A DNA stretch of 64,000 nucleotides from Lachnospiraceae bacterium oral taxon 096 (GTDB taxonomy: Bacteria; Bacillota; Clostridia; Lachnospirales; Lachnospiraceae): the NCBI GenBank assembly GCA_018141845.1, contig CP073340.1:1017001-1081000 (forward strand), read 5' to 3'. The position numbers and the translations under genes are program-made. A model generated the notes under the pieces. It saw only the letters and a program-made list of their open reading frames with translations. It did no database searches and was not told the origin of the DNA. Positions 1 through 64,000 of this stretch are shown here, piece by piece; the first letter of the stretch is position 1; each line of letters opens with the position of its first letter.

Positions 1-501
1 GATTTTGGCATGGCATTATTAAATTATGATGATATCACAGAAAATGCGATGATTAAGATTAAGTACAAGAATAGGCGAGAATATATTGAACCTTTTGCAA
101 TGATGATGGCCGAGCGTTTTCGAGGAAAAATTGAAAAAATGCAGATTGATTGTTTGATGCCTGTGCCTGTCCATAAGTCAAGACTTCGGGAGAGGGGATT
201 TAATCAGGCAGAAATTCTTGCCAACATTCTTGGAAGACAGTGGGATATTTTGGTGGATACAGAAACTTTATATCGAGAGAAAAAGACGGTGGCACAAAAG
301 GAGCTTACCCCACAGGAGAGATTAAAGAATTTGACAAAGGCCTTTGGGGCAAATCAGTTGAGGGAAGGTGTAAGAAACATTCTACTTGTCGATGATATCT
401 ACACCACAGGATCGACAATTGAGGCGTGTACAAGAGTGCTTCGTGCTAAGGGGGCAGAAAGGATTTACTATATCAGCATCTGTATTGGCAATGGGGCTTG
501 A
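1..501 (+). CDS. comF: ComF family phosphoribosyltransferase, 5' end cut by window
   Basis: The reading frame is open from base 1, so the first ATG at 10 is probably internal and the real start lies upstream. The visible part is the phosphoribosyltransferase domain of the ComF family, including the motif PVPVHKSRLRERGFNQAE and the PRPP-binding loop LLVDDIYTTGSTI near the C-terminus. The cysteine zinc finger usual at the N-terminus of ComF is not in the window. ComF homologues take part in DNA uptake during competence, and some related proteins are annotated as amidophosphoribosyltransferases. A general nucleotide or DNA metabolism role cannot be excluded, because competence genes are not visible here. 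The stop is followed by a weak hairpin and a T-rich run before rpmG. Confidence 0.88.
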   Translation, partial: DFGMALLNYDDITENAMIKIKYKNRREYIEPFAMMMAERFRGKIEKMQIDCLMPVPVHKSRLRERGFNQAEILANILGRQWDILVDTETLYREKKTVAQKELTPQERLKNLTKAFGANQLREGVRNILLVDDIYTTGSTIEACTRVLRAKGAERIYYISICIGNGA

Positions 502-540
502 CGGATGTTTTTGCCTGTGCTATAGTGGATGAGGTGACGA

Positions 541-564
541 GAGATTTTGAAGTCTTTTTTTTTT
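541..564 (+). terminator. possible weak terminator after comF
   Basis: A five-pair stem (AGATT against AGTCT with one G-T pair, loop TTGA) is followed by about ten T residues at 555-564. The stem is short, so this is tentative. It would separate comF from the rpmG-secE-nusG genes. Confidence 0.35.
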
Positions 565-622
565 GACTAAAATGATTTTGTGACACAACGATGTTTTTTA
601 AAAATTGATGGAGGTGGAGATT

Positions 623-772
623 ATGCGTACAAAGATTACACTTGCCTGCACAGAGTGCAAGCAGCGCAACTACAATACGACTAAGGATAAGAAAACTCAT
701 CCAGATCGTATGGAGACCAGCAAGTATTGCCGTTTCTGCAAGAAGCATACTGCACATAAAGAGACAAAGTAG
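623..772 (+). CDS. rpmG: 50S ribosomal protein L33
   Basis: A 49-residue protein beginning [20 protein letters not shown], the standard L33 sequence. It has two CxxC pairs (CTEC near residue 9 and CRFC near residue 36), so it is the zinc-binding C+ form. The ATG has a good ribosome binding site, GGAGGTGGAG, just upstream. L33 is a small protein of the large subunit near the E site. Placement immediately before secE and nusG is usual in Bacillota. Confidence 0.95.
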
Positions 773-783
773 GAGATTCTATT

Positions 784-993
784 ATGGCAGATAAGAAGGA
801 AAAGAAGAGCACGAATGAGGAAAAAGGATTTTTCCAAGGCGTAAACAAGGAGTTTAAAAAAATTGTTTGGCCAACGAAGGACGATTTGGTAAAGCAGAGT
901 ATCGTGGTTGTTGCATCTTCCGTTGCATTGGGCGTTGTGATTTCAGCCATTGATTGGGTTTTCCAGATGGGCTTCGGTGTGATTTTTAAGTAA
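784..993 (+). CDS. secE: preprotein translocase subunit SecE
   Basis: A 69-residue protein with a charged N-terminus, the conserved amphipathic segment GVNKEFKKIVWPTKDDL, and one transmembrane helix at about residues 41-65. This is the short single-span SecE of Gram-positive bacteria. SecE clamps SecY in the membrane channel for protein export. The gene lies 11 bases after rpmG and 15 bases before nusG, the standard order. Confidence 0.95.
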   Translation: MADKKEKKSTNEEKGFFQGVNKEFKKIVWPTKDDLVKQSIVVVASSVALGVVISAIDWVFQMGFGVIFK

Positions 994-1008
994 GGATTGG
1001 GTGATCGT

Positions 1009-1542
1009 ATGGCGCAAGCACAATGGTATGTGGCTCATACTTATTCGGGCTACGAGAATAAAGTAAAGCTCGATATCGAGAAAACAATTGAAAATCGTGG
1101 CCTGCAAGATCAGATTCTTGAGGTTTGTGTTCCTTTGCAATCGGTAATCGAGATGAAAAACGGAGTGGAAAAGATATCAGACAAGAAGATGTTTCCAGGT
1201 TATGTACTCATCCATATGTTTATGAATGATGACACTTGGTATGTCGTGAGAAATACTCGTGGCGTAACGGGCTTCGTTGGTCCTGGCAGCAAGCCAGTTC
1301 CATTGACTCTAGAAGAGATGGAAAATTTAGGATTCGGTATTCCAGAGAGTGAAAAGAATCCAACACTTGTGGTCGACTTTGAAGTTGGCGATATGATTAC
1401 TGTGATTGCTGGTGCTTGGAAAGATACAGTGGCAGCAATTACCGCAGTCAATGAACACAAGAAGACAGTTGCAATTACGGTGGATCTCTTTGGTCGAGAG
1501 ACAAAGGTAGAAATCGGATTTGCAGATGTAAAGAAGATGTAA
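1009..1542 (+). CDS. nusG: transcription termination/antitermination factor NusG
   Basis: A 177-residue NusG. The N-terminal NGN domain contains AQWYVAHTYSGYENKVK and the FPGYVL-type segment MFPGYVLIHM. The C-terminal KOW domain covers roughly residues 120-177 (VGDMITVIAGAWKDT). NusG binds RNA polymerase and modulates pausing, Rho termination and coupling to the ribosome. I chose the ATG at 1009 because AAGGA lies 12 bases upstream. A TTG at 997 in the same frame would sit almost on the ribosome binding site and add four residues absent from the family. Confidence 0.95.
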   Translation: MAQAQWYVAHTYSGYENKVKLDIEKTIENRGLQDQILEVCVPLQSVIEMKNGVEKISDKKMFPGYVLIHMFMNDDTWYVVRNTRGVTGFVGPGSKPVPLTLEEMENLGFGIPESEKNPTLVVDFEVGDMITVIAGAWKDTVAAITAVNEHKKTVAITVDLFGRETKVEIGFADVKKM

Positions 1543-1637
1543 AGCATAGTTGCATTACATAAAAGAAACAGAGTAACAGGCTAAATTTAGCTAAAACGTG
1601 GGAGGGATTCCCCGAAATTACCACTAGGAGGTGCCAA

Positions 1638-2063
1638 ATGGCAAAGAAAGTTACAGGTTATATTAAATTGCAGATTCCTGCAGGCAAGGCAACACCAGCT
1701 CCACCTGTTGGTCCAGCACTTGGACAACACGGAGTAAATATCGTTGAGTTCACAAAGCAATTCAATGCAAGAACAGCAGATCAGGGTGATATGATTATCC
1801 CTGTTGTGATCACTGTTTATGCAGATAGAAGTTTTAGTTTCATTACAAAGACTCCTCCAGCTGCAGTATTACTGAAGAAGGCATGCAATATTAAGTCAGG
1901 TTCAGGTGTTCCAAACAAGACAAAGGTAGCATCAATCAGCAAGGCAGAGATCCAAAAGATCGCCGAGTTAAAGATGCCAGACTTAAATGCAGCAAGCATC
2001 GAAGCAGCAATGAGTATGATCGCTGGTACCGCACGTTCAATGGGTATCACAGTAGAAGACTAA
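1638..2063 (+). CDS. rplK: 50S ribosomal protein L11
   Basis: A 141-residue L11 of normal length. The N-terminal domain has the proline-rich [19 protein letters not shown] and the C-terminal 23S-rRNA-binding domain ends in [11 protein letters not shown]11 forms the GTPase-associated centre with 23S rRNA. The 95-base leader from nusG contains GTGGGAGGG and TACCAC segments that can pair around the ribosome binding site, resembling the leader often seen before rplK. L1 in such operons can repress its own mRNA; that part is family knowledge. Confidence 0.97.
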
Positions 2064-2082
2064 TTTAGGAGGAAGATAAAGG

Positions 2083-2778
2083 ATGAAACACGGAAAGAAA
2101 TATATCGAAGCTGCTAAATTAGTAGATAGAGCAACATTATATGATGCTCCAGAGGCAATTGCACTCGTAAAGAAGGCAGCAACAGCAAAATTTGATGAGA
2201 CAGTAGAGTTACATATTCGTACAGGTTGTGACAGCCGTCACGCTGACCAGCAGGTTCGTGGTGCTGTTGTACTTCCACATGGAACAGGTAAGACAGTTCG
2301 CATCTTGGTTTTTGCAAAGGGACCTAAGGTAGACGAGGCAACAGCAGCAGGTGCTGATTTTGTCGGCGGTGAGGAGCTTATTCCAAAGATCCAAAACGAC
2401 GGATGGCTTGACTTTGATGTCGTTGTAGCTACACCAGATATGATGGGTGTTGTTGGTCGTCTTGGTAAGGTTCTCGGACCTAAGGGACTTATGCCAAACC
2501 CTAAGGCTGGTACAGTAACAATGGATGTTACGAAGGCTATTGCTGATATCAAGGCTGGTAAGGTTGAGTATCGTCTTGACAAATCAAACATCATTCATGT
2601 TCCAGTTGGAAAGGTTTCTTTCACTGAGGAGCAGCTTCAGGATAACTTCCAGGCATTGATCGATGCTGTAAACAAGGCTAAGCCAGGAACATTAAAGGGT
2701 GCTTACATGAAGAGCGTTATCTTAAGCTCAACAATGGGACCTGGAATTAGATTAAACACAGGTAAGCTCATGGGTTAA
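2083..2778 (+). CDS. rplA: 50S ribosomal protein L1
   Basis: A 231-residue L1 of the usual length with [18 protein letters not shown] and the C-terminal [13 protein letters not shown]1 binds the L1 stalk of 23S rRNA and, in other bacteria, represses translation of its own rplK-rplA mRNA. The start has AGGAGGAAGATAAAGG upstream and lies 19 bases after rplK. No clear terminator follows, only a 7-bp hairpin without a T run, so some transcription may continue into the rplJ leader. Confidence 0.97.
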
Positions 2779-2800
2779 TCCACTTTTTTAAGAAAGTGGC

Positions 2801-2829
2801 TTGACATCACATCAAAGTGATGTTAACAT
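2801..2829 (+). promoter_or_regulatory. promoter of rplJ-rplL with a spacer palindrome
   Basis: TTGACA at 2801-2806 and TAACAT at 2824-2829 are separated by 17 bases. Between them lies a perfect inverted repeat, ACATCAC (2804-2810) and GTGATGT (2817-2823), which could be a repressor site or a chance palindrome. It gives rplJL a promoter separate from rplKA. Confidence 0.6.
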
Positions 2830-2839
2830 ACAACAGTAT

Positions 2840-2951
2840 TGACTGCCTAAGACAGTAGGTGCCTACGGGCATAACAGAAATGGCCTACCGAGGAAAGTAT
2901 ATATTCACTGAGTGAATTCTGCCCTCTTGTCGAAAGCAAGAGGGCTTTTTT
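2840..2951 (+). ncRNA. ribosomal protein L10 leader with attenuator
   Basis: The region before rplJ carries the paired segments AGTAGGTGCCTACGGGC and GGCCTACCGAGG typical of the L10 leader. A strong hairpin follows, GCCCTCTTG (2921-2929) with CAAGAGGGC (2937-2945), then six T residues at 2946-2951. In Firmicutes the L10(L12)4 complex binds this leader and lowers expression of rplJL. The terminator hairpin suggests control by attenuation. Confidence 0.85.
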
Positions 2952-3000
2952 ACAGCCTCCCCGCAGGATATACGCAAATAATACAAGGAGGAAGAAACTA

Positions 3001-3495
3001 ATGGCAAAGATTGAATTAAAGCAGCCTGTTGTTCAAGAGATCACTGATCTTTTAAACGGTGCAGCGACAGCAGTTGTCGTTGATTATCGTGGTCTTACTG
3101 TAGAGCAGGATACAAGACTTCGTAAGGCTTTGAGAGAAGCTGGTGTGACTTATAAGGTATATAAGAACACAATGATTCGTCTTGCGACAAAGGGAACAGA
3201 GTTTGAGGCTCTCGATCCTGATCTTGAAGGACCTACAGCACTTGCAGTATCTAAGGATGATGCAACAGCAGCAGCTAGAGTTCTTTTCAATTTCGCAAAG
3301 ACAGCTGACAAGCTTGAATTAAAGGCAGGTATCGTTGAGGGTGTATATTATGACACTAACGGTATTAAGGCAATCGCTGCAATCCCTTCAAAGGAAGAGC
3401 TTCTTGGAAGACTTCTTGGAAGTATGCAGTCCCCTATTACAAACTTCGCTCGTGTGCTTAATCAGATCGCTGAGAAGACACCAGCAGAGGCTTAA
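3001..3495 (+). CDS. rplJ: 50S ribosomal protein L10
   Basis: A 164-residue L10 with the N-terminal rRNA-binding domain ([29 protein letters not shown]) and a C-terminal helix that holds L7/L12 dimers. The ATG follows an AAGGAGGAAG ribosome binding site. It is the first gene after the L10 leader, so it is probably under negative feedback by its own protein. The gene is intact and of normal length. Confidence 0.97.
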
Positions 3496-3542
3496 TAAAA
3501 AAATTAGATCATATCAATAAATATCAAATGGAGGATATCATA

Positions 3543-3917
3543 ATGGCAAAGTTGACAACTGCAGAGTTTATCGATGCAATTAAGGAATTATCAGTATTAG
3601 AGCTCAACGAGCTTGTAAAGGCTTGTGAGGAAGAGTTTGGCGTTTCAGCAGCAGCTGGCGTTGTAGTAGCAGCAGGTGCAGCAGGTGGTGCAGCAGTTGA
3701 GGAGAAGACAGAGTTCGATGTAGAGCTTACAGAAGTTGGTGATCAGAAGGTTAAGGTTATCAAGGTTGTTCGTGAGGCTACAGGTCTTGGACTTAAGGAA
3801 GCAAAGGATGTTGTTGATGGAGCTCCTAAGGTTCTTAAGACAGAGGTTTCTAAGGAAGAGGCTGAGAACATCAAGAAGCAGCTTGAGGAAGTTGGAGCTA
3901 AGGTTACTCTTAAGTAA
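3543..3917 (+). CDS. rplL: 50S ribosomal protein L7/L12
   Basis: A 124-residue L7/L12: N-terminal dimerisation domain ([19 protein letters not shown]), Ala/Gly-rich hinge, and C-terminal factor-binding domain ([19 protein letters not shown]). It recruits translation GTPases such as EF-Tu and EF-G. The start at 3543 is preferred over ATG 3528 because GGAGG at 3530-3534 lies just upstream of it. A terminator follows, so the operon ends here and does not continue into rpoB as in many bacteria. Confidence 0.97.
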
Positions 3918-3978
3918 TTTGGCTTTAAATTGCATAAAGTATAGCACTATTGAGTTAGTGGTTATATAAGTTGTAAGG

Positions 3979-4018
3979 CACATCATAATTTCACTGGTTA
4001 GTGATTATGATGTGTTTT
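3979..4018 (+). terminator. terminator after rplL
   Basis: An 11-bp perfect stem, CACATCATAAT (3979-3989) with ATTATGATGTG (4004-4014), has an inner CACT/AGTG pair. It is followed by only four T residues. Confidence 0.7.
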
Positions 4019-4087
4019 GCGTTATATATACTTTTTCGATTAGTACAGATGACGGAAGATATCAATCTAAATTTTATAGAATATTAG

Positions 4088-4126
4088 AAAAGGGGATGTC
4101 GCACATTAGTGTGACACCCCCTTTTT
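4088..4126. terminator. bidirectional terminator between rplL and the FNT gene
   Basis: AAAAGGGG-ATGTCGCAC pairs with GTGTGACACCCCCTTTT around a four-base ATTA loop. A-rich and T-rich flanks allow it to work in both directions. It lies directly after the stop of the minus-strand gene. Confidence 0.85.
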
Positions 4127-4129
4127 CTT

Positions 4130-4888
4130 TTATTTGGTTGATTTTAATAAGTAAAATCCACCGCCGACAATGACACCGCCACCAATCCAGTTTCCAATGG
4201 TTACTGGAATGAGATTTTTAAGTGCATCGGCAACAGAGATGTGAACTTCTGGGGAAATAAGACCAACAGCATAGACAGTCATATTGGCAATGCTGTGTTC
4301 AAATCCAGAAGTGATAAAAGCAAAGAGACACATAAAAGTCATCAAAATCTTTGCAGAATCATCATTGGTTCTAAAGCCAGATAAAACGGCAAGGCAAACG
4401 AGAATATTACAGAGAATGCCTTTGCAAACTAAGGCCAAAAATGGAGCGGATGCCTTGGCCATGGCTGTCTTCTCATAAAAGCTTGCCAAATCACCCTTAA
4501 CCAGTCCACTTCCGACATAGAGAAGGGCAAGAATAATTCCGCCGATCAAGTTTCCAATCCAGCAAATGCACCATAGTTTGATGGCATCGCTGACTTTGAC
4601 ATCTTTTCTTAGAATGCCAATGGTCATGACCATGTTGTTGCCAGTAAAGAGATCAACACCCATAATGATAACCAGTGAAAGTGCGATGGCAAAAGAAACG
4701 CCCATCAGAATCTTTTGTGATGGCAGGTTTGCAGTGAGTGATCCGATGGTGAAAATCAGAAGAATTCCAATTCCGATAAACATTCCAGCGAATGCAGAGC
4801 TGATCAAGTACTTCAAGATACTGGAGTTGAGAACACCCATCTTTTTCTTTGAAGCCAGACCGATTTTTTCAAGTGTTTCGTCGTACAT
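4130..4888 (-). CDS. formate/nitrite transporter (FNT) family channel
   Basis: A 252-residue membrane protein with about six hydrophobic helices and the FNT signature GVDLFTGNNMVMT in the second half-helix region. The FNT family (FocA, NirC, HSC) forms pentameric channels for formate, nitrite, hydrosulfide or lactate. Substrate cannot be read from sequence alone. In a fermenting anaerobe with a hydrogenase nearby formate is plausible, but pflB is not present. It has its own minus-strand promoter (4927-4955) and a GAGGAGA ribosome binding site, and it shares a bidirectional terminator at its end. Confidence 0.9.
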   Translation of the reverse strand: MYDETLEKIGLASKKKMGVLNSSILKYLISSAFAGMFIGIGILLIFTIGSLTANLPSQKILMGVSFAIALSLVIIMGVDLFTGNNMVMTIGILRKDVKVSDAIKLWCICWIGNLIGGIILALLYVGSGLVKGDLASFYEKTAMAKASAPFLALVCKGILCNILVCLAVLSGFRTNDDSAKILMTFMCLFAFITSGFEHSIANMTVYAVGLISPEVHISVADALKNLIPVTIGNWIGGGVIVGGGFYLLKSTK

Positions 4889-4926
4889 ACTGTAATCTCC
4901 TCAATGAATAATTTTGTAACCAATGT

Positions 4927-4955
4927 ATTATATATGATAAATAAAAAATTATCAA
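4927..4955 (-). promoter_or_regulatory. promoter of the FNT gene
   Basis: Read on the minus strand, TTGATA (4955-4950) and TATAAT (4932-4927) are 17 bases apart. The -10 lies about 40 bases before the start codon. Confidence 0.7.
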
Positions 4956-5038
4956 GAAAAATTGAAAATTTACGATTTTTATGCCAAAATGATAGTACAA
5001 TATTGTTGTTGTGGACAGGAGAAAGGAGAGGGGAGAGT

Positions 5039-6313
5039 ATGTTTAAATTTTGGGGAGGGAAAAAGCAACTGGAAAGACAGACCATGCAATATTGGGAAGA
5101 TACATCCTATATGCTTGGCCTTGTTCATCCAAAATATGATTACATATTGGATGAGAATGTATTTGAGAGGATTCGAAATATTGAGGATGTGACATTGCAG
5201 GCAAGAAGTCTTCCATCTGAGGAAAATCCAGGGAGATTATTGATTTCTTATCATGGAGAAGAATATGAGCTTGAGTTTGAGTATGGGGAGTATGAGGCAA
5301 AGGACTTACTGAATGTTTGCACCTTGCAATTTTTCACCAAAGAGGAAATGGCATTATTGGAACAATCGAAATATGCATTGACCACAGCAATGAAGTTTGG
5401 AAAAAAATTTGAAGATGCCTATCAGTTGCAGGTAAAGATTTTATATGCAATGATTGGACTGGAGAGCATTGCAATTTATGATGAGAGTGCGGAGTATATT
5501 ATGAATCGAAGATGGGCAGAAATTTTTATTCAGTCTGAAGTCGGAGCACTCTATAACAATCTCTATCATGTCCAAGCGGTGGTCAAAGGCGATAAGTTGT
5601 GGTTACACACTCATGGACTCAGTCGCTGTGGCGTAGATGAATTGGAGATTTTAAATGTAAATAAGAAAGACTACAGTGCATATTATAGCTTGCTCACTGT
5701 GTATGCAAGTCACAAATTAGATGGAAATACAGAAAATACCATTTATATTGGAGTTGATACCAATGGAAAGGAAATTGTTGTCAGAGCATTGCCGTGGACA
5801 GAAGCTTTGAATTACTATCCAAAGAATGTTCTTGGTGGAATAGCTGATCGCCAAGAAAGTCACAATACACAGTCGAGGGTGCTCTTTTTTGTGGATGAGG
5901 AAAATGAAGAGGAGCAGGAGCTTCACCATGTCAGTGAAAATATAGATGAGTTAGAAAAGGATGTTCTCTACTATTGGAGTAATGAGTTGACAGAAAAGAC
6001 CTATAAACTTGCCAGAGAGCGATTTTCTTATGTTATCCGTGCACTAAAAGAAGGAATAGAAGTGAGAATTAAGGTTCTCTTTCGGGGGGAGAGTCAGGAG
6101 GAGATTGTCTGGGTTAAGGCGGAGCGATTCTTGGAAGAGGAGCAGACCATTGTGGGTACCTTGGCCAATCATCTGTTTTTTTCTAGGGAGTTTGATATGG
6201 GCGATGAGATGATTTGTCCCATCAAGAGTTTAGTGGACTGGACCATTTGCTTAGGTAAATTTTATATTCATCCAGACAGTGCCTATGTATTGGATTTATA
6301 TAGAAATACTTGA
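5039..6313 (+). CDS. uncharacterised protein, DUF4026/DUF2314-like
   Basis: A 424-residue soluble protein without a signal peptide or membrane segment. It resembles DUF4026 proteins: a middle segment with LWLHTHGLSRCGVDELEIL and a C-terminal part rich in charged residues that looks like the DUF2314 fold (EEIVWVKAERF ... GTLANHLFF). The function of these families is unknown. I chose the ATG at 5039 because AGGAGAGGGGAG lies directly upstream; the frame is open back to 4904 but without a ribosome binding site there. It is divergent from the FNT gene and 96 bases upstream of the hydrogenase. Confidence 0.65.
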   Translation: MFKFWGGKKQLERQTMQYWEDTSYMLGLVHPKYDYILDENVFERIRNIEDVTLQARSLPSEENPGRLLISYHGEEYELEFEYGEYEAKDLLNVCTLQFFTKEEMALLEQSKYALTTAMKFGKKFEDAYQLQVKILYAMIGLESIAIYDESAEYIMNRRWAEIFIQSEVGALYNNLYHVQAVVKGDKLWLHTHGLSRCGVDELEILNVNKKDYSAYYSLLTVYASHKLDGNTENTIYIGVDTNGKEIVVRALPWTEALNYYPKNVLGGIADRQESHNTQSRVLFFVDEENEEEQELHHVSENIDELEKDVLYYWSNELTEKTYKLARERFSYVIRALKEGIEVRIKVLFRGESQEEIVWVKAERFLEEEQTIVGTLANHLFFSREFDMGDEMICPIKSLVDWTICLGKFYIHPDSAYVLDLYRNT

Positions 6314-6409
6314 TAGGGAGAGGAAAAGTACTATATAAAATGTGCAAAGTATGTTAATCTGTTCTTGTAATGTGTAATGCTCAAAATTATATTTTATGGA
6401 GGAAGCAAA

Positions 6410-7933
6410 GTGAGAGGAATTGATACGAGAATTAGGGAGATTCGCCGCCGAATTTTTCGTGAGGTTGCGAGAATGGCCTACCACACAGAATGGCCTGTGG
6501 ACAAAAGAATGGAGGAGTTGCCATATAAGATTATTCCTGGGGAAGTGGGAAGCTTTCGAAGTGATGTCTTTTTGGAGAGAGCTATAGTGGGAGAAAGACT
6601 TCGTCTAGCTATGGGGCTTTCTTGCCGAGATGCAGGAGATCACAATAAAATTTCGGAAAATGTTGAGGCAGCGAACAAGCCAGAAACTTATTATACACCA
6701 CCGCTCATCAATGTGATTAAGTTTGCTTGCAATGCCTGTGCAGAAAAAAGAGTCTATGTGACGGATGGTTGTCAGGGATGTTTGGCTCACCCTTGTACAG
6801 AAGTTTGTCCAAAGAAGTGTGTAAGTCTTGACCGAACCAATGGTCGTTCACATATTGACCAGGATGTTTGTATTAAATGTGGAAAATGTGCAGAAATTTG
6901 TCCATATCACGCCATTATTAAGCAGGAAAGACCATGTGCGGCCGCCTGTGGTATGGATGCCATTCATTCCGATCAATATGGAAAGGCTGACATTGACTAT
7001 GATCGATGCGTTTCCTGTGGACAATGTTTGGTTAACTGCCCGTTTGGTGCCATTGCGGATAAGTCACAGATTTTCCAAGTTATTCGTGCTATTCAATCAG
7101 GTGAGAAGATTTATGCGGCCTTTGCACCTGCATTCGTCGGACAATTTGGTGCAAAGGTAACGCCAGGAAAGATTCGAAAGGCAATGAAACAACTTGGATT
7201 TACAGATGTCGTTGAGGTGGCGATTGGTGCCGATTTATGTGCAACACAGGAGGCAGAGGATTTCTTAGAGGAAGTTCCAGAAAAGCTTAAATTTATGGCA
7301 ACTTCTTGCTGTCCAGCATGGTCTTCAATGGCAAAGAAGCTCTTTCCTGATATGAAGGACAATATTTCTATGGCACTTACACCAATGACTCTGACAGCAA
7401 GGTTAATTAAATTGCAAAATGAAGATGCCAAGGTGGTCTTTATTGGACCTTGCTCGGCAAAGAAGTTAGAGGCAATGAGAAAGAGTGTTCGCTCAGAAGT
7501 TGATTTTGTACTGACATTTGAGGAAATGATGGGAATTTTTGAGGCAAAGCATATTGATATGTCACAGATTGAAGAGGATCCAGATGGTGTCAATGATGTA
7601 TCTGTGGATGGAAGAAATTTTGCTGTCTCTGGTGGTGTGGCCACAGCCGTTGTCGATGTCATCAAAAATACACATCCTGATATGGTGGTCAAGACAGAAA
7701 AAGCCGAGGGACTTCGTGATTGTAGGAAATTATTGACAATGGCAAAGGCAGGAAAGTATGATGGATATTTGTTGGAAGGTATGGGTTGCCCTGGGGGATG
7801 TGTTGCAGGGCCAGGAACCATGCAAGCCATCAATAAGTCCGCAGCGGCAGTGAAACTCTATGCTTCCAAGGCCAGTCATATTAATGCCAATGCGACAGAA
7901 CATGTCAAGGAATTGGACAAGTTAACTTATTAA
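6410..7933 (+). CDS. monomeric [FeFe] hydrogenase, group-B-like
   Basis: A 507-residue iron-sulfur protein. The N-terminal part has several ferredoxin-type clusters (CIKCGKCAEICP, CVSCGQCLVNCP and further cysteines). The C-terminal H-cluster domain has the three motifs TSCCPAW (298-304), GPCSAKK with Cys348, and CPGGC (460-464). The second motif lacks the MPC form of group A enzymes, which points to group B. The enzyme would interconvert protons and H2, but the physiological direction and partner are unknown. Maturases HydEFG are not in the window. GTG 6410 is chosen because GGAGG at 6398-6402 is seven bases upstream; an ATG at 6377 lies before that site. Confidence 0.88.
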   Translation: MRGIDTRIREIRRRIFREVARMAYHTEWPVDKRMEELPYKIIPGEVGSFRSDVFLERAIVGERLRLAMGLSCRDAGDHNKISENVEAANKPETYYTPPLINVIKFACNACAEKRVYVTDGCQGCLAHPCTEVCPKKCVSLDRTNGRSHIDQDVCIKCGKCAEICPYHAIIKQERPCAAACGMDAIHSDQYGKADIDYDRCVSCGQCLVNCPFGAIADKSQIFQVIRAIQSGEKIYAAFAPAFVGQFGAKVTPGKIRKAMKQLGFTDVVEVAIGADLCATQEAEDFLEEVPEKLKFMATSCCPAWSSMAKKLFPDMKDNISMALTPMTLTARLIKLQNEDAKVVFIGPCSAKKLEAMRKSVRSEVDFVLTFEEMMGIFEAKHIDMSQIEEDPDGVNDVSVDGRNFAVSGGVATAVVDVIKNTHPDMVVKTEKAEGLRDCRKLLTMAKAGKYDGYLLEGMGCPGGCVAGPGTMQAINKSAAAVKLYASKASHINANATEHVKELDKLTY

Positions 7934-7937
7934 TCTA

Positions 7938-7966
7938 TTGACAGGCACATATAATGTAGATATAAT
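7938..7966 (+). promoter_or_regulatory. promoter of the str operon
   Basis: A consensus promoter: TTGACA (7938-7943), 17 bases, TATAAT (7961-7966). It starts right after the hydrogenase stop and leaves a leader of about 75 bases before rpsL, as expected for a highly expressed ribosomal operon. Confidence 0.9.
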
Positions 7967-8046
7967 AGTATGGCGTGTAAATACAGGACACGCAATTCAG
8001 CTGAAAAACAGCAACCGCAGAGAATATTACAAGGAGGTAAGAAGGA

Positions 8047-8466
8047 ATGCCAACATTTAATCAGCTAGTAAAGAAGGGCAGACAGACTTCAGAGAGAAAG
8101 TCAACAGCGCCAGCTCTTCAGAAGGGCTTTAATTCCCTTCACAAGAAGGCAACAGATGTGTCTGCACCTCAAAAGAGAGGCGTATGTACAGCTGTAAAGA
8201 CAGCTACACCTAAGAAGCCAAACTCAGCTCTTCGTAAGATTGCCAGAGTTCGCCTTTCAAACGGTATCGAGGTAACCAGCTACATTCCAGGTGAGGGACA
8301 TAACTTACAGGAGCATAGCGTAGTACTTATCCGTGGAGGAAGAGTAAAAGACTTGCCAGGTACAAGATATCACATTATTCGTGGTACATTGGATACTGCA
8401 GGTGTTGCAAACAGAAAGCAGGCTCGTTCAAAGTACGGTGCTAAGAGACCAAAAGACAAGAAGTAA
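8047..8466 (+). CDS. rpsL: 30S ribosomal protein S12
   Basis: A 139-residue S12 with [20 protein letters not shown] and [15 protein letters not shown]. These are the conserved loops at the decoding centre whose Lys residues (in KKPNS and in GRVKDLP) are the usual sites of streptomycin-resistance mutations. Both Lys are present, so the sequence appears wild type. The ribosome binding site AAGGAGG is strong. Confidence 0.97.
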
Positions 8467-8619
8467 TTGTAGTATTAGAAAAAGTAATATAGTGCCGGAT
8501 TGTAATTAATCTGTAGGTTGCAGGTTATCTATAGACCGAGCACGAGGCGCACGCTGAGCGTGTGAGTACTGAAGATCTAATAGCCAGTTAATGGCAATCA
8601 TATTAAGGAGGGAAGTAAC
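8467..8619 (+). other. rpsL-rpsG intercistronic leader with hairpin
   Basis: This 153-base gap is long for a str operon. It contains a GC-rich hairpin, CGCACGC (8548-8554), loop TGA, GCGTGTG (8558-8564), followed by the strong ribosome binding site AAGGAGGG. In other bacteria S7 represses its operon by binding this interval. That function here is inference. Confidence 0.45.
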
Positions 8620-9090
8620 GTGCCACGTAAAGGACATACTCAAAAGAGAGACGTATTAGCAGATCCGTTATACAATAACAAGGTTGTTACAAAGTTAGTT
8701 AACAATATTATGTTAGATGGTAAGAAGGGTGTTGCTCAGAAGATCGTATACGGTGCATTTAACCGTATTACAGAGAAGACAGGCAAGGACGCTGTAGAGG
8801 TGTTTGAGGAAGCAATGAATAACATTATGCCTGTGCTTGAGGTTAAGGCAAAGAGAATCGGTGGAGCTACTTATCAGGTTCCAATCGAGGTTAAGCCAGA
8901 GAGAAGACAGGCTCTTGCACTTAGATGGATTACCATGTTCTCACGCAAGAGAGGTGAAAAGACACAGGAGGAGCGTCTTGCCAACGAGCTTATGGATGCA
9001 GCCAATAACACTGGTGCAGCCGTAAAGCGTAAGGAAGATATGCATAAGATGGCAGAGGCTAATAAGGCATTTGCTCATTATAGATTCTAA
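8620..9090 (+). CDS. rpsG: 30S ribosomal protein S7
   Basis: A 156-residue S7 starting with GTG, beginning [19 protein letters not shown] after the initiator. It contains [14 protein letters not shown] and [22 protein letters not shown]7 nucleates the 3' domain of 16S rRNA near the E site. The GTG start is fixed by AAGGAGGG upstream and by the conserved N-terminus. Confidence 0.97.
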
Positions 9091-9105
9091 TAGGAGGAAA
9101 CCAAA

Positions 9106-11226
9106 TTGGCTGGAAGAGAATATTCTTTAGAGAGAACCAGAAATATTGGTATTATGGCGCATATTGATGCTGGTAAAACAACATTGACTGAGCGTATCCT
9201 CTATTACACTGGTGTTAACTATAAGATCGGTGATACACATGAAGGTAATGCAACCATGGACTGGATGGCTCAGGAGCAGGAGAGAGGTATTACCATTACT
9301 TCTGCAGCTACAACATGCCATTGGACATTACAAGATCACAACAAGGTAAAGCCAGGAACACCTGAGAACCGTATCAATATCATTGATACCCCAGGACACG
9401 TTGACTTTACTGTAGAGGTAGAGAGATCACTCCGTGTACTTGATGGTGCAGTGGGTGTATTCTGTGCAAAGGGTGGTGTTGAGCCACAGTCAGAGAATGT
9501 ATGGCGTCAGGCTGACACATACAATGTACCTCGTATGGCATTCATCAATAAGATGGATATCTTGGGTGCAAACTTCTATGGCGCAGTTGATCAGATTCGT
9601 ACACGTTTGGGTAAGAATGCGATTTGCCTTCAGTTGCCAATCGGTAAGGAAGATGATTTTAAGGGAATTATTGATTTGTTTGAGATGGAAGCCTACATCT
9701 ACAATGATGATAAGGGCGATGATATCTCCATTACAGAAATTCCAGAGGATATGAAGGACGATGCTGAGCTTTATCGCACAGAGCTTGTAGAAAAGATCTG
9801 TGAGTTAGACGATGACCTTATGATGGAGTACCTCGATGGCAATGAGCCAAGCGTAGCAGATCTGAAGAGGGTTCTTCGCAAGGCTACATGTGAGTGTACA
9901 GCAGTACCTGTTTGCTGTGGTTCAGCTTATAGAAATAAGGGTGTACAAAAGCTTCTCGATGCAATTATCGAGTATATGCCAGCACCAACAGATATCCCAG
10001 CGATTCAGGGTGTGGATCTTGATGGAAACCCAGCAGAGAGACATTCATCCGATGATGAGCCATTTGCTGCACTTGCATTTAAGATTATGACAGACCCATT
10101 CGTAGGTAAGCTTGCATACTTTAGAGTTTATTCAGGATCTGTAAATTCAGGTTCCTATGTATTAAATGCAACAAAGGGCAAGAAGGAGAGAGTTGGTCGT
10201 ATTCTTCAGATGCACGCAAATAAGAGAACTGAGATCGACAAGGTTTATTCTGGTGATATCGCAGCTGCTGTTGGATTTAAGACAACAACAACTGGTGATA
10301 CAATCTGTGACGAGCAGCATCCAGTAATCCTTGAGTCTATGGAGTTCCCAGAGCCAGTTATCGATATCGCAATCGAGCCTAAGACAAAGGCTGGACAGAC
10401 AAAGATGATCGAGGCCCTTCAAAAGCTTGCTGAAGAGGATCCAACCTTTAGAGCAAAGTCAGATCAGGAAACAGGTCAGACCATTATTTCTGGTATGGGT
10501 GAGCTTCACTTGGAGATTATTGTAGACCGTCTTCTTCGTGAGTTCAATGTAGAGGCCAATGTAGGTGCACCTCAGGTTGCTTATAAGGAGACATTTACAA
10601 AGGCTGTTGATGTAGATAGCAAGTATGCTAAGCAGTCTGGTGGTCGTGGTCAGTACGGTCATTGTAAAGTTAAGTTTGAACCAATGGATCCAAATGGTGA
10701 GGAGACATACAAGTTCGAGTCAACTGTCGTTGGTGGATCTATTCCTAAGGAATATATTCAGCCAATCAGCGAGGGTATCGAAGAGGCTACAAAGGCTGGT
10801 GTTCTTGCAGGATTCCCAGTACTTGGTGTTCATGCCAATGTATATGATGGTTCATACCATGAGGTCGATTCTTCAGAGATGGCATTCCATATCGCTGGAT
10901 CTATGGCGTTTAAGGATGCTATGGCTAAGGGCGGGGCAGTTTTGCTTGAGCCAATTATGAAGGTTGAGGTAACTATGCCTGAGGAGTACATGGGAGATGT
11001 TATCGGTGATATCAACTCACGCCGTGGACGTATCGAGGGTATGGAGGACATCGCAAGCGGTAAGCAGGTCAATGCTTTCGTTCCACTTGCAGAGATGTTT
11101 GGATATTCAACAGATCTTCGTTCAAAGACACAGGGTCGTGGTAACTACTCTATGTTCTTTGATAGATATGAGCAGGTTCCAAAGTCTGTTCAGGAGAAGA
11201 TTATTGCTGAAAGAAAAGGTAAGTAA
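9106..11226 (+). CDS. fusA: elongation factor G
   Basis: A 706-residue EF-G of full length starting at TTG 9106. It has the G domain motifs AHIDAGKTT (G1), DTPGHVDF (G3) and NKMD (G4), followed by domains II to V ([21 protein letters not shown]). It catalyses ribosomal translocation with GTP. The TTG start is supported by TAGGAGGAAA nine bases upstream and by the [21 protein letters not shown] alignment typical of Clostridia; the rare start codon may temper expression. It is 15 bases after rpsG. Confidence 0.97.
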
Positions 11227-11239
11227 TCACAAGTAATAC

Positions 11240-11268
11240 TTGATAAAAGCTAGGCTTTATTATATAAT
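11240..11268 (+). promoter_or_regulatory. promoter of tuf
   Basis: TTGATA (11240-11245), 17 bases, TATAAT (11263-11268). It gives tuf its own promoter in addition to read-through from fusA. Confidence 0.7.
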
Positions 11269-11290
11269 TTAGTTTAGCTTATAATTCACG

Positions 11291-11320
11291 ACAAGTGGAA
11301 TTGTAAGCGATTTCACTTGT
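11291..11320 (+). promoter_or_regulatory. hairpin in tuf leader
   Basis: ACAAGTGGAA (11291-11300) pairs with TTTCACTTGT (11311-11320) with one G-T pair, leaving a ten-base loop. It lies in the leader between the tuf promoter and the ribosome binding site and has no T run, so it is not a terminator. An mRNA-stabilising role is possible. Confidence 0.45.
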
Positions 11321-11364
11321 TATTTAGGAGATCACAAGGTTTATTTTAAGGAGGATTTTTAAAA

Positions 11365-12564
11365 ATGGCTAAGGCAAAATTTGACAGAAGCAAACCACAT
11401 GCTAATATCGGTACAATCGGACACGTAGATCACGGTAAGACAACTCTTACAGCTGCTATCTCTAAGGTTCTTGCAACAAGATTCCCATCAGATACAAACA
11501 AGATTGTAGACTTCGATAAGATCGATAAGGCTCCAGAGGAGAGAGAGAGAGGTATCACTATCTCTACAGCTCATATCGAGTATGAGACAGAGAAGAGACA
11601 CTATGCTCATGTTGACTGCCCAGGACATGCCGATTATGTAAAGAACATGATCACAGGTGCTGCTCAGATGGACGGTGCTATCCTTGTAGTTGCTGCTACT
11701 GATGGTGTTATGGCTCAGACAAGAGAGCATATCCTTCTTTCACGTCAGGTAGGTGTTCCTTATATCGTAGTATTCATGAACAAGTGCGATATGGTTGATG
11801 ATGAGGAGCTTCTTGAGCTTGTAGAGATGGAGATCAGAGATCTTCTTAATGAGTATGAGTTCCCAGGCGATGACATTCCAGTTATCCAGGGTTCAGCTCT
11901 TAAGGCTCTTGAGGATCCAAACGGCGAGTGGGGTGACAAGGTTATGACACTTATGGATGCTGTAGATAGCTATATCCCAGATCCAGAGCGTGATACAGAT
12001 AAGCCATTCCTTATGCCAATCGAGGATGTATTCACAATCACAGGTCGTGGTACAGTTGCTACAGGTAGAGTAGAGCGTGGTACACTTAACCTTAACGATG
12101 AGGTTGAGATCCTTGGTATCCATGAGGATGTGAAGAAGACAGTTGTTACTGGTATCGAGATGTTCAGAAAGCTTCTTGATCAGGCTCAGGCTGGTGATAA
12201 CATCGGTGCTCTTCTTCGTGGTGTTCAGAGAACAGAGATCGAGCGTGGACAGGTTCTTGCTAAGCCAGGTTCAGTAACTTGCCACAAGAAGTTCACAGCT
12301 CAGGTTTATGTATTGACAAAGGACGAGGGTGGTCGTCATACACCATTCTTCAACAACTATCGTCCACAGTTCTATTTCAGAACAACAGATATCACAGGTG
12401 TTTGCGAGCTTCCAGCTGGTACAGAGATGTGTATGCCTGGTGATAATGTAGAGATGACTATCGAGCTTATTCACCCAGTTGCTTGTGAGCAGGGTCTTCG
12501 TTTCGCTATCCGTGAGGGTGGTAGAACAGTAGGTTCAGGTAGAGTAGCTAAGATCATTGAGTAA
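11365..12564 (+). CDS. tuf: elongation factor Tu
   Basis: A 399-residue EF-Tu with [21 protein letters not shown] and NKCDMVDD in the G domain, then domains II and III ending [14 protein letters not shown]. It delivers aminoacyl-tRNA to the ribosome with GTP. Codon use is strongly biased (CTT, GGT, ACA), as expected for one of the most abundant proteins. The AAGGAGG ribosome binding site is strong. A perfect terminator follows. Confidence 0.98.
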
Positions 12565-12589
12565 TCATTGATATAGATAAATTGCCATA

Positions 12590-12623
12590 GAAAAGCCCCC
12601 CGAGGTACCTCGGGGGGCTTTTC
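12590..12623. terminator. terminator of the str operon
   Basis: A perfect inverted repeat, GAAAAGCCCCCCGAGGT with ACCTCGGGGGGCTTTTC, forms a very stable hairpin followed by TTTTC. Because it is symmetrical it could act in both directions. Confidence 0.95.
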
Positions 12624-12625
12624 AG

Positions 12626-12654
12626 TTGTTGCTGAAGTTGTGATGTGGTAAAAT
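12626..12654 (+). promoter_or_regulatory. promoter stranded upstream of the tnpB element
   Basis: TTGTTG (12626-12631), 17 bases, TAAAAT (12649-12654) directly after the tuf terminator. The next chromosomal gene (lipoprotein at 14221) lies beyond the tnpB element, so this may be its original promoter, now about 1.5 kb away. Confidence 0.45.
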
Positions 12655-12706
12655 ACAAACTATATGAAATGAATAGAGTTATTTTTATAATATAACAGCC
12701 AGAAAA

Positions 12707-12728
12707 CCCATGGTCTTTAGACCGTGGG
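12707..12728 (+). repeat. left-end hairpin of the tnpB element
   Basis: CCCATGGTC (12707-12715), loop TTTA, GACCGTGGG (12720-12728), with one wobble pair. It matches the right-end hairpin in stem length, CCCAT start and loop. Confidence 0.8.
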
Positions 12729-12788
12729 ATGAATGGCGTTAGGTTTACAACATATATATTTTACTTAAATACTATCATTTAAAATATA

Positions 12789-12797
12789 TGCTATAAT
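12789..12797 (+). promoter_or_regulatory. extended -10 promoter of tnpB
   Basis: TGCTATAAT has the TGn extension and a perfect -10. No good -35 is seen at the expected distance. The start codon lies 49 bases downstream. Confidence 0.5.
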
Positions 12798-12845
12798 ACA
12801 TATATAGGGAATCCTATTTCCGAGTCTATGAAAGGAGAAAATCGT

Positions 12846-14096
12846 ATGTATCTTACTGTAAAACAACAAGTGAAACATCTGTCCAAGGAAGATTACATCA
12901 CAATCAGGGAACTTTGTCATACGGCTAAGAATCTTGCTAATGAGGCAATCTATAATGTGCGTCAGCATTATTTTACAGAAGGTGAATTTCTCAAGTATGA
13001 GAAGAATTACACTCTTTTAAAGAATAGTCCTAATTATAAGGCCTTAAATTCCAATATGGCACAGCAGATACTGAAAGAGGTTGATGGTTCGTTTCAGTCA
13101 TTTTTTGGTCTGCTTAAACTTGTCAAGCAGGGAAAATATACTTTTATGGATTGTAAACTGCCACATTATCTTCCAAAAGATGGATACACAACACTGATCA
13201 TTGGTTTTGTAAGACTGAAGGGTAATCAGCTGACACTTCCGTTTTCCAATAGTTTTAAGAAAACGCATAAGTCTGTTGAAATTACGATACCACCCATACT
13301 TCTTGATAAGACGATAAAAGAGATACGCATTATACCGAAAGCGAATGCAAGGTTCTTTGAAATCCAGTATATATATGAAGCTGAATGTATTCAAAGAAAT
13401 CTAAACACAAACAACGCACTTGCACTTGACCTAGGTATCAACAATCTCGTCACAGCCGTATCAAATATTGGTAAATCGTTCATTATTGACGGAAAAAGAC
13501 TTAAATCGATCAATCAGTGGTTTAATAAAGAAAATACCCGTTTACAATCTATAAAAGATAAACAGCATTTTGGTAGGAAACCTACAAACAGACAAAAAGC
13601 AGCAGCTCGTAATCGCAACAATAAGGTGAACGACTATATGAATAAAACTGTTCGTAGGGTGATAGATTATTGTATCATCAATAATATAGGTACGCTTGTT
13701 GTTGGTTACAATGAGACTTTTCAACATAACAGTCATATTGGAAAGCAAAACAATCAAAATTTTGTAAATATCCCTTATGGACAGTTGCGTAACAAATTGG
13801 AATATCTTTGCAAACTAAATGACATTGTTTTTGTAAAACAGGAAGAATCCTATACATCGAAATCATCTTTTTGGGATAGAGACGATCTCCCAGTTTACAA
13901 TGCCGATAATCCAAAAGAGTATCCGTTTAGTGGCAGAAGATTACATCGTGGTCTATACAAAACGGCAAGTGGTAAAACAATCAATGCAGATGTTAACGGA
14001 GCATTAAATATCATGCGTAAAAGTAGTGTTGTGGATATGAATATCCTATACAGTAGAGGCGAAGTGGACACGCCGATAAGAATAAGGATTGCCTAA
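12846..14096 (+). CDS. tnpB: TnpB-family RNA-guided nuclease, zinc-finger-less variant
   Basis: A 416-residue TnpB (OrfB). The split RuvC residues are present: Asp195 in LALDLGINNLV, Glu290 in VVGYNETF and Asp382 in INADVNGALNI. The CxxC zinc-finger cysteines usual between Glu and the last Asp are absent; that segment reads ESYTSKSSFWDRDD to FSGRRLHRGLYKTASG with no cysteine. This matches a known TnpB subgroup and the three catalytic acids remain. TnpB proteins use an RNA made from the element's 3' end to cut DNA next to a short motif and help keep the element. The start at 12846 has AAAGGAG eight bases upstream; the ATG at 12828 precedes that site. Confidence 0.88.
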   Translation: MYLTVKQQVKHLSKEDYITIRELCHTAKNLANEAIYNVRQHYFTEGEFLKYEKNYTLLKNSPNYKALNSNMAQQILKEVDGSFQSFFGLLKLVKQGKYTFMDCKLPHYLPKDGYTTLIIGFVRLKGNQLTLPFSNSFKKTHKSVEITIPPILLDKTIKEIRIIPKANARFFEIQYIYEAECIQRNLNTNNALALDLGINNLVTAVSNIGKSFIIDGKRLKSINQWFNKENTRLQSIKDKQHFGRKPTNRQKAAARNRNNKVNDYMNKTVRRVIDYCIINNIGTLVVGYNETFQHNSHIGKQNNQNFVNIPYGQLRNKLEYLCKLNDIVFVKQEESYTSKSSFWDRDDLPVYNADNPKEYPFSGRRLHRGLYKTASGKTINADVNGALNIMRKSSVVDMNILYSRGEVDTPIRIRIA

Positions 14097-14187
14097 TTAC
14101 TTAGGTGGAAACTTAAATATCAAACTTCTTAAATAGAGCTGTTAGGCTCTTAGAAGCCCATTACCTTTAGGTGATGGGTAGTTCACA
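14050..14187 (+). ncRNA. candidate omegaRNA (reRNA) at the tnpB 3' end
   Basis: By analogy with other TnpB elements, the guide RNA scaffold should overlap the end of tnpB and the right end, with the guide taken from flanking DNA after about 14187. The region has two hairpins, AGAGC/GCTCT and CCCATTACC/GGTGATGGG. The RNA limits are inferred, not seen. Confidence 0.4.
14157..14178 (+). repeat. right-end hairpin of the tnpB element
   Basis: CCCATTACC (14157-14165), loop TTTA, GGTGATGGG (14170-14178), with one wobble pair. It is followed by TAGTTCAC, which probably marks the end of the element. Confidence 0.8.
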
Positions 14188-14220
14188 AATGGATAGAGAA
14201 GGAGATGATGAATAAAATTG

Positions 14221-15492
14221 ATGAAAAAAAGATGGGTGATCCCTGTAGTAACTGCTGTGTTGTTGTCGGCATGTGCCAATCAGGGAGTGGATGCAACAAA
14301 GAATACGGTGGTGGAGAGCACACAGGAGAGTGTAACAGATACTAGCTCTGGGCAAGACAGTGCGATCAGTGAGACAGATGCGCCGATCAGTAAGGCCAAG
14401 CTGCAATTGACCTATTCAAATCTTGCAGATGAAGAGAGCAGAAGTGAGTTAAAGCAGGCGTTACAAAATGCAGGCGTGAGCAAGGAGCATATTCAGGAAT
14501 TTTTTGATTCTGTGGATGAGTACAATCAAGCAGTGGGTACAGAAAATCTGGCAAAGAAGATAACCACTATTTCTGAGGCCTTTCCAAGCTATGATGATCA
14601 TTTAGTGGACTTGTGGAAGGCCAATGGTGGTGGGTTTGTGGGAAGAAATTGTAGAATTACTTCCTATATGCTGATGAGAGACTTTATCACCGTGGGAAAT
14701 CCAGTAGCCGGCGATACTAATATGCTATTTGCGGATTTTGAGGCGATTGATAAAAAGAAAATCTTTACGGGGAATGAAAAAAAGAACTTTGACAGCATAT
14801 TTTCCTACATCGATGTGAGTAAGACGGAAGACACCAATATTCTTGCAGGAGAAATTCAAAAAGATTGGGAAAAGAAGCAAATTGCATTTCATGGTGATAA
14901 AATCCATATGATTTCTTTGTTTATGGTCATGGATGATGGGAAGAATCCAGTACAGGAATTTATTGGTCACACTGGCGTGTTACTAGAGGATGGAGATGGA
15001 TATCTCTTTGTTGAAAAATTGGCATTTGAGATGCCTTATCAGTTCGTCAAGTTTACAAATCGACAGGAAGTGAATGATTATCTCATGGGCTACTATGACA
15101 AGGATTTGGAAGGTGCAAAGCCGATTATTTTCGAGGATAATCATGTATTGCCAGAATATAGAGTATTGGAGGATACAAATATGAAACTAAGTGATTTTTC
15201 AAGTGAGGAACAAAAAGAAATCAAGGAGGGGCTCTCTGAGGGAGTAGTGGATGACAAGGAAGCGGCAAAGAAAATTCTTGCACTTGTTCCAGAAGAGTAC
15301 ATTAAAAAGATACCATTCTTTGTGCGTTCTCATGCGACAAGTAAGACCATTGAAAAGATTGCCAAGGAACATCCTGATTTATATGCCTATGTGAAGAAAG
15401 AGGGAGAAATTTCTAATGAGCAAAAAGAACAATTAAAAAGTATTGTTGTGGGCATTTTTCAGGAAAGAATGGAAAAGCATCGCATTCAATAA
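14221..15492 (+). CDS. DUF4300-like lipoprotein
   Basis: A 423-residue exported protein. The N-terminus KKRWVIPVVTAVLLSAC is a lipoprotein signal with lipobox LSAC, so Cys18 would be lipidated. A Ser/Thr-rich linker (about 20-60) is followed by a domain resembling DUF4300 (LQLTYSNLADEESR, GRNCRITSYMLMRDF). Its function is unknown. A TTG three bases earlier is an alternative start. The ribosome binding site GGAG at 14201-14204 is 13-16 bases away, which is long. The tnpB element ends about 33 bases upstream and may have altered the leader. The DUF assignment is tentative; the lipoprotein call is firm. Confidence 0.7.
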   Translation: MKKRWVIPVVTAVLLSACANQGVDATKNTVVESTQESVTDTSSGQDSAISETDAPISKAKLQLTYSNLADEESRSELKQALQNAGVSKEHIQEFFDSVDEYNQAVGTENLAKKITTISEAFPSYDDHLVDLWKANGGGFVGRNCRITSYMLMRDFITVGNPVAGDTNMLFADFEAIDKKKIFTGNEKKNFDSIFSYIDVSKTEDTNILAGEIQKDWEKKQIAFHGDKIHMISLFMVMDDGKNPVQEFIGHTGVLLEDGDGYLFVEKLAFEMPYQFVKFTNRQEVNDYLMGYYDKDLEGAKPIIFEDNHVLPEYRVLEDTNMKLSDFSSEEQKEIKEGLSEGVVDDKEAAKKILALVPEEYIKKIPFFVRSHATSKTIEKIAKEHPDLYAYVKKEGEISNEQKEQLKSIVVGIFQERMEKHRIQ

Positions 15493-15520
15493 GACAACAA
15501 GACTATAGGAGAAATTGCAG

Positions 15521-16195
15521 ATGAATATAGTGGAAGAAATTACATCATATATTCATAGAGAATATGCTATAGAGCCTGAACATCCATGGATGAAATCCCC
15601 TAGTCATATGACGTTTAAAGTAAAGGAAGAAGGCAAGTGGTTTGCTCTAATTTTACAAGTCAAGAGAAAAACTTTGGGACTTGAGGGTGAGGGTGAGGTG
15701 GATATTCTCAATGTCAAGGCAGATGAGAGTTTTATTGCGATTGCAAGCAAAAATAAGGGCTATTTGCCCGCCTATCATATGAATAAGCGGCATTGGATGA
15801 GTATTCTTTTGGATGGAACAATAAAAATGGAAGATGTTTTTGATCATATTGATCAGAGCTATCAAATGGTCTGTGATACTCCTTCAAAGAGAATTTATCG
15901 GGCAGTGCAAAACATTCCGAGAGGAAAAGTGGCGACCTATGGACAGGTGGCTCAGATGGCCGGGGACAAAAATATGGCAAGAGCAGTGGGCAATGCCCTC
16001 CATAAAAATCCAGATCCAGAACATATTCCCTGTTTTCGTGTGGTCAATGCAAGGGGGGAACTTTCGGGAGCATTTGCCTTTGGGGGTGAAAAGGAGCAGG
16101 AGAGATTACTGCAATTAGAGGGCATAGAGGTAAAGGACAATCGAGTTGATTTGTCTCGATATGGAATAAAATTAGAAGAAGATAGGATAGAGTGA
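15521..16195 (+). CDS. YjbR/MmcQ-like domain fused to MGMT-family domain
   Basis: A 224-residue two-domain protein. Residues 1 to about 118 resemble the YjbR/MmcQ family (HPWMKSPSHMTFKVKEEGKWFALI, HMNKRHWMSILLDG). Residues from about 125 form the DNA-binding domain of O6-methylguanine-DNA methyltransferase (RGKVATYGQVAQMAG, ARAVGNALHKNP). The active-site motif PCHRV is changed to PCFRV: the acceptor Cys171 is kept but His is replaced by Phe172. It may be a repair enzyme or a lesion-binding relative of ATL proteins, although ATLs lose the Cys instead. The ATG at 15521 has AGGAG nine bases upstream. Confidence 0.8.
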   Translation: MNIVEEITSYIHREYAIEPEHPWMKSPSHMTFKVKEEGKWFALILQVKRKTLGLEGEGEVDILNVKADESFIAIASKNKGYLPAYHMNKRHWMSILLDGTIKMEDVFDHIDQSYQMVCDTPSKRIYRAVQNIPRGKVATYGQVAQMAGDKNMARAVGNALHKNPDPEHIPCFRVVNARGELSGAFAFGGEKEQERLLQLEGIEVKDNRVDLSRYGIKLEEDRIE

Positions 16196-16207
16196 GAGGT
16201 GTAGAGA

Positions 16208-16936
16208 ATGGCAGAGAGAATCAATATATTAGAGACAGAGTATCCAATTGACCGATCCAATTGGATCGATGTGTTTTCGGCAACACTTGGACCGATGTGG
16301 TGCATTCAGAATGCATTTGGAGAGAGTGTAGCAAAAAATAAAGAGTGGACGGTTGAATTTGAAAAGAAAACTTTGACTTTGGGCGAAGATTGCTATCCCA
16401 TTCAATTTATTGGAAATGAATCAAAGGAACGAAAGAATTGGCTCTGGGGCTGGAAAAATATTAGTCACTTTGATGATGATTTACTTCGACTTGCCAATGA
16501 AACAAAAGAATGGGGAGAGAAAGCACATTTGGAGCCATTGACAGAAGAATGTTTTTTGCTCAATGAGTATTTTGGAGGTCATACACTCTCTATGGTGACC
16601 TGTGGAATTAGCAAAAAAAAGTATGCCTATTATGCCTGTCCACATGACAAGGGAGCGGCCTTTGTGGCAGTGAGTGGACTGCCAGAAGAGATATTTGCTC
16701 CCATTAATCCACAGCAATTTGCTGATGTGACGACAAAAGCATTAAAGACCTTTGTATTTAACCATGTTATTTTTGTGGAGAGTTTATTGAAGTGGAATGG
16801 TGCAGACTATCATTGGGAGGGCAATGATATCTTAGCAAGATTTGAAGATTTGATTCGCATTAGCTTTGAGGACTTTGCTGATGGAAAGAGAATTAAACGC
16901 ATTAAGAGTGAGGTGTTAGGAAAAAATAATAGATGA
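16208..16936 (+). CDS. uncharacterised protein, DUF6882-like
   Basis: A 242-residue soluble protein with no signal peptide. The segment IGNESKERKNWLWGWKNIS resembles the tryptophan-rich motif of DUF6882 proteins; these have no known function. The C-terminus contains a mixed charged tail (GKRIKRIKSEV). It begins 12 bases after the YjbR/MGMT fusion and probably shares its transcript, with a terminator after it. Family assignment is tentative. Confidence 0.55.
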   Translation: MAERINILETEYPIDRSNWIDVFSATLGPMWCIQNAFGESVAKNKEWTVEFEKKTLTLGEDCYPIQFIGNESKERKNWLWGWKNISHFDDDLLRLANETKEWGEKAHLEPLTEECFLLNEYFGGHTLSMVTCGISKKKYAYYACPHDKGAAFVAVSGLPEEIFAPINPQQFADVTTKALKTFVFNHVIFVESLLKWNGADYHWEGNDILARFEDLIRISFEDFADGKRIKRIKSEVLGKNNR

Positions 16937-16950
16937 TAAGAAAAAATAGG

Positions 16951-16979
16951 GGCTTTCGCATTTGCGGAAGTCTTTTTTT
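16951..16979 (+). terminator. terminator before csoR
   Basis: GGCTTTCGC pairs with GCGGAAGTC (two wobble pairs), loop ATTT, followed by eight T residues. Confidence 0.85.
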
Positions 16980-16980
16980 C

Positions 16981-17009
16981 TTGACAAATACCTAGAGGGG
17001 GTATATAAT
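16981..17009 (+). promoter_or_regulatory. copper-regulated promoter with CsoR-type operator
   Basis: Perfect TTGACA (16981-16986), 17 bases, TATAAT (17004-17009). The spacer contains ATACCTAGAGGGGGTAT (16988-17004), a GGGGGTAT half resembling CsoR operators. A CsoR bound here would block polymerase. Confidence 0.85.
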
Positions 17010-17021
17010 CAAAAACATCAG

Positions 17022-17038
17022 ATACCCCAGTAGGGTAT
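17022..17038 (+). promoter_or_regulatory. second CsoR-type operator
   Basis: ATACCCCAGTAGGGTAT is nearly palindromic and sits between the promoter and the csoR ribosome binding site. It matches the ATACCCxxxGGGTAT pattern of CsoR sites. Confidence 0.75.
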
Positions 17039-17050
17039 ATGGAGGTGGCA

Positions 17051-17368
17051 ATGGAAGAGAAAGAAAAGAGAGTTTGCCCTTGTTGCAGTGAGCGGCGAAA
17101 GAAAAGAACACCAGAAGAACAAAAAGCATTGCTTGTGCGTCTTCGAAAGGTGGAGGGACAAATTCGAGGCATCCAAAAGATGGTGGAAGAAGATCGCTAT
17201 TGTCCAGATATTTTGATGCAAGTATCTGCAGTCAATTGTGCACTCAGTGCTTTTAACAAGTTATTGTTAGCAAGACATATTCGAGAATGTGTTGTCGATG
17301 ATATTCGAAATGGAGATGATGAGACAATTGATGAACTTTGCAATGTGATTGAAAGACTGATGAAATAG
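17051..17368 (+). CDS. csoR: copper-sensing repressor CsoR
   Basis: A 105-residue all-helical CsoR/RcnR-family repressor. The Cu(I) ligands of the family are in place: Cys51, His76 and Cys80 (RYCPD ... LLARHIREC). An extra N-terminal CPCC cluster at residues 9-12 may add metal binding. Without copper the protein binds its operators; Cu(I) releases it. It precedes copA by 37 bases. The start at 17051 follows GGAGG at 17041-17045; the upstream ATG at 17039 overlaps that site. Confidence 0.93.
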   Translation: MEEKEKRVCPCCSERRKKRTPEEQKALLVRLRKVEGQIRGIQKMVEEDRYCPDILMQVSAVNCALSAFNKLLLARHIRECVVDDIRNGDDETIDELCNVIERLMK

Positions 17369-17405
17369 GATGACCTAGTGATTTGATTAGTAGAAAGGAA
17401 GAAAG

Positions 17406-19970
17406 ATGAAGCAATTTGTTGTCACAGGAATGACCTGTGCGGCCTGTCAGGCCCATGTGGAAAAAGCTGTTTCCAAACTAAATGATGTATCTTCGGTGAG
17501 TGTCTCTCTATTGACGAATTCGATGGCTGTCGAGGGAAGTGCGAGTGACGAAGAAATTATTCAAGCTGTAGAGGATGCAGGCTATGGTGCCCAAGTCAAG
17601 GGAGCAAACGAGGAAAAGAAAGTTTCAGCGAGTGAAAAGCTTGCAGCCAATGCGGATGCCCTTGTGGACAGAGAGACTCCAAAACTTGTAAAGAGACTGA
17701 AACTTTCATTGATTTGGCTTGCAATATTGATGTATTTGACTATGGGGCACAATATGCTCAATTGGCCGGTGCCAGGATTTTTATATCACAATCACATAGG
17801 ACTGGCACTCACCCAGATGCTCATTGCGATTATAGTGATGTATATTAACCGAGTATTTTTTACTTCTGGATTTAAGACATTGGTGCATTTGGCACCGAAT
17901 ATGGATACCTTGGTGGCTCTTGGCTCATCGGCGTCCTTTGGTTGGTCAGTGTATGTGTTTTATAAGATGAGTGTAATGATTACTCAGGGCACTTCCAATA
18001 TGGATTTGATGCCTGTGTACCATTCTCAGCTCTATTTTGAAACGGCGGCAATGATCCCGGCATTGATCACGGTGGGAAAGACCTTGGAGTCGATGTCCAA
18101 GGGAAGAACAACGGATGCCCTAAAGAATTTGATGAAAATGGCACCAAAGATGGCTGTCGTGGAGAGAGAGGGAAAGGCTGTTGAGGTTGGTATTGATGAA
18201 GTGGCTCTTGGCGATATCTTTGTAGTCAAACCTGGTGAGTCTATTCCAGTGGACGGCGTGATTGTGGAAGGAACAACAGCCGTCGATGAATCAGCACTTA
18301 CCGGTGAGTCCATTCCTGTTGATAAATCGGTCAATGATGTGATTTCAGCCGCAACGATGAACCAATCGGGATTTATTCGGGCAAGAGCAACTCGAGTGGG
18401 AGAAGATACCACATTTTCTCAAATTATTCAAATGGTATCGGACGCAGCGGCGACGAAGGCTCCGATTGCAAGAATTGCAGACAAGATTTCTGGAATTTTT
18501 GTTCCAACCATTATTGGTATCGCCGTTTTGGTCACATTAGGTTGGCTGATTGCGGGAAGAGATTTTTCACATTCACTCGAGAGAGGAATTGCTATTTTGG
18601 TGATTGCCTGTCCTTGTGCACTTGGACTAGCAACGCCCGTGGCTGTTATGGTGGGAAATGGTCTTGGTGCAAAAAATGGTATTTTATTTAAGACTTCAGC
18701 TGCACTTGAAAATACAGGAAGATTGCAGATTGTAGCATTAGATAAGACAGGAACAATTACTGCTGGAAAGCCAGAAGTTACCGACATTATACCAGCACAG
18801 GGAGTAGAAAGCGAAGAGTTGATTCGTCTTGCCTATGCCATTGAGTTAAAGTCAGAACATCCATTGGCAAAGTCCATTGTTCAATATGCTAGTGAAAAGA
18901 AGATAGAGGCAAGGCAGGTCAGTGAGTTTAAGGTGTTGGCTGGAAATGGTCTGACAGGTATTGTCGATGGTCATCAAGTTTATGGTGGATCGAATACATT
19001 TATTAAGACATTGACAAATATTGATAGTAACTTGCAGGCAAAGAGTGATGAACTGGCCAATCAAGGAAAGACACCACTGTTTTTTGCAAGAGATGGAAAA
19101 TTGTTAGGTATGATTGCGGTTGCCGATGTCATCAAGGAAGATTCTGCACAGGCTGTGAAAGAATTACAAAATATGGGCATTGAAGTTGTGATGCTCACCG
19201 GTGACAACGAAAAGACGGCAAAGACCATTGGTGCACAGGCTGGAGTTGATGAAGTCATTGCGGGTGTTCTTCCAGATGGAAAAGAAGCGGTTATTCGACA
19301 GCTTCAAAAGAGAGGAAAAGTGGCCATGGTTGGAGATGGTATCAATGATGCCCCAGCACTGACCAGAGCCGATACAGGAATTGCCATTGGTGCAGGAACA
19401 GATGTGGCGATTGACTCCGCAGATGTTGTTTTGATGAATTCAAAGTTGACGGATGTTTCTGGGGCCATTCGTCTTTCAAGGGCAACGATTCGAAATATTC
19501 ATGAGAATCTCTTTTGGGCATTTGGCTACAATGTGATTTTAATTCCAATTGCAGCAGGAATTATTCCAAAGTTTCAGATGAACCCAATGTGGGGAGCGGC
19601 AGCGATGTCGATTTCTTCCTTTACGGTATGTATGAATGCATTGCGACTGAATTTATTTCGTGTGCACGATGCATCAAAGGACAAGAAGTTAAAGCACAGG
19701 GCATTATCAGATCAAGTAGCACAGAGTACAGAAGAGAAAATAGAAGAAAACAAAGGAGAAGAGAAAATGAAAGTGAAGATTGAAGGAATGATGTGTGGTC
19801 ATTGTGAGGCAACGGTAAAGAAGGCATTGGAGGCCATTGATGGTGTTGAATCTGCAGAGGTTTCTCACGAGAAAAATGAGGCTCTACTTACAACTTCAAA
19901 GGATGTTCCTGAAGATGTAATTAAGGCTGCAGTGGAAGCAAAGGATTATAAGTTCTGCGGAATAGAGTAA
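17406..19970 (+). CDS. copA: copper-exporting P-type ATPase with N- and C-terminal metal domains
   Basis: An 854-residue P1B-1 ATPase. It has an N-terminal HMA domain (GMTCAAC, 8-14), a transmembrane CPC motif (402-404), phosphorylation site DKTGT at Asp446, TGES, SEHPLA, and hinge GDGIND (643-648). The last membrane part has GYNVILIP and SSFTVCMNALRL. It exports Cu(I) with ATP. Unusually, a second HMA domain (GMMCGHC, 794-800) is joined at the C-terminus through a Glu/Lys-rich linker (about 755-787). In related species this is normally the separate chaperone CopZ. A ribosome binding site and ATG inside the linker could also make it free. Confidence 0.95.
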   Translation: MKQFVVTGMTCAACQAHVEKAVSKLNDVSSVSVSLLTNSMAVEGSASDEEIIQAVEDAGYGAQVKGANEEKKVSASEKLAANADALVDRETPKLVKRLKLSLIWLAILMYLTMGHNMLNWPVPGFLYHNHIGLALTQMLIAIIVMYINRVFFTSGFKTLVHLAPNMDTLVALGSSASFGWSVYVFYKMSVMITQGTSNMDLMPVYHSQLYFETAAMIPALITVGKTLESMSKGRTTDALKNLMKMAPKMAVVEREGKAVEVGIDEVALGDIFVVKPGESIPVDGVIVEGTTAVDESALTGESIPVDKSVNDVISAATMNQSGFIRARATRVGEDTTFSQIIQMVSDAAATKAPIARIADKISGIFVPTIIGIAVLVTLGWLIAGRDFSHSLERGIAILVIACPCALGLATPVAVMVGNGLGAKNGILFKTSAALENTGRLQIVALDKTGTITAGKPEVTDIIPAQGVESEELIRLAYAIELKSEHPLAKSIVQYASEKKIEARQVSEFKVLAGNGLTGIVDGHQVYGGSNTFIKTLTNIDSNLQAKSDELANQGKTPLFFARDGKLLGMIAVADVIKEDSAQAVKELQNMGIEVVMLTGDNEKTAKTIGAQAGVDEVIAGVLPDGKEAVIRQLQKRGKVAMVGDGINDAPALTRADTGIAIGAGTDVAIDSADVVLMNSKLTDVSGAIRLSRATIRNIHENLFWAFGYNVILIPIAAGIIPKFQMNPMWGAAAMSISSFTVCMNALRLNLFRVHDASKDKKLKHRALSDQVAQSTEEKIEENKGEEKMKVKIEGMMCGHCEATVKKALEAIDGVESAEVSHEKNEALLTTSKDVPEDVIKAAVEAKDYKFCGIE
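19753..19970 (+). other. copZ: internal start for a free CopZ-like domain inside copA
   Basis: AAGGAG at 19753-19758 lies eight bases before an in-frame ATG at 19767. Translation from there gives a 67-residue HMA protein (MKVKIEGMMCGHC at its start), the size of CopZ. The preceding linker is low-complexity Glu/Lys, consistent with a fusion of copA and copZ that kept the copZ start. Whether it is used is untested. Confidence 0.55.
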
Positions 19971-19980
19971 AAGATAAGAG

Positions 19981-20021
19981 GTCGGCTGTCCTACTTTTAG
20001 AGTGTGACAGCCGACTTTTCT
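19981..20021 (+). terminator. terminator after copA
   Basis: Perfect ten-base stem GTCGGCTGTC (19981-19990) with GACAGCCGAC (20006-20015), then TTTTCTT. Confidence 0.9.
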
Positions 20022-20146
20022 TATGTTGTGTGGTTAAAATTTGTGTGGAGAAATTCTGAAGAATCTATGAAAAAAAACGAAAGACAACACAGTATACAAA
20101 AACTTATAGTATAATGAAAAAAGGAAAGACACAAAGGAGGTTTGTG

Positions 20147-20344
20147 ATGAACGAAATTTTTGAAAAAACAATAGAGAACAATAAGACATTAAAAGCTATT
20201 GTCGTTGTACATATTTTGTTGGCATTTTTGGGTGGTTTAGTGATTGGTATGTTGATCTCACCAAATCGAGATATTTCAATAGCAAGTCATAATAAAATTA
20301 CGAAGAAATCTTATCGTGGTGAAGAAGAGGAAGAGGATGAGTAA
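20147..20344 (+). CDS. small single-span membrane protein
   Basis: A 65-residue protein with one hydrophobic helix at about residues 17-39 (IVVVHILLAFLGGLVIGMLI) and a very acidic C-terminus (GEEEEEDE). I do not recognise a family. The ATG at 20147 has AAAGGAGG nearby. A TATAAT box at 20110-20115 may be its promoter, though no clear -35 is seen. It overlaps the start of the (p)ppGpp synthetase gene by eight bases, so the two are translationally linked. It may work as a membrane anchor or partner for the downstream signalling proteins; that is inference. Confidence 0.65.
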   Translation: MNEIFEKTIENNKTLKAIVVVHILLAFLGGLVIGMLISPNRDISIASHNKITKKSYRGEEEEEDE

Positions 20345-20939
20345 GGAAAGCATTTATGGCGAGTACTTGCCAAAATTGGAGGCTGCACGAGATTATTTAG
20401 TCAAAGAGATTGAGGTTGTCAGAGAAGAAATGAAGAAAAAGTATGACCTTGATCCAGTGGAGCATTTGATTAGCCGAATTAAGAGCGAAGAGAGTATGCG
20501 GGAAAAATGTCGAAGAAAGGGATTTGAAGAGACGACAGAAAGTGCATTGACAAAGATTTTTGATGCAGTGGGCATACGTGTAGTGTGTGCCTTTATCAGT
20601 GATGTCTATGTCATCCGAGACCACTTAGTTCAATTAACAAATTGCGAATTAGTCAAGGAAAAGGACTATATTAAGAGGGCAAAGGATAATGGCTATCGAA
20701 GCTATCATATGATTTTAAAGGTTTGGGGTGCGGTCTATGTTGAGATTCAATTGAGGACGATTTCTCAGGATACTTGGGCTGCACTTGAGCATCATCTCTA
20801 TTACAAAAAGGAAAAGATGGTGGATGATGTATTGATTGAGGCCGAGCTAAAGCGCTGTGCCGATGAGTTGGCATCGACAGATTTATCTATGCAAACCATT
20901 CGGGATATGATTCAGGCGGGAAAGGAAGAAAAATCATAG
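20337..20939 (+). CDS. small alarmone synthetase, RelQ-type
   Basis: A 200-residue RelA/SpoT synthetase-domain protein without HD hydrolase, TGS or ACT domains. Motifs include RIKSEESM, DAVGIRVVCAF, AKDNGYRSYHM and the catalytic EIQLRTISQDTWAALEH. It would make (p)ppGpp or related alarmones from ATP and GDP/GTP. Length and layout fit RelQ (YjbM/SAS1). The ATG at 20337 has AGAGG upstream and overlaps the previous gene. Its stop codon overlaps the GTG of the response regulator, which suggests coupled expression with the two-component system. Confidence 0.9.
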   Translation: MSKESIYGEYLPKLEAARDYLVKEIEVVREEMKKKYDLDPVEHLISRIKSEESMREKCRRKGFEETTESALTKIFDAVGIRVVCAFISDVYVIRDHLVQLTNCELVKEKDYIKRAKDNGYRSYHMILKVWGAVYVEIQLRTISQDTWAALEHHLYYKKEKMVDDVLIEAELKRCADELASTDLSMQTIRDMIQAGKEEKS

Positions 20940-21616
20940 TGAAGATATTACTTGCAGAAGATACAAGAGATATGAATAGAGTATTGAGTATGGCATTAGC
21001 CCATGAGGGGTATGTGGTGGATTCTTGCTTTGATGGGGAGGAGGCACTCACTCATGCCATGAGCAATGGCTATGATGCAATGATTTTAGATATTATGATG
21101 CCAAAGATGAGCGGAATAGAAGTCCTAAAAGAAGCACGCAAAAAGAATATTGTGACACCGATTATGATGCTGACTGCAAAGGCAGAAATTGATGACCGTG
21201 TGGAAGGATTGGATGCTGGAGCAGATGACTACCTGACTAAGCCATTTGCAATGAAGGAATTACTCGCCAGAGTGCGAGCAATGACAAGGAGAAAGCGTGA
21301 ATATAGTTCAGAGATACTGAAATTTGGAGATATTTTACTCAATGGAGATAGTTTTGAATTGAAGGCACAAAATAGTGTTCGGCTGTCAGTAAAAGAGTTT
21401 GAAATGTTACAATTGATGATTGTCCATGCGGGGCATCGTCTCTCTGTGCAATATTTGCTCGAACACATATGGGAGGGCGATGAAGCGGCAACAGAGAGCA
21501 CAGTAAAACTCTATATCGCCTATCTAAAGAGTAAACTTGCAGCTGTTTCCATGTGTGTGCACATTGAAGAAGTTGATGGACATTATCAATTATTAGCTGG
21601 AGAAGAGAATGGATAA
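20939..21616 (+). CDS. response regulator, OmpR/PhoB type
   Basis: A 225-residue regulator with an N-terminal receiver domain (acidic pair in LLAEDTRDM, phospho-acceptor Asp51 in LDIMMPKMSG, Lys in LTKPF) and a C-terminal winged-helix DNA-binding domain (about 130-220). The GTG start overlaps the stop of the alarmone synthetase (TAGTG) and the end overlaps the kinase by eight bases. The signal and targets are unknown. Confidence 0.92.
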   Translation: MKILLAEDTRDMNRVLSMALAHEGYVVDSCFDGEEALTHAMSNGYDAMILDIMMPKMSGIEVLKEARKKNIVTPIMMLTAKAEIDDRVEGLDAGADDYLTKPFAMKELLARVRAMTRRKREYSSEILKFGDILLNGDSFELKAQNSVRLSVKEFEMLQLMIVHAGHRLSVQYLLEHIWEGDEAATESTVKLYIAYLKSKLAAVSMCVHIEEVDGHYQLLAGEENG

Positions 21617-22922
21617 ACGCACAATTGATCAATTGCGTAGAAGATTTATATTTATTGCATTTTTTTCACTCACTGTGGCAATGCTTTTTATTTCCTCCTT
21701 GATTTATCTCACCAATAATATTATAGAGAAAAGAAATGTTCGCATGATTCTCAATTATATTGTGGAAAACGAGGGGGAACTTCAGGGATCGACCGATCAA
21801 AGAGATGGTGAAGTTATTCGAGACAGGGTGAATTCAGACTACAATGTCATTCGATTTTTGGGAGAAATTTTTAATAATGCGGGGGTAGGGGATGACTCTG
21901 GTCGGTATTATCGTGCAAGTTATTTTGCTATTCTCTATGACAGTCAGGGAAAATTTTTGAGAACCCGAACCAACCATGTCCTCTTGGTGACAGATGCAGA
22001 GGCTCAGGCGTATGGACGACAGGCACTGATGAGCAAGAGAAAATCGGGACGAGTGGGTGTCTACTACTACAAGGTGGGAAAGACAGATGATGGAGGGACC
22101 ATTGTGGTCTACCTTGACCGCACAGATAATCTATTAGTCAGTGCAAGACTACTCTATTTAGTGGTTATGATTATTATTGTGGGAATGAGCATTGCTGGAA
22201 CATTGACTTGGCGGGTTTCCTACATGGCCATTCAGCCAGAAATCAAAAATGCAGAAAATCAAAAGCGCTTTTTGACGAATGCAAGTCATGAGTTAAAGAC
22301 GCCTCTTGCCGTGATTCGGGCCAATACAGAGATGCAGGAAATGTTGGAGGGGCAGAATGAATGGACGGAATCAACAATGCGTCAAGTGGAGAGATTGAGT
22401 GGACTGATTCAAAATCTCGTGATGATTACCAGATCGAATGAACACAGTGGGGAGCATGGAGATATTGAGATTTGTGATATCACAAAAATCATAGATGAAA
22501 GCTTTGATGCCTTTCAATCAGTAATCTTGAGAGAAAAAAAACAAATCAAGAAGGAAATTCAAGAAAATGTGAAAATGAGAGCAAGAGAAGGTCATATTCG
22601 TCAGCTCTGTTCTCTGTTAGTGGACAATGCAATTAAGTATTGTGATGATGAGGGAGAGATTAGTGTTTCTCTATTTCAAAAGGGCAGAGGAATCATGTTA
22701 GTTATTTCCAACACCTATAAAGAGGGGGCAAAGGTCGATTATCAGCGATTCTTTGAGCGATTTTATCGCCAAGATGAGTCGCACAACAATGACAATCGCA
22801 GTGGATATGGTATTGGACTTTCGATTGCAGAGAATATTGTTGAGCAGTATCGAGGCGTGATTCGAGCTGATTGGAAAGAGGATGTTATTTATTTTAAATG
22901 TATGTTAAAACCGCTTCGATAA
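21609..22922 (+). CDS. sensor histidine kinase
   Basis: A 437-residue membrane kinase. Helix one is at about 13-35, an extracytoplasmic sensor of about 140 residues follows, and helix two is at about 176-198. The HisKA motif NASHELKTPLAVIRANTE has His227. The HATPase part has VDNAIKYC (N box) and GYGIGLSIAEN (G box). It should phosphorylate the preceding response regulator. The sensor domain has no recognised fold. It is the last gene of the four-gene cluster that starts at 20147. Confidence 0.92.
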   Translation: MDKRTIDQLRRRFIFIAFFSLTVAMLFISSLIYLTNNIIEKRNVRMILNYIVENEGELQGSTDQRDGEVIRDRVNSDYNVIRFLGEIFNNAGVGDDSGRYYRASYFAILYDSQGKFLRTRTNHVLLVTDAEAQAYGRQALMSKRKSGRVGVYYYKVGKTDDGGTIVVYLDRTDNLLVSARLLYLVVMIIIVGMSIAGTLTWRVSYMAIQPEIKNAENQKRFLTNASHELKTPLAVIRANTEMQEMLEGQNEWTESTMRQVERLSGLIQNLVMITRSNEHSGEHGDIEICDITKIIDESFDAFQSVILREKKQIKKEIQENVKMRAREGHIRQLCSLLVDNAIKYCDDEGEISVSLFQKGRGIMLVISNTYKEGAKVDYQRFFERFYRQDESHNNDNRSGYGIGLSIAENIVEQYRGVIRADWKEDVIYFKCMLKPLR

Positions 22923-22934
22923 AAGAACAATCAA

Positions 22935-22978
22935 AAAATGGGAGAGTGCTAATCACTAAAATTGGTCACTTTCCCATT
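22935..22978. terminator. bidirectional terminator between kinase and symporter genes
   Basis: AAATGGGAGAGTG (22935-22947) pairs with CACTTTCCCATTT (22966-22978), with A-rich and T-rich flanks. It lies between convergent genes. Confidence 0.8.
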
Positions 22979-22992
22979 TATCTTTTTTGATG

Positions 22993-24408
22993 TTATTCTT
23001 TCCAATAATCCAATTCTTGGATTTCTTCTTCCTTCATGCCAATATTTTTGGCAAGGAAAACTGGATTTTTTCCAGCTTTTTTCTGTAGTTCGTAATCTTT
23101 TTCTGTGCGAATGACAAGTCCGCCCATACGAATACAACATGGAATATTAATGAGAGCCATCAATCCCATCGTAATATCGGCCAGTGCCCAGGCAACATCG
23201 GATGCTGAAATGGCACCGACAAAGATAATCAATGAACATAGAATATGAAAACAGGTCATAAAGGGCTTGGAAGGTCGCTTATTGTGATTGAGATAGGCAA
23301 GTGCATTTTCACAATAGTATAGATTTCCAAGTAGAGTCGTAAAGGAAAAGAGTGTCATCGCAAAGGCGATAAAAGTTGGTCCGAAACTACCCAAGACACT
23401 GCGAATGGCCTCTTGAACATAGGGAGCTCCCTGAATATCTTTTGTGCGTGCAACGCCAGTGGAAAGGCACATCAATGCGGTCGAAGTGCAGATGAGCATG
23501 GTGTCGATAAAGACAGAGACCACCTGAACAAGACCTTGCTTTACGGGATGAGATACCATGGCAGAAGCAGCAGCATTTGGGGCAGAACCAACACCAGCTT
23601 CATTGGAATAAAGACCCCTCTTAATGCCATAGATTAGGCAAGATCCTGCAAGTCCACCAGCAAAGGAGCGAGGGCTAAAGGCATCAGAAAAAATCAGGAC
23701 AAACATTCTAGGGATTGCTCTGGCATTGACAACCAGCACAATAGCAGAAACAATCACATAGGAGATGCCCATGACAGGCACTAAAATTTCAGTGATTTTC
23801 ACAATTCCTTTTCCACCGCCAAGCAAACAAAAGAGAGTGAGCAAGGCGACAATGGCACCAATAATGATTGGTGTAGTCTGTGGATGGTAAAACGAGTAGA
23901 CAGCAAAAGTTGACTGCAAGTTGTAGGAACAAAGCAAATTAAAGCCAAAGCCATAGGTACAGATCAAAAAGAGGACAAAGAGTATGGCAAGGAATTTGCT
24001 CTTTAGTGCAGTTTCAATGTAGTAGGCCGGCCCCCCGTAGCAGTTGTCCGCATTGTCTTTTCTCTTATAAATTTGAGCTAGCGTACTCTCAATAAAGGCG
24101 GTTGCTGAACCTAGGATGGCAAGCACCCACATCCAAAATACAGCGCCAGGTCCTCCCAAGACAATAGCACTGGAAATGCCAATAATATTTCCTGTGCCAA
24201 CACGAGAGGCTGTAGAAACCATGAGTGCTTGAAAGGACGAAACCGATTGTTTGTCGTCTGGTTTTTCGAGAAGCACACGCAGAGCTTCTGGAAAAAGACG
24301 GATTTGGATGAACCTTGTGCGAACACTAAAATAGATTGCCGCAGCAGCGAGCACAACAATCAAAATAGGATAGTACATAAAGTCATCAAGAAATTTTAAG
24401 ATTTGCAT
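22993..24408 (-). CDS. alanine/glycine:cation symporter (AgcS family)
   Basis: A 471-residue membrane protein with about ten to eleven hydrophobic segments. AGCS family motifs are present: ASRVGTGNIIGISSAIVLGGPGA and IKRGLYSNEAGVGSAPNAAASA. These transporters import alanine or glycine with Na+ or H+. The exact substrate is not readable. The start at 24408 has AGGAGA just upstream; the frame is open to 24450 but without a ribosome binding site. The promoter region is shared divergently with the SWIM gene. Confidence 0.9.
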   Translation of the reverse strand: MQILKFLDDFMYYPILIVVLAAAAIYFSVRTRFIQIRLFPEALRVLLEKPDDKQSVSSFQALMVSTASRVGTGNIIGISSAIVLGGPGAVFWMWVLAILGSATAFIESTLAQIYKRKDNADNCYGGPAYYIETALKSKFLAILFVLFLICTYGFGFNLLCSYNLQSTFAVYSFYHPQTTPIIIGAIVALLTLFCLLGGGKGIVKITEILVPVMGISYVIVSAIVLVVNARAIPRMFVLIFSDAFSPRSFAGGLAGSCLIYGIKRGLYSNEAGVGSAPNAAASAMVSHPVKQGLVQVVSVFIDTMLICTSTALMCLSTGVARTKDIQGAPYVQEAIRSVLGSFGPTFIAFAMTLFSFTTLLGNLYYCENALAYLNHNKRPSKPFMTCFHILCSLIIFVGAISASDVAWALADITMGLMALINIPCCIRMGGLVIRTEKDYELQKKAGKNPVFLAKNIGMKEEEIQELDYWKE

Positions 24409-24450
24409 AACTTCTCCTAACATAAAAAATAAGATTGCTTGTAAGGGCAT

Positions 24451-24479
24451 ATTATAGCGTAAAATCTGTATTTATGCAA
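24451..24479 (-). promoter_or_regulatory. probable promoter of the AgcS symporter
   Basis: On the minus strand TTGCAT (24479-24474) and TATAAT (24456-24451) are 17 bases apart. The -35 is weak. Confidence 0.45.
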
Positions 24480-24485
24480 ATAAAA

Positions 24486-24494
24486 TGGTATAAT
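24486..24494 (+). promoter_or_regulatory. extended -10 promoter of the SWIM operon
   Basis: TGGTATAAT has a TGn extension and a perfect -10, 30 bases before the start codon. The -35 region is poor. Confidence 0.5.
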
Positions 24495-24523
24495 AGACAT
24501 ATTATAGAGAAAGGAATAGTGGT

Positions 24524-25954
24524 ATGAAAATATTTGACGAGCAAAAAATTGTTGCGATGGCACCCAATGCCAATGCAGTGAGTAATGGAAGAAAAATCTC
24601 TGCCAGTGGTGGCTTTGTTCGAAGGATAAAATCAGAGGATGATAGTTTCTATGCGGGAGAATGCAAGGGAAGTGGAAAGAAAAATTATATAGTTTCGGTG
24701 GACTTAGTGGATAGGAACAATCCTGTTTTTCGTTGTAGCTGTCCAAGTCGCCAATTTCCTTGTAAGCATAGCATTGCTCTGATGTTTGAAATGGTCGCTG
24801 ATAAAGCATTTGATATCGAAGATATTCCACAAGATATTTTAGATAAGAGAAGCAAGAAGGAAGTGAGGGAGCAGAAAAAGGCTGAAAAAGCTGAAAAGCC
24901 AAAGAAGGTGACCGCACAATCAAAGGCCGCCAGAACAAAAAAGATAAAGAAGCAGTTGGAAGGGCTTGACCTTTTGAGAGATTTAATGGCTAGAATTACA
25001 GATGTCGGTATTGCGGCGACGGCGAGTACACCATTAAAAGAAAATCAAGCATTGGCAAAGCAACTTGGCGATTACTATTTGCCGGGGGTTCAAGTGATTT
25101 TTAATCGCTTTTTATATGCCATGGAAAAAGTACAAAGAGAAAAGGAGACCAACTATTCTGATGCGGTGGACGAGCTAGTTAAGCTTCGCTATATTGAAAA
25201 GAGAGCAAGAGTCTATCTGGAAAAAAAATTAGAGAGCGATCAGCCAGAAGCGGATGACAATCTCCTCTATGAGGCTTTAGGTGGTGTGTGGAAATTGGAT
25301 GAACTTAACGCACTTGGGCTAAAAAAGGAAAAGGTAAGTCTTGTACAGCTTAGCTTTTCTGTTGAAAATGATCCGGTAAAAAGAGAGTTTGCTGACATTG
25401 GATATTGGATTGATTTAGAGGATGGTCAAATCAATTATACTGCAAATTATTGCCCAGAAAAGGCAAAGAAGTACATTCATAGAGAGGACAGCTTCTTTGA
25501 TGTCAAGGAGATAGAGACACTTTTATTTTATCCAGCAATGGAGGGAGAAAATAAAAGGATTCGCTGGGATAAGGATGGAGAGAGAAAAATTTCAGCAGAA
25601 GACATTCAAAAAATTCGAGGATTTGCAGCAAAGGGAATTTCGGATTGGATTAAGCCGGCAAAGAATGTCCTAAAGGCAACGCTCTCTGACAATGCCTATG
25701 CGGTTTTATTTCACTATTCAAAGATTGGTTTGAATACTGAGGGAGAATTTGTGGCAGAGGATGAGGACAAAAAGCAGATTATTTTGAAAAATAAGCAGGG
25801 AAAGACGGATGTCTTTGGATTTCTTCCCGTAGATGATGTGGAACACAATCAAGTTCTCTTTGGAATTGCCTACTATGATCAAGAAAATCGAAGAATTTGT
25901 GTTGAGCCAAGAAGTGTCATTACTAAGGACAGCGTTGTGCGATTGGCATATTAG
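24524..25954 (+). CDS. SWIM zinc finger protein
   Basis: A 476-residue protein with a SWIM finger near the N-terminus, CSCPSRQFPCKH: Cys71, Cys73, Cys80 and His82 (CxC-x6-CxH). A Lys/Glu-rich linker (about 110-140) is followed by a long C-terminal region without a recognised domain. SWIM fingers bind DNA or proteins. It starts a tightly spaced five-gene operon with a repeat protein, MoxR ATPase, DUF5682 protein and VWA protein. E. coli YehQ is a SWIM protein in the related yeh cluster. Function is unknown. Confidence 0.82.
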   Translation: MKIFDEQKIVAMAPNANAVSNGRKISASGGFVRRIKSEDDSFYAGECKGSGKKNYIVSVDLVDRNNPVFRCSCPSRQFPCKHSIALMFEMVADKAFDIEDIPQDILDKRSKKEVREQKKAEKAEKPKKVTAQSKAARTKKIKKQLEGLDLLRDLMARITDVGIAATASTPLKENQALAKQLGDYYLPGVQVIFNRFLYAMEKVQREKETNYSDAVDELVKLRYIEKRARVYLEKKLESDQPEADDNLLYEALGGVWKLDELNALGLKKEKVSLVQLSFSVENDPVKREFADIGYWIDLEDGQINYTANYCPEKAKKYIHREDSFFDVKEIETLLFYPAMEGENKRIRWDKDGERKISAEDIQKIRGFAAKGISDWIKPAKNVLKATLSDNAYAVLFHYSKIGLNTEGEFVAEDEDKKQIILKNKQGKTDVFGFLPVDDVEHNQVLFGIAYYDQENRRICVEPRSVITKDSVVRLAY

Positions 25955-25966
25955 AGGAGGCGGAAA

Positions 25967-27823
25967 ATGAATTTAGAGATATTGTATACCTTGCGTGAGC
26001 GATTAAAAAATATATTGATTACAGGAACTTCTTTGCTGTCGGAAGATTTTCGATTAAAAAAGGCAGTGGAAGAGATGGCTTTGCTGGCCAAAGTGGCACC
26101 TGTATTTGCCCAGATAGATGCAATGGCAAGGGCATTGTTACAATCAGAAAGAGATGCTGGCGAAAGGGTAATGGACTTATTGGCTCTTGTCAATGCGGTG
26201 ATTGAGACGCAGGCAGATACAGCAAAGGTAGAAGAACTCAAGGAAATAGAAAGTTTTGTAGTTCCAAGGGTAGAGAGAAATTCTTACAAAATGCTTGAGC
26301 CTGTGATGACAGCCTTGACTACAAGAGGAAGTGGAAGATATGAAGTGTTGATGAATGCGAGAAAACTGACACCAGAAATTTTTATGGATTATCGCATTTT
26401 TCCAAAGTATATTCAGGGATTAGGTGATAGTTATAGTGAACTTGCCGCACAGATCAATCAGTGGATGAAGGAAGATGGAAAGGTGATGGTTGCACCGCTA
26501 AAGAGAGATTTTGATCCAAAGGGTGGGACAGAAATGCTCTCAAGACTGGATGTCATTGCAGATGTGGCCAAGGGAGAAGAAAATGATTTCTATCTTTCGA
26601 TAATCAATGCAGAGGCGAGCAAGAATATTCGCACGAGGGCGATTGAGGCACTTCGCTATCAGAAGGAAAATAAGGAACTTCTGTTAGAAATTGCTGAAAA
26701 TGGGGATAAGGCAAGCAAGGAGGCGGCACTGAAGGCTCTTTCGAGATCAAAGGGAAGTACATTAGAAAGGTTGTGGGCGGCTCTTTTAAAAAAAGGTAAG
26801 GTTTCAGTGGAAATTTTAGAGGACTATCCAAATGAAGATTGGGTTTCGGAAATTTTTGCCAACCAGCTCGACGAGGAGCATCAAAGGTTAGAAAAGGCAG
26901 AAAAGAAGGAAGACAGAGCTAAAGTATTAGCAAGTATCAATTCCATTTGGAAGGCGGCCGCAGGCAAGACAAGAAAAGCATTGGTCGAAAAGATCAAATC
27001 CAGTTTGATGATGGTCGAGGAGAGCACACAGCAAACTTATTTTATGCGAGGCATTATGTATTTTCGAACACCAGAATTAGTGGAAAAAATTCATCAACTT
27101 TTTGATGGAAAAGAGAATGCACAGGCGGTGCAAAACCTCTTTTTGCTGAGTCTAATGGAAGATGGTTGTGAGGAAGTATTTGAAAGGTTTTCGCCTTATC
27201 TCAAGGCACACAATGAGGATGTTCTTGCACCGAGTATGGGCATTTTTCATGTATTGTATCGCTGTTTTCGCTTTGCTCATTATGACGATAGCGAGGAACA
27301 TAACATGAGAGAGGAGATCTTGAAAAAGCTCGATCGCAGATGGTATCCGCTCTTGTTGGGATTTCCATGGACAAAGAAACAACAAAGTGCGGTTGTGTAT
27401 GACCCCTATTTGGATGGTGCGGGGGCAATCGAGACTTTGCTAAAGAACATCGAAGATCCAAAGAAAGATTTGGGCGAATATTACATTCCTTTTTTGATGA
27501 CAAGATTGAAGGAAAGAGTCGTTGTTCAAAGGGATATTGAAAACCTAAAGAGATGGGGATGTACAGACTTTTCTGGGGCATTTGAGGGACTAAAAAAGGC
27601 ATTGGCAAAGGGCGTAAATTGGTCAAATGCAAGGCAGTTGGTTTTTGCTCTGGAGGCTTGGAAAGCCAGCAAGCAAGAGGTGAGTGAGCTATTGCAGGAA
27701 GTGAAGACCATTGTCGAAAAACAAAAAAAATCAAGCAATGTACAGGATTTATTAAAGCTTATCTCCTATATTGAAGAAGGAATGGAGTTTGAGGATGCCT
27801 GGAAGAGAGTTTGTAGTGAATAA
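25967..27823 (+). CDS. large helical repeat protein of the MoxR-VWA module
   Basis: A 618-residue, almost wholly helical soluble protein. Segments such as IRTRAIEALRYQKENKELLLEIAE and ASKEAALKALSRSK look like HEAT-type repeats. No catalytic motif is seen. It starts 12 bases after the SWIM gene with a GAGGAGGCGG ribosome binding site and is followed 17 bases later by the MoxR ATPase. It could be a scaffold or a substrate-recognition partner, similar in place to DUF5691 or MolR-like proteins in other versions of this cluster; I cannot confirm homology. Confidence 0.6.
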   Translation: MNLEILYTLRERLKNILITGTSLLSEDFRLKKAVEEMALLAKVAPVFAQIDAMARALLQSERDAGERVMDLLALVNAVIETQADTAKVEELKEIESFVVPRVERNSYKMLEPVMTALTTRGSGRYEVLMNARKLTPEIFMDYRIFPKYIQGLGDSYSELAAQINQWMKEDGKVMVAPLKRDFDPKGGTEMLSRLDVIADVAKGEENDFYLSIINAEASKNIRTRAIEALRYQKENKELLLEIAENGDKASKEAALKALSRSKGSTLERLWAALLKKGKVSVEILEDYPNEDWVSEIFANQLDEEHQRLEKAEKKEDRAKVLASINSIWKAAAGKTRKALVEKIKSSLMMVEESTQQTYFMRGIMYFRTPELVEKIHQLFDGKENAQAVQNLFLLSLMEDGCEEVFERFSPYLKAHNEDVLAPSMGIFHVLYRCFRFAHYDDSEEHNMREEILKKLDRRWYPLLLGFPWTKKQQSAVVYDPYLDGAGAIETLLKNIEDPKKDLGEYYIPFLMTRLKERVVVQRDIENLKRWGCTDFSGAFEGLKKALAKGVNWSNARQLVFALEAWKASKQEVSELLQEVKTIVEKQKKSSNVQDLLKLISYIEEGMEFEDAWKRVCSE

Positions 27824-27840
27824 GAAGATGGAGAGAGAAG

Positions 27841-28926
27841 ATGAGTGAACAATTACAGAGACTTCCAGCGGAAGTACTATTTCAAAAAGAGATTGATGCA
27901 TTGATTGCAGCAGAAAAATATCCTGTTCCGGAGGGTTGGAAGATGTCGCCACGCTCTGTGCTGACCTATATTTTGGGCGGAGATTGTGAGGGTGTGGAAA
28001 TTACACCAAAGTATATTGGAAGCCGACGCATTGTGGAAATTGCTATTTCGACATTGGTAACAGATCGAGCACTACTTTTGATCGGTGAGCCAGGAACAGC
28101 AAAATCTTGGCTTTCTGAGCATCTTTGTGCGGCGATCAATGGCAATTCCACCTGTGTCATTCAGGGAACTGCAGGAACAACAGAAGAGCAAATTCGCTAT
28201 TCTTGGAACTATGCAATGCTGATTGCTGAAGGCCCAAGCAAAAAGGCTCTAGTCAAGAGTCCAATCTATCAGGCAATGGAAGAAGGAAAAATTGCCAGAG
28301 TGGAGGAAATTTCTCGCTGTGCTTCAGAGGTACAGGATGCGTTGATTTCGATTCTCTCAGAGAAGCGACTTTCCATTCCAGAACTTGGAGAAGATGTGGC
28401 AGCAAAGAAGGGATTTTCGATTATTGCCACAGCTAATACAAGAGATCGAGGTGTCAATGAGATGAGTGCGGCACTAAAGAGAAGATTTAATATTGTGGTG
28501 TTGCCAAGTCCAGCGACATTGGAAGAAGAGGTAAAGATTGTACATTCTCGTGTGGAGAGATTGGCAGGAAGTCTAGATCTTTCGGCAAAGGTACCTGATG
28601 AGAAAGTTTTGGAAAAAGTTTGCACCATCTTTCGAGAGCTTAGACTTGGAGAAACTTTAGATGGCAAGCAAAAGGTAAAATCGACGAGCAATGTTCTTTC
28701 TACAGCGGAGGCCATTTCTCTTTTGACCAATAGTATGTCCCTTGCAGGTAGTTTTGGAGATGGCGAAGTGACCGATGCAGATTTGGCAGCGGGATTGCAA
28801 GGAGCTATTATCAAAGAGGACAGTAAGGACAAAAAAGTCTGGGAGGAGTACCTAGAAAATATTATGAAAAAGCGTGGAAGGGCGTGGCTTGGTTTGTACA
28901 AAGAATGTAAGGCACTCAATGAATAG
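27841..28926 (+). CDS. MoxR-type AAA+ ATPase
   Basis: A 361-residue AAA+ protein of the MoxR/YehL type. Walker A is GEPGTAKS (82-89). Walker B is IARVEEISRC, with Glu155-Glu156 where most AAA+ proteins have Asp-Glu. Sensor 1 is ATANTRDRGVNEM and an arginine finger region is ALKRRF. MoxR ATPases usually act as chaperones with VWA proteins to insert cofactors or remodel complexes. The VWA partner is encoded two genes downstream. E. coli YehL has similar size and neighbours. Confidence 0.85.
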   Translation: MSEQLQRLPAEVLFQKEIDALIAAEKYPVPEGWKMSPRSVLTYILGGDCEGVEITPKYIGSRRIVEIAISTLVTDRALLLIGEPGTAKSWLSEHLCAAINGNSTCVIQGTAGTTEEQIRYSWNYAMLIAEGPSKKALVKSPIYQAMEEGKIARVEEISRCASEVQDALISILSEKRLSIPELGEDVAAKKGFSIIATANTRDRGVNEMSAALKRRFNIVVLPSPATLEEEVKIVHSRVERLAGSLDLSAKVPDEKVLEKVCTIFRELRLGETLDGKQKVKSTSNVLSTAEAISLLTNSMSLAGSFGDGEVTDADLAAGLQGAIIKEDSKDKKVWEEYLENIMKKRGRAWLGLYKECKALNE

Positions 28927-28937
28927 GAGGAGATGCG

Positions 28938-31172
28938 ATGAAAGCATTTGGAATTCGACATCTATCCCCGGCAGGAGCCTATTATGTGAGAAAATTTTTG
29001 GACTTGCATCAACCAGATATTGTATTTATTGAGGGGCCAGCAGATTTTAATCCTCTTATGGAAAGATTGACTGATAAGGAAATTCGCCCACCATTTGCCA
29101 TTATGGCCTATACCGTGGAAGCTCCTGTACAGACCATTTGTTATCCCTTTGCACAGTATTCACCAGAATATCAAGCAATACTTTGGGCAAGGGAGAATCA
29201 AAAGGAATGTCGCTTTTTTGATTTGCCATCAAATTATGTCTTGGCACTTCCAGATAGGGGAAGAGATGAAAAAGAGGTCAAAGAAAAGATTTCTCTGTAT
29301 GAAAGAATTGCGAGTCAGAGCGAGGATGGCGATATCGAATATTTTTGGGAGAGAAATATTGAACAGGCAAAGAGTGTACAAGGCTATATGATGGGCAGTA
29401 GAACATTTGGAGAGAAACTTCGGGAAAATACGCCAGTTACCAGCTTTGATATGGTTCGTGATCTCTTGCGCGAGCGATTTATGAAGAGAAAGATCAATGA
29501 CTGTATTGCATCAGGGGTGCCAGAAGAAAAGATTGTTGCGATTACAGGAGCATTTCATACCGTTGGTATTGAAGATAGAGAAGATGAAATGAGGGATGAA
29601 GATCTAGAATCTCTGCCAAGTGTAGAGACAAAGGTGACCTTGATGCCTTATTCCTATTATCGCTTGAGCAAGTACTCCGGTTATGGTGCGGGAAATGCAG
29701 CTCCTGCCTACTACGAACTTTTGTGGGAGGGACTAAATCGGGAAGATGTCACATTTCATGAGCAGATGTATTTGACAAAACTTGCAAACTATATGCGTCT
29801 TCATGGGGGAATCGTCTCATCTGCTCAAGTTATTGAATCCGTTCGTCTAGCCAGGGAATTGGCAAGACTTCGTGGTGGAGAGATTCCAACATTGACGGAT
29901 TTAAAGGATGCAAGTGTTACCTGTATGGGAGAGGGAAAATTTGGTGAGATGGCCATGGGATTTGCAGAGGCTGATATTGGAACGAAAATTGGGTCCATAC
30001 CAGAGGGAGTCTCCCAGACATCCATTCAAAATGATTTTTATCGCCAGTTAAAGCAATTAAAGCTTGAAAAATATAAAGATTCTGTGACACAGCAATTAAA
30101 ACTTGATTTGAGAGAAAATTTGCGGGTAAAAACAAAGGAAAGTGCCTTCTTGGATCTCAATCGCTCCTTTTTTTTGCACAGGCTTTGTGTGCTTGGCATT
30201 GATTTTGCACAAAATCAACGAAGAAATCAAGAAGGAGCGACATGGGCAGAGGATTGGTTGCTTTTGTGGAGTGTAGAGGCAGAGATTCAAATTGTAGAGA
30301 GCATATTAAAGGGCGATACCATCAAACAGGCCGTCAGCTATACTCTTGTGGAGAGGATGAAAAATGCTCACACGATGGCAGAGCTTTCTCAAGTGATGGA
30401 AGATGCCTTTTATTGTGGGATGCCGGAAATTTTACAAAATGCAATGAGGGAAATTGACAATCAAACGGCTGGGGCAATTGCCATTCACGATATTGCCATC
30501 ACCAGTAAAAAGCTTTCGGATATGCTTTTGTATGGAGATATTCGGAAACTCAATCGAGAGCCGATTGTTCCTGTGCTCATCAAGCTTTGTCTTCGTGCAT
30601 CACTTACTATTGTGAGTGAGGCATTTTGTGATGATGCGGCAGCACAGATTTTATGTGAGGACATTCAAATATTACACAATGTATTTCTTGCCAATGAAAT
30701 GCTTGACTATGAACTTTGGATGCGGGCAATGATGGAACTGGCAAGAAGAGATGATGTCAATACTAGAGTTTCGGGAATATGTATGTCCATCCTTCTTGAT
30801 TGTAAGAGAATTGATGCCAATGAGCTTGGAAATGAGCTTTCCAAGCGACTTTCTAGGGGAATGCCTGCAGATCTTGGAGCAGGGTGGTTTTCTGGATTGT
30901 CTATGCGAAATCACTATGCCCTGATTGCGAGACTTTCGATTTGGGAGGCTTTGAGTGACTATCTAGATACCTTGGATGATGAGGAATTTAAGCGTTCTCT
31001 CCTATTTTTGCGGCGAGCATTTGCCGAGTATGATCCAAAAGAAAAGGATATGATTGCAGAGAATTTGGGAGAAATTTGGGGAGTGAATAAGGAAGAGGCT
31101 AGTGAAATTGTGAACACACCGATTACCAGTGAAGATGTTGACTTGGGCGATTTTAGTTTTGATGACTTTTAG
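28938..31172 (+). CDS. DUF5682 family protein (TraB/TIKI-like N-terminus)
   Basis: A 744-residue soluble protein. The N-terminus AFGIRHLSPAGAYYVRKFL and IEGPADFNPLM, with AITGAFHTVGI about 200 residues later, matches DUF5682 (E. coli YehM, similar length). The spacing of the Arg-His, Glu-Gly-Pro and Gly-x-x-His motifs resembles the TraB/TIKI/ChaN fold, whose members include metalloproteases and heme-binding proteins. A hydrolase role is therefore possible but unproven. The rest is helical. It lies between the MoxR and VWA genes. Confidence 0.78.
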   Translation: MKAFGIRHLSPAGAYYVRKFLDLHQPDIVFIEGPADFNPLMERLTDKEIRPPFAIMAYTVEAPVQTICYPFAQYSPEYQAILWARENQKECRFFDLPSNYVLALPDRGRDEKEVKEKISLYERIASQSEDGDIEYFWERNIEQAKSVQGYMMGSRTFGEKLRENTPVTSFDMVRDLLRERFMKRKINDCIASGVPEEKIVAITGAFHTVGIEDREDEMRDEDLESLPSVETKVTLMPYSYYRLSKYSGYGAGNAAPAYYELLWEGLNREDVTFHEQMYLTKLANYMRLHGGIVSSAQVIESVRLARELARLRGGEIPTLTDLKDASVTCMGEGKFGEMAMGFAEADIGTKIGSIPEGVSQTSIQNDFYRQLKQLKLEKYKDSVTQQLKLDLRENLRVKTKESAFLDLNRSFFLHRLCVLGIDFAQNQRRNQEGATWAEDWLLLWSVEAEIQIVESILKGDTIKQAVSYTLVERMKNAHTMAELSQVMEDAFYCGMPEILQNAMREIDNQTAGAIAIHDIAITSKKLSDMLLYGDIRKLNREPIVPVLIKLCLRASLTIVSEAFCDDAAAQILCEDIQILHNVFLANEMLDYELWMRAMMELARRDDVNTRVSGICMSILLDCKRIDANELGNELSKRLSRGMPADLGAGWFSGLSMRNHYALIARLSIWEALSDYLDTLDDEEFKRSLLFLRRAFAEYDPKEKDMIAENLGEIWGVNKEEASEIVNTPITSEDVDLGDFSFDDF

Positions 31173-31183
31173 GGAGTAGTGGA

Positions 31184-32350
31184 GTGAATACAGAAGAGAG
31201 ATTAAAGCGCTGGCGTTTGATTCTTGGCGCACAGACACAGGAAAGATTTGAGCACATGGGTGGGCAGGCTCTTTCAAAGGAAGAGGAAATGATGGATCAT
31301 GCCCTTGCAGCCATCTATAATAGCGATGGGAAATTCCAAGGTGGTGGAAGAGGGGCATCAAATCCACAAATTAGTCGTTGGCTTGGTGATGTTCGTTCTC
31401 TATTTTCAAAGGATTTAGTCAAGATTATTCAAGCGGATGCGATGGAAAGATGTGGATTGAAGCAATTGATTTTTGAGCCGGAGTTACTAGAAAATATTGA
31501 ACCCGACATTCATATGGCGAGCACAATTTTAACACTCAAGGATCAAATCCCAAAGCAAAGCAAGGAAAGTGCAAGGGCATTTATTCAAAAAATTGTAGAA
31601 CAAATCAATCGATTGTTAGAGTCAGATATTCGCCGTGCGGTGACCGCTGCACTCAATCGAAAGGCCCATTCTCCCATTCCATCGGCCTCAGCTCTTGATT
31701 TTCAGACAACAATACGAAAGGGAATTAAGGACTATAATCCAAAGCTTGAAAAGATTATTCCACAAAAGTATTATTTCTTTGAGCGAAGTGCAAAGACGGC
31801 ATCGAGTAAATATACGGTGATCTTAGACATTGATCAAAGTGGTTCGATGGGAGATTCGGTGATTTATTCTTCTATTATGAGTTGTATTTTGGCAAGCATG
31901 AGTGCCATTAAGACAAGAGTGGTTGCCTTTGATACAGAAGTTGTGGACCTGACCGAAAAATCAGACGATCCCATTGACCTTTTATTTGGGTTTACTTTGG
32001 GAGGGGGTACAGATATTGAAAAGTCTATTCGCTATTGTACCCAGTATATAGAAAACCCAAAAAAGACCATATTTTTCTTGATTTCTGACCTAGAAGAGGG
32101 CGGAAATCGTGCAGGAATGTTAAGAAAACTTTCGGCGATGAAAGAAGATGGCGTGACTGTAATTGTCCTTCTGGCTGTCTCTGATGAGGGAAAGCCACAT
32201 TATGATGTCAATATGGCACAAAAAATTGCAGCAAGGGGGATTCCTTGTTTTGCCTGCAATCCAAAGAGATTACCAGAGTTATTAGAAAAAGCATTAAAGA
32301 ATGAGGATTTAGCGGGATTTTCAGATGAAAATATGTCCGCTATGAAATAG
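31184..32350 (+). CDS. VWA domain protein of the MoxR module
   Basis: A 388-residue protein starting at GTG. The N-terminal half is helical. The C-terminal von Willebrand A domain has an intact MIDAS: DQSGS (Asp217, Ser219, Ser221) and a downstream Thr in GGGTDIEKS. VWA proteins bind partners through a metal ion and are typical co-factors of MoxR ATPases. Size and position match YehP of E. coli. It ends the five-gene module; the HD gene starts directly after its stop. Confidence 0.85.
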   Translation: MNTEERLKRWRLILGAQTQERFEHMGGQALSKEEEMMDHALAAIYNSDGKFQGGGRGASNPQISRWLGDVRSLFSKDLVKIIQADAMERCGLKQLIFEPELLENIEPDIHMASTILTLKDQIPKQSKESARAFIQKIVEQINRLLESDIRRAVTAALNRKAHSPIPSASALDFQTTIRKGIKDYNPKLEKIIPQKYYFFERSAKTASSKYTVILDIDQSGSMGDSVIYSSIMSCILASMSAIKTRVVAFDTEVVDLTEKSDDPIDLLFGFTLGGGTDIEKSIRYCTQYIENPKKTIFFLISDLEEGGNRAGMLRKLSAMKEDGVTVIVLLAVSDEGKPHYDVNMAQKIAARGIPCFACNPKRLPELLEKALKNEDLAGFSDENMSAMK

Positions 32351-32351
32351 G

Positions 32352-33110
32352 ATGATGGATAGAGAATATATAAAGAGAGCATTTAAGAGCTATACCGATG
32401 CATATGACAGCAGTGATCCCAAAGTAAAATTAAAGATTGATCATACCTATCGAGTGGCTGACCTTGCGGATAAAATTGCAAGGAGTATTGGACTAGATGA
32501 GGAGGATGTCGATCTTGCATGGCTGCTTGGAATTCTTCATGATATTGGAAGATTTGAACAATTGAGTCGATATCACACCTTCAATGATCGACGCTCAGTT
32601 GACCATGCAAAACTCAGTGCGGATTTATTACATGAGGGGCTGGGAGATATTTTTGTACCCAAGGATGTTGATTACAACCTTGTGGAAAAGGCTGTTCGCT
32701 TGCATAATGTCTTGGAATTACCAAAAGATTTGACCAAGAGAGAAAAGATGTTTTGTGATATTCTTCGAGATGCAGATAAAATTGATATTTTGCGAGTCAA
32801 TTGTGAGACACCGAGAGAACAAATTTATGATCTGCCTCCAGAAAGATTTGCCAATGATCAAGTTAGTGATTTGGTCATGCAGGACATTCTTTCCAAAAGA
32901 AGTGTCAATCGCCAGAATGCCAAGACAGCAGTAGATCCGATTGTTGGACAAATTTCCTTTATCTTTGGTCTTGTCTACCCATGGAGTGTAGAAGAGATGA
33001 AGCGACAGGGATATCTTGATCAAATGTTACATTTTGAGAGTCAAAATGAGAAGACGAGAGCAGACTTTGCACAAATCCAAGAAATAGTTAATAATTTTGA
33101 GGTAAAATAA
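32352..33110 (+). CDS. HD domain phosphohydrolase
   Basis: A 252-residue protein with HD-domain residues: His in KIDHTYRVADLA, the HD pair in ILHDIGRFEQ, His in AVRLHNVLELP and Asp in DILRDADKIDIL. HD proteins are metal-dependent phosphohydrolases, often acting on nucleotides. The substrate is unknown. It begins one base after the VWA stop and ends one base before the next gene, so it is probably transcribed with the MoxR module. ATG 32352 and ATG 32355 are both possible starts. Confidence 0.85.
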   Translation: MMDREYIKRAFKSYTDAYDSSDPKVKLKIDHTYRVADLADKIARSIGLDEEDVDLAWLLGILHDIGRFEQLSRYHTFNDRRSVDHAKLSADLLHEGLGDIFVPKDVDYNLVEKAVRLHNVLELPKDLTKREKMFCDILRDADKIDILRVNCETPREQIYDLPPERFANDQVSDLVMQDILSKRSVNRQNAKTAVDPIVGQISFIFGLVYPWSVEEMKRQGYLDQMLHFESQNEKTRADFAQIQEIVNNFEVK

Positions 33111-33111
33111 C

Positions 33112-33594
33112 ATGAGAAGAGAAGACAGAAGAATTACAGAAGACAATGAGATTGTGGATATTTTGCACAGTGCAGAGATTGTGCATCTGGGATTGATGGA
33201 TGAGGGGTATCCCTATATTGTGCCATTGCACTACGGATTTATTTACGAAGATGGAAAGTTAACCTTATATATGCACGGTGCAGTGGAGGGGAAAAAATTA
33301 GATTTGATTCGCAGTAATGAAAATGCCTTCATTGAAATTGATAACAACAATGGAATTGTCTCAGGTGGAGAAATTCCTTGTCGCTATGGAGCAGCTTATG
33401 CAAGTATTATGGCCAAAGGAAAGGCAGAGATTGTTGAGAATGTGGAAGAAAAGATCAAGGGACTTGAACTTTTAATGAGCAATCAGACACATCGAAATTT
33501 TGAAATCACACCGATGATGACAAGATCTGTGAGCGTGATTAAGTTTTCAGCAGAAGAAATGAGTGCCAAGGCAAGAAAAGTAGCTGCAAAGTAG
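33112..33594 (+). CDS. pyridoxamine 5'-phosphate oxidase-like flavin-binding protein (NimA-like)
   Basis: A 160-residue split-barrel protein: AEIVHLGLMDEGYPYIVPLHYGF at the N-terminus and HGAVEGKKLDLIRSN in the middle are typical of the NimA-type PNPOx-like family. These bind FMN or similar cofactors. Some members reduce nitroimidazoles; most are of unknown function, so resistance should not be assumed. It starts one base after the HD gene. Confidence 0.82.
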   Translation: MRREDRRITEDNEIVDILHSAEIVHLGLMDEGYPYIVPLHYGFIYEDGKLTLYMHGAVEGKKLDLIRSNENAFIEIDNNNGIVSGGEIPCRYGAAYASIMAKGKAEIVENVEEKIKGLELLMSNQTHRNFEITPMMTRSVSVIKFSAEEMSAKARKVAAK

Positions 33595-33635
33595 CGTAAT
33601 ACGAAAGATTTTGTATAGTTTCTGTTGTGATAAAA

Positions 33636-33657
33636 ATAGATAGGTAGATAGGTAGAT
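33636..33657 (+). repeat. short tandem repeat upstream of the TerD gene
   Basis: About two and a half copies of an eight-base unit (TAGATAGG-like) lie 19 bases before the TerD start, just ahead of its ribosome binding site. Slippage could change spacing; with so few copies this is speculative. Confidence 0.5.
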
Positions 33658-33675
33658 TGAGAAAGAGAGGTGGAT

Positions 33676-34446
33676 ATGAGTACCTTTGTAATGAATGTTA
33701 CAAAACCAATGAGTGCAAGTGACATAGAAAGCTTGAATCAAACAAAGGGCATTGTATTGGACAGTGAAAATGTAGAGATTTTGAATACTTTGTATTACAA
33801 GAAAAAAGATACTACAGCCCCAAATAATTGTGCTAAAGGTGTAGAGCAGAAAAATGTAGGAACAAATACACCTTCGTCTGTAATACAGATCACAAGTTTG
33901 ACAAGGAAGGTTACAAAGGGGCAGAAAGTTCCACTGAACTTTAGTTCAAAAAAGCTAAGAGTAAACTTTGGGTGGAATGTGAACAATCCTGCCTGTGATG
34001 TGGATGTATCTGCATTTTTGCTTTCGGAGAGTGAAAAAGTGGTGGGCGATGACTATTTTGTATTTTATGGTCAAGAAAGTAGTCCTGAAAAAAGTGTATT
34101 GTTTAAAAAGGCAGAGACCACAAATGTATTGGAAGTATTTGATATAGATACGGCGACTCTAAATCCGTCAGTGGTTAAGATCGTTTTTGTCATGACGATC
34201 AATCATGCACTGGAAAATGCATTGAACTTTCGTATGCTAAAGGATGCCTACATTCAGATAGTGGATCCAGTCAACAGTACAGAGTTGGTCTCATTTTTGG
34301 TAGAGGAATATTACGACAATATCAACTCCATGATGATGGGCGAGATCTATTTACATAATGGTGCATGGAAGTTTAATGCCATAGGCAATGGGGTGAATAG
34401 AGACCTTGCTGGTCTTTGTGAATTTTATGGAGTACAGGTCGTATAG
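33676..34446 (+). CDS. TerD family protein
   Basis: A 256-residue protein. Residues from about 66 on form a TerD domain: VNFGWNVN, CDVDVSAFLL and DDYFVFYGQESSPEKSVLF with Ca2+-binding-type Asp residues, and a C-terminal EIYLHNGAWKFNAIGNG. The first 65 residues are an unassigned extension. TerD proteins belong to tellurite and general chemical-stress systems and bind calcium. The ATG at 33676 follows GAAAGAGAGG; a GTG at 33670 overlaps that site. An AIM24 gene follows nine bases later. Confidence 0.85.
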   Translation: MSTFVMNVTKPMSASDIESLNQTKGIVLDSENVEILNTLYYKKKDTTAPNNCAKGVEQKNVGTNTPSSVIQITSLTRKVTKGQKVPLNFSSKKLRVNFGWNVNNPACDVDVSAFLLSESEKVVGDDYFVFYGQESSPEKSVLFKKAETTNVLEVFDIDTATLNPSVVKIVFVMTINHALENALNFRMLKDAYIQIVDPVNSTELVSFLVEEYYDNINSMMMGEIYLHNGAWKFNAIGNGVNRDLAGLCEFYGVQVV

Positions 34447-34455
34447 GGAGGAAGT

Positions 34456-35139
34456 ATGCTGACATTTGAAGTTATTAACGAGTTGACGCTTAAGGTTACC
34501 TGTGAGGGGAAGGACACATTGATTACAAAGATGGGTGCTTTTATCGCAGGTGAAAATGACGGAGCAAAGAACTATTCTTTTGAGAAGATGCTACTTGGAC
34601 CAGGAGGGAGTATAGGTCAGGCGGTATTTGGACAGCTGGTAAGAAAAGTTGCAGGTGAGAATATACCTCTTATGAAGGTGAATCTACACGGCAATTCTAC
34701 CACATATTATGCTTGTTATGGACAACATGTCGTTGTATATAAGCTCGCTATCGGCGAGACGGTATCTGTGGAGTCGGGAAATATTTTGGCATTTACCAAT
34801 GACTGTGATTACTCTGTCAGATTTTTGGGAATAGGTGTGCTGTCACAAAAAGGCCTTGCCACAACAACACTTGTAGGAAGGGGAGATGATGCCTATGTGG
34901 CCTTATTGTCCGTTGGCAATCCACTGGTTTTATCCAATGTAAAGTCAATGAATAATATTGCAGTAGACCCAGATGCCGTAATAGGTTGGTTTAGTAAGAA
35001 TGGTATGGGTGATCCACAGATAAAAGCAAATGTATCATGGAAGACTTTTATAGGACAGACATCAGGAGAGTCTTATACTTTTGAGTGGAGTGGAAATGAT
35101 CAAGTGACCGTGCTGATGCAGCCGTGTGAAAGAAGATAA
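34456..35139 (+). CDS. AIM24/TIGR00266-like protein
   Basis: A 227-residue protein of beta-rich AIM24 type (LITKMGAFIAGEND, LHGNSTTYYACYGQHVVVYKL, AFTNDCDYSVRFLG). Bacterial members are often encoded with TerD proteins and are suggested to take part in stress or membrane processes; the biochemical role is unknown. It follows terD by nine bases with a GGGAGGAAG ribosome binding site. A second, diverged AIM24 gene is at 54268. Confidence 0.75.
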   Translation: MLTFEVINELTLKVTCEGKDTLITKMGAFIAGENDGAKNYSFEKMLLGPGGSIGQAVFGQLVRKVAGENIPLMKVNLHGNSTTYYACYGQHVVVYKLAIGETVSVESGNILAFTNDCDYSVRFLGIGVLSQKGLATTTLVGRGDDAYVALLSVGNPLVLSNVKSMNNIAVDPDAVIGWFSKNGMGDPQIKANVSWKTFIGQTSGESYTFEWSGNDQVTVLMQPCERR

Positions 35140-35177
35140 GTTTCAGGTTACTCTGTGTTTATAGATTTTGATCAAAT

Positions 35178-35221
35178 AAAAAGCTGTGGCGAAGGGATCA
35201 ACCCCTCGCCACAGCTTTTTT
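35178..35221. terminator. bidirectional terminator between AIM24 and hsp20
   Basis: A perfect 15-bp stem, AAAAAGCTGTGGCGA (35178-35192) with TCGCCACAGCTTTTT (35206-35220), serves both convergent genes. Confidence 0.95.
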
Positions 35222-35239
35222 GGTTTATTGATGTCTATC

Positions 35240-35650
35240 TTACTTAATAGAAATCAATTTCTTCTCTTCTGGAAGTTTTTCTTTTTCCTTAGGAAAGCTT
35301 AAATTCAGCACACCATCCTTGTATTCAGCTTGAATATCCTCTTCGGTAATATCACTGCCGACAAAGAAACTGCGGCTGCAAGAACCAAAGCTTCTCTCCC
35401 TGCGAATCACATTGCCCTTGTCATCCTTTGACTCATCATTGGTCTCATGCTTTGCGGAGACGGTGAGGTAACCATCCTTTAATTCTGCATGAATATCTTC
35501 CTTCTTATATCCAGGCATCTCAATGTTGAGAAGATAATTACCATCTTTTTCTGTGACATCAGTCTTCATCTGTGAAGAACTGCGAGTCTGAGTAAAGAAA
35601 TTATTTCCAAAAAAGTTATCGAATAAATCATAAGTATTTGTATTTAACAT
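35240..35650 (-). CDS. small heat shock protein Hsp20
   Basis: A 136-residue alpha-crystallin-type chaperone: MKTDVTEKDGNYLLNIEMPGYKKEDI, FGSCSRSFFVG, then the conserved AEYKDGVLNLSFPK. It prevents aggregation of unfolded proteins without ATP. Its promoter is strong and overlaps a long palindrome, which suggests stress control by an unknown repressor. No CIRCE or CtsR box is seen. Confidence 0.93.
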   Translation of the reverse strand: MLNTNTYDLFDNFFGNNFFTQTRSSSQMKTDVTEKDGNYLLNIEMPGYKKEDIHAELKDGYLTVSAKHETNDESKDDKGNVIRRERSFGSCSRSFFVGSDITEEDIQAEYKDGVLNLSFPKEKEKLPEEKKLISIK

Positions 35651-35719
35651 AATGAACCCTCCTTGTGCCTTACTGGCGATACAACAAGCTTTTGAATTAC
35701 TGTTGCATTTGTCTTATTT

Positions 35720-35759
35720 GTTATATATTATATATAACACACAACATATCTTTTGTCAA
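35720..35759 (-). promoter_or_regulatory. hsp20 promoter with 19-bp palindrome
   Basis: On the minus strand TTGACA (35759-35754) and TATATA (35736-35731) are 17 bases apart. A perfect inverted repeat, GTTATATAT and ATATATAAC around one central base (35720-35738), overlaps the -10. It is a candidate operator. Confidence 0.7.
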
Positions 35760-35840
35760 GCGAAAATAATATATTTTTTTGTTTCTTTGGCAAAAAATAT
35801 GTTATGATAGTAAAAAATGCAGAGAAAGAAGGGGAAGATA

Positions 35841-36326
35841 ATGAGTGAAAAGAAGTTTTTTCCAATGTTTATTGATATTTCGGACAAGGTATTTTTGGTG
35901 ATTGGCGGAGGAAAGGTTGCCGCAAGAAGAGTAAAGACTTTGGTCAATTTTGGTTGTACTATTAAGTTAATTGCACCCGAAGTAGATGATGAAATTATCA
36001 ATCTGCACTATGACAAGATACATATTATTAAGAGAAAATATGACATTACAGATATGGATGAGGTGGATTTTTGCCTGGCAGCTACAGATATTGCAGAGAG
36101 AAACAGCAAGATTACTTGGGATGCGAAGTTAAATCATATCGCAGTGAACAATGCTTCAGATAAAAATGATTGTGATTTTTATTTTCCTGGAGTAGTGGAT
36201 ACAGCACCATTGACGATTGGTATTTGTGCATCGGGTGTTGATCACAAGCTGGCTAAGCAAGTGACCGACAATATCAGAGAAAAGATTGAGCATATGTTAG
36301 AAGGAGATCAGAAAGAGAATATTTAA
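35841..36326 (+). CDS. precorrin-2 dehydrogenase (siroheme synthase N-terminal type)
   Basis: A 161-residue protein with the NAD-binding motif VIGGGKVAARRVKTL and NNASDKNDCDFYFPGVV, matching CysG-N/Met8/SirC proteins. It oxidises precorrin-2 to sirohydrochlorin with NAD+. The C-terminal part usual in Met8 ferrochelatases is short, so metal insertion probably falls to the next gene (CbiK). ATG 35841 follows AAGGGGAAG; the ATG at 35817 lies before it. The stop overlaps the next start (TAATG). Confidence 0.88.
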   Translation: MSEKKFFPMFIDISDKVFLVIGGGKVAARRVKTLVNFGCTIKLIAPEVDDEIINLHYDKIHIIKRKYDITDMDEVDFCLAATDIAERNSKITWDAKLNHIAVNNASDKNDCDFYFPGVVDTAPLTIGICASGVDHKLAKQVTDNIREKIEHMLEGDQKENI

Positions 36327-37108
36327 TGATGAAGGCCGTACTTGTAGTTAGTTTTGGGACATCCTATCCTGAGACAAGAGAAAAAAATATTGATGCGATT
36401 GAAAGAGACATTGCCAAGGCCATGCCAGAGGCAAGAATCTACCGTGCTTGGACAAGTGGAATGATTAGAAAAAAGGTCAATGAGAGGGATAAACTTGGTG
36501 TAGACAGTGTCGCACAGGCAATGCAAAGAATGCGTGCAGATGGAGTGGATACCTTGATTGTGCAGCCAACTCATGTGGTCAATGGCATTGAAAATGATGC
36601 GATGATTGAGGATGTTCGTGCCCATGCACAGGGATTTTTGGAGATTAAATTTGGGCGACCTCTGCTTACCTATGATCGAGATTATGACGAGGCCATTGAG
36701 GCGATTGGGGGCGATTTGCAGGCCGAGATTGACAAAAAAGAACATACAGCGATTGTGTTGATGGGACATGGAACAAGTCACTATGCCAACTCTGCCTATG
36801 CGGCACTGGATTATAAATTTAAGGATTTGGGTTATTCCAATGTATTTGTGGGCACAGTGGAGGCGTATCCGAGCTTAGACGCTATTTTTAGAAGGTTGAG
36901 AGAAAATCATATTCAAAATATTTTGCTCACACCGTTTATGATTGTTGCAGGCGACCATGCCAACAATGATATGGCAGGAGATGAGGAAGATTCCTGGAAT
37001 ATGCAATTTCAAAAGGCGGGTTTTCAAGTGGAATGTTTAATCAAGGGGCTTGGAGAATATGAGCGTGTGCGTGAAATCTTCGTAGATCATGCAAGAGAGG
37101 CGGTTTAG
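36326..37108 (+). CDS. cbiK: sirohydrochlorin cobaltochelatase CbiK
   Basis: A 260-residue CbiK-type class II chelatase with VLVVSFGTSYPETREKNI at the start, MGHGTSHYANSAY with a metal-binding His, and TPFMIVAGDHANNDMAG with a second His. It inserts Co2+ (early in anaerobic cobalamin synthesis) or possibly Fe2+ into sirohydrochlorin. It overlaps the preceding dehydrogenase by one base and lies three bases before the HemC fusion, so the three genes are one operon. Confidence 0.93.
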   Translation: MMKAVLVVSFGTSYPETREKNIDAIERDIAKAMPEARIYRAWTSGMIRKKVNERDKLGVDSVAQAMQRMRADGVDTLIVQPTHVVNGIENDAMIEDVRAHAQGFLEIKFGRPLLTYDRDYDEAIEAIGGDLQAEIDKKEHTAIVLMGHGTSHYANSAYAALDYKFKDLGYSNVFVGTVEAYPSLDAIFRRLRENHIQNILLTPFMIVAGDHANNDMAGDEEDSWNMQFQKAGFQVECLIKGLGEYERVREIFVDHAREAV

Positions 37109-37111
37109 TTA

Positions 37112-39499
37112 TTGAAATTAAGAATTGGCAGCAGAAAGAGTGCATTGGCACTTCGACAGACGCAACTAGTGACAGAGCGGATCAAGGAATGTTTTCCAGA
37201 CTGTGAGATTGAGATTGTCACCATGAGCACAAAGGGAGATGAACATTTAGACAAGTCATTGATAAAAATTGGTGGAAAGGGTGTATTTACCAAGGAATTA
37301 GAGGAGGCCATTGTTCGAGGAGAAATTGATCTTGCTGTGCATTCGGCCAAGGACTTACCACTGGAAATGACGGAGGGATTAGAAGTATACTCCTGCCTAG
37401 AGAGGGAAAATCCATTGGATGTTTTGGTGACTAGAAAAAATAGGCAATTAAAAGATTGCCAATGGATTGGCACGAGTTCCTTGCGAAGGGCATTACAGAT
37501 AAGAGAAATGAATCCGCATATTGAAATTCGAGATTTGCGTGGAAATGTGCAGACGAGACTAAAAAAGTTAGAAGAGGGTCTTTACGATGGCATTGTTCTT
37601 GCATCGGCAGGAATTCGCAGAATGGATGAGCAACTTGACGATTTCATTGAAAAACTTTGCTTTTGCCCATTTGACATTGAGGAGTTTATTCCTGCGGCCT
37701 GTCAGGGAATTCTTGCCCTTCAAGTAAAAAAGGGTACACACAGAGAGATTGTCGATGCATTACTTGATGATCAGACGCAGGAAGCCTTTTTAGCAGAGCG
37801 AGCATTTTTGGAGGAATTAAATGCGGGCTGCAATGCACCTTGTGGTATTTATGCAAGGCGAGAGGGAAAAAGCGTTCGAATGTCGGCAATGTATGCCAAA
37901 GATGGGAAAAAGATAAAAAAGAGCGAGGTCTTGTGTGAAGCATCCCAAAGTGTGGAGATGGCAAGAAAGATCGCAAGATATTTATACAGTGGCAAGGTAT
38001 TTCTTGTTGGTGCAGGGCCAGGAAATATGGATTTATTGAGTGTGAAAGGACTTGAAAAAATCAAGGAAGCAGATTGTATTGTATATGATAGTTTAATTGA
38101 TCCATCACTTCTGAATCAGGCAAGACTTGAAGCCGAGCTCATCTATGTTGGAAAGCGTGCAGGGGCCCACTATAGGAAGCAACCAGAGATTTCGGCCCTG
38201 TTAGTGGAAAAGGCAATGGAGGGGAAAATGGTCGTTCGCCTAAAGGGAGGAGATCCCTTTATCTTTGGCCGTGGTGGGGAAGAAATTCTAAAATTGAGAG
38301 AAAATAACATTGAGTTTGAAGTGATTTCTGGTGTATCTTCTTCCTATGCCGTTCCGGCAGCAGCAGGTATTCCAGTGACTCACCGTGGACTTTCCTCCTC
38401 CTTCCATGTCATTACTGGTCATGAGAGCGAGCAAAAGACGAGGGAAAGTCTTGACTTTTCGGTGCTGGCAAAATTGGAAGGGACATTGGTCTTTTTAATG
38501 GGATTAAAGAGCCTGCCAAGAATTGCTCATCAGTTGATGATTGCAGGAAAACCAAAAAATACACCCGCAGCTGTGATTTCTAAAGGATGCACAAGAGAGC
38601 AAAAAAAGGTAATTGGAAATTTAGAAAATATTGCAGATTTGGCAAGAGAGGTCGAGGCACCAGCAATTACGGTTGTTGGGGATGTAGTGTCTCTTTCTGG
38701 GGAAATGGATTGGTCTTGGAAAGAAGAAATGGTTAAGCCACTCTTTGGGAAAAAGATACTGCTTACAGGAAGCAGGCAGATGGTTCAAAAACAAAGAGAG
38801 GTCTTCAAGCGACAAGGGGCACAGACAATTGAACTTAGTTTGATTGAGACCGTGCAACATCCAAGCAAGGTGTTCTTTGATGCGTTGAAAGATATTGAGA
38901 AGTATTCATGGCTTGTGTTTACCAGTGTCAATGGTGTGCGAGCATTTTTTGATTGTATTCAAGGGGAAGATGAGGAAGGACAATTATATCTTGACCAGAG
39001 GCGATTGGCTAAAATGAGATTTGCTGTGATTGGGGAAGGGACAAGGAAGTGCCTTCGAGAATATGGCTATATGGAAGATATGATGCCTAATACCTTTACA
39101 GGAAGGGATTTGGCTAGAGAGTGGGTCCCAACATTAGAAGAAAATGATCAAGTTTTACTTGTCAGAGCAGAAGTGGCGGGAAAAGAGATTGTGGATGCAT
39201 TGAGAGAGAGCGGAATTTCTTATGTAGATGCAACTATCTATTCCACCTATGTGGATCGAAGAAGGGAAGAAGAGTTGCAAAGAATTTTGCCTGATGTTGA
39301 CTATGTGACGATGGCCAGTGCTTCTTGTGCAAGAGCATTTTCAAAAATGAGGGGAAATGTTCCATATCATGCGAAATTGATTTCTATCGGGCCTGTGACC
39401 AGCAGAGCTTGTATAGAATGTGGCGTTCAAGTGGATGCGACTGCAAAATATTATACAGCAGAGGGCTTGTGTGAGCGGATTTGTGAATTAGAAAAATAG
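37112..39499 (+). CDS. HemC-CobA-HemD trifunctional fusion
   Basis: A 795-residue protein of three enzymes. Residues 1 to about 290 are hydroxymethylbilane synthase (IGSRKSALALRQTQLV, HSAKDLPLEM with Asp81, cofactor Cys240 in NAGCNAPCG). Residues about 293-535 are uroporphyrinogen-III C-methyltransferase (VGAGPGNMDLLSVKG, RLKGGDPFIFGRGGEE). Residues about 543-795 are uroporphyrinogen-III synthase (KKILLTGSRQMV to the end). It would turn porphobilinogen into precorrin-2 in one polypeptide. The start is TTG 37112. CobA-HemD fusions are known in Clostridia; adding HemC is less common. No HemB, HemA or HemL gene is in the window. Confidence 0.9.
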   Translation: MKLRIGSRKSALALRQTQLVTERIKECFPDCEIEIVTMSTKGDEHLDKSLIKIGGKGVFTKELEEAIVRGEIDLAVHSAKDLPLEMTEGLEVYSCLERENPLDVLVTRKNRQLKDCQWIGTSSLRRALQIREMNPHIEIRDLRGNVQTRLKKLEEGLYDGIVLASAGIRRMDEQLDDFIEKLCFCPFDIEEFIPAACQGILALQVKKGTHREIVDALLDDQTQEAFLAERAFLEELNAGCNAPCGIYARREGKSVRMSAMYAKDGKKIKKSEVLCEASQSVEMARKIARYLYSGKVFLVGAGPGNMDLLSVKGLEKIKEADCIVYDSLIDPSLLNQARLEAELIYVGKRAGAHYRKQPEISALLVEKAMEGKMVVRLKGGDPFIFGRGGEEILKLRENNIEFEVISGVSSSYAVPAAAGIPVTHRGLSSSFHVITGHESEQKTRESLDFSVLAKLEGTLVFLMGLKSLPRIAHQLMIAGKPKNTPAAVISKGCTREQKKVIGNLENIADLAREVEAPAITVVGDVVSLSGEMDWSWKEEMVKPLFGKKILLTGSRQMVQKQREVFKRQGAQTIELSLIETVQHPSKVFFDALKDIEKYSWLVFTSVNGVRAFFDCIQGEDEEGQLYLDQRRLAKMRFAVIGEGTRKCLREYGYMEDMMPNTFTGRDLAREWVPTLEENDQVLLVRAEVAGKEIVDALRESGISYVDATIYSTYVDRRREEELQRILPDVDYVTMASASCARAFSKMRGNVPYHAKLISIGPVTSRACIECGVQVDATAKYYTAEGLCERICELEK

Positions 39500-39505
39500 A
39501 AAAAG

Positions 39506-39540
39506 AAAAGGGGGTGTAGTTTTTTCACACCCCCTTTTTT
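39506..39540. terminator. bidirectional terminator between the HemC fusion and PLC-like gene
   Basis: AAAAGGGGGTG pairs with CACCCCCTTTTTT through an A/T-rich loop, with a T run on each side. Confidence 0.9.
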
Positions 39541-40524
39541 CTATTTTTGGCATTCCAATCCGCTGTGATAAGAATAGTTGCCAAGTTCCTCTAATAGTTG
39601 GGATAAATGGTCAATGTCCAGATTGTCATTGCTCTTTAAGGTCGAGTTGAGGTAGTGATAGACATTGTGGCATTTGTTTAAACTTTTTAGAAAAAGATCT
39701 GGAAAACTTTCTGTAGAGGCAAGGCGTAAATCCCAAGGATTTGTCCAAGTCTCATGGTTGAGGTTGAGTATATTTGCTGTATTATCCTCAATTTTGTCAG
39801 AAACTAACTTTTTTGACACGATATGGCTCTTTAAAAAGATATTTTCAATTCGCCCAATCCGCTTTTTCTTCTTCCCTGTTGGATCTTGTAATGTGCGACA
39901 ACCATAGCGAAGAGCAAGAATGGAGCGGTGAACCATGGCAGGAGAAACTTGAAAATGATTTTTATAAGTAATGGGATAAAAAGTCTCGTTGATGATCTTA
40001 GATAGAAAATCAGAGACAAATTGCATTTCAAATCCATTGAGGCAAATCGTAGCTGCTTGATTAAATTCAGAAGGTTTTTTCCTCTTAAATTTGTATAGAA
40101 GTAGTGCGTCAATGTCATTTTCTAGTGCTGCGTGAAGGGCATGAGTGTAAGTGTTTGGGGAATGCGGATTGTGGTCAATGCGTCCGTAAATGTAGGGGTG
40201 GCAGATGGCATCCCCAATATAGTGGCACATAAACCCAGCAATATAGCTGATGGCTTGGTCTCTTTTTTGTCGAGAAGTCAAAAGATTTGCATTTTTTAGA
40301 GCATTTTTAAAAAAGAGATTGACATGTGCCTCGTGCATATAGGAGCCGACATTGCGGTAGTCTCGGTGGCGTGCAAGGGGAAAATTATAGAAAAACATAT
40401 CTGGGCCTTGCAATCCGAGTTGAAAGAGCCAGCGGTACTTTGAAATAATAAATTTTAATTGATTGTTTGGTAGGGCATGGAAGGCCTTCATCCCCAATAT
40501 ATAGTGTGTTGTAAATCCAGGCAT
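39541..40524 (-). CDS. zinc-dependent phospholipase C-like protein
   Basis: A 327-residue protein of the zinc-dependent phospholipase C/S1-P1-like fold family. His-rich motifs match: MPGFTTHYILGMKAF, LGLQGPDMFFYNF, and AGFMCHYIGDAICHPYIYGR. No signal peptide is seen, so unlike the secreted toxins it is likely cytosolic. Such proteins are common in Clostridia and their substrates are unknown. It has a 315-base upstream region shared with the cyclophilin gene. Confidence 0.8.
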   Translation of the reverse strand: MPGFTTHYILGMKAFHALPNNQLKFIISKYRWLFQLGLQGPDMFFYNFPLARHRDYRNVGSYMHEAHVNLFFKNALKNANLLTSRQKRDQAISYIAGFMCHYIGDAICHPYIYGRIDHNPHSPNTYTHALHAALENDIDALLLYKFKRKKPSEFNQAATICLNGFEMQFVSDFLSKIINETFYPITYKNHFQVSPAMVHRSILALRYGCRTLQDPTGKKKKRIGRIENIFLKSHIVSKKLVSDKIEDNTANILNLNHETWTNPWDLRLASTESFPDLFLKSLNKCHNVYHYLNSTLKSNDNLDIDHLSQLLEELGNYSYHSGLECQK

Positions 40525-40593
40525 AGTCTTGTCCTTTCTCAGGTGATCATTATATTATTATATTATAAAAAAAATCCTGTGAAAAGAGGAGGA

Positions 40594-40621
40594 GAGCCGA
40601 TTACCTGTGGGCAATCGGCTC
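40594..40621. repeat. isolated GC-rich hairpin
   Basis: A perfect nine-base stem with a ten-base loop (ACCTGTGGGC). No T run follows on either strand, so it is not a normal terminator. It lies 70-97 bases upstream of the PLC-like gene. Confidence 0.6.
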
Positions 40622-40763
40622 AAATATTATGAAAAAAAACATATATTGTTCGGATTCTGGATATTCTTGTATGTATGTTTCCTAGAACCGTTAATTAGAG
40701 TATAAAGTATAAAGTTGTCCAGAGTTTGGCGAAATTGTGAATAAAATATGACAGGTAATATAG

Positions 40764-40792
40764 TTGCACATTGGCACAGGATAAAATATAAT
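40764..40792 (+). promoter_or_regulatory. promoter of the cyclophilin operon
   Basis: TTGCAC (40764-40769), 17 bases, TATAAT (40787-40792), 48 bases before the start codon. Confidence 0.75.
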
Positions 40793-40839
40793 AGACGCAA
40801 GTGCTTGGCACAATGAAGAAAAGAAACGGAGAAAGCAAG

Positions 40840-41358
40840 ATGAGCAATCCAATAGTAACGATAACAATGGATAGTGGCAAAGAAATGAAGGTGGAATTAT
40901 ATCCAGACAAGGCACCAAATACAGTAAAGAATTTTATTAGCCTTGTAAAGAAGGGCTTTTATGATGGCTTGACTTTTCACAGAGTGATCAGTGGCTTTAT
41001 GATTCAAGGTGGTTGCCCACAGGGAACGGGCACAGGTGGTCCAGGGTATTCAATCGTTGGAGAATTTGCACAAAATGGCGTGGACAATGATCTTGCACAC
41101 ACAAGAGGTGTGATTTCCATGGCGAGATCAATGATGCCAAACTCAGCAGGTAGTCAGTTCTTTATTATGCATCAGAATGCACCACATTTGGATGGACAAT
41201 ATGCAGCATTTGGAAAGGTCATTGAAGGGATGGATGTTGTAGACGAAATTGCTGATGTCGATACAGATTACAATGACAAGCCAAAGACTCCACAAATCAT
41301 TAAGACAGTGACAGTGGATACATTGGGTGTGGATTATGGTGAGCCAGAGGTTTGCTAG
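40840..41358 (+). CDS. peptidyl-prolyl cis-trans isomerase, cyclophilin type
   Basis: A 172-residue cytosolic cyclophilin with TFHRVISGFMIQGGCPQGTG, NSAGSQFFIMHQNAPHLDGQYAAFG and GVISMAR. The catalytic Arg in FHRV is present. It catalyses proline isomerisation in protein folding. The ATG at 40840 has CGGAG upstream; the frame extends back to GTG 40801 but without support. Its stop overlaps the next start by one base. Confidence 0.93.
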   Translation: MSNPIVTITMDSGKEMKVELYPDKAPNTVKNFISLVKKGFYDGLTFHRVISGFMIQGGCPQGTGTGGPGYSIVGEFAQNGVDNDLAHTRGVISMARSMMPNSAGSQFFIMHQNAPHLDGQYAAFGKVIEGMDVVDEIADVDTDYNDKPKTPQIIKTVTVDTLGVDYGEPEVC

Positions 41359-42050
41359 TGAATGAGACTCGCCGAGTGTATGTAGATGGCGAATGGGTAG
41401 AGATCATAATATCCAATAACAATGCGGTTCTTCTCAATGCAAAGGCAGAGGGAAGAGCCGCTGTTGCTGTTTTGGGGAAGAATTGGGCAGATATTGACAT
41501 TACATCCACACCATTTGCAGTGGAGTGCTTAGAAGATATTACAGAAGAATTTTTAAATGAAGTGGCTATGCGTTATAAAAAAATACCAATCGTCAGGGCT
41601 GATCTTGGAGAAATTCAATTGAGGGAGCTTTCATTTGAGGACTATCCTGAAATATGTGCACAGTATCAAAGAAGTATAGAAAAGGAGAAGCACTGGCTTG
41701 GGGAAGAGATAAAATGTTTACTCGATGAAGAAACTTTTTATGCAATGGTCAAATTTGGATATTTGCAAAGTGAGCTTGGTACTTGGGGAATATTTCATGG
41801 CGACGTTTGTGTTGGAGTTGCCAGCTTAAGTTGTGTTGAGGAAGAACTTGAGTTGGGCTATTGGATTTTTTCACCTTATCGAAGGAGAGGCTATGCCAAA
41901 AAGGCCATAGAGGGCTTGATTTCCTACAAGGAAAAGATGAATATCGAAAAATCTATCTGTGCAAAAATTTTTGGAGATAATCTGGTTTCTTTACATTTGG
42001 CAGAAGAAATGGGGATTTTCGTCAAAATAGTTTGGGATTGCGAATTGTGA
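41358..42050 (+). CDS. GNAT family acetyltransferase
   Basis: A 230-residue protein starting at GTG 41358 (TAGTG overlap with the cyclophilin stop). The first 90 residues are an extension of unknown type (VYVDGEWVEIIISNN). The C-terminal GNAT fold has LGYWIFSPYRRRGYAKKAIEGL, where RRRGYAKKA is the acetyl-CoA loop, and an NLVSLHLAEEMGI helix typical of ribosomal-protein/small-molecule acetyltransferases. The substrate is unknown. Its end contains the promoter of ispE. Confidence 0.82.
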   Translation: MNETRRVYVDGEWVEIIISNNNAVLLNAKAEGRAAVAVLGKNWADIDITSTPFAVECLEDITEEFLNEVAMRYKKIPIVRADLGEIQLRELSFEDYPEICAQYQRSIEKEKHWLGEEIKCLLDEETFYAMVKFGYLQSELGTWGIFHGDVCVGVASLSCVEEELELGYWIFSPYRRRGYAKKAIEGLISYKEKMNIEKSICAKIFGDNLVSLHLAEEMGIFVKIVWDCEL

Positions 42051-42072
42051 TTGTATGCGATATAATACAATC
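42038..42072 (+). promoter_or_regulatory. ispE promoter with inverted repeat
   Basis: TTGCGA (42038-42043), 17 bases, TATAAT (42061-42066). A perfect inverted repeat, GATTGTAT (42049-42056) and ATACAATC (42065-42072), straddles the -10. Its TTGTAT/ATACAA arms resemble sites of GntR-type regulators, and one is encoded in this operon. Confidence 0.6.
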
Positions 42073-42111
42073 TGTGTATGCAAAAGATAAGAGTACTAAG
42101 GCGGGGGACGT

Positions 42112-42996
42112 ATGAGTGATATATTGAATTTAAAAGCCTATGCGAAGATTAACTTAGGGCTTGATGTCATTCGACAAAGGGACGATGGCTACCATGAAGT
42201 AAAGATGGTGATGCAGACAGTAGATCTTTTTGATCGAATTTTTTTGGAGAAAACAGGAGAGGACGGGATTGACATAAGAACCAATCACTATTCTTTGCCT
42301 ACAAATGAAGACAATATAGCCTATAAGGCGGCAAAAATGTTGTTTGATGAGTTTTCTATTCGTGGAGGTTTGAATATACAATTACAAAAATATATTCCTG
42401 TAGCTGCAGGAATGGCTGGTGGAAGTGCAGATGCTGCGGCAGTGCTTTGCGGTGTCAATGCGTTTTATTCATTGGGACTGAGCGAAAAAGAATTGATGGA
42501 AAGGGCAATAAAAATTGGTGCGGATGTCCCCTATTGTATTATGGGAGGAACCGCCGTGTCAGAGGGGATTGGAGAAATCTTACGACCTCTGCCATCAGTC
42601 CCCGATTGTTCGATTGTAATTGCAAAACCACCAATTGATGTTTCTACAAAGTATATTTATGAAAATTTGCATGTCAACACGATACCAAAGGAAGAACATC
42701 CAGATATGGATAAAGTAATTGAAAGACTTGAAAATCAGGATTTATGGGGGGCAGCAGCCTACATGGAAAACATTTTGGAGCGTGTGACGCAGACAGAATA
42801 TCCTGTGATTGGAGAAATCAAAGATGTGATGAGCACCAATGGAGCAATGGTTAGCTTAATGAGCGGCAGTGGACCAACAGTATTTGGGTTGTTTGAAGAT
42901 GAAAAGGCAGCAAAAAGATGCTATGAACAGCTGCGCTTTGGACAGATGAAGACCAAAGTGAAGGAGATATATTTGACAGGTATGCATAGGAGGTAA
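42112..42996 (+). CDS. ispE: 4-diphosphocytidyl-2-C-methyl-D-erythritol kinase
   Basis: A 294-residue GHMP kinase. It has LKAYAKINLGLDV with the substrate-binding Lys, the glycine-rich ATP loop PVAAGMAGGSADAAAVL and MSGSGPTVFGLF. It phosphorylates CDP-methylerythritol in the MEP isoprenoid pathway. Other MEP genes are not nearby. The following GntR gene starts one base after its stop, with that gene's AGGAGG inside the ispE end. Confidence 0.95.
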   Translation: MSDILNLKAYAKINLGLDVIRQRDDGYHEVKMVMQTVDLFDRIFLEKTGEDGIDIRTNHYSLPTNEDNIAYKAAKMLFDEFSIRGGLNIQLQKYIPVAAGMAGGSADAAAVLCGVNAFYSLGLSEKELMERAIKIGADVPYCIMGGTAVSEGIGEILRPLPSVPDCSIVIAKPPIDVSTKYIYENLHVNTIPKEEHPDMDKVIERLENQDLWGAAAYMENILERVTQTEYPVIGEIKDVMSTNGAMVSLMSGSGPTVFGLFEDEKAAKRCYEQLRFGQMKTKVKEIYLTGMHRR

Positions 42997-42997
42997 G

Positions 42998-43666
42998 ATG
43001 TCAGATTTTAGCAACGAAGTAAATGAGTATATGCCGCTTAGAGATGTTGTGTTTAAGACATTGAGACAGGCGATTCTCAAAGGGGATATGGTGCCTGGAG
43101 AGCGATTGATGGAGATTCAGCTGGCAAAAAAGCTGGGAGTGAGCAGAACTCCCATTCGAGAGGCCATTCGAAAGCTTGAGCTAGAGGGATTAGTGACTAT
43201 GGTGCCAAGAAAAGGAGCTGAGGTCGCGGGAATTACAGAAAAAAATTTGCGCGATGTTTTGGAAGTCAGAAGAGCACTCGAGGAGTTGGCGATTGAACTT
43301 GCGTGTGAAAGAATTCATGAGGATATGGTGACAGAACTTGTTGCAGCGGAAAGAGATTTTAAGGATGCTACAGCAGGAAGTGATGCCATTAAAATTGCAC
43401 GAATGGATGAAAAATTTCACGATATTATTTTTCAGGCAACAGAGAATGATAAATTGGTGCAAATGCTCAATAATTTGCGCGAGCAGATGTATCGCTACCG
43501 ATTGGAATATATTAAGGATGAAAAGACACGCCAGACACTGTTGGCTGAACATGAAGAAATCATTAATGCCATACAGTCAAGGCAGGTGAGTCAGGCAAAG
43601 AGTGCGATTCGCAGCCATATTGATAACCAAGAAGTAACAATTTCTAAAAATATAAAAGAGGCATAA
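42998..43666 (+). CDS. GntR family regulator, FCD (FadR-like) subgroup
   Basis: A 222-residue regulator. The N-terminal winged helix contains MEIQLAKKLGVSRTPIREAI and GLVTMVPRKGAEV. The C-terminal all-helical FCD domain (about 80-215) has metal-ligand-type residues in RMDEKFHDIIF and the final SHIDNQ helix. FCD regulators usually sense organic acids or sugar acids. It lies between ispE and ddl, and may control this operon through the inverted repeat at 42049-42072. Confidence 0.88.
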   Translation: MSDFSNEVNEYMPLRDVVFKTLRQAILKGDMVPGERLMEIQLAKKLGVSRTPIREAIRKLELEGLVTMVPRKGAEVAGITEKNLRDVLEVRRALEELAIELACERIHEDMVTELVAAERDFKDATAGSDAIKIARMDEKFHDIIFQATENDKLVQMLNNLREQMYRYRLEYIKDEKTRQTLLAEHEEIINAIQSRQVSQAKSAIRSHIDNQEVTISKNIKEA

Positions 43667-43670
43667 GAAA

Positions 43671-44738
43671 ATGACAAAGAAAATGATTGCAATAATTTTT
43701 GGGGGACAGTCCTCAGAGCACGAGATTTCATGTATTTCAGCAACAACTGTAATTCAACAGGTGGACAAAGAACTCTATGATGTGACATTGATCGGAATCA
43801 CGAAAGAAGGACAGTGGCTAAAAGTGAATAGTGTGGAGCAGATTGAAAATGGTCGTTGGGTAGAGACAAAGACCGAGGCTGTCTTATTGCCAGATGCGGT
43901 AGAAAAGTGCATTCTCATTCACGAGGGAACATCCTATACAAAGGTGCGAGTGGATATTGTCTATCCTGTGATGCATGGACTCTATGGAGAGGACGGAACA
44001 ATACAGGGACTTTGTGAGATGGCACAGATCCCTTATGTTGGCTGTGGGGTGTTGGCCAGTGCTGTGGGAATGGATAAGGTGTACACAAAGATTATTGTCA
44101 ATCACATTGGGGTTCGTCAGGCAGACTTTGAGTTGGTGACAAGAGCCCAAATTGAGAGGGACATGGCGGCAGTGGTCAATCGCGTGGAGGGACATTTTTC
44201 CTACCCTGTATTTGTCAAGCCGTCCAATGCAGGATCAAGTAAAGGAGTCAATAAGGCGAATTCGACAGAAGAATTGATTTATGCCCTCAAAGAGGCAGCC
44301 ATTCATGATCGAAAGATTCTTGTAGAAGAGACGATTGTTGGACATGAAGTGGAATGTGCAGTGTTTGGTGGCGGAAAAGTTCCCGTAAAGGCCAGTGGTG
44401 TGGGTGAAATTCTTGCAGCAAAGGAAGCAGCTTTTTATGATTTTGAGGCAAAGTATTATAATCATGACTCAAAGACAGTTGTAGATCCAAAGCTTCCTGG
44501 AGAGGCAGAGAAGAAAATTCCAGAGATTGCGAAGAGGATATTTGAGGCAATTGACGGATTTGGTCTTTCAAGGGTAGATTTTTTTGTCACTGAGGAAGGT
44601 GAAATTGTGTTTAATGAAATTAACACAATGCCAGGATTTACAGCAATTAGTATGTATCCAACACTTTGGAAGGCAAAGGGAATTGAAACAAAGCAACTGG
44701 TCAATGATTTGATTGCCCTTGCCTTTGAGAGGGCATAA
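43671..44738 (+). CDS. ddl: D-alanine--D-alanine ligase
   Basis: A 355-residue ATP-grasp ligase with IIFGGQSSEHEISCISA, HGLYGEDGTIQGLCE, FVKPSNAGSSKGVNK and EINTMPGFTAISMYP. It makes the D-Ala-D-Ala dipeptide for peptidoglycan. In DdlB the residue after the SMYP motif region and a Tyr/Phe in the omega loop distinguish D-Ala from D-Lac ligases; the loop here (AAFYDFEAKYYN) ends with Tyr-Tyr, consistent with a D-Ala enzyme. It lies directly before murI. Confidence 0.93.
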   Translation: MTKKMIAIIFGGQSSEHEISCISATTVIQQVDKELYDVTLIGITKEGQWLKVNSVEQIENGRWVETKTEAVLLPDAVEKCILIHEGTSYTKVRVDIVYPVMHGLYGEDGTIQGLCEMAQIPYVGCGVLASAVGMDKVYTKIIVNHIGVRQADFELVTRAQIERDMAAVVNRVEGHFSYPVFVKPSNAGSSKGVNKANSTEELIYALKEAAIHDRKILVEETIVGHEVECAVFGGGKVPVKASGVGEILAAKEAAFYDFEAKYYNHDSKTVVDPKLPGEAEKKIPEIAKRIFEAIDGFGLSRVDFFVTEEGEIVFNEINTMPGFTAISMYPTLWKAKGIETKQLVNDLIALAFERA

Positions 44739-44740
44739 GA

Positions 44741-45562
44741 ATGGGACGAGAGAGAGCACCGATTGGCGTGTTTGATTCTGGTGTAGGTGGATTGACAGTA
44801 GCAAGGGAGATTATACGCCAAATGCCACAGGAGAGGTTGGTCTATTTTGGGGACACAGCAAGAGTTCCCTATGGAAGTAAGTCAAAGGATACTGTGATTC
44901 GCTATTCCAGACAAATTATTCGCTTTTTGCGAACACAAGAAGTAAAGGCTATTGTCATTGCCTGTAATACAGCTAGTGCTTATGCTTTGGAGACAGTGGT
45001 TGCAGAAAGTGATATTCCGATATTGGGTGTTATTCATGCAGGTGCAAAGAGTGCCGCACAGGTGACAAGAAATGGAAAAATTGGAGTGATTGGAACACAG
45101 GCGACGATTTCGACGGGAATTTATCCAGAAGAGATTTTGTCCATCAATCCCAAAGTGGAAGTGATTCAAAAGGCCTGTCCATTGCTCTGTCCTCTTGTCG
45201 AGGAGGGACTTTTGCATGACAGCGTGACAGATGAAATTATTTCTCGCTATGTCAGTGGTTTAAAGCAAAAGTATATTGACACTTTAGTGCTGGGGTGTAC
45301 ACACTATCCACTTCTTCGCTCGGCTATTCGAAGAATTATGGGAGATGAAGTTGCTTTAGTCAATCCAGCTTATGAAACAGCAATTGAATTAAAGGATGTA
45401 CTTGCTTCGCATCAATTGCTCAATCATTTTCCGATGGCAGATGGTGAGGAAAAATATCAGTTTTATGTCAGCGATATGGCGGAGCAATTTAAAGATTTTG
45501 CGACATCCATACTTCCTGATGATGTCAAGCAAACCAATATTATTCATATTGAGTCGTACTAA
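44741..45562 (+). CDS. murI: glutamate racemase
   Basis: A 273-residue racemase with IGVFDSGVGGLTVAREI, YFGDTARVPYG, ACNTASAYALE and GCTHYPLLRSAI. The two catalytic cysteines are in CNTAS and GCTHYP. It makes D-glutamate for peptidoglycan. It begins two bases after ddl, and the operon ends with a terminator that overlaps the stop codon. Confidence 0.95.
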   Translation: MGRERAPIGVFDSGVGGLTVAREIIRQMPQERLVYFGDTARVPYGSKSKDTVIRYSRQIIRFLRTQEVKAIVIACNTASAYALETVVAESDIPILGVIHAGAKSAAQVTRNGKIGVIGTQATISTGIYPEEILSINPKVEVIQKACPLLCPLVEEGLLHDSVTDEIISRYVSGLKQKYIDTLVLGCTHYPLLRSAIRRIMGDEVALVNPAYETAIELKDVLASHQLLNHFPMADGEEKYQFYVSDMAEQFKDFATSILPDDVKQTNIIHIESY

Positions 45563-45602
45563 AAAAGGGCGGTGAAAAATGTAATTTTTTCACTGCCCTT
45601 TT
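45561..45602. terminator. bidirectional terminator after murI
   Basis: AAAAGGGCGGTGAAAAA pairs with TTTTTTCACTGCCCTTTT around a short TGTAA loop. It serves murI and the convergent minus-strand gene. Confidence 0.9.
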
Positions 45603-45604
45603 GG

Positions 45605-46045
45605 CTATTTTTTAAATCGAGATAATAATCCCTTCTTTTTTGCAGGAGGGGTAAGTAGCCCACCTCTGGCACTCTTGACTTCTGAGATATAGATGCCACT
45701 GACAACCACCTTGGCTTCTGTCTTGACAGGGAGCTGTTCAAAAGCTTTGTCTTCGGCCATAAGAACTTGAATTTTTGGCCCGATTTTTGCCTTGACGATA
45801 GGAACTTTTGCACGGCGCAAGTACCAAGGAGTCTGTTGATAGACAATATCTGGCAAACCAGAGTCCTTAATTTTGACTCTCTTTTTGTCAATGACTAAGA
45901 TAGAAATTGTCTGCTTTGCTGCCTCTAGGGCATCTTTTTGTTCGAGCTGTTTGCTCTCGAGCTTGCGGCCAAAGAAGTACAGTGCGACTAGAGCAATCAA
46001 GGCAATTACCAAGATTACAATGAGCACAGTTAAAAGAATGTTCAT
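45605..46045 (-). CDS. small membrane-anchored protein of unknown function
   Basis: A 146-residue protein. One N-terminal membrane helix (VLIVILVIALIALVALYFF) is followed by a short coiled coil (about 28-45) and a soluble part with two conserved-looking stretches (DKKRVKIKDSGLPDIV, VLMAEDKAFEQLPVKTEAKVV). The tail is basic (PAKKKGLLSRFKK). I do not recognise a family, though the layout is common in Lachnospiraceae. It has a good promoter, divergent from rpoB. Confidence 0.7.
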   Translation of the reverse strand: MNILLTVLIVILVIALIALVALYFFGRKLESKQLEQKDALEAAKQTISILVIDKKRVKIKDSGLPDIVYQQTPWYLRRAKVPIVKAKIGPKIQVLMAEDKAFEQLPVKTEAKVVVSGIYISEVKSARGGLLTPPAKKKGLLSRFKK

Positions 46046-46092
46046 GGCTTTATTGTCCTCCAGTTGTGAAAAGTGTATATCCTAACTGGAGT

Positions 46093-46121
46093 AGTATAGC
46101 AGATTTAAGAGGAAAAATCAA
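46093..46121 (-). promoter_or_regulatory. promoter of the small membrane protein gene
   Basis: On the minus strand TTGATT (46121-46116), 17 bases, TATACT (46098-46093), with a TGn extension before the -10. Confidence 0.7.
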
Positions 46122-46128
46122 GTATAAC

Positions 46129-46160
46129 ATATTGACAAGTCAATATAAAGGTGCTAAGAT
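46129..46160 (+). promoter_or_regulatory. rpoBC promoter with a -35 palindrome
   Basis: TTGACA (46132-46137), 17 bases, TAAGAT (46155-46160) preceded by TGC (extended -10). The -35 lies inside a perfect palindrome, ATATTGAC-AA-GTCAATAT (46129-46146). This gives rpoBC an independent promoter about 75 bases upstream of the start. Confidence 0.8.
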
Positions 46161-46235
46161 GAAAGTTGCACTAAAATGGTAGAGGTGCGTCACGGTAACT
46201 ATTATTCAAATTTACAGACAGGGGTGAAAACGTCA

Positions 46236-49200
46236 ATGGAAAAAAGTAAGATGCGTCCTAAAAAATCCGGAAAAAGCATAAGAATGAACTTTTCGACAAG
46301 AAAAGAAGTCCTAGAGATGCCAAACCTGATTGAAATCCAGAAGGACTCTTATCAATGGTTCCTTGATGAAGGACTCAAAGAGGTCTTTCGTGATATCTTC
46401 CCAATTGAAGATTTTGCAGGACATTTGAGTCTTGACTTCGTGGATTTTACTCTATGCAGGAATGAGGTAAAATATTCAATCGAAGAATGCAAGGACAGAG
46501 ATGCGACTTATGCGGCACCATTAAAGGTGAAGGTAAGACTCTGCAATAATGACAAAGATGAAATTAATGAACACGAAATCTTTATGGGTGATCTTCCACT
46601 GATGACAGATACAGGTTCCTTCGTAATCAATGGAGCTGAGCGTGTTATCGTTAGCCAGTTAGTTCGTTCTCCAGGTATTTATTATACAATTGAACATGAT
46701 AAAATTGGTAAGGAATGTTATTTCTGTCAAGTTATCCCAAACCGTGGAGCTTGGTTGGAATATGAGACCGATTCAAATGATGTCTTCTATGCGAGAGTAG
46801 ACAGGACAAGAAAAGTACCTGTTACTGTATTGTTGAGAGCATTGGGACTGGGAACAAATAAAGAAATTATAGACCTCTTTGGCGAGGAACCAAAGCTTCT
46901 TGCAAGCTTTGCAAAGGATTCAGCAGAAAATTATTCTGATGGTCTCTTGGAATTATATAAAAAGATTAGACCGGGCGAGCCACTTTCTGTAGATAGCGCA
47001 GAGAATTTATTGAATTCAATGTTCTTTGATGCAAGAAGATATGATTTGGCAAGAGTTGGACGCTATAAGTTCAATAAAAAATTACATTTTAGAAGTCGAA
47101 TTGTTGGTCATACCTTGGCTGAGGATGTGGCCAATATGGAGACAGGAGAAGTTTTAGCTGAGGCAGGTACGGTTGTTGATAAACAGCTCGCAGAAGATAT
47201 CCAAAATGCAGGTGTAGAATATGTATGGCTGGAAGGTCAGAACGAGAGAAAGGTAAAAGTACTTTCCAATATGATGGTCGATATCCGTGCCCATGTGGAT
47301 ATTGAAAATCCAGAGGAATTGGGGATCACCGAGGATGTCTTTTATCCAGTTTTGAAAGAATTGATGGAGAAGTATTCTGATCAAGAGGAATTGTTGACAG
47401 CGATCAAGAGTCATATCAATGAATTGATACCAAAGCATATCACAAAGGAAGATATCTTTGCAACCATCAACTACAATATGCATATCGAAGAGCATATTGG
47501 AACAAAGGATGATATCGATCACTTAGGGAATCGACGCATTCGTGCGGTTGGAGAGCTCTTACAGAATCAGTATCGCATTGGCTTTTCGAGAATGGAGCGT
47601 GTGGTCAGAGAGAGAATGTCCACACAGGATATCGAAGGTATCACACCACAGTCTTTAATCAATATTAAACCTGTGACTGCAGCAGTTAAGGAATTTTTTG
47701 GTAGTTCCCAGCTTTCACAGTTTATGGATCAGAACAATCCTTTGTCTGAACTCACCCATAAGAGGCGTCTTTCGGCCCTTGGACCTGGTGGTCTCTCCAG
47801 AGACCGCGCAGGATTTGAGGTTCGAGATGTACATTACACCCACTATGGTCGTATGTGCCCAATTGAGACACCTGAGGGACCAAACATTGGTCTTATCAAC
47901 TCCTTAGCAAGCTATGCAAGAGTCAATGAATATGGATTTATTGAAGCACCATATCGCTTGGTAGATAAGTCTGTAGATAGTACAAATCCGATAGTTACAG
48001 ATGAAGTAGTGTACCTCACAGCGGATGAAGAAGATGATTTTATTGTTGCACAGGCGAATGAGCCATTAGATGAGGAAGGACATTTTATTCATAACAATGT
48101 TTCTGGCCGCTATCGTGAGGCAACATCAGCCTTCCAAAAGAGAAATATTGATTTAATGGATGTATCGCCACGAATGGTATTCTCCGTGGCAACAAGTATG
48201 ATCCCATTCCTTGAAAATGATGATGCAAACCGTGCCTTGATGGGTTCAAACATGCAGCGTCAGGCGGTTCCACTGATGATTACAGAGGCTCCAGCTGTCG
48301 GCACAGGTATGGAGAGTAAAACGGCAGTCGATTCGGGAGTCTGTGTCATTGCTCGACATTCGGGAGAAGTTCTTGTTTCGGCGTCCAATGAGATTGTGGT
48401 GCGCAGAGATGACAATGGAGAAAAGGAAAGATATCGCTTAATTAAGTTCTCAAGATCCAATCAATCCAATTCCTATAATCAGAAGCCAATCGTATTTAAG
48501 GGAGATCATGTGGAGGCTGGCGAGGTGATTGCCGATGGGCCATCGACAAAGAATGGTGAGATTGCACTTGGAAAGAATCCTCTGATTGGCTTTATGACTT
48601 GGGAAGGATATAACTACGAGGATGCAGTACTTTTAAGTGAGCGTCTTGTACAAAATGATGTTTATACCTCCATCCATTTGGAGGAATATGAGTGTGCAGC
48701 TCGTGATACAAAGCTTGGACCAGAGGAAATTACAAGAGATGTTCCAGGTGTTGGTGATGATGCCCTCAAAGACCTCGATGAGAGGGGAATTATTCGCATC
48801 GGTGCAGAAGTCCGTGCGGGAGATATTCTTGTCGGAAAGGTAACACCAAAGGGAGAGACAGAACTTACAGCAGAGGAGCGTTTGCTTCGTGCCATTTTTG
48901 GAGAAAAAGCCAGAGAAGTAAGAGATACTTCATTAAAGCTTCCACATGGAGCATATGGAGTGGTTGTATCTGCCAAGGTATTTACAAGAGACAATGGAGA
49001 TGAATTGCAACCAGGAGTGACACAAAATGTACGCATCTATATTGCACAAAAGAGAAAGATTTCTGTTGGCGATAAGATGGCTGGTCGTCATGGAAATAAG
49101 GGTGTGGTTTCAAGAGTTTTACCTGTGGAGGATATGCCATTTCTTCCAAATGGAAGACCACTGGATATCGTATTGAATCCTTTGGGTGTGCCTTCTCGTA

Positions 49201-50093
49201 TGAATATTGGGCAGGTTCTTGAGATTCACTTGTCTTTGGCGGCAAAAGCTCTTGGATTTAATGTGGCAACCCCTGTGTTTGATGGTGCGAACGAGCGAGA
49301 CATTATGGATATGCTCGAAGTGGCCAATGACTATGTCAACACGGAGTGGGAAGAATTTAGCAATAAATACAAGGAAACACTTGATGAGGGTGTGATGCAA
49401 TATCTCGGAGAACATCTTGATCACAGAGAGCTTTGGAAGGGTGTGCCAATCCAAAGAGATGGAAAAGTTAGACTTCGTGATGGTAGAACAGGTGAGTACT
49501 TTGATAGCCCAGTAACCATTGGTCATATGCACTATTTGAAGCTCCATCATCTTGTTGATGATAAGATTCATGCTCGTTCAACAGGTCCATATTCATTAGT
49601 GACACAACAGCCACTCGGCGGTAAGGCACAATTTGGTGGACAGAGATTTGGAGAGATGGAGGTTTGGGCACTTGAGGCCTATGGCGCTTCCTATACCCTG
49701 CAAGAGATCTTGACCTTTAAGTCCGATGATGTTGTCGGACGTGTAAAGACTTATGAGGCAATTATTAAGGGCGAAAATATTCCTGAGGCAGGAGTTCCTG
49801 AATCCTTTAAGGTATTGCTCAAGGAGCTCCAATCATTGGCATTGGATGTTCGCATCTTAGATGACAATGGTGAAGAGGTCGAATTAAAGGAGAACATCGA
49901 TTATGGTGATTTGAGTATTAATTCCATTATCGAAGGTGATCGAAGATATAGAGATGAAGACAAATTTGCGGGCGCAGGCTTTTCAAAGCAGGAGTTTGTT
50001 GATGGAGAGTTAGTTGATGCTGGTGATGATGATTCCGATAGCGACTACAACCTAGCAGATTTAGATGATTTTTCAGAAGATGACGACGAATAA
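46236..50093 (+). CDS. rpoB: RNA polymerase beta subunit
   Basis: A 1285-residue beta subunit, intact. It has [22 protein letters not shown] near the start, the rifampicin region ([33 protein letters not shown]), and C-terminal [18 protein letters not shown]. The rifampicin-region residues look wild type (DQNN, HKRR, SALG). ATG 46236 is chosen from GGGGTGA eight bases upstream and the usual N-terminus; the frame is open to 46176. Its acidic tail ([22 protein letters not shown]) is common in Clostridia. Confidence 0.97.
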
Positions 50094-50113
50094 GTTAGAA
50101 GGGAGAACAATTT

Positions 50114-53100
50114 ATGCCTGAGAATAACGAGACATACCAGCCGATTGTTTTTGATGCCATTAAGATCGGCTTGGCATCTCCGGAAAAGATTCTTGAGTGG
50201 TCCCATGGAGAGGTAAAAAAACCAGAGACCATCAATTATAGAACATTAAAGCCGGAGAGAGACGGTTTGTTCTGCGAGAGAATCTTTGGACCGAGCAAGG
50301 ACTGGGAATGTCATTGTGGAAAGTATAAGAAGATTCGCTACAAGGGAGTTGTCTGTGACCGCTGTGGGGTTGAGGTCACAAAATCTAGTGTGCGCCGTGA
50401 GCGCATGGGGCATATTGCATTGGCAGCACCAGTTTCCCATATTTGGTATTTCAAGGGTATTCCATCACGCATGGGACTCATCCTTGATATGACACCAAGA
50501 GTATTGGAAAAGGTACTCTATTTTGCTTCCTATGTGGTGTTGGATGCCAAGGAATCCGGATTGACCTATAAGCAAGTTTTGTCAGAGAAGGAATACAGAG
50601 AAGCTGTAGAGAAATTTGGCTTTGGTTCATTCCGTGCAGGAATGGGTGCAGAGGCTATTTTGGAACTCTTACAGGGAATTGATTTGGAGAAGGATTCAGA
50701 GGAATTAAAGGCCCAATTAGATGATGCTTCTGGACAAAAGAGAGCAAAAATCATTAAAAGATTGGAAGTTGTTGAGGCATTTAAAAATTCTCATAATAAG
50801 CCAGAGTGGATGATTATGAGCAATATTCCTGTTATTCCACCAGACATCCGACCAATGGTACAGCTCGATGGTGGAAGATTTGCAACAAGTGATCTCAATG
50901 ACTTGTACAGAAGAATTATTAATCGAAATAATCGTTTGGCTAGACTTTTGGAGCTCGGAGCACCAAATATTATTATCCGAAATGAGAAGAGAATGTTGCA
51001 GGAGGCTGTGGACGCTCTGATTGATAATGGAAGAAGAGGAAGACCAGTGACTGGTCCAGGAAACCGTGCACTCAAGTCGCTCTCGGATATGCTAAAGGGT
51101 AAACAGGGACGATTCCGTCAGAATCTTCTTGGCAAGCGTGTCGACTATTCTGGTCGTTCGGTTATTGTTGTTGGTCCTGAGCTAAAGATTTACCAATGTG
51201 GTCTTCCAAAGGAAATGGCCATCGAGTTATTTAAACCATTTGTGATGAAGGAACTTGTGGCCAATGGAACAGCACATAATATTAAGTCAGCAAAGAAGAT
51301 GGTTGAGCGTTTACAGACAGAGGTCTGGGATGTGCTTGAGGATGTCATCAAAGAACATCCAGTAATGCTAAATCGTGCCCCTACATTGCACAGATTGGGT
51401 ATTCAAGCATTTGAGCCAATTCTTGTTGAGGGTAAGGCAATTAAACTTCATCCGCTCGTGTGTACAGCGTTTAATGCAGATTTTGATGGTGACCAGATGG
51501 CGGTTCATCTTCCACTTTCCGTAGAAGCGCAGGCAGAGTGCAGATTCCTTTTGCTCTCACCAAATAACCTGTTAAAACCATCTGATGGTGGTCCAGTTGC
51601 CGTTCCTTCACAGGATATGGTTTTGGGTATTTATTATTTGACACAGGAAAGACCTGGAGCAAAGGGAGAGGGCAAGTACTTTAAGAGTGCCAATGAAGCT
51701 ATTCTTGCCTATGCAAACCATGTGGTGACCTTGCATTCTATTATTAAGGTGAGAATGACAAAGACGATGCCAGATAAAAGAGTGCTGACAGGAACTGTGC
51801 AGACAACGGTTGGACGTATTTTGTTCAATGAGATTATTCCACAGGACTTGGGATTTGTGGACAGAAGCATTCCAGGTAATGAGTTAAAGCCAGAGATTGG
51901 TTTCCTTGTAAAGAAGAAGCAATGTAAGCAGATTCTGGAGAAGGTGATCAATGTTCATGGATTATCAAAGACAGCGGAAGTTTTGGATGACATTAAGGCC
52001 ATTGGATATAAGTACTCAACCATTGCATCAATGACCGTATCCATTTCTGATATGACTGTGCCAGCAACAAAGCCAAAATTGATTGAAGATGCACAAAATA
52101 CAGTTGATTTGATTGCAAAGAATTATCGCCGTGGCTTGATCACAGACGAAGAGAGATATAAAGAGGTTATTGAGACTTGGAAAAAGACGGATGACCAATT
52201 GACAAAGGACTTGTTGACAGGACTTGATGCCTACAATAATATCTTTATGATGGCAGACTCAGGAGCCCGTGGTTCAGATAAGCAGATCAAGCAGCTTGCA
52301 GGTATGCGTGGATTGATGGCCGATACAACAGGTCACACCATCGAACTTCCAATTAAGTCAAATTTCCGTGAAGGTCTCGATGTATTGGAGTACTTTATTT
52401 CTGCTCATGGTGCTAGAAAGGGACTTTCTGATACTGCACTTCGAACAGCCGATTCGGGATATTTGACAAGAAGATTGGTCGATGTATCGCAGGATTTAAT
52501 TGTTCGAGAGACCGATTGTTGCGAGGGCAAGGAAATTCCGTTTATGGAAATTAAGGCGTTTACAGATGGTAAGGAAATCATCGAGAGCCTTGAGGAGAGA
52601 ATTACAGGAAGATATATTGCGGAAACGATTACAGATCCAGATACTGGAGAAGTTGTGGTCAAGGCAAATCATATGGTCACACCAAAGCGTGCGGCGGCCG
52701 TGATGAAGGTATTGGAAAAGACAGGAAGAAATTCTGTAAAAATTAGAAATATCCTTTCCTGTAAGAGTCACAATGGTATTTGTGCAAAGTGTTACGGTGC
52801 AAATATGGCGACAGGTCAAGCCGTACAGGTTGGAGAGGCAATTGGTATTATTGCAGCACAGTCTATCGGTGAGCCTGGTACGCAGTTGACGATGCGTACA
52901 TTCCATACCGGTGGTGTTGCCGGTGGAGATATCACACAGGGTCTTCCTAGAGTCGAGGAGCTCTTTGAGGCTCGCAAGCCAAAGGGACTGGCAATTATCT
53001 CCGAATTTGCAGGTGTTGTCGAGGTAAAGGATACCAAGAAGAAGAGAGAAATTGTTGTGACCAACAATGAGAGTGGAGAGTCAAAAACTTATTTGATTCC

Positions 53101-53731
53101 ATATGGCTCAAGAATGAAGGTTTCAGATGGTCAAGTCATTGAGGCGGGTGATGAGCTGACGGAGGGTAGTGTAAATCCACATGACATCTTAAAGATTAAG
53201 GGTGTTCGAGCAGTTCAAGATTATATGCTTCAGGAAGTACAACGTGTATATCGTCTTCAGGGTGTAGAGATCAATGATAAGCATATCGAGGTCATTGTTC
53301 GCCAGATGCTTCGCAAGATTAAAATTGAGGAGAGTGGAGATTCTACTGTTCTTCCAGGTGTTTCAATGAATGTTTTGGAATACAATGATATGAATGAGGC
53401 ATTGATTGCTCAAGGAAAGAGACCAGCAAAGGGAAATCAGGCAATGCTTGGTATTACAAAGGCTTCTCTTGCAACCGATTCCTTCCTTTCTGCGGCGTCC
53501 TTCCAGGAGACAACAAAAGTTCTTACAGAGGCAGCAATTAATGGAAAAGTAGATCATTTGATTGGTATCAAGGAGAATGTATTGATTGGTAAACTCATCC
53601 CAGCAGGTACGGGTATGAAGAGATACCGCAATGTAAAGCTTGACACTGACATCAATATGGATGACAATATTGTGTTGGATGATTTTGAATTTGACACAAA
53701 TAGTGAAGAGTCACCAACAATAGAAGAGTAA
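50114..53731 (+). CDS. rpoC: RNA polymerase beta' subunit
   Basis: A 1205-residue beta' subunit. It has the N-terminal zinc site ([20 protein letters not shown]), the catalytic [12 protein letters not shown], and [20 protein letters not shown] in the trigger-loop region. A second zinc site near [13 protein letters not shown] is also present. It follows rpoB by 20 bases with its own ribosome binding site. The gene is intact. A terminator follows. Confidence 0.97.
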
Positions 53732-53740
53732 AAAATATAA

Positions 53741-53795
53741 AAATGCCACGAACAAAGGGAGGTGTATGTTACATATCTCTAAATTCGTGGCATTT
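53741..53795 (+). terminator. terminator after rpoC
   Basis: AAATGCCACGAA (53741-53752) pairs perfectly with TTCGTGGCATTT (53784-53795). The 31-base loop can fold further. The run of T after the stem is short and interrupted. Confidence 0.7.
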
Positions 53796-53821
53796 ATTCT
53801 ATAATTTTTGGTTTTTTTGTA

Positions 53822-53850
53822 TTGACAGTACTATAGCAAACTGTTATACT
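53822..53850 (+). promoter_or_regulatory. cold-shock gene promoter
   Basis: TTGACA (53822-53827), 17 bases, TATACT (53845-53850). The leader is about 80 bases, as often seen for cold-shock mRNAs that refold at low temperature. Confidence 0.85.
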
Positions 53851-53935
53851 TTAGCTGTATTTCGGGGGCTTAGAATTCATGTGTGACTTTTTGGTTTGAG
53901 CGAGTACAAATAATATTTTTTATGGAGGTACCACA

Positions 53936-54142
53936 ATGCATAACGGTACAGTAAAGTGGTTTAACGCAGCGAAGGGATACGGATTTATTACAGATGACGC
54001 AGATCAAAGCGAAATCTTTGTACACTTTTCAGGTATTAATACTGAAGGTTACAAGTCTCTTGAGGATGGTCAAAAGGTAACTTTTGAGACAACTGAGGGA
54101 AATAGAGGAATCCAGGCTGTTAATGTAACAGTAGTTGCTTAA
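53936..54142 (+). CDS. cold-shock protein, CspA family
   Basis: A 68-residue cold-shock domain with RNP1 KGYGFITDD and RNP2 IFVHFSGI ([15 protein letters not shown] at the N-terminus). It binds single-stranded RNA and DNA and melts mRNA structure. It is monocistronic, with a perfect promoter, long leader and own terminator. One difference from standard CspA is IFVHFSGI in place of IFVHYSAI. Confidence 0.95.
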
Positions 54143-54157
54143 TTTCACGAAGACTCC

Positions 54158-54202
54158 AAAAGGATCAGCAGAAGGCAGTTGTCATCTGTTGGTCCTTTTT
54201 TT
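54158..54202 (+). terminator. terminator after the cold-shock gene
   Basis: AAAAGGATCAGCAG pairs with CTGTTGGTCCTTTT (two wobble pairs), followed by T residues. Confidence 0.85.
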
Positions 54203-54203
54203 C

Positions 54204-54232
54204 TTGCTAGAGTGCAGGAAATATAGTATATT
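54204..54232 (+). promoter_or_regulatory. promoter of AIM24-rarA-rho
   Basis: TTGCTA (54204-54209), 17 bases, TATATT (54227-54232), 36 bases before the AIM24 start. Confidence 0.6.
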
Positions 54233-54267
54233 GAGAGTATCAATATAAATAGAGAAAGGGCGATAAT

Positions 54268-54945
54268 ATGAAATACGAAATTAAGGGTGGAAACTTTCCA
54301 GTGGTAATATGTACTTGTGATGCCGGAGAGAAGTTACTCTGTGAGGCTGGAGCAATGAGTTGGATGAGTGCAAATATGAAGATGAGCACCAACATGACAG
54401 GCGGTCTTGGAAAGGCTTTTGGAAGAATGTTTTCTGGAGAGTCTATGTTTATGAATAGCTATGAAGCACAGGGTGGAGAAGGAATGATTGCCTTTGCATC
54501 GACAATGCCAGGAGAGATTCGAGCAATTAAAGTGGAGCCAGGAAAGGATGTTATCCTTCAAAAGAGAGCATTTTTGGCTGCGGAGTCAGGAGTGGAGTTA
54601 TCTGTATTTTTGCAGAAAAGATTAGGATCAGGCTTCTTTGGCGGCGAAGGATTTATTATGGAGAAGGTATCTGGAGAGGGTATGGTCTTTGCAGAGATTG
54701 ATGGAAGTGCTGTGGAGTACACTCTCGAAAAGGGACAGAGTCTAGTTGTAGATACAGGATATGTGGCGATTATGGATGCAACTTGCACAATGGAAGTGCA
54801 GACTGTTCCAGGTGTAAAGAATGTGCTCTTTGGTGGCGAGGGACTATTTAATACTGTAGTCAAGGGACCAGGAAGAGTAATTGTTCAGACAATGCCAATG
54901 TCTAAGTTAGCTGGAGCTATTGGCGGAGCAATAGTAAAGAAGTAG
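54268..54945 (+). CDS. AIM24/TIGR00266 family protein
   Basis: A 225-residue protein of the TIGR00266 type (KGGNFPVVICTCDAGEKLLCEAGAMSWM, MPGEIRAIKVEPGKDVILQ, VETTPGVKN-like VQTVPGVKNVLFGGEG). It is a beta-rich protein of unknown biochemical role, more typical of the family than the TerD-linked copy at 34456. It starts the transcription unit with rarA two bases downstream. Confidence 0.88.
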   Translation: MKYEIKGGNFPVVICTCDAGEKLLCEAGAMSWMSANMKMSTNMTGGLGKAFGRMFSGESMFMNSYEAQGGEGMIAFASTMPGEIRAIKVEPGKDVILQKRAFLAAESGVELSVFLQKRLGSGFFGGEGFIMEKVSGEGMVFAEIDGSAVEYTLEKGQSLVVDTGYVAIMDATCTMEVQTVPGVKNVLFGGEGLFNTVVKGPGRVIVQTMPMSKLAGAIGGAIVKK

Positions 54946-54947
54946 CG

Positions 54948-56255
54948 ATGGATTTATTTGACTATATGCAAGAAGATGCCAAGAGGGCGCAGGCACCGCT
55001 AGCTGTGCGTATGCGCCCTCGGGTGCTCGAAGAAGTTGTGGGACAAGAGCATATTTTAGGCAAAGGAAAACTACTCTATAGGGCAATTCAAGCCGATCGA
55101 ATGGGTTCTATTATTTTCTATGGTCCTCCTGGAACAGGGAAGACAACGATTGCGAGAGTCATCGCAAATACTACAAGAGCAGACTTTAAACAAATAAACG
55201 CAACAGTTGCGGGCAAAAAAGAGATGGAAGAAGTGGTCAATCAAGCAAAGCAATGGCTTGGGATGTACGGAAAAAAGACCATTTTATTTGTTGACGAAAT
55301 CCATCGCTTTAATCGAGCACAACAGGATTATCTACTTCCTTTTGTGGAAGATGGGACATTGACATTGATTGGAGCGACAACAGAAAATCCATATTTTGAG
55401 GTAAATGCAGCACTATTATCTCGGTCGTCGGTGTTTGAATTAAAAACTTTAAAAAAAGAAGACATTGCATTGTTGTTGCGTCGAGCAATTGACGATCAGG
55501 AGCGAGGGCTTGGGAAGATGGCCCTAGAGGTAGAACTTGAGGCAATTTCTTTTTTGGCAGGGGAATGTAATGGGGATGCCAGGGTGGCACTCAAGGCCCT
55601 TGAGATGGCGGCACTCACAACACCAATGTCAGAAAATGGGAGAATTATCATTTCACTTTCTACGGTTGAGGAATGTATTCAAAAGAGAGCAATGTATTAT
55701 GATAAACAAGGAGACAATCACTACGATACGATTTCTGCGTTTATTAAGAGTATGCGAGGCTCTGATCCTGATGCCACAGTATATTATCTAGCTAGGATGC
55801 TTGAGGCAGGAGAGGACATTCGATTTATTGCACGAAGAATTATGATTTGTGCGTCAGAAGATGTGGGAAATGCAGACCCACAGGCTTTACAGCTTGCTGT
55901 TTCAGCAAGTTTGGCAGTGGAAAGAATTGGCATGCCAGAGGCAAGAATCATTTTATCTCAGGCGGCCATTTATGTTGCGTGTGCACCAAAGAGCAATGCA
56001 TCCATTGTGGCGATTGATGAAGCATTCAAAGTGGCGAGAAAGGGACAGGTGCCTGATCACTTAAAAGATGCACATTATAGGGGTGCAAGGGCACTACAAA
56101 GAGGAGAAACATATCAATATCCCCATGATTATCCAGGACATTATGTGAGACAACAATATCTCCCTGATGGATTAGAAGATTGTCGATTTTATCACCCTGG
56201 AGAGCTTGGATATGAGAAAAAAATGGGGGAAGATTTGTCCAGGAGAAAAAAATGA
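54948..56255 (+). CDS. rarA: replication-associated recombination protein RarA
   Basis: A 435-residue AAA+ ATPase of the RarA/MgsA/WRNIP1 family. Walker A is FYGPPGTGKTTIARV, Walker B is TILFVDEIHRFNRAQQD, and ATTENPYFEVNAALLSR is sensor 1. The C-terminal part has YHPGELGYEKKMGEDL. It acts at stalled replication forks. The stop overlaps the rho start (ATGA), so the two are translationally coupled. Confidence 0.95.
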   Translation: MDLFDYMQEDAKRAQAPLAVRMRPRVLEEVVGQEHILGKGKLLYRAIQADRMGSIIFYGPPGTGKTTIARVIANTTRADFKQINATVAGKKEMEEVVNQAKQWLGMYGKKTILFVDEIHRFNRAQQDYLLPFVEDGTLTLIGATTENPYFEVNAALLSRSSVFELKTLKKEDIALLLRRAIDDQERGLGKMALEVELEAISFLAGECNGDARVALKALEMAALTTPMSENGRIIISLSTVEECIQKRAMYYDKQGDNHYDTISAFIKSMRGSDPDATVYYLARMLEAGEDIRFIARRIMICASEDVGNADPQALQLAVSASLAVERIGMPEARIILSQAAIYVACAPKSNASIVAIDEAFKVARKGQVPDHLKDAHYRGARALQRGETYQYPHDYPGHYVRQQYLPDGLEDCRFYHPGELGYEKKMGEDLSRRKK

Positions 56256-57586
56256 GAGAAAAATTAGAAACATTGTCCATTTCAGAATTAAAAATGATGG
56301 CTAAGGAAGCTGGGATAAAGGGAATTAGTCTGTTAAGAAAATCAGAGTTGATTGATGTACTGTGTGAATACGCAAAGGAAATGGAAGAAAAGGAAAAGGA
56401 AGAGGAAAGTAAGGCAGAAGAAAGCAAAAGAGGTATTGATATGCAAGAACTTGACTCTGGAGTAAAGGCCGAGGGAATTCTTGAGGTGATGCCCGATGGA
56501 TTTGGTTTTATTCGCTGTGCCAATTATTTGCCAGGAGATGATGATGTCTATGTTGCACCTTCGCAAATTAAACGCTTTCGTTTAAAGACAGGGGATATTA
56601 TCTGTGGTTCAAAGCGAATTAAGGCGGCGACAGAAAAATTTGCTGCACTATTGTATTTAAAGACGGTCAATGGTTGTCCACTTTCGGCAATTGACCGAAG
56701 ACCAAATTTTGAAGATTTGACCCCAATTTTTCCAAATGAACGCATTCATTTGGAGACAAGTGGTGTAAAAAATACAGTGGCTATGCGAGTGGTGGACTTA
56801 TTGTCTCCGATTGGCAAGGGACAAAGGGGAATGATTGTATCCCCACCAAAGGCAGGTAAAACAACATTGCTAAAACAGGTAGCTAAGGCTGTTGTGGAAA
56901 ATGAGCCAAGTATGCATATTATTATTTTGTTGATTGATGAAAGACCAGAGGAAGTGACCGACATTAAGGAGGCAATAGAAGCACCAAATGTCGAAGTTAT
57001 TTATTCTACATTTGATGAATTGCCAGAGAGACACAAGAGAGTTTCCGAGATGGTTATCGAGAGGGCAAAGCGGCTCGTAGAGCAGGGGCAGGATGTAATG
57101 ATTTTGTTGGATTCCATAACAAGACTGGCCAGAGCCTATAACTTGACCATTGCACCGAGTGGAAGAACGCTCTCTGGAGGTATTGATCCAGCAGCACTTT
57201 ATATGCCAAAGAGATTTTTTGGTGCAGCGAGAAATTTGAGAGAGAGGGGAAGTCTTACGATTCTTGCCACAGCCCTAGTTGATACAGGAAGTCGAATGGA
57301 CGATGTAGTCTATGAGGAATTTAAGGGCACAGGAAATATGGAATTGGTGCTTGATCGAAAGATTTCTGAAAAGCGAATTTTCCCAGCGATTGATATTTAT
57401 AAGAGTGGAACAAGAAGAGATGATTTGCTTTTGACAGCGAGAGAGCGCAGTTGTGTGGAGGTTCTTCGGAAAGAACTCAATACTGCAAAGCCAGAAGAAG
57501 TGACCGAAAGTATTATCGAATTGTTCTCTGCAACAAGGACGAATGCAGAGTTTATAGATAAGATGCTTGCGAAGTATTCCCTATAA
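56252..57586 (+). CDS. rho: transcription termination factor Rho
   Basis: A 444-residue Rho. It has a helical N-terminus ([30 protein letters not shown]), a short charged insertion (about 44-60), the cold-shock-like RNA domain ([14 protein letters not shown]) and the hexameric ATPase core ([38 protein letters not shown]). Bicyclomycin-contact residues are in the normal context. It uses ATP to move along RNA and end transcription. It overlaps rarA by four bases. Confidence 0.96.
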
Positions 57587-57637
57587 TGCTAAAATGACAA
57601 CAGGTTGCGTTCATAAAATGAAGGGAGAGAAAGTATC

Positions 57638-58354
57638 GTGGCAGCGAATAAAGAAGTTCTAGATGCCGTATTGAGGGCACAGGAAGATAAAAATTATTTT
57701 GATGCACTCGTAGAATCGAACAGAAAATTTGTGACAACTTGTACAAGCAAGGCACTTGGAAGAAGTGCAAGTGAGAAAGATGTACAGGAGGCCTTAAAGA
57801 TTTTTAAGGCAACGATTTATGAGTATGATGGTTCACAGGGGGAGTTTAGGGCATTTGCAGAGAAGCGAATTGCACAAAAGATGAGAGTGAACCCAAGCAC
57901 AGTATCGGAGGCGGAGAAAAAGCCAGTAGTTCATCCTTCATCTCAGCTAAATGCAGAGGAAGATGCAAGGGTTCAGGCAAGAATGCAGGAACAAGGGCCA
58001 GCAAAGCGTATGGGAACACCGAGCATAAAAGATGAGATTGAACGGTTACAAGAGGCGATTTCTCGATATGATTTTACACTGTTTGAGTTGGCGGATAACA
58101 CGCCAGAGCAGGGCAAGGAGAGAACGATTTGTGCCGATGCCATTGTACTTTTGGCAGAGGATAAGGAGTTATTTGCTCAAATGCGTACAGATAAGGAACT
58201 TCCCATTGCCGATATTCGAGAGGAAGTGGCTGGACCAAAGAAGGTCTTTGAGGAAAATCGAGAATATATTATTGCCGTGGCAGAGATTATGCACGGGGAT
58301 TATCCGAGACTTAGAGAATACTTTGACTATATCAGAAAGGCGTTGAGGGCATAA
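57638..58354 (+). CDS. sigI: RNA polymerase sigma factor SigI-like
   Basis: A 238-residue sigma-I type protein, starting at GTG with GGGAGA upstream. The N-terminal half resembles sigma region 2 (DALVESNRKFVTTCTSKALGR, YEYDGSQGEFRAFAEKRIAQ). The C-terminal half has the SigI-C pattern (IKDEIERLQEAISRYDFTLFELADNTPEQGKERT, ENREYIIAVAEIMHGDYPRLREYF). In Clostridia SigI factors often respond to polysaccharides or heat. The downstream rsgI encodes its partner. Confidence 0.85.
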   Translation: MAANKEVLDAVLRAQEDKNYFDALVESNRKFVTTCTSKALGRSASEKDVQEALKIFKATIYEYDGSQGEFRAFAEKRIAQKMRVNPSTVSEAEKKPVVHPSSQLNAEEDARVQARMQEQGPAKRMGTPSIKDEIERLQEAISRYDFTLFELADNTPEQGKERTICADAIVLLAEDKELFAQMRTDKELPIADIREEVAGPKKVFEENREYIIAVAEIMHGDYPRLREYFDYIRKALRA

Positions 58355-58357
58355 GAG

Positions 58358-59710
58358 ATGAAGGCAGTAGTATTAGAGATAAGGGGCGCACATGCGGCCG
58401 TTCTTCAAGAAGATGGTGTCATTGTCAAGGTGGAAAAGGGAAGTTTGCGTGTTGGAGATACCGTCAATGTTGCAGAAACTGTAGAAAAAGAGACAACTCC
58501 TAGCAAGGGATTTGGATTTGGAAAATTGATTATTGCGGCAGTCGCTATTTTTGTTGCCGTAATTGTTGGTGTCAATATAAAAAATACAAAGTTTGCCAGT
58601 TCCTATGTTTCTTTGGATATTAATCCATCTATTGAGTATGGCATTAATACAAATAATCGCATTGTGACTATTAAAGCTTTGAACAGTGATGCAGAAAAAA
58701 TTGTCAATAGCTTAAATGACAAGGGAGTAAAGAAGGTTACTTTCTATGATGCAATGAAGATGACGGAGGAGTTACTTCGTCAAAATCAATTTATTACAGG
58801 TGACACCAACTATATTCTTGTAGATGTGGCATCAAATAATAAAAACCGTGCAGGCTTTTTGGAAAATGCTGCACAGGAGGCATTTAAGAGCGTCAATACA
58901 ACACTTCCAATGGGACAGGGAAGTTCTTTGGTTATTCGCAGGTCTTCCATTGCCGATTGGAAGAAGGCAAAAAGCTATGATATTTCTTCGGGATATTATG
59001 CAGAAATCAAGGAAATTGTGAGAGCGAAGGGAAATGCGTCGAGCAAAGTGGGGAAAAATGATATTGCCCAGTACAAGGGAATGAGTGTGCAGGAGCTGAT
59101 TCAGGCAGAAAAGAATCCATCTCAGGCAGTGGAGACCACAGCCCCAGAGAGCGCTTCGGCCAATACTTCAGCGGCTCAGACAAGTAGTGATATAGAGTCA
59201 AATAATACTAATACAACGACAGCAACACAAAGAAGCAACCAAAATAATGTCCAGAGTAATATAGCAACGGCACCAGCAAGAAATAATAGTTCTTCAAGGC
59301 AGCAGACAACTACAGCAGCACAAAGTAGAGCACAGCAACCAAGTGAAAGCTCCAGCACAAAGCAAAGTAGTGCAAGACAGACAAGTACTGCACAGCCAGA
59401 AAGCAGCAGTAAGGCAAGTAGCAGTACAAAGGCAAGTAGTAAGGCAGCACAAAGTCATGAGGCCATTCAGGGCACAACGGCAGCACCAACCCATGCCCAG
59501 ACCCATGAGCAGACAACCCATGCTCAGACTCATGAGCAGACAGTCCGTGAGACTACTCCAACAGAAACAAGGGAGAAAGAGCAAACAAGGGCAAGGAAAA
59601 CTGAGCCAGCACAGGTTGCACCAGGATCTGGAGATGATGATGACAATGGAAAGACAAAGACAAATTTGGAGTCAGATGATGCAGAAAATGGTCCAGGAGC
59701 AAATAACTAG
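58358..59710 (+). CDS. rsgI: anti-sigma factor RsgI with long low-complexity tail
   Basis: A 450-residue membrane protein. The cytoplasmic RsgI-N domain (about 1-50, VVLEIRGAHAAVLQEDGVIVKVEKG) binds SigI. One membrane helix spans about 55-74. The periplasmic domain holds SLDINPSIEY, where Asn89-Pro90 matches the reported autoproteolysis site of RsgI proteins. From about residue 245 the tail is Ser/Thr/Gln/Ala-rich with a repeated QTHEQT-type motif and ends acidic. No carbohydrate-binding domain is seen, unlike cellulosome RsgI. Start is three bases after sigI. Confidence 0.88.
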   Translation: MKAVVLEIRGAHAAVLQEDGVIVKVEKGSLRVGDTVNVAETVEKETTPSKGFGFGKLIIAAVAIFVAVIVGVNIKNTKFASSYVSLDINPSIEYGINTNNRIVTIKALNSDAEKIVNSLNDKGVKKVTFYDAMKMTEELLRQNQFITGDTNYILVDVASNNKNRAGFLENAAQEAFKSVNTTLPMGQGSSLVIRRSSIADWKKAKSYDISSGYYAEIKEIVRAKGNASSKVGKNDIAQYKGMSVQELIQAEKNPSQAVETTAPESASANTSAAQTSSDIESNNTNTTTATQRSNQNNVQSNIATAPARNNSSSRQQTTTAAQSRAQQPSESSSTKQSSARQTSTAQPESSSKASSSTKASSKAAQSHEAIQGTTAAPTHAQTHEQTTHAQTHEQTVRETTPTETREKEQTRARKTEPAQVAPGSGDDDDNGKTKTNLESDDAENGPGANN

Positions 59711-59717
59711 AAAATAC

Positions 59718-59746
59718 TTGCAAAGTTTTGATGAGTATGATATACT
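59718..59746 (+). promoter_or_regulatory. rpmE promoter
   Basis: TTGCAA (59718-59723), 17 bases, TATACT (59741-59746), leaving a leader of about 75 bases. Confidence 0.75.
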
Positions 59747-59828
59747 GTACAAGCTGTTCAGAAACTTACTAAGGTAAAGAGCGGTAAAAATTCGCTGGAA
59801 TAATAGATTTTTTTGTGAATGAGGTGAG

Positions 59829-60038
59829 ATGATGAGAGAAGGAATACATCCAGAGTATTACCAGGCAACAGTTACATGTAACTGTGGTAACACATTTGTG
59901 ACAGGTTCAACGAAGAAGGATATCCACGTAGAGGTTTGTTCAAAGTGCCATTCATTCTACACAGGACAGCAGAAGGCAGCTTCCGCACGTGGACGAATTG
60001 AGAAGTTCAATCGTAAGTATGGAGTAAAAGCAGAATAA
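59829..60038 (+). CDS. rpmE: 50S ribosomal protein L31
   Basis: A 69-residue L31 (68 from the second ATG at 59832) with [20 protein letters not shown] and [15 protein letters not shown]. The cysteines CNC and CSKC mark the zinc-binding C+ form. L31 bridges the subunits at the large-subunit central protuberance. A GAGGTGAG ribosome binding site and a strong terminator frame it. Confidence 0.95.
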
Positions 60039-60053
60039 GTTGAAAAACTTTAG

Positions 60054-60081
60054 AAGGTTGGGCAGTTGCTCAACCTTTTTT
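60054..60081 (+). terminator. terminator after rpmE
   Basis: AAGGTTGGGC (60054-60063) pairs with GCTCAACCTT (60068-60077, one G-T pair), followed by T residues. Confidence 0.9.
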
Positions 60082-60104
60082 GCTATACAGATGGAGAAGA
60101 GAAA

Positions 60105-61052
60105 ATGAAATATTCAGGAATTGGTGGTCAGGCAGTGATTGAGGGCATTATGATGAGAAATGGGAAAAAATATGCCACAGCTGTCCGAAAACCAGATGGA
60201 GATATTGCCGTACAGGTCGATACTTATGAAAGTGTTTCAGGTAAGTGCCCAGTATTTCGCTGGCCATTTATTCGCGGTATCTTTGCTTTTGTTGATTCAA
60301 TGATATTGGGAATGAAGACATTGGCCTTTTCAGCAAGTTTCTTTGAAGATGATGAAGACAGTAAGCCGTCAAAGGTCGAAGAATTTTTGGATCGAGTGTT
60401 TGGAGAGAAGGCGGAGAGTGCCATTATGACACTTTCTATTCTTTTTTCTGTGGTGGCGGCCGTGGCCATTTTTATGGTTTTGCCACTGCTATTGAGCAAT
60501 ATTGTCAAGAAATTTACAGAAAATTATTATGTCATTGCATTGTTTGAGGGAGTGTTGAGAGTGGTCATCTTTGTCAGCTACATTAAAATCATTTCTCGGA
60601 TGGAAGATATTCAGCGGACATTTATGTATCACGGTGCGGAGCACAAATGCATCAATTGTGTGGAGCATGGAATGGACTTGACAGTGGAAAATGTAATGAA
60701 GAGCTCAAAGGAGCACAAAAGATGTGGAACAAGCTTTCTAATTATTGTGATGATCATTAGCATTTTATTTTTTATGGTCATCCGTGTGGACAGCATTCCA
60801 TTGAGGATTTTGAGCCGAATTGTCTTAATTCCTGTCATTGCTGGCATAAGTTTTGAGTTTTTAAGTCTTGCAGGTCGAAGTGACAGTGCACTTGTGAATA
60901 TTTTGAGTAAGCCAGGACTTTGGATGCAGGGCTTGACCACAGCAGAGCCAACACCTGATATGGTTGAAGTGGCGATTCGTGCGGTGGATGAAGTGTTTGA
61001 TTGGAAGAAATACCTGAGAGAAAATTTTGATCGGAGTGGGGCAAATGCATAA
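60105..61052 (+). CDS. DUF1385 family membrane protein
   Basis: A 315-residue protein with GIGGQAVIEGIMMRNGKKYATAVRKPDG, the DUF1385 signature, and about four to five membrane helices (IMTLSILFSVVAAVAIFMVLP, VIALFEGVLRVVIF and a C-terminal set). A His/Glu motif (YHGAEHKCINCVEHG) suggests metal binding. It is conserved in Firmicutes beside prmC and prfA, and its function is unknown. Start 60105 follows GGAGAAGAG; an in-frame TTG at 60066 is inside the terminator. It overlaps prmC by eight bases. Confidence 0.88.
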   Translation: MKYSGIGGQAVIEGIMMRNGKKYATAVRKPDGDIAVQVDTYESVSGKCPVFRWPFIRGIFAFVDSMILGMKTLAFSASFFEDDEDSKPSKVEEFLDRVFGEKAESAIMTLSILFSVVAAVAIFMVLPLLLSNIVKKFTENYYVIALFEGVLRVVIFVSYIKIISRMEDIQRTFMYHGAEHKCINCVEHGMDLTVENVMKSSKEHKRCGTSFLIIVMIISILFFMVIRVDSIPLRILSRIVLIPVIAGISFEFLSLAGRSDSALVNILSKPGLWMQGLTTAEPTPDMVEVAIRAVDEVFDWKKYLRENFDRSGANA

Positions 61053-61887
61053 TTTGCGAGAGGTCTATACAGAGGGAAAAAATAGATTACAAAAGGCAGG
61101 AGTACAGTCCTATGAATTTGATGCAAGGCAACTTCTCTTTTTTGTTTTTTCCATTGATGCCAATCAATATTTGCTCAATCAGAGTATGCCCTTTGGTGAG
61201 GAAGAGGAAAAAAAAGTAAATTCCTATTTTGAGGCGATTCAAAAGCGATCAGAAAAGATTCCATTGCAATATATCACAGGAGAGCAAAATTTTTGTGGAC
61301 TTGATTTTTATGTCAATGAAAATGTATTGATTCCTAGATTGGATACAGAAGTATTGGTTGAAAAAATTTTGGAATATGAAGAGCCAGGGCAGAGGGTAAT
61401 GGATATGTGTACAGGTTCGGGTTGCATTGCCATTACATTGCAAAAACTTGGGGGATTTCAAGTGATGGCTGTGGATATTTCTGAGGAGGCATTGACATTG
61501 GCAAGAAAAAATGCACAGAGAAATCAGGCACAAGTCACATTTTTTCAGTCAAATATGTTTGAGCAACTCTCCAATACTTCTAAGGTGGATGTGATTGTGA
61601 GCAATCCACCTTACATTGAGAGCAAAGTGGTCGATGAATTAGACGACGAGGTAAAAAAATATGAGCCAAGGCTTGCACTGGATGGGATGGAAGATGGACT
61701 TCACTTTTATCGTATCCTGGCGAGAGAAGGCAAAAGATTTTTAAATGAGGGTGGAAGGCTATATGTAGAGATTGGCTTTGACCAAGCTGAGGCGGTAAAG
61801 GAAATTTTTGGGGCACAGGGATTTTTGGATATCCAAGTTTACAAAGACCTTGCAGGACTTGACCGTGTTGTGGCGATGCACCGATAG
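61045..61887 (+). CDS. prmC: peptide chain release factor N5-glutamine methyltransferase
   Basis: A 280-residue methyltransferase. It has an N-terminal helical domain, PLQYITGEQNFCGLDFYV, the SAM loop MDMCTGSGCIAITL, and the catalytic SNPPYIE with Asn187-Pro-Pro-Tyr190. It methylates the Gln of the GGQ motif of release factors. Its substrate RF1 is encoded next. GGAG at 61033-61036 supports ATG 61045; an in-frame start at 61027 overlaps the DUF1385 gene further. Confidence 0.95.
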   Translation: MHNLREVYTEGKNRLQKAGVQSYEFDARQLLFFVFSIDANQYLLNQSMPFGEEEEKKVNSYFEAIQKRSEKIPLQYITGEQNFCGLDFYVNENVLIPRLDTEVLVEKILEYEEPGQRVMDMCTGSGCIAITLQKLGGFQVMAVDISEEALTLARKNAQRNQAQVTFFQSNMFEQLSNTSKVDVIVSNPPYIESKVVDELDDEVKKYEPRLALDGMEDGLHFYRILAREGKRFLNEGGRLYVEIGFDQAEAVKEIFGAQGFLDIQVYKDLAGLDRVVAMHR

Positions 61888-61902
61888 AAGAAAGGATACG
61901 AG

Positions 61903-62976
61903 ATGTTTGATAACTTAGAGGATATTTTAATACATTACGAAGAAGTTATGATGGAGCTTGGTAGCCCAGATGTGGCGAATGACCAAACAAAATTTAGAAA
62001 ATTAATGAAAGAGCAATCAGATTTATTGCCACTGGTAGAGGCCTATAAGGCCTATAAGGAGGCAAAGCAAAGTCAGGAAGATGCCCTTTCTATGCTGGAT
62101 ACCGAGAGCGATGAAGAAATTCGCGAGATGGCAAAGGAAGAACTTGCCGAGGGAAAGAAAAAAGAGGCAGAGCTTGAACAAGAATTAAAGATTTTATTAT
62201 TACCAAAGGATCCAAATGATGACAAGAATATTATGTTGGAGATTCGTGCAGGTGCAGGTGGAGATGAAGCGGCTCTTTTTGCAGCTGAACTCTATCGCAT
62301 GTATGTGCACTATGCAGAGAGTCAGAATTGGAAAGTAGAAATGATCAATGTCAATGAAAATGGTATCGGTGGATTTAAGGAAGTTGTGGCCATGGTTACA
62401 GGTAAAGGAGCCTATTCAAAGATGAAGTATGAGTCGGGCGTACACCGTGTACAGCGTGTGCCAGAGACAGAGTCTGGCGGAAGAATTCATACCTCCACGG
62501 CATCCGTTGCCGTTATGCCAGAGGCGGAGGAAGTGGATGTACAGATTGATATGAATGATATCCGCATTGATGTTATGCGTGCTTCAGGAAATGGTGGACA
62601 GTGTGTCAACACGACAGATTCTGCAGTGCGACTGACACATTATCCAACAGGAATTGTCATCTATTCTCAGACAGAAAAGAGTCAGCTCCAAAATAAGGAA
62701 AAGGCATTTGCACTTCTTCGCTCAAAGTTATATGAGATTGAGCTTGAGAAAAAGCAAAGTGCAGAGTCTGCTGAGCGAAAGAGTCAGATTGGTACAGGAG
62801 ACCGCTCAGAAAAGATTCGAACTTATAATTTCCCACAAGGACGTGTGACGGATCATCGAATTAATTTGACTTTATATAAACTTGACAAGATTATGAATGG
62901 AGATATTCAAGAGATTATCGATGCATGTATTGCTGCAGATCAGGCGGCAAAGCTGGCTAAGCTCAATGAACAATAG
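61903..62976 (+). CDS. prfA: peptide chain release factor 1
   Basis: A 357-residue RF1 with the GGQ motif (231-233) in [21 protein letters not shown], which contacts the peptidyl-transferase centre, and [25 protein letters not shown] before it. RF1 reads UAA and UAG stop codons. The gene follows prmC by 15 bases and has no in-frame stop (RF2-like frameshift is not needed). Confidence 0.96.
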
Positions 62977-62993
62977 GCAATGATGTCGCAGGA

Positions 62994-63022
62994 TTGCAAT
63001 TTATTTTTCTTGGGCGTATAAT
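62994..63022 (+). promoter_or_regulatory. promoter of the branched-chain aminotransferase gene
   Basis: TTGCAA (62994-62999), 17 bases, TATAAT (63017-63022), 33 bases before the start. It lies directly after prfA. Confidence 0.8.
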
Positions 63023-63055
63023 ATTTCGTAGTCAAAGGAAAGGAATCATCATCAA

Positions 63056-64000
63056 ATGGAGAAGAAAGATTTAGATTGGGGAAATTTGGGATTTGGTTAT
63101 ATGACAACAGACAAGCGCTATGTTTCTAATTTTAAGGATGGTGCTTGGGACAATGGATCGCTGACAGAGGATGCCAACATTGTGCTCAATGAGTGTGCAG
63201 GTATCCTGCAGTATTGCCAGGAATGTTTTGAGGGGTTAAAGGCCTATACCACAAAGGATGGTCATATTGTGACCTTTCGCCCAGACTTAAATGCACAGAG
63301 AATGATGGATACGGCAGTGCGCTTAGAGATGCCCGCATTTCCAAAGGAGAGATTTTTAGATGCCATTGACCAGGTGGTCAAGGCCAATGCAGCGTGGGTG
63401 CCACCTTTTGGCAGTGGTGCAACATTGTATTTGCGTCCATATATGTTTGCTTCATCACCAGTAATCGGAGTGAAGCCAGCACAGGAATATCAATTTAGAG
63501 TATTTGCTACACCAGTGGGACCTTACTTTAAGGGTGGTGCAAAGCCAATTACTCTTTGTGTGAGCGATTTTGATCGAGCAGCACCACATGGAACAGGCAA
63601 CATTAAGGCGGGATTAAACTATGCAATGAGCTTACATCCATTGATGGAGGCACATCGCAATGGCTTTGATGAGAATTTATATCTTGATTCAGCGACAAGG
63701 ACATTTGTCGAGGAAACGGGCGGTGCCAACTTTATCTTTATCACGAAGGACAATGAGTTTGTCACACCACTTTCTGATTCCATTTTGCCATCCATCACTA
63801 GAAGATCATTGATGTATGTGGCTGAGCACTACCTTGGCTTGAAGGTGACACAGAGAAAGGTAAGATTTGATGAGGTCGCTGACTTTGCAGAGGCTGGTCT
63901 TTGTGGAACAGCAGCTGTGATTTCTCCAATTGGAAAGATTGTCGATCATGGCAAGGAGATCCTGATTCCAAGCGGTATGGAGCAGATGGGACCAACAACA
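63056..64000 (+). CDS. ilvE: branched-chain amino acid aminotransferase, 3' end cut by window
   Basis: The first 315 residues of a fold-type IV PLP aminotransferase, open to the end of the window. It has the N-terminal LGFGYMTTDKRYVSNFKDG, YCQECFEGLKAYTTKDG and TLYLRPYMFASSP, and GTGNIKAGLNYA with the PLP-binding Lys. VEETGGANFIFI fits the eukaryote-like long-form BCAT (about 340-360 residues). It transfers the amino group between branched-chain amino acids and 2-oxoglutarate. The ribosome binding site is weaker (AAAGGAAAGGAATC). Confidence 0.93.
   Translation, partial: MEKKDLDWGNLGFGYMTTDKRYVSNFKDGAWDNGSLTEDANIVLNECAGILQYCQECFEGLKAYTTKDGHIVTFRPDLNAQRMMDTAVRLEMPAFPKERFLDAIDQVVKANAAWVPPFGSGATLYLRPYMFASSPVIGVKPAQEYQFRVFATPVGPYFKGGAKPITLCVSDFDRAAPHGTGNIKAGLNYAMSLHPLMEAHRNGFDENLYLDSATRTFVEETGGANFIFITKDNEFVTPLSDSILPSITRRSLMYVAEHYLGLKVTQRKVRFDEVADFAEAGLCGTAAVISPIGKIVDHGKEILIPSGMEQMGPTT

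Follow-up and report, generated by a model that had tools for sequence, protein, structure and literature searches.

A conserved five-gene cassette that combines a MoxR-type ATPase and a VWA protein with a predicted TIKI-type hydrolase

What might be the common function of five closely packed genes in the window (the whole stretch of 64,000 nucleotides analysed here)? The genes encode the following proteins:

24524..25954, + strand: SWIM zinc-finger protein, 476 aa (ORF; Pfam SWIM, E = 1.1e-4, 22.1 bits, cut-off 19.6)
25967..27823, + strand: fast-evolving putative HEAT-repeat (alpha-solenoid) protein, 618 aa (ORF; HEAT_2, E = 3.3e-4, 21.3 bits, below the cut-off of 27.7)
27841..28926, + strand: MoxR-type AAA+ ATPase, 361 aa (AAA_5, E = 1.2e-40; bpMoxR, E = 2e-7)
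28938..31172, + strand: DUF5682 protein, 744 aa, with a predicted TIKI-type domain (residues ≈ 1–240) and a mostly helical part (≈ 250–744) (DUF5682, E = 7.8e-139)
31184..32350, + strand: VWA (CoxE-type) protein, 388 aa (VWA_CoxE, E = 9.3e-41)

The gaps between the ORFs are 12, 17, 11 and 11 bases in gene order. An earlier, sequence-only reading had described five genes 11–17 bases apart, and all five ORFs were recovered where it had placed them. Pfam reproduced its domain calls for SWIM, MoxR, DUF5682 and VWA; HEAT_2 fell below the cut-off on the repeat protein, the call being backed by other family members (E ≤ 0.01 in 41 of 64). For the window's repeat protein alone, the HEAT assignment is weak. 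A check set by that reading was whether the families are regular neighbours. Among the best 80 of 581 relatives in a contig search, which are the nearest relatives and no random sample, 59 loci had sufficient flanking sequence, and all 59 carried all five families. The five-family set is a conserved module, far from chance. One locus outside the flank filter, L082, was without the two upstream genes by profile search.

The residues on which the activities of these proteins would depend are conserved. For the SWIM, MoxR and VWA proteins these are:

24734..24769, + strand: SWIM motif CxCx6CxH (C71, C73, C80, H82), kept in 55/55 HEAT-type and 8/8 DUF5691-type relatives
28084..28107, + strand: Walker A GEPGTAKS, with G82, G85 and K88 kept in 55/55 relatives of three types
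28303..28308, + strand: Walker B Glu-Glu (E155, E156), 55/55 relatives of three types and 33/33 of the window's type
28480..28485, + strand: candidate arginine finger R214-R215, 55/55 relatives
31832..31846, + strand: MIDAS DxSxS (D217, S219, S221), 66/66 relatives of three types and 47/47 in a narrower set
32009..32011, + strand: MIDAS Thr T276, 64/66 relatives of three types and 46/47 in the narrower set
32087..32089, + strand: MIDAS Asp D302, 66/66 relatives of three types and 47/47 in the narrower set

N199 of the MoxR protein was kept as well (55/55), so that Walker A, Walker B, sensor and arginine residues are all present; R214-R215 presumably act as they do in MoxR/midasin-type AAA+ proteins. 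This agrees with the Walker B Glu-Glu and intact MIDAS noted previously. Long ORFs had raised the suspicion of MoxR–DUF5682 fusions at two loci (L130 and L132) and of a VWA–SWIM fusion at a third (L129). Pfam gave no second domain in any of them, MoxR was found in 13 separate type-C ORFs of its own, and we treated all three as ORF over-extension.

The AlphaFold2 model of the whole DUF5682 protein had a pLDDT of 87.7. A fold search with it gave generic repeat matches only for the helical part. The N-terminal region has the following features:

28938..29681, + strand: predicted TIKI-type domain (N-terminal 248 residues; separate model, pLDDT 89.8, pTM 0.88)
28959..28961, + strand: invariant H8 of GIRH, candidate catalytic His in strand 1 (88/88)
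29031..29033, + strand: invariant E32, candidate catalytic Glu in strand 2 (88/88)
29469..29483, + strand: invariant R178-E179-x-x-M182 motif (88/88), paired by hhalign with RNxxM of the TraB family
29547..29558, + strand: invariant GxxH (G204, H207) (88/88), paired by hhalign with GAGH of the TraB family

In VIA-align the domain model matched one Tetrahymena chain at ranks 1–3, followed at ranks 4–12 by ChaN, HopBA1, EreC, PMT, RRSP-numbered entries and BcR135. ChaN had the highest Z (9.6) of the named bacterial matches. The set of two His and two Glu typical of TIKI proteins is present: H8, H207 and E32 are joined by E77, E142 and E179, all invariant in 88/88, which leaves several candidates for the second Glu. 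If the VIA ranges (1..216 to 3895..4049) are read as ungapped, residue 8 would correspond to His-3902 of RRSP. Direct comparison with the TraB family by hhalign placed RExxM...GAxH over RNxxM...GAGH with E = 0.0062 and a probability of 6%; nine other pairs gave at least 0.098. The N-terminal domain of DUF5682 models as a TIKI-superfamily hydrolase domain, its activity being predicted. Alignment of the TraB/TIKI residues, another check set beforehand, found them invariant in 88/88 on a TIKI-type modelled fold. DUF5682 shares this modelled fold and the invariant His/Glu with TraB, ChaN, Ere, RRSP and HopBA1; it differs from them in that the domain lies within 744 residues, has a helical C-terminal part and is tied to a MoxR–VWA cassette. 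A conserved acidic tail of DUF5682 looked like a possible MIDAS ligand. It is confined to the HEAT type and absent in the other two types, its strict pattern occurred in 30 of 63, and we regard the idea as a guess.

The resemblance of the module to the yehLMPQ genes of E. coli had already been pointed out. Homologous MoxR, DUF5682, VWA and SWIM proteins stand together there in one run (yehL-yehM-yehP-yehQ), with yehI (DUF4132) and yehF (WGR). The match that had been claimed in domain type and size holds for domain type; as to size, YehQ with its 614 codons in K-12 exceeds the window's SWIM protein of 476 residues. According to the available part of PMC3893208, E. coli K-12 has two MoxR ATPases, yehL being one of them, and YehL is named among seven MoxR subfamilies. 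The likeness between it and the window's MoxR rests on gene context and domain type. The E. coli-type cassette keeps the TIKI residues, Walker motifs and MIDAS, and its SWIM proteins are homologous to the HEAT-type family (hhalign E = 2.2e-6, 433 columns). On the other hand, its SWIM gene is last instead of first, its partner is a DUF4132 instead of a HEAT protein, and its DUF5682 belongs to a different clade. A third arrangement, SWIM–DUF5691–AAA–DUF5682–VWA, occurs in Rhizobium, Deinococcus and Methylosinus (the Methylosinus VWA as fragments only). Slots and order are those of the window, and the SWIM families are homologous (hhalign E = 5.9e-32, 389 columns), but DUF5691 replaces HEAT and the DUF5682 clade is again different.

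The DUF5682 tree has three supported clades, each with a partner of its own: HEAT in the window's clade, DUF5691 in a second and DUF4132 in that of E. coli (yehI). The new point here is that the fifth (solenoid) slot is exchangeable among HEAT, DUF5691 and DUF4132. The repeat protein had been regarded as an extra beyond the yeh-type set; this view has to be given up, since other lineages put DUF5691 or DUF4132 in the same slot and E. coli has yehI beside yehKLMPQ. Two genomes carry SWIM fusions, one with HEAT and the other with DUF5691. Because the slot is filled according to DUF5682 clade and because of these SWIM fusions, we regard yehI as the probable equivalent, in E. coli, of the window's repeat protein. 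DUF4132 was absent from the window's genome, which has the HEAT protein instead. Homology among the three slot families was not established: the best local matches on the HEAT stretch had hhalign E values of 0.07 (DUF5691) and 0.041 (DUF4132), and HEAT-family controls 0.16–0.26.

How could such parts work together? The reading that we prefer, to which we give a probability of about one half, is that the products of the five genes make up a single ATP-driven machine in which MoxR and VWA remodel or activate the DUF5682 hydrolase while SWIM and solenoid select the target. The proteins would form a physical complex. The MoxR ATPase, probably a ring, would be the motor, and the VWA protein, acting via its metal site, the adaptor. 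DUF5682 would be their dedicated client and the output of the machine. It would be a hydrolase of the TIKI superfamily, with peptidase or esterase as the likeliest activity, and its helical part would serve as the scaffold. Recognition may fall to the SWIM protein together with the fast-evolving HEAT solenoid, the two acting as a single unit that delivers the target; ATP-driven remodelling would either turn the hydrolase on or hand the target to it. In favour of this reading we observe conservation of the cassette and of its ATPase, MIDAS, SWIM and TIKI residues, a TIKI-type model, three partners in the solenoid slot and two kinds of SWIM fusion. RavA–ViaA and other chaperone pairs likewise consist of a MoxR AAA+ protein and a VWA partner; the window differs by three further constant partners, one of them TIKI-type.

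A more specific version, which we offer as a tentative idea and think rather unlikely in all its parts, is an undescribed bacterial machine for targeted hydrolysis: a MoxR–VWA motor gating a TIKI-type peptidase, with targets supplied by an exchangeable arm (SWIM plus HEAT, DUF5691 or WGR–DUF4132). If true, E. coli would possess such a machine as yehF-yehI-yehLMPQ, and the cell would have in it a modular and portable counterpart to regulated proteolysis of the Clp or Lon type. The known kinds of regulated proteolysis would then be joined by one in which ATP gates the hydrolase and the recognition parts can be exchanged. We found no functional study of the yehLMPQ/DUF5682 cassette, nor any paper on DUF5682, in the literature searched. 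A putative TIKI-type hydrolase, candidate residues for mutation in it, and yehI as a likely E. coli partner make this annotation accessible to laboratory test.

MoxR–VWA-type proteins mature other enzymes in CbbQ–CbbO, NorQ–NorD and Mg-chelatase I–D. By analogy, MoxR and VWA might insert a metal into, or remodel, an enzyme elsewhere in the cell, with DUF5682 as a cofactor-binding or scaffold subunit and no hydrolase. We would not bet on this, although the title of the ChaN entry, heme-binding protein, points that way. So do MoxR proteins with known roles, which mature specific enzyme complexes (PMC3893208, in the part available), and the finding that yehM was one of the genes with mutations in E. 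coli exposed to CuSO4 (PMC12409786, likewise in part). However, the invariant His/Glu/Arg of DUF5682 fit catalysis, and the loci have no constant neighbour enzyme: the commonest Pfam family, among those listed, occurred in 6 of 118 immediate neighbour proteins. Other genes lie between the module and the window's CbiK and HemC/D genes (35817–39499), whose families are not among the 25 neighbour families listed. A role in DNA damage, with SWIM/HEAT or WGR/DUF4132 finding damaged DNA or a protein bound to it and MoxR–VWA–DUF5682 removing the bound protein, seems improbable to us. PMC8533742, in the part available, places the D. radiodurans DUF4132 protein DRA0166 and WGR protein DR2173 in the DdrO/IrrE regulon, states that both increase under mitomycin C, and says that MolR was described as LexA-regulated; DUF5682 itself is not the subject of these data, which come from DUF4132 and WGR genes. 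The in-operon DUF4132 protein of Agrobacterium begins with a WGR domain. A LexA-like site with one mismatch ends 9 bases before the yehF start, but 22 kb of sequence hold 8 matches of this kind, with 6.3 expected. Of 67 HEAT-type loci, only 2 had LexA boxes upstream of the module, where shuffled sequence predicts 0.25, and we rejected control by SOS.

The stress or conflict role suggested earlier fared poorly. An ATP-controlled effector against phages or other bacteria, like the MoxR–vWA ternary systems, is in our view unlikely. It would agree with the bpMoxR score (30.8 bits, cut-off 27), the fast-evolving partner (in 1827 of 1830 locus pairs the repeat protein was, by identity, the least conserved of the five, with a median of 0.23) and a patchy distribution: DUF5682 occurred in 7 of 60 same-family genomes and exceeded the cut-off in 5 of 299 genomes of the phylum, the window's own included in both. 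The gene tree departs from taxonomy, with Fusobacterium sister to the window (98) and Wohlfahrtiimonas among Bacillota. The accessible part of PMC7159879 describes MoxR–vWA conflict systems, including HEAT effectors; the MoxR–vWA–VMAP systems share MoxR and vWA components with the window, and the Pfam scan gave no VMAP or effector-associated domain in the five proteins. Against conflict, at least 80% of the yehLMPQ stretch is covered in 5155 of 5426 E. coli genomes. A search of viral contigs with HEAT-type patterns alone (alignment A2) found no relative. The sole phage record, MT835988, carries the label "unverified" and falls within Lachnospiraceae-type sequences in the tree, and we dropped the idea that the module is phage-borne. 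No full described PADLOC anti-phage system was found in the five proteins, only partial weak matches (PDC-S62, 5.6e-6 on 95 residues of SWIM; mad8, 1.2e-3, and an RtcR-type model, 5.9e-3, on MoxR). Among the 118 neighbours, defence models matched mad3 in 3 and mad2, mad5, a type I specificity subunit and a type I methyltransferase in 1 each; only mad3 recurred, among 25 of 111 families listed and with no matched control set, and a defence island was not accepted. Least credible of all is a part in a Ter-type stress response. After the VWA gene, an HD gene and a Nim-like gene follow with 1-base gaps, and then TerD (2.2e-48) and AIM24 (3e-17) in the same direction (33670–35139). Relatives of these four were found in 0 of the other 91 loci (E ≤ 1e-5, single-sequence seeds; in 63 of them the sequence continues for 3 kb or more beyond VWA), and we discarded a tellurite unit. 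Links to defence, SOS, tellurite and N-degrons are weak or absent.

Of 80 loci, 7 have ClpS and a ClpA-like protein directly downstream of the cassette, and 6 of these 7 also have Aat; the remaining locus, L017, ends before the Aat position. The seven DUF5682 proteins are 82–95% identical and thus represent one lineage. If the proposed machine exists, its cuts may feed the N-degron pathway in this one Lachnospiraceae-type clade. For the window the link was rejected, since ClpS and Aat are both absent from its genome. Among the 60 same-family genomes, ClpS occurred in 2 of 7 with DUF5682 versus 6 of 53 without, and Aat in 1 of 7 versus 2 of 53.

The five ORFs lie where the sequence-only reading had placed them, run in the same direction and are separated by gaps of 12, 17, 11 and 11 bases. 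Pfam agreed with the domains that it had named, returning SWIM, a weak HEAT_2, AAA_5 with bpMoxR, DUF5682 and VWA_CoxE. A sodium:alanine symporter gene on the opposite strand adjoins the module upstream (ORFs and Pfam), and the SWIM gene is therefore the first of its run. The window's genome, a single contig of 2.24 Mb, has one DUF5682 gene. An HD gene starts 1 base past the VWA stop and is followed by three genes that, together with it, may be co-transcribed with the module. The features of the window are as follows:

24524-32350, all in one direction: the module, with SWIM, HEAT-repeat, MoxR, DUF5682 and VWA genes
32352-35139, in the direction of the VWA gene: HD, Nim-like flavin protein, TerD and AIM24 genes, the first two with 1-base gaps
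35817-39499: tetrapyrrole genes for an NAD-binding protein, CbiK and a HemC / TP-methylase / HemD triple fusion (795 aa)
54268-54945: another gene of the AIM24 family (1.8e-70), lying shortly after rpoB-rpoC and ~20 kb away from the AIM24 gene above

To obtain relatives, 11 DUF5682 proteins were aligned, leading to 80 loci in named genomes (the best 80 of 581, hence nearest relatives and a non-random sample). Families were called with profiles seeded with the window's proteins in 92 loci (the window and L001-L091). Of these, 61 show SWIM-HEAT-MoxR-DUF5682-VWA in exactly this order; four more had two HEAT genes (L027, L037, L049 and L081, as if the recognition part were duplicated) and two had SWIM and HEAT swapped. 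The other 25 were contig-end cuts, short extracts, members of the two other types described below, L079 (fused) or L082. In 59 of the nearest 80 loci the sequence extends at least 5.6 kb upstream and 1.5 kb downstream of DUF5682. The neighbourhood of five families proposed from the sequence is present in 59/59 of these: the order is exact in 52, 4 carry two HEAT genes, 2 have SWIM and HEAT exchanged and 1 has them fused. Internal gaps of more than 400 bases occur in 7/59. The module is real, conserved and beyond chance. Two loci deviate: L024, cut by a contig end, has MoxR directly after SWIM, counter to the full order, and the Gemmataceae locus L082, outside the downstream filter, has no SWIM or HEAT gene by profiles in ~7 kb upstream of MoxR and an unclassified 575-codon ORF directly before it.

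Relatives of the HD, Nim-like, TerD and AIM24 genes were found in none of the other 91 loci, 63 of which extend at least 3 kb beyond VWA. Among the matches listed for 118 proteins flanking cassettes elsewhere, the commonest Pfam family accounted for 6. Since there is no common flanking family, the cassette itself is the unit. Some cassettes carry insertions: AAA-ATPase-like genes with PD-(D/E)XK domains upstream of MoxR (L051:7165-8865, L081:4148-5740) and a phosphatidylethanolamine-binding-protein-like gene between DUF5682 and VWA (L036:12198-12764, L037:12267-12761).

MoxR proteins form rings, and VWA MIDAS sites grip clients, as in RavA-ViaA, CbbQ-CbbO and midasin. Walker A, the Walker B Glu-Glu, the sensor Asn and two Arg of MoxR were kept in 55/55 relatives; MIDAS residues D217, S219, S221 and D302 were kept in 66/66 and T276 in 64/66.

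Beyond the nearest relatives, other proteins occupy the slot of the HEAT protein. Record annotation gives SWIM, DUF5691, AAA, DUF5682 and VWA, in the order of the window's module, in Rhizobium and Deinococcus, and the first four in that order in Methylosinus; at the M. trichosporium locus (L094) the VWA ORF follows an otherwise complete run as fragments only. A small extra gene precedes DUF5682 in Deinococcus and Hymenobacter. In Agrobacterium vitis the annotated order is AAA, DUF5682, DUF4132, VWA, SWIM, the DUF4132 protein starting with a WGR domain (Pfam). Among 20 genomes searched whole, DUF5691 occurred in 5, each copy 1.2-1.7 kb from a DUF5682 match, and DUF4132 in 11, within ~6 kb of DUF5682 in 9. 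In genome G526 DUF4132 is on a different contig from DUF5682, which lies near a contig end; in G013 it is on contigs other than that of DUF5682. Both families were absent from all five HEAT-type genomes searched whole (G000, the window's own, G280, G217, G060 and G061). The contig of G217 is short, and this genome was assigned to the type by tree position only. The DUF5682 frame of G217 (L134, G217:C158) has one in-frame TAG, a broken gene or an assembly error.

When 88 DUF5682 proteins were placed in a tree by a quick method, with some long branches flagged, three clades emerged with SH-aLRT of 100, 100 and 99, coinciding with the three partner families except for L137 (no local DUF4132) and L082. 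Lachnospiraceae, the window's family, includes both HEAT-type and DUF4132-type genomes (L137, L138), and genome G555 has both DUF5691-type and DUF4132-type cassettes. Fusobacterium is the sister of the window (support 98) and Wohlfahrtiimonas falls among Bacillota. Because the clades match the partners and cut across host taxonomy, the partner goes with the DUF5682 clade, not with the host. We read this as probable functional coupling. In G555, three DUF4132 matches stand in a row beside the DUF4132-type DUF5682 (L124, G555:C32), the DUF5691-type cassette being on another contig. MoxR-DUF5682-VWA is present in record MT835988.1 (L005), labelled an unverified bacteriophage from human faeces; by its position in the tree the record looks like a bacterial contig.

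In two types a gene fusion couples SWIM to the protein in the solenoid slot: SWIM and HEAT proteins form a single 1053-residue ORF in Holdemania filiformis (L079), and SWIM and DUF5691 a single 1009-residue ORF in Hymenobacter (L093; SWIM motif CSCPSRVFPCKH). The SWIM part of the latter matches our own profile at 2.5e-30 and falls short of E 0.01 with the Pfam model. By hhalign, homology links the SWIM families across all three types (HEAT-type versus DUF5691-type, E 5.9e-32; versus DUF4132-type, E 2.2e-6). For the solenoid proteins homology was not established by hhalign, either of HEAT with DUF5691 and DUF4132 (E 0.07 and 0.041; controls 0.16-0.26) or between the latter two (E 0.45). Of the five proteins, HEAT diverges much the fastest, having the lowest identity in 1827/1830 locus pairs (median pairwise identities: HEAT 0.23, SWIM 0.41, DUF5682 0.49, VWA 0.57, MoxR 0.71).

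In E. coli K-12 the order is yehF (PF05406, the WGR family), pseudogene yehH, yehI (DUF4132), yehK, yehL, yehM, yehP, yehQ. The kinship with yehLMPQ that the sequence-only reading had suggested holds, given this run and the homologous SWIM families (E 2.2e-6), and yehI is likely the counterpart of the repeat protein. This counterpart, the slot with exchangeable partners, both SWIM fusions and structural support for a predicted TIKI-type active site of DUF5682, from the modelled fold and invariant residues of its N-terminal domain, go beyond the earlier reading. We found no mention of DUF5682 in the literature, subscription journals lying mostly outside the search. The publications found to name at least two of yehL, yehM, yehP and yehQ appear to announce a genome and to describe a strain resource. 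YehL is named as a MoxR subfamily (PMC3893208), yehM mutations are reported under copper (PMC12409786), and yehQ strains were built among butanol-tolerance candidates (PMC6442406). A transposon is reported in the metG/DUF4132/yeh region of E. coli, so disruption there is tolerated (PMC9334617). What PMC10910872 mentions near CRISPR loci are vWA-MoxR-VMAP systems, not a SWIM-HEAT-MoxR-DUF5682-VWA cassette.

The evidence favours one five-part machine, in which DUF5682 would be the output and SWIM plus the solenoid protein would be the recognition part. DUF5682 is patchily distributed, in 7/60 genomes of the window's family, over the cut-off in 5/299 of its phylum and in 12/299 of the phylum of Wohlfahrtiimonas (the window's genome counted in the first two, that of Wohlfahrtiimonas in the third). 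The yehLMPQ stretch is near-universal in E. coli (5155/5426 genomes at at least 80% coverage), a pattern more in keeping with a portable physiological system than with an island of phage defence. A scan of viral contigs with HEAT-type patterns gave no relative, and among the matches listed for defence models on the 118 neighbour proteins, mad3 had three and the others one each. In D. radiodurans a DNA-damage link is described for DUF4132 and WGR relatives (PMC8533742); it is limited to these relatives, and LexA boxes at HEAT-type loci lend it no support. A lead towards the N-degron pathway, inapplicable to the window's genome, comes from seven loci of one clade, all Lachnospiraceae-type, where ClpS and ClpA-like genes lie directly downstream of VWA (L017:4552-6772, L022:8995-12280, L023, L027, L049, L063 and L081). 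Aat also follows in six of them, and the name ClpA-like is a tentative one, given by size and by place between ClpS and Aat.
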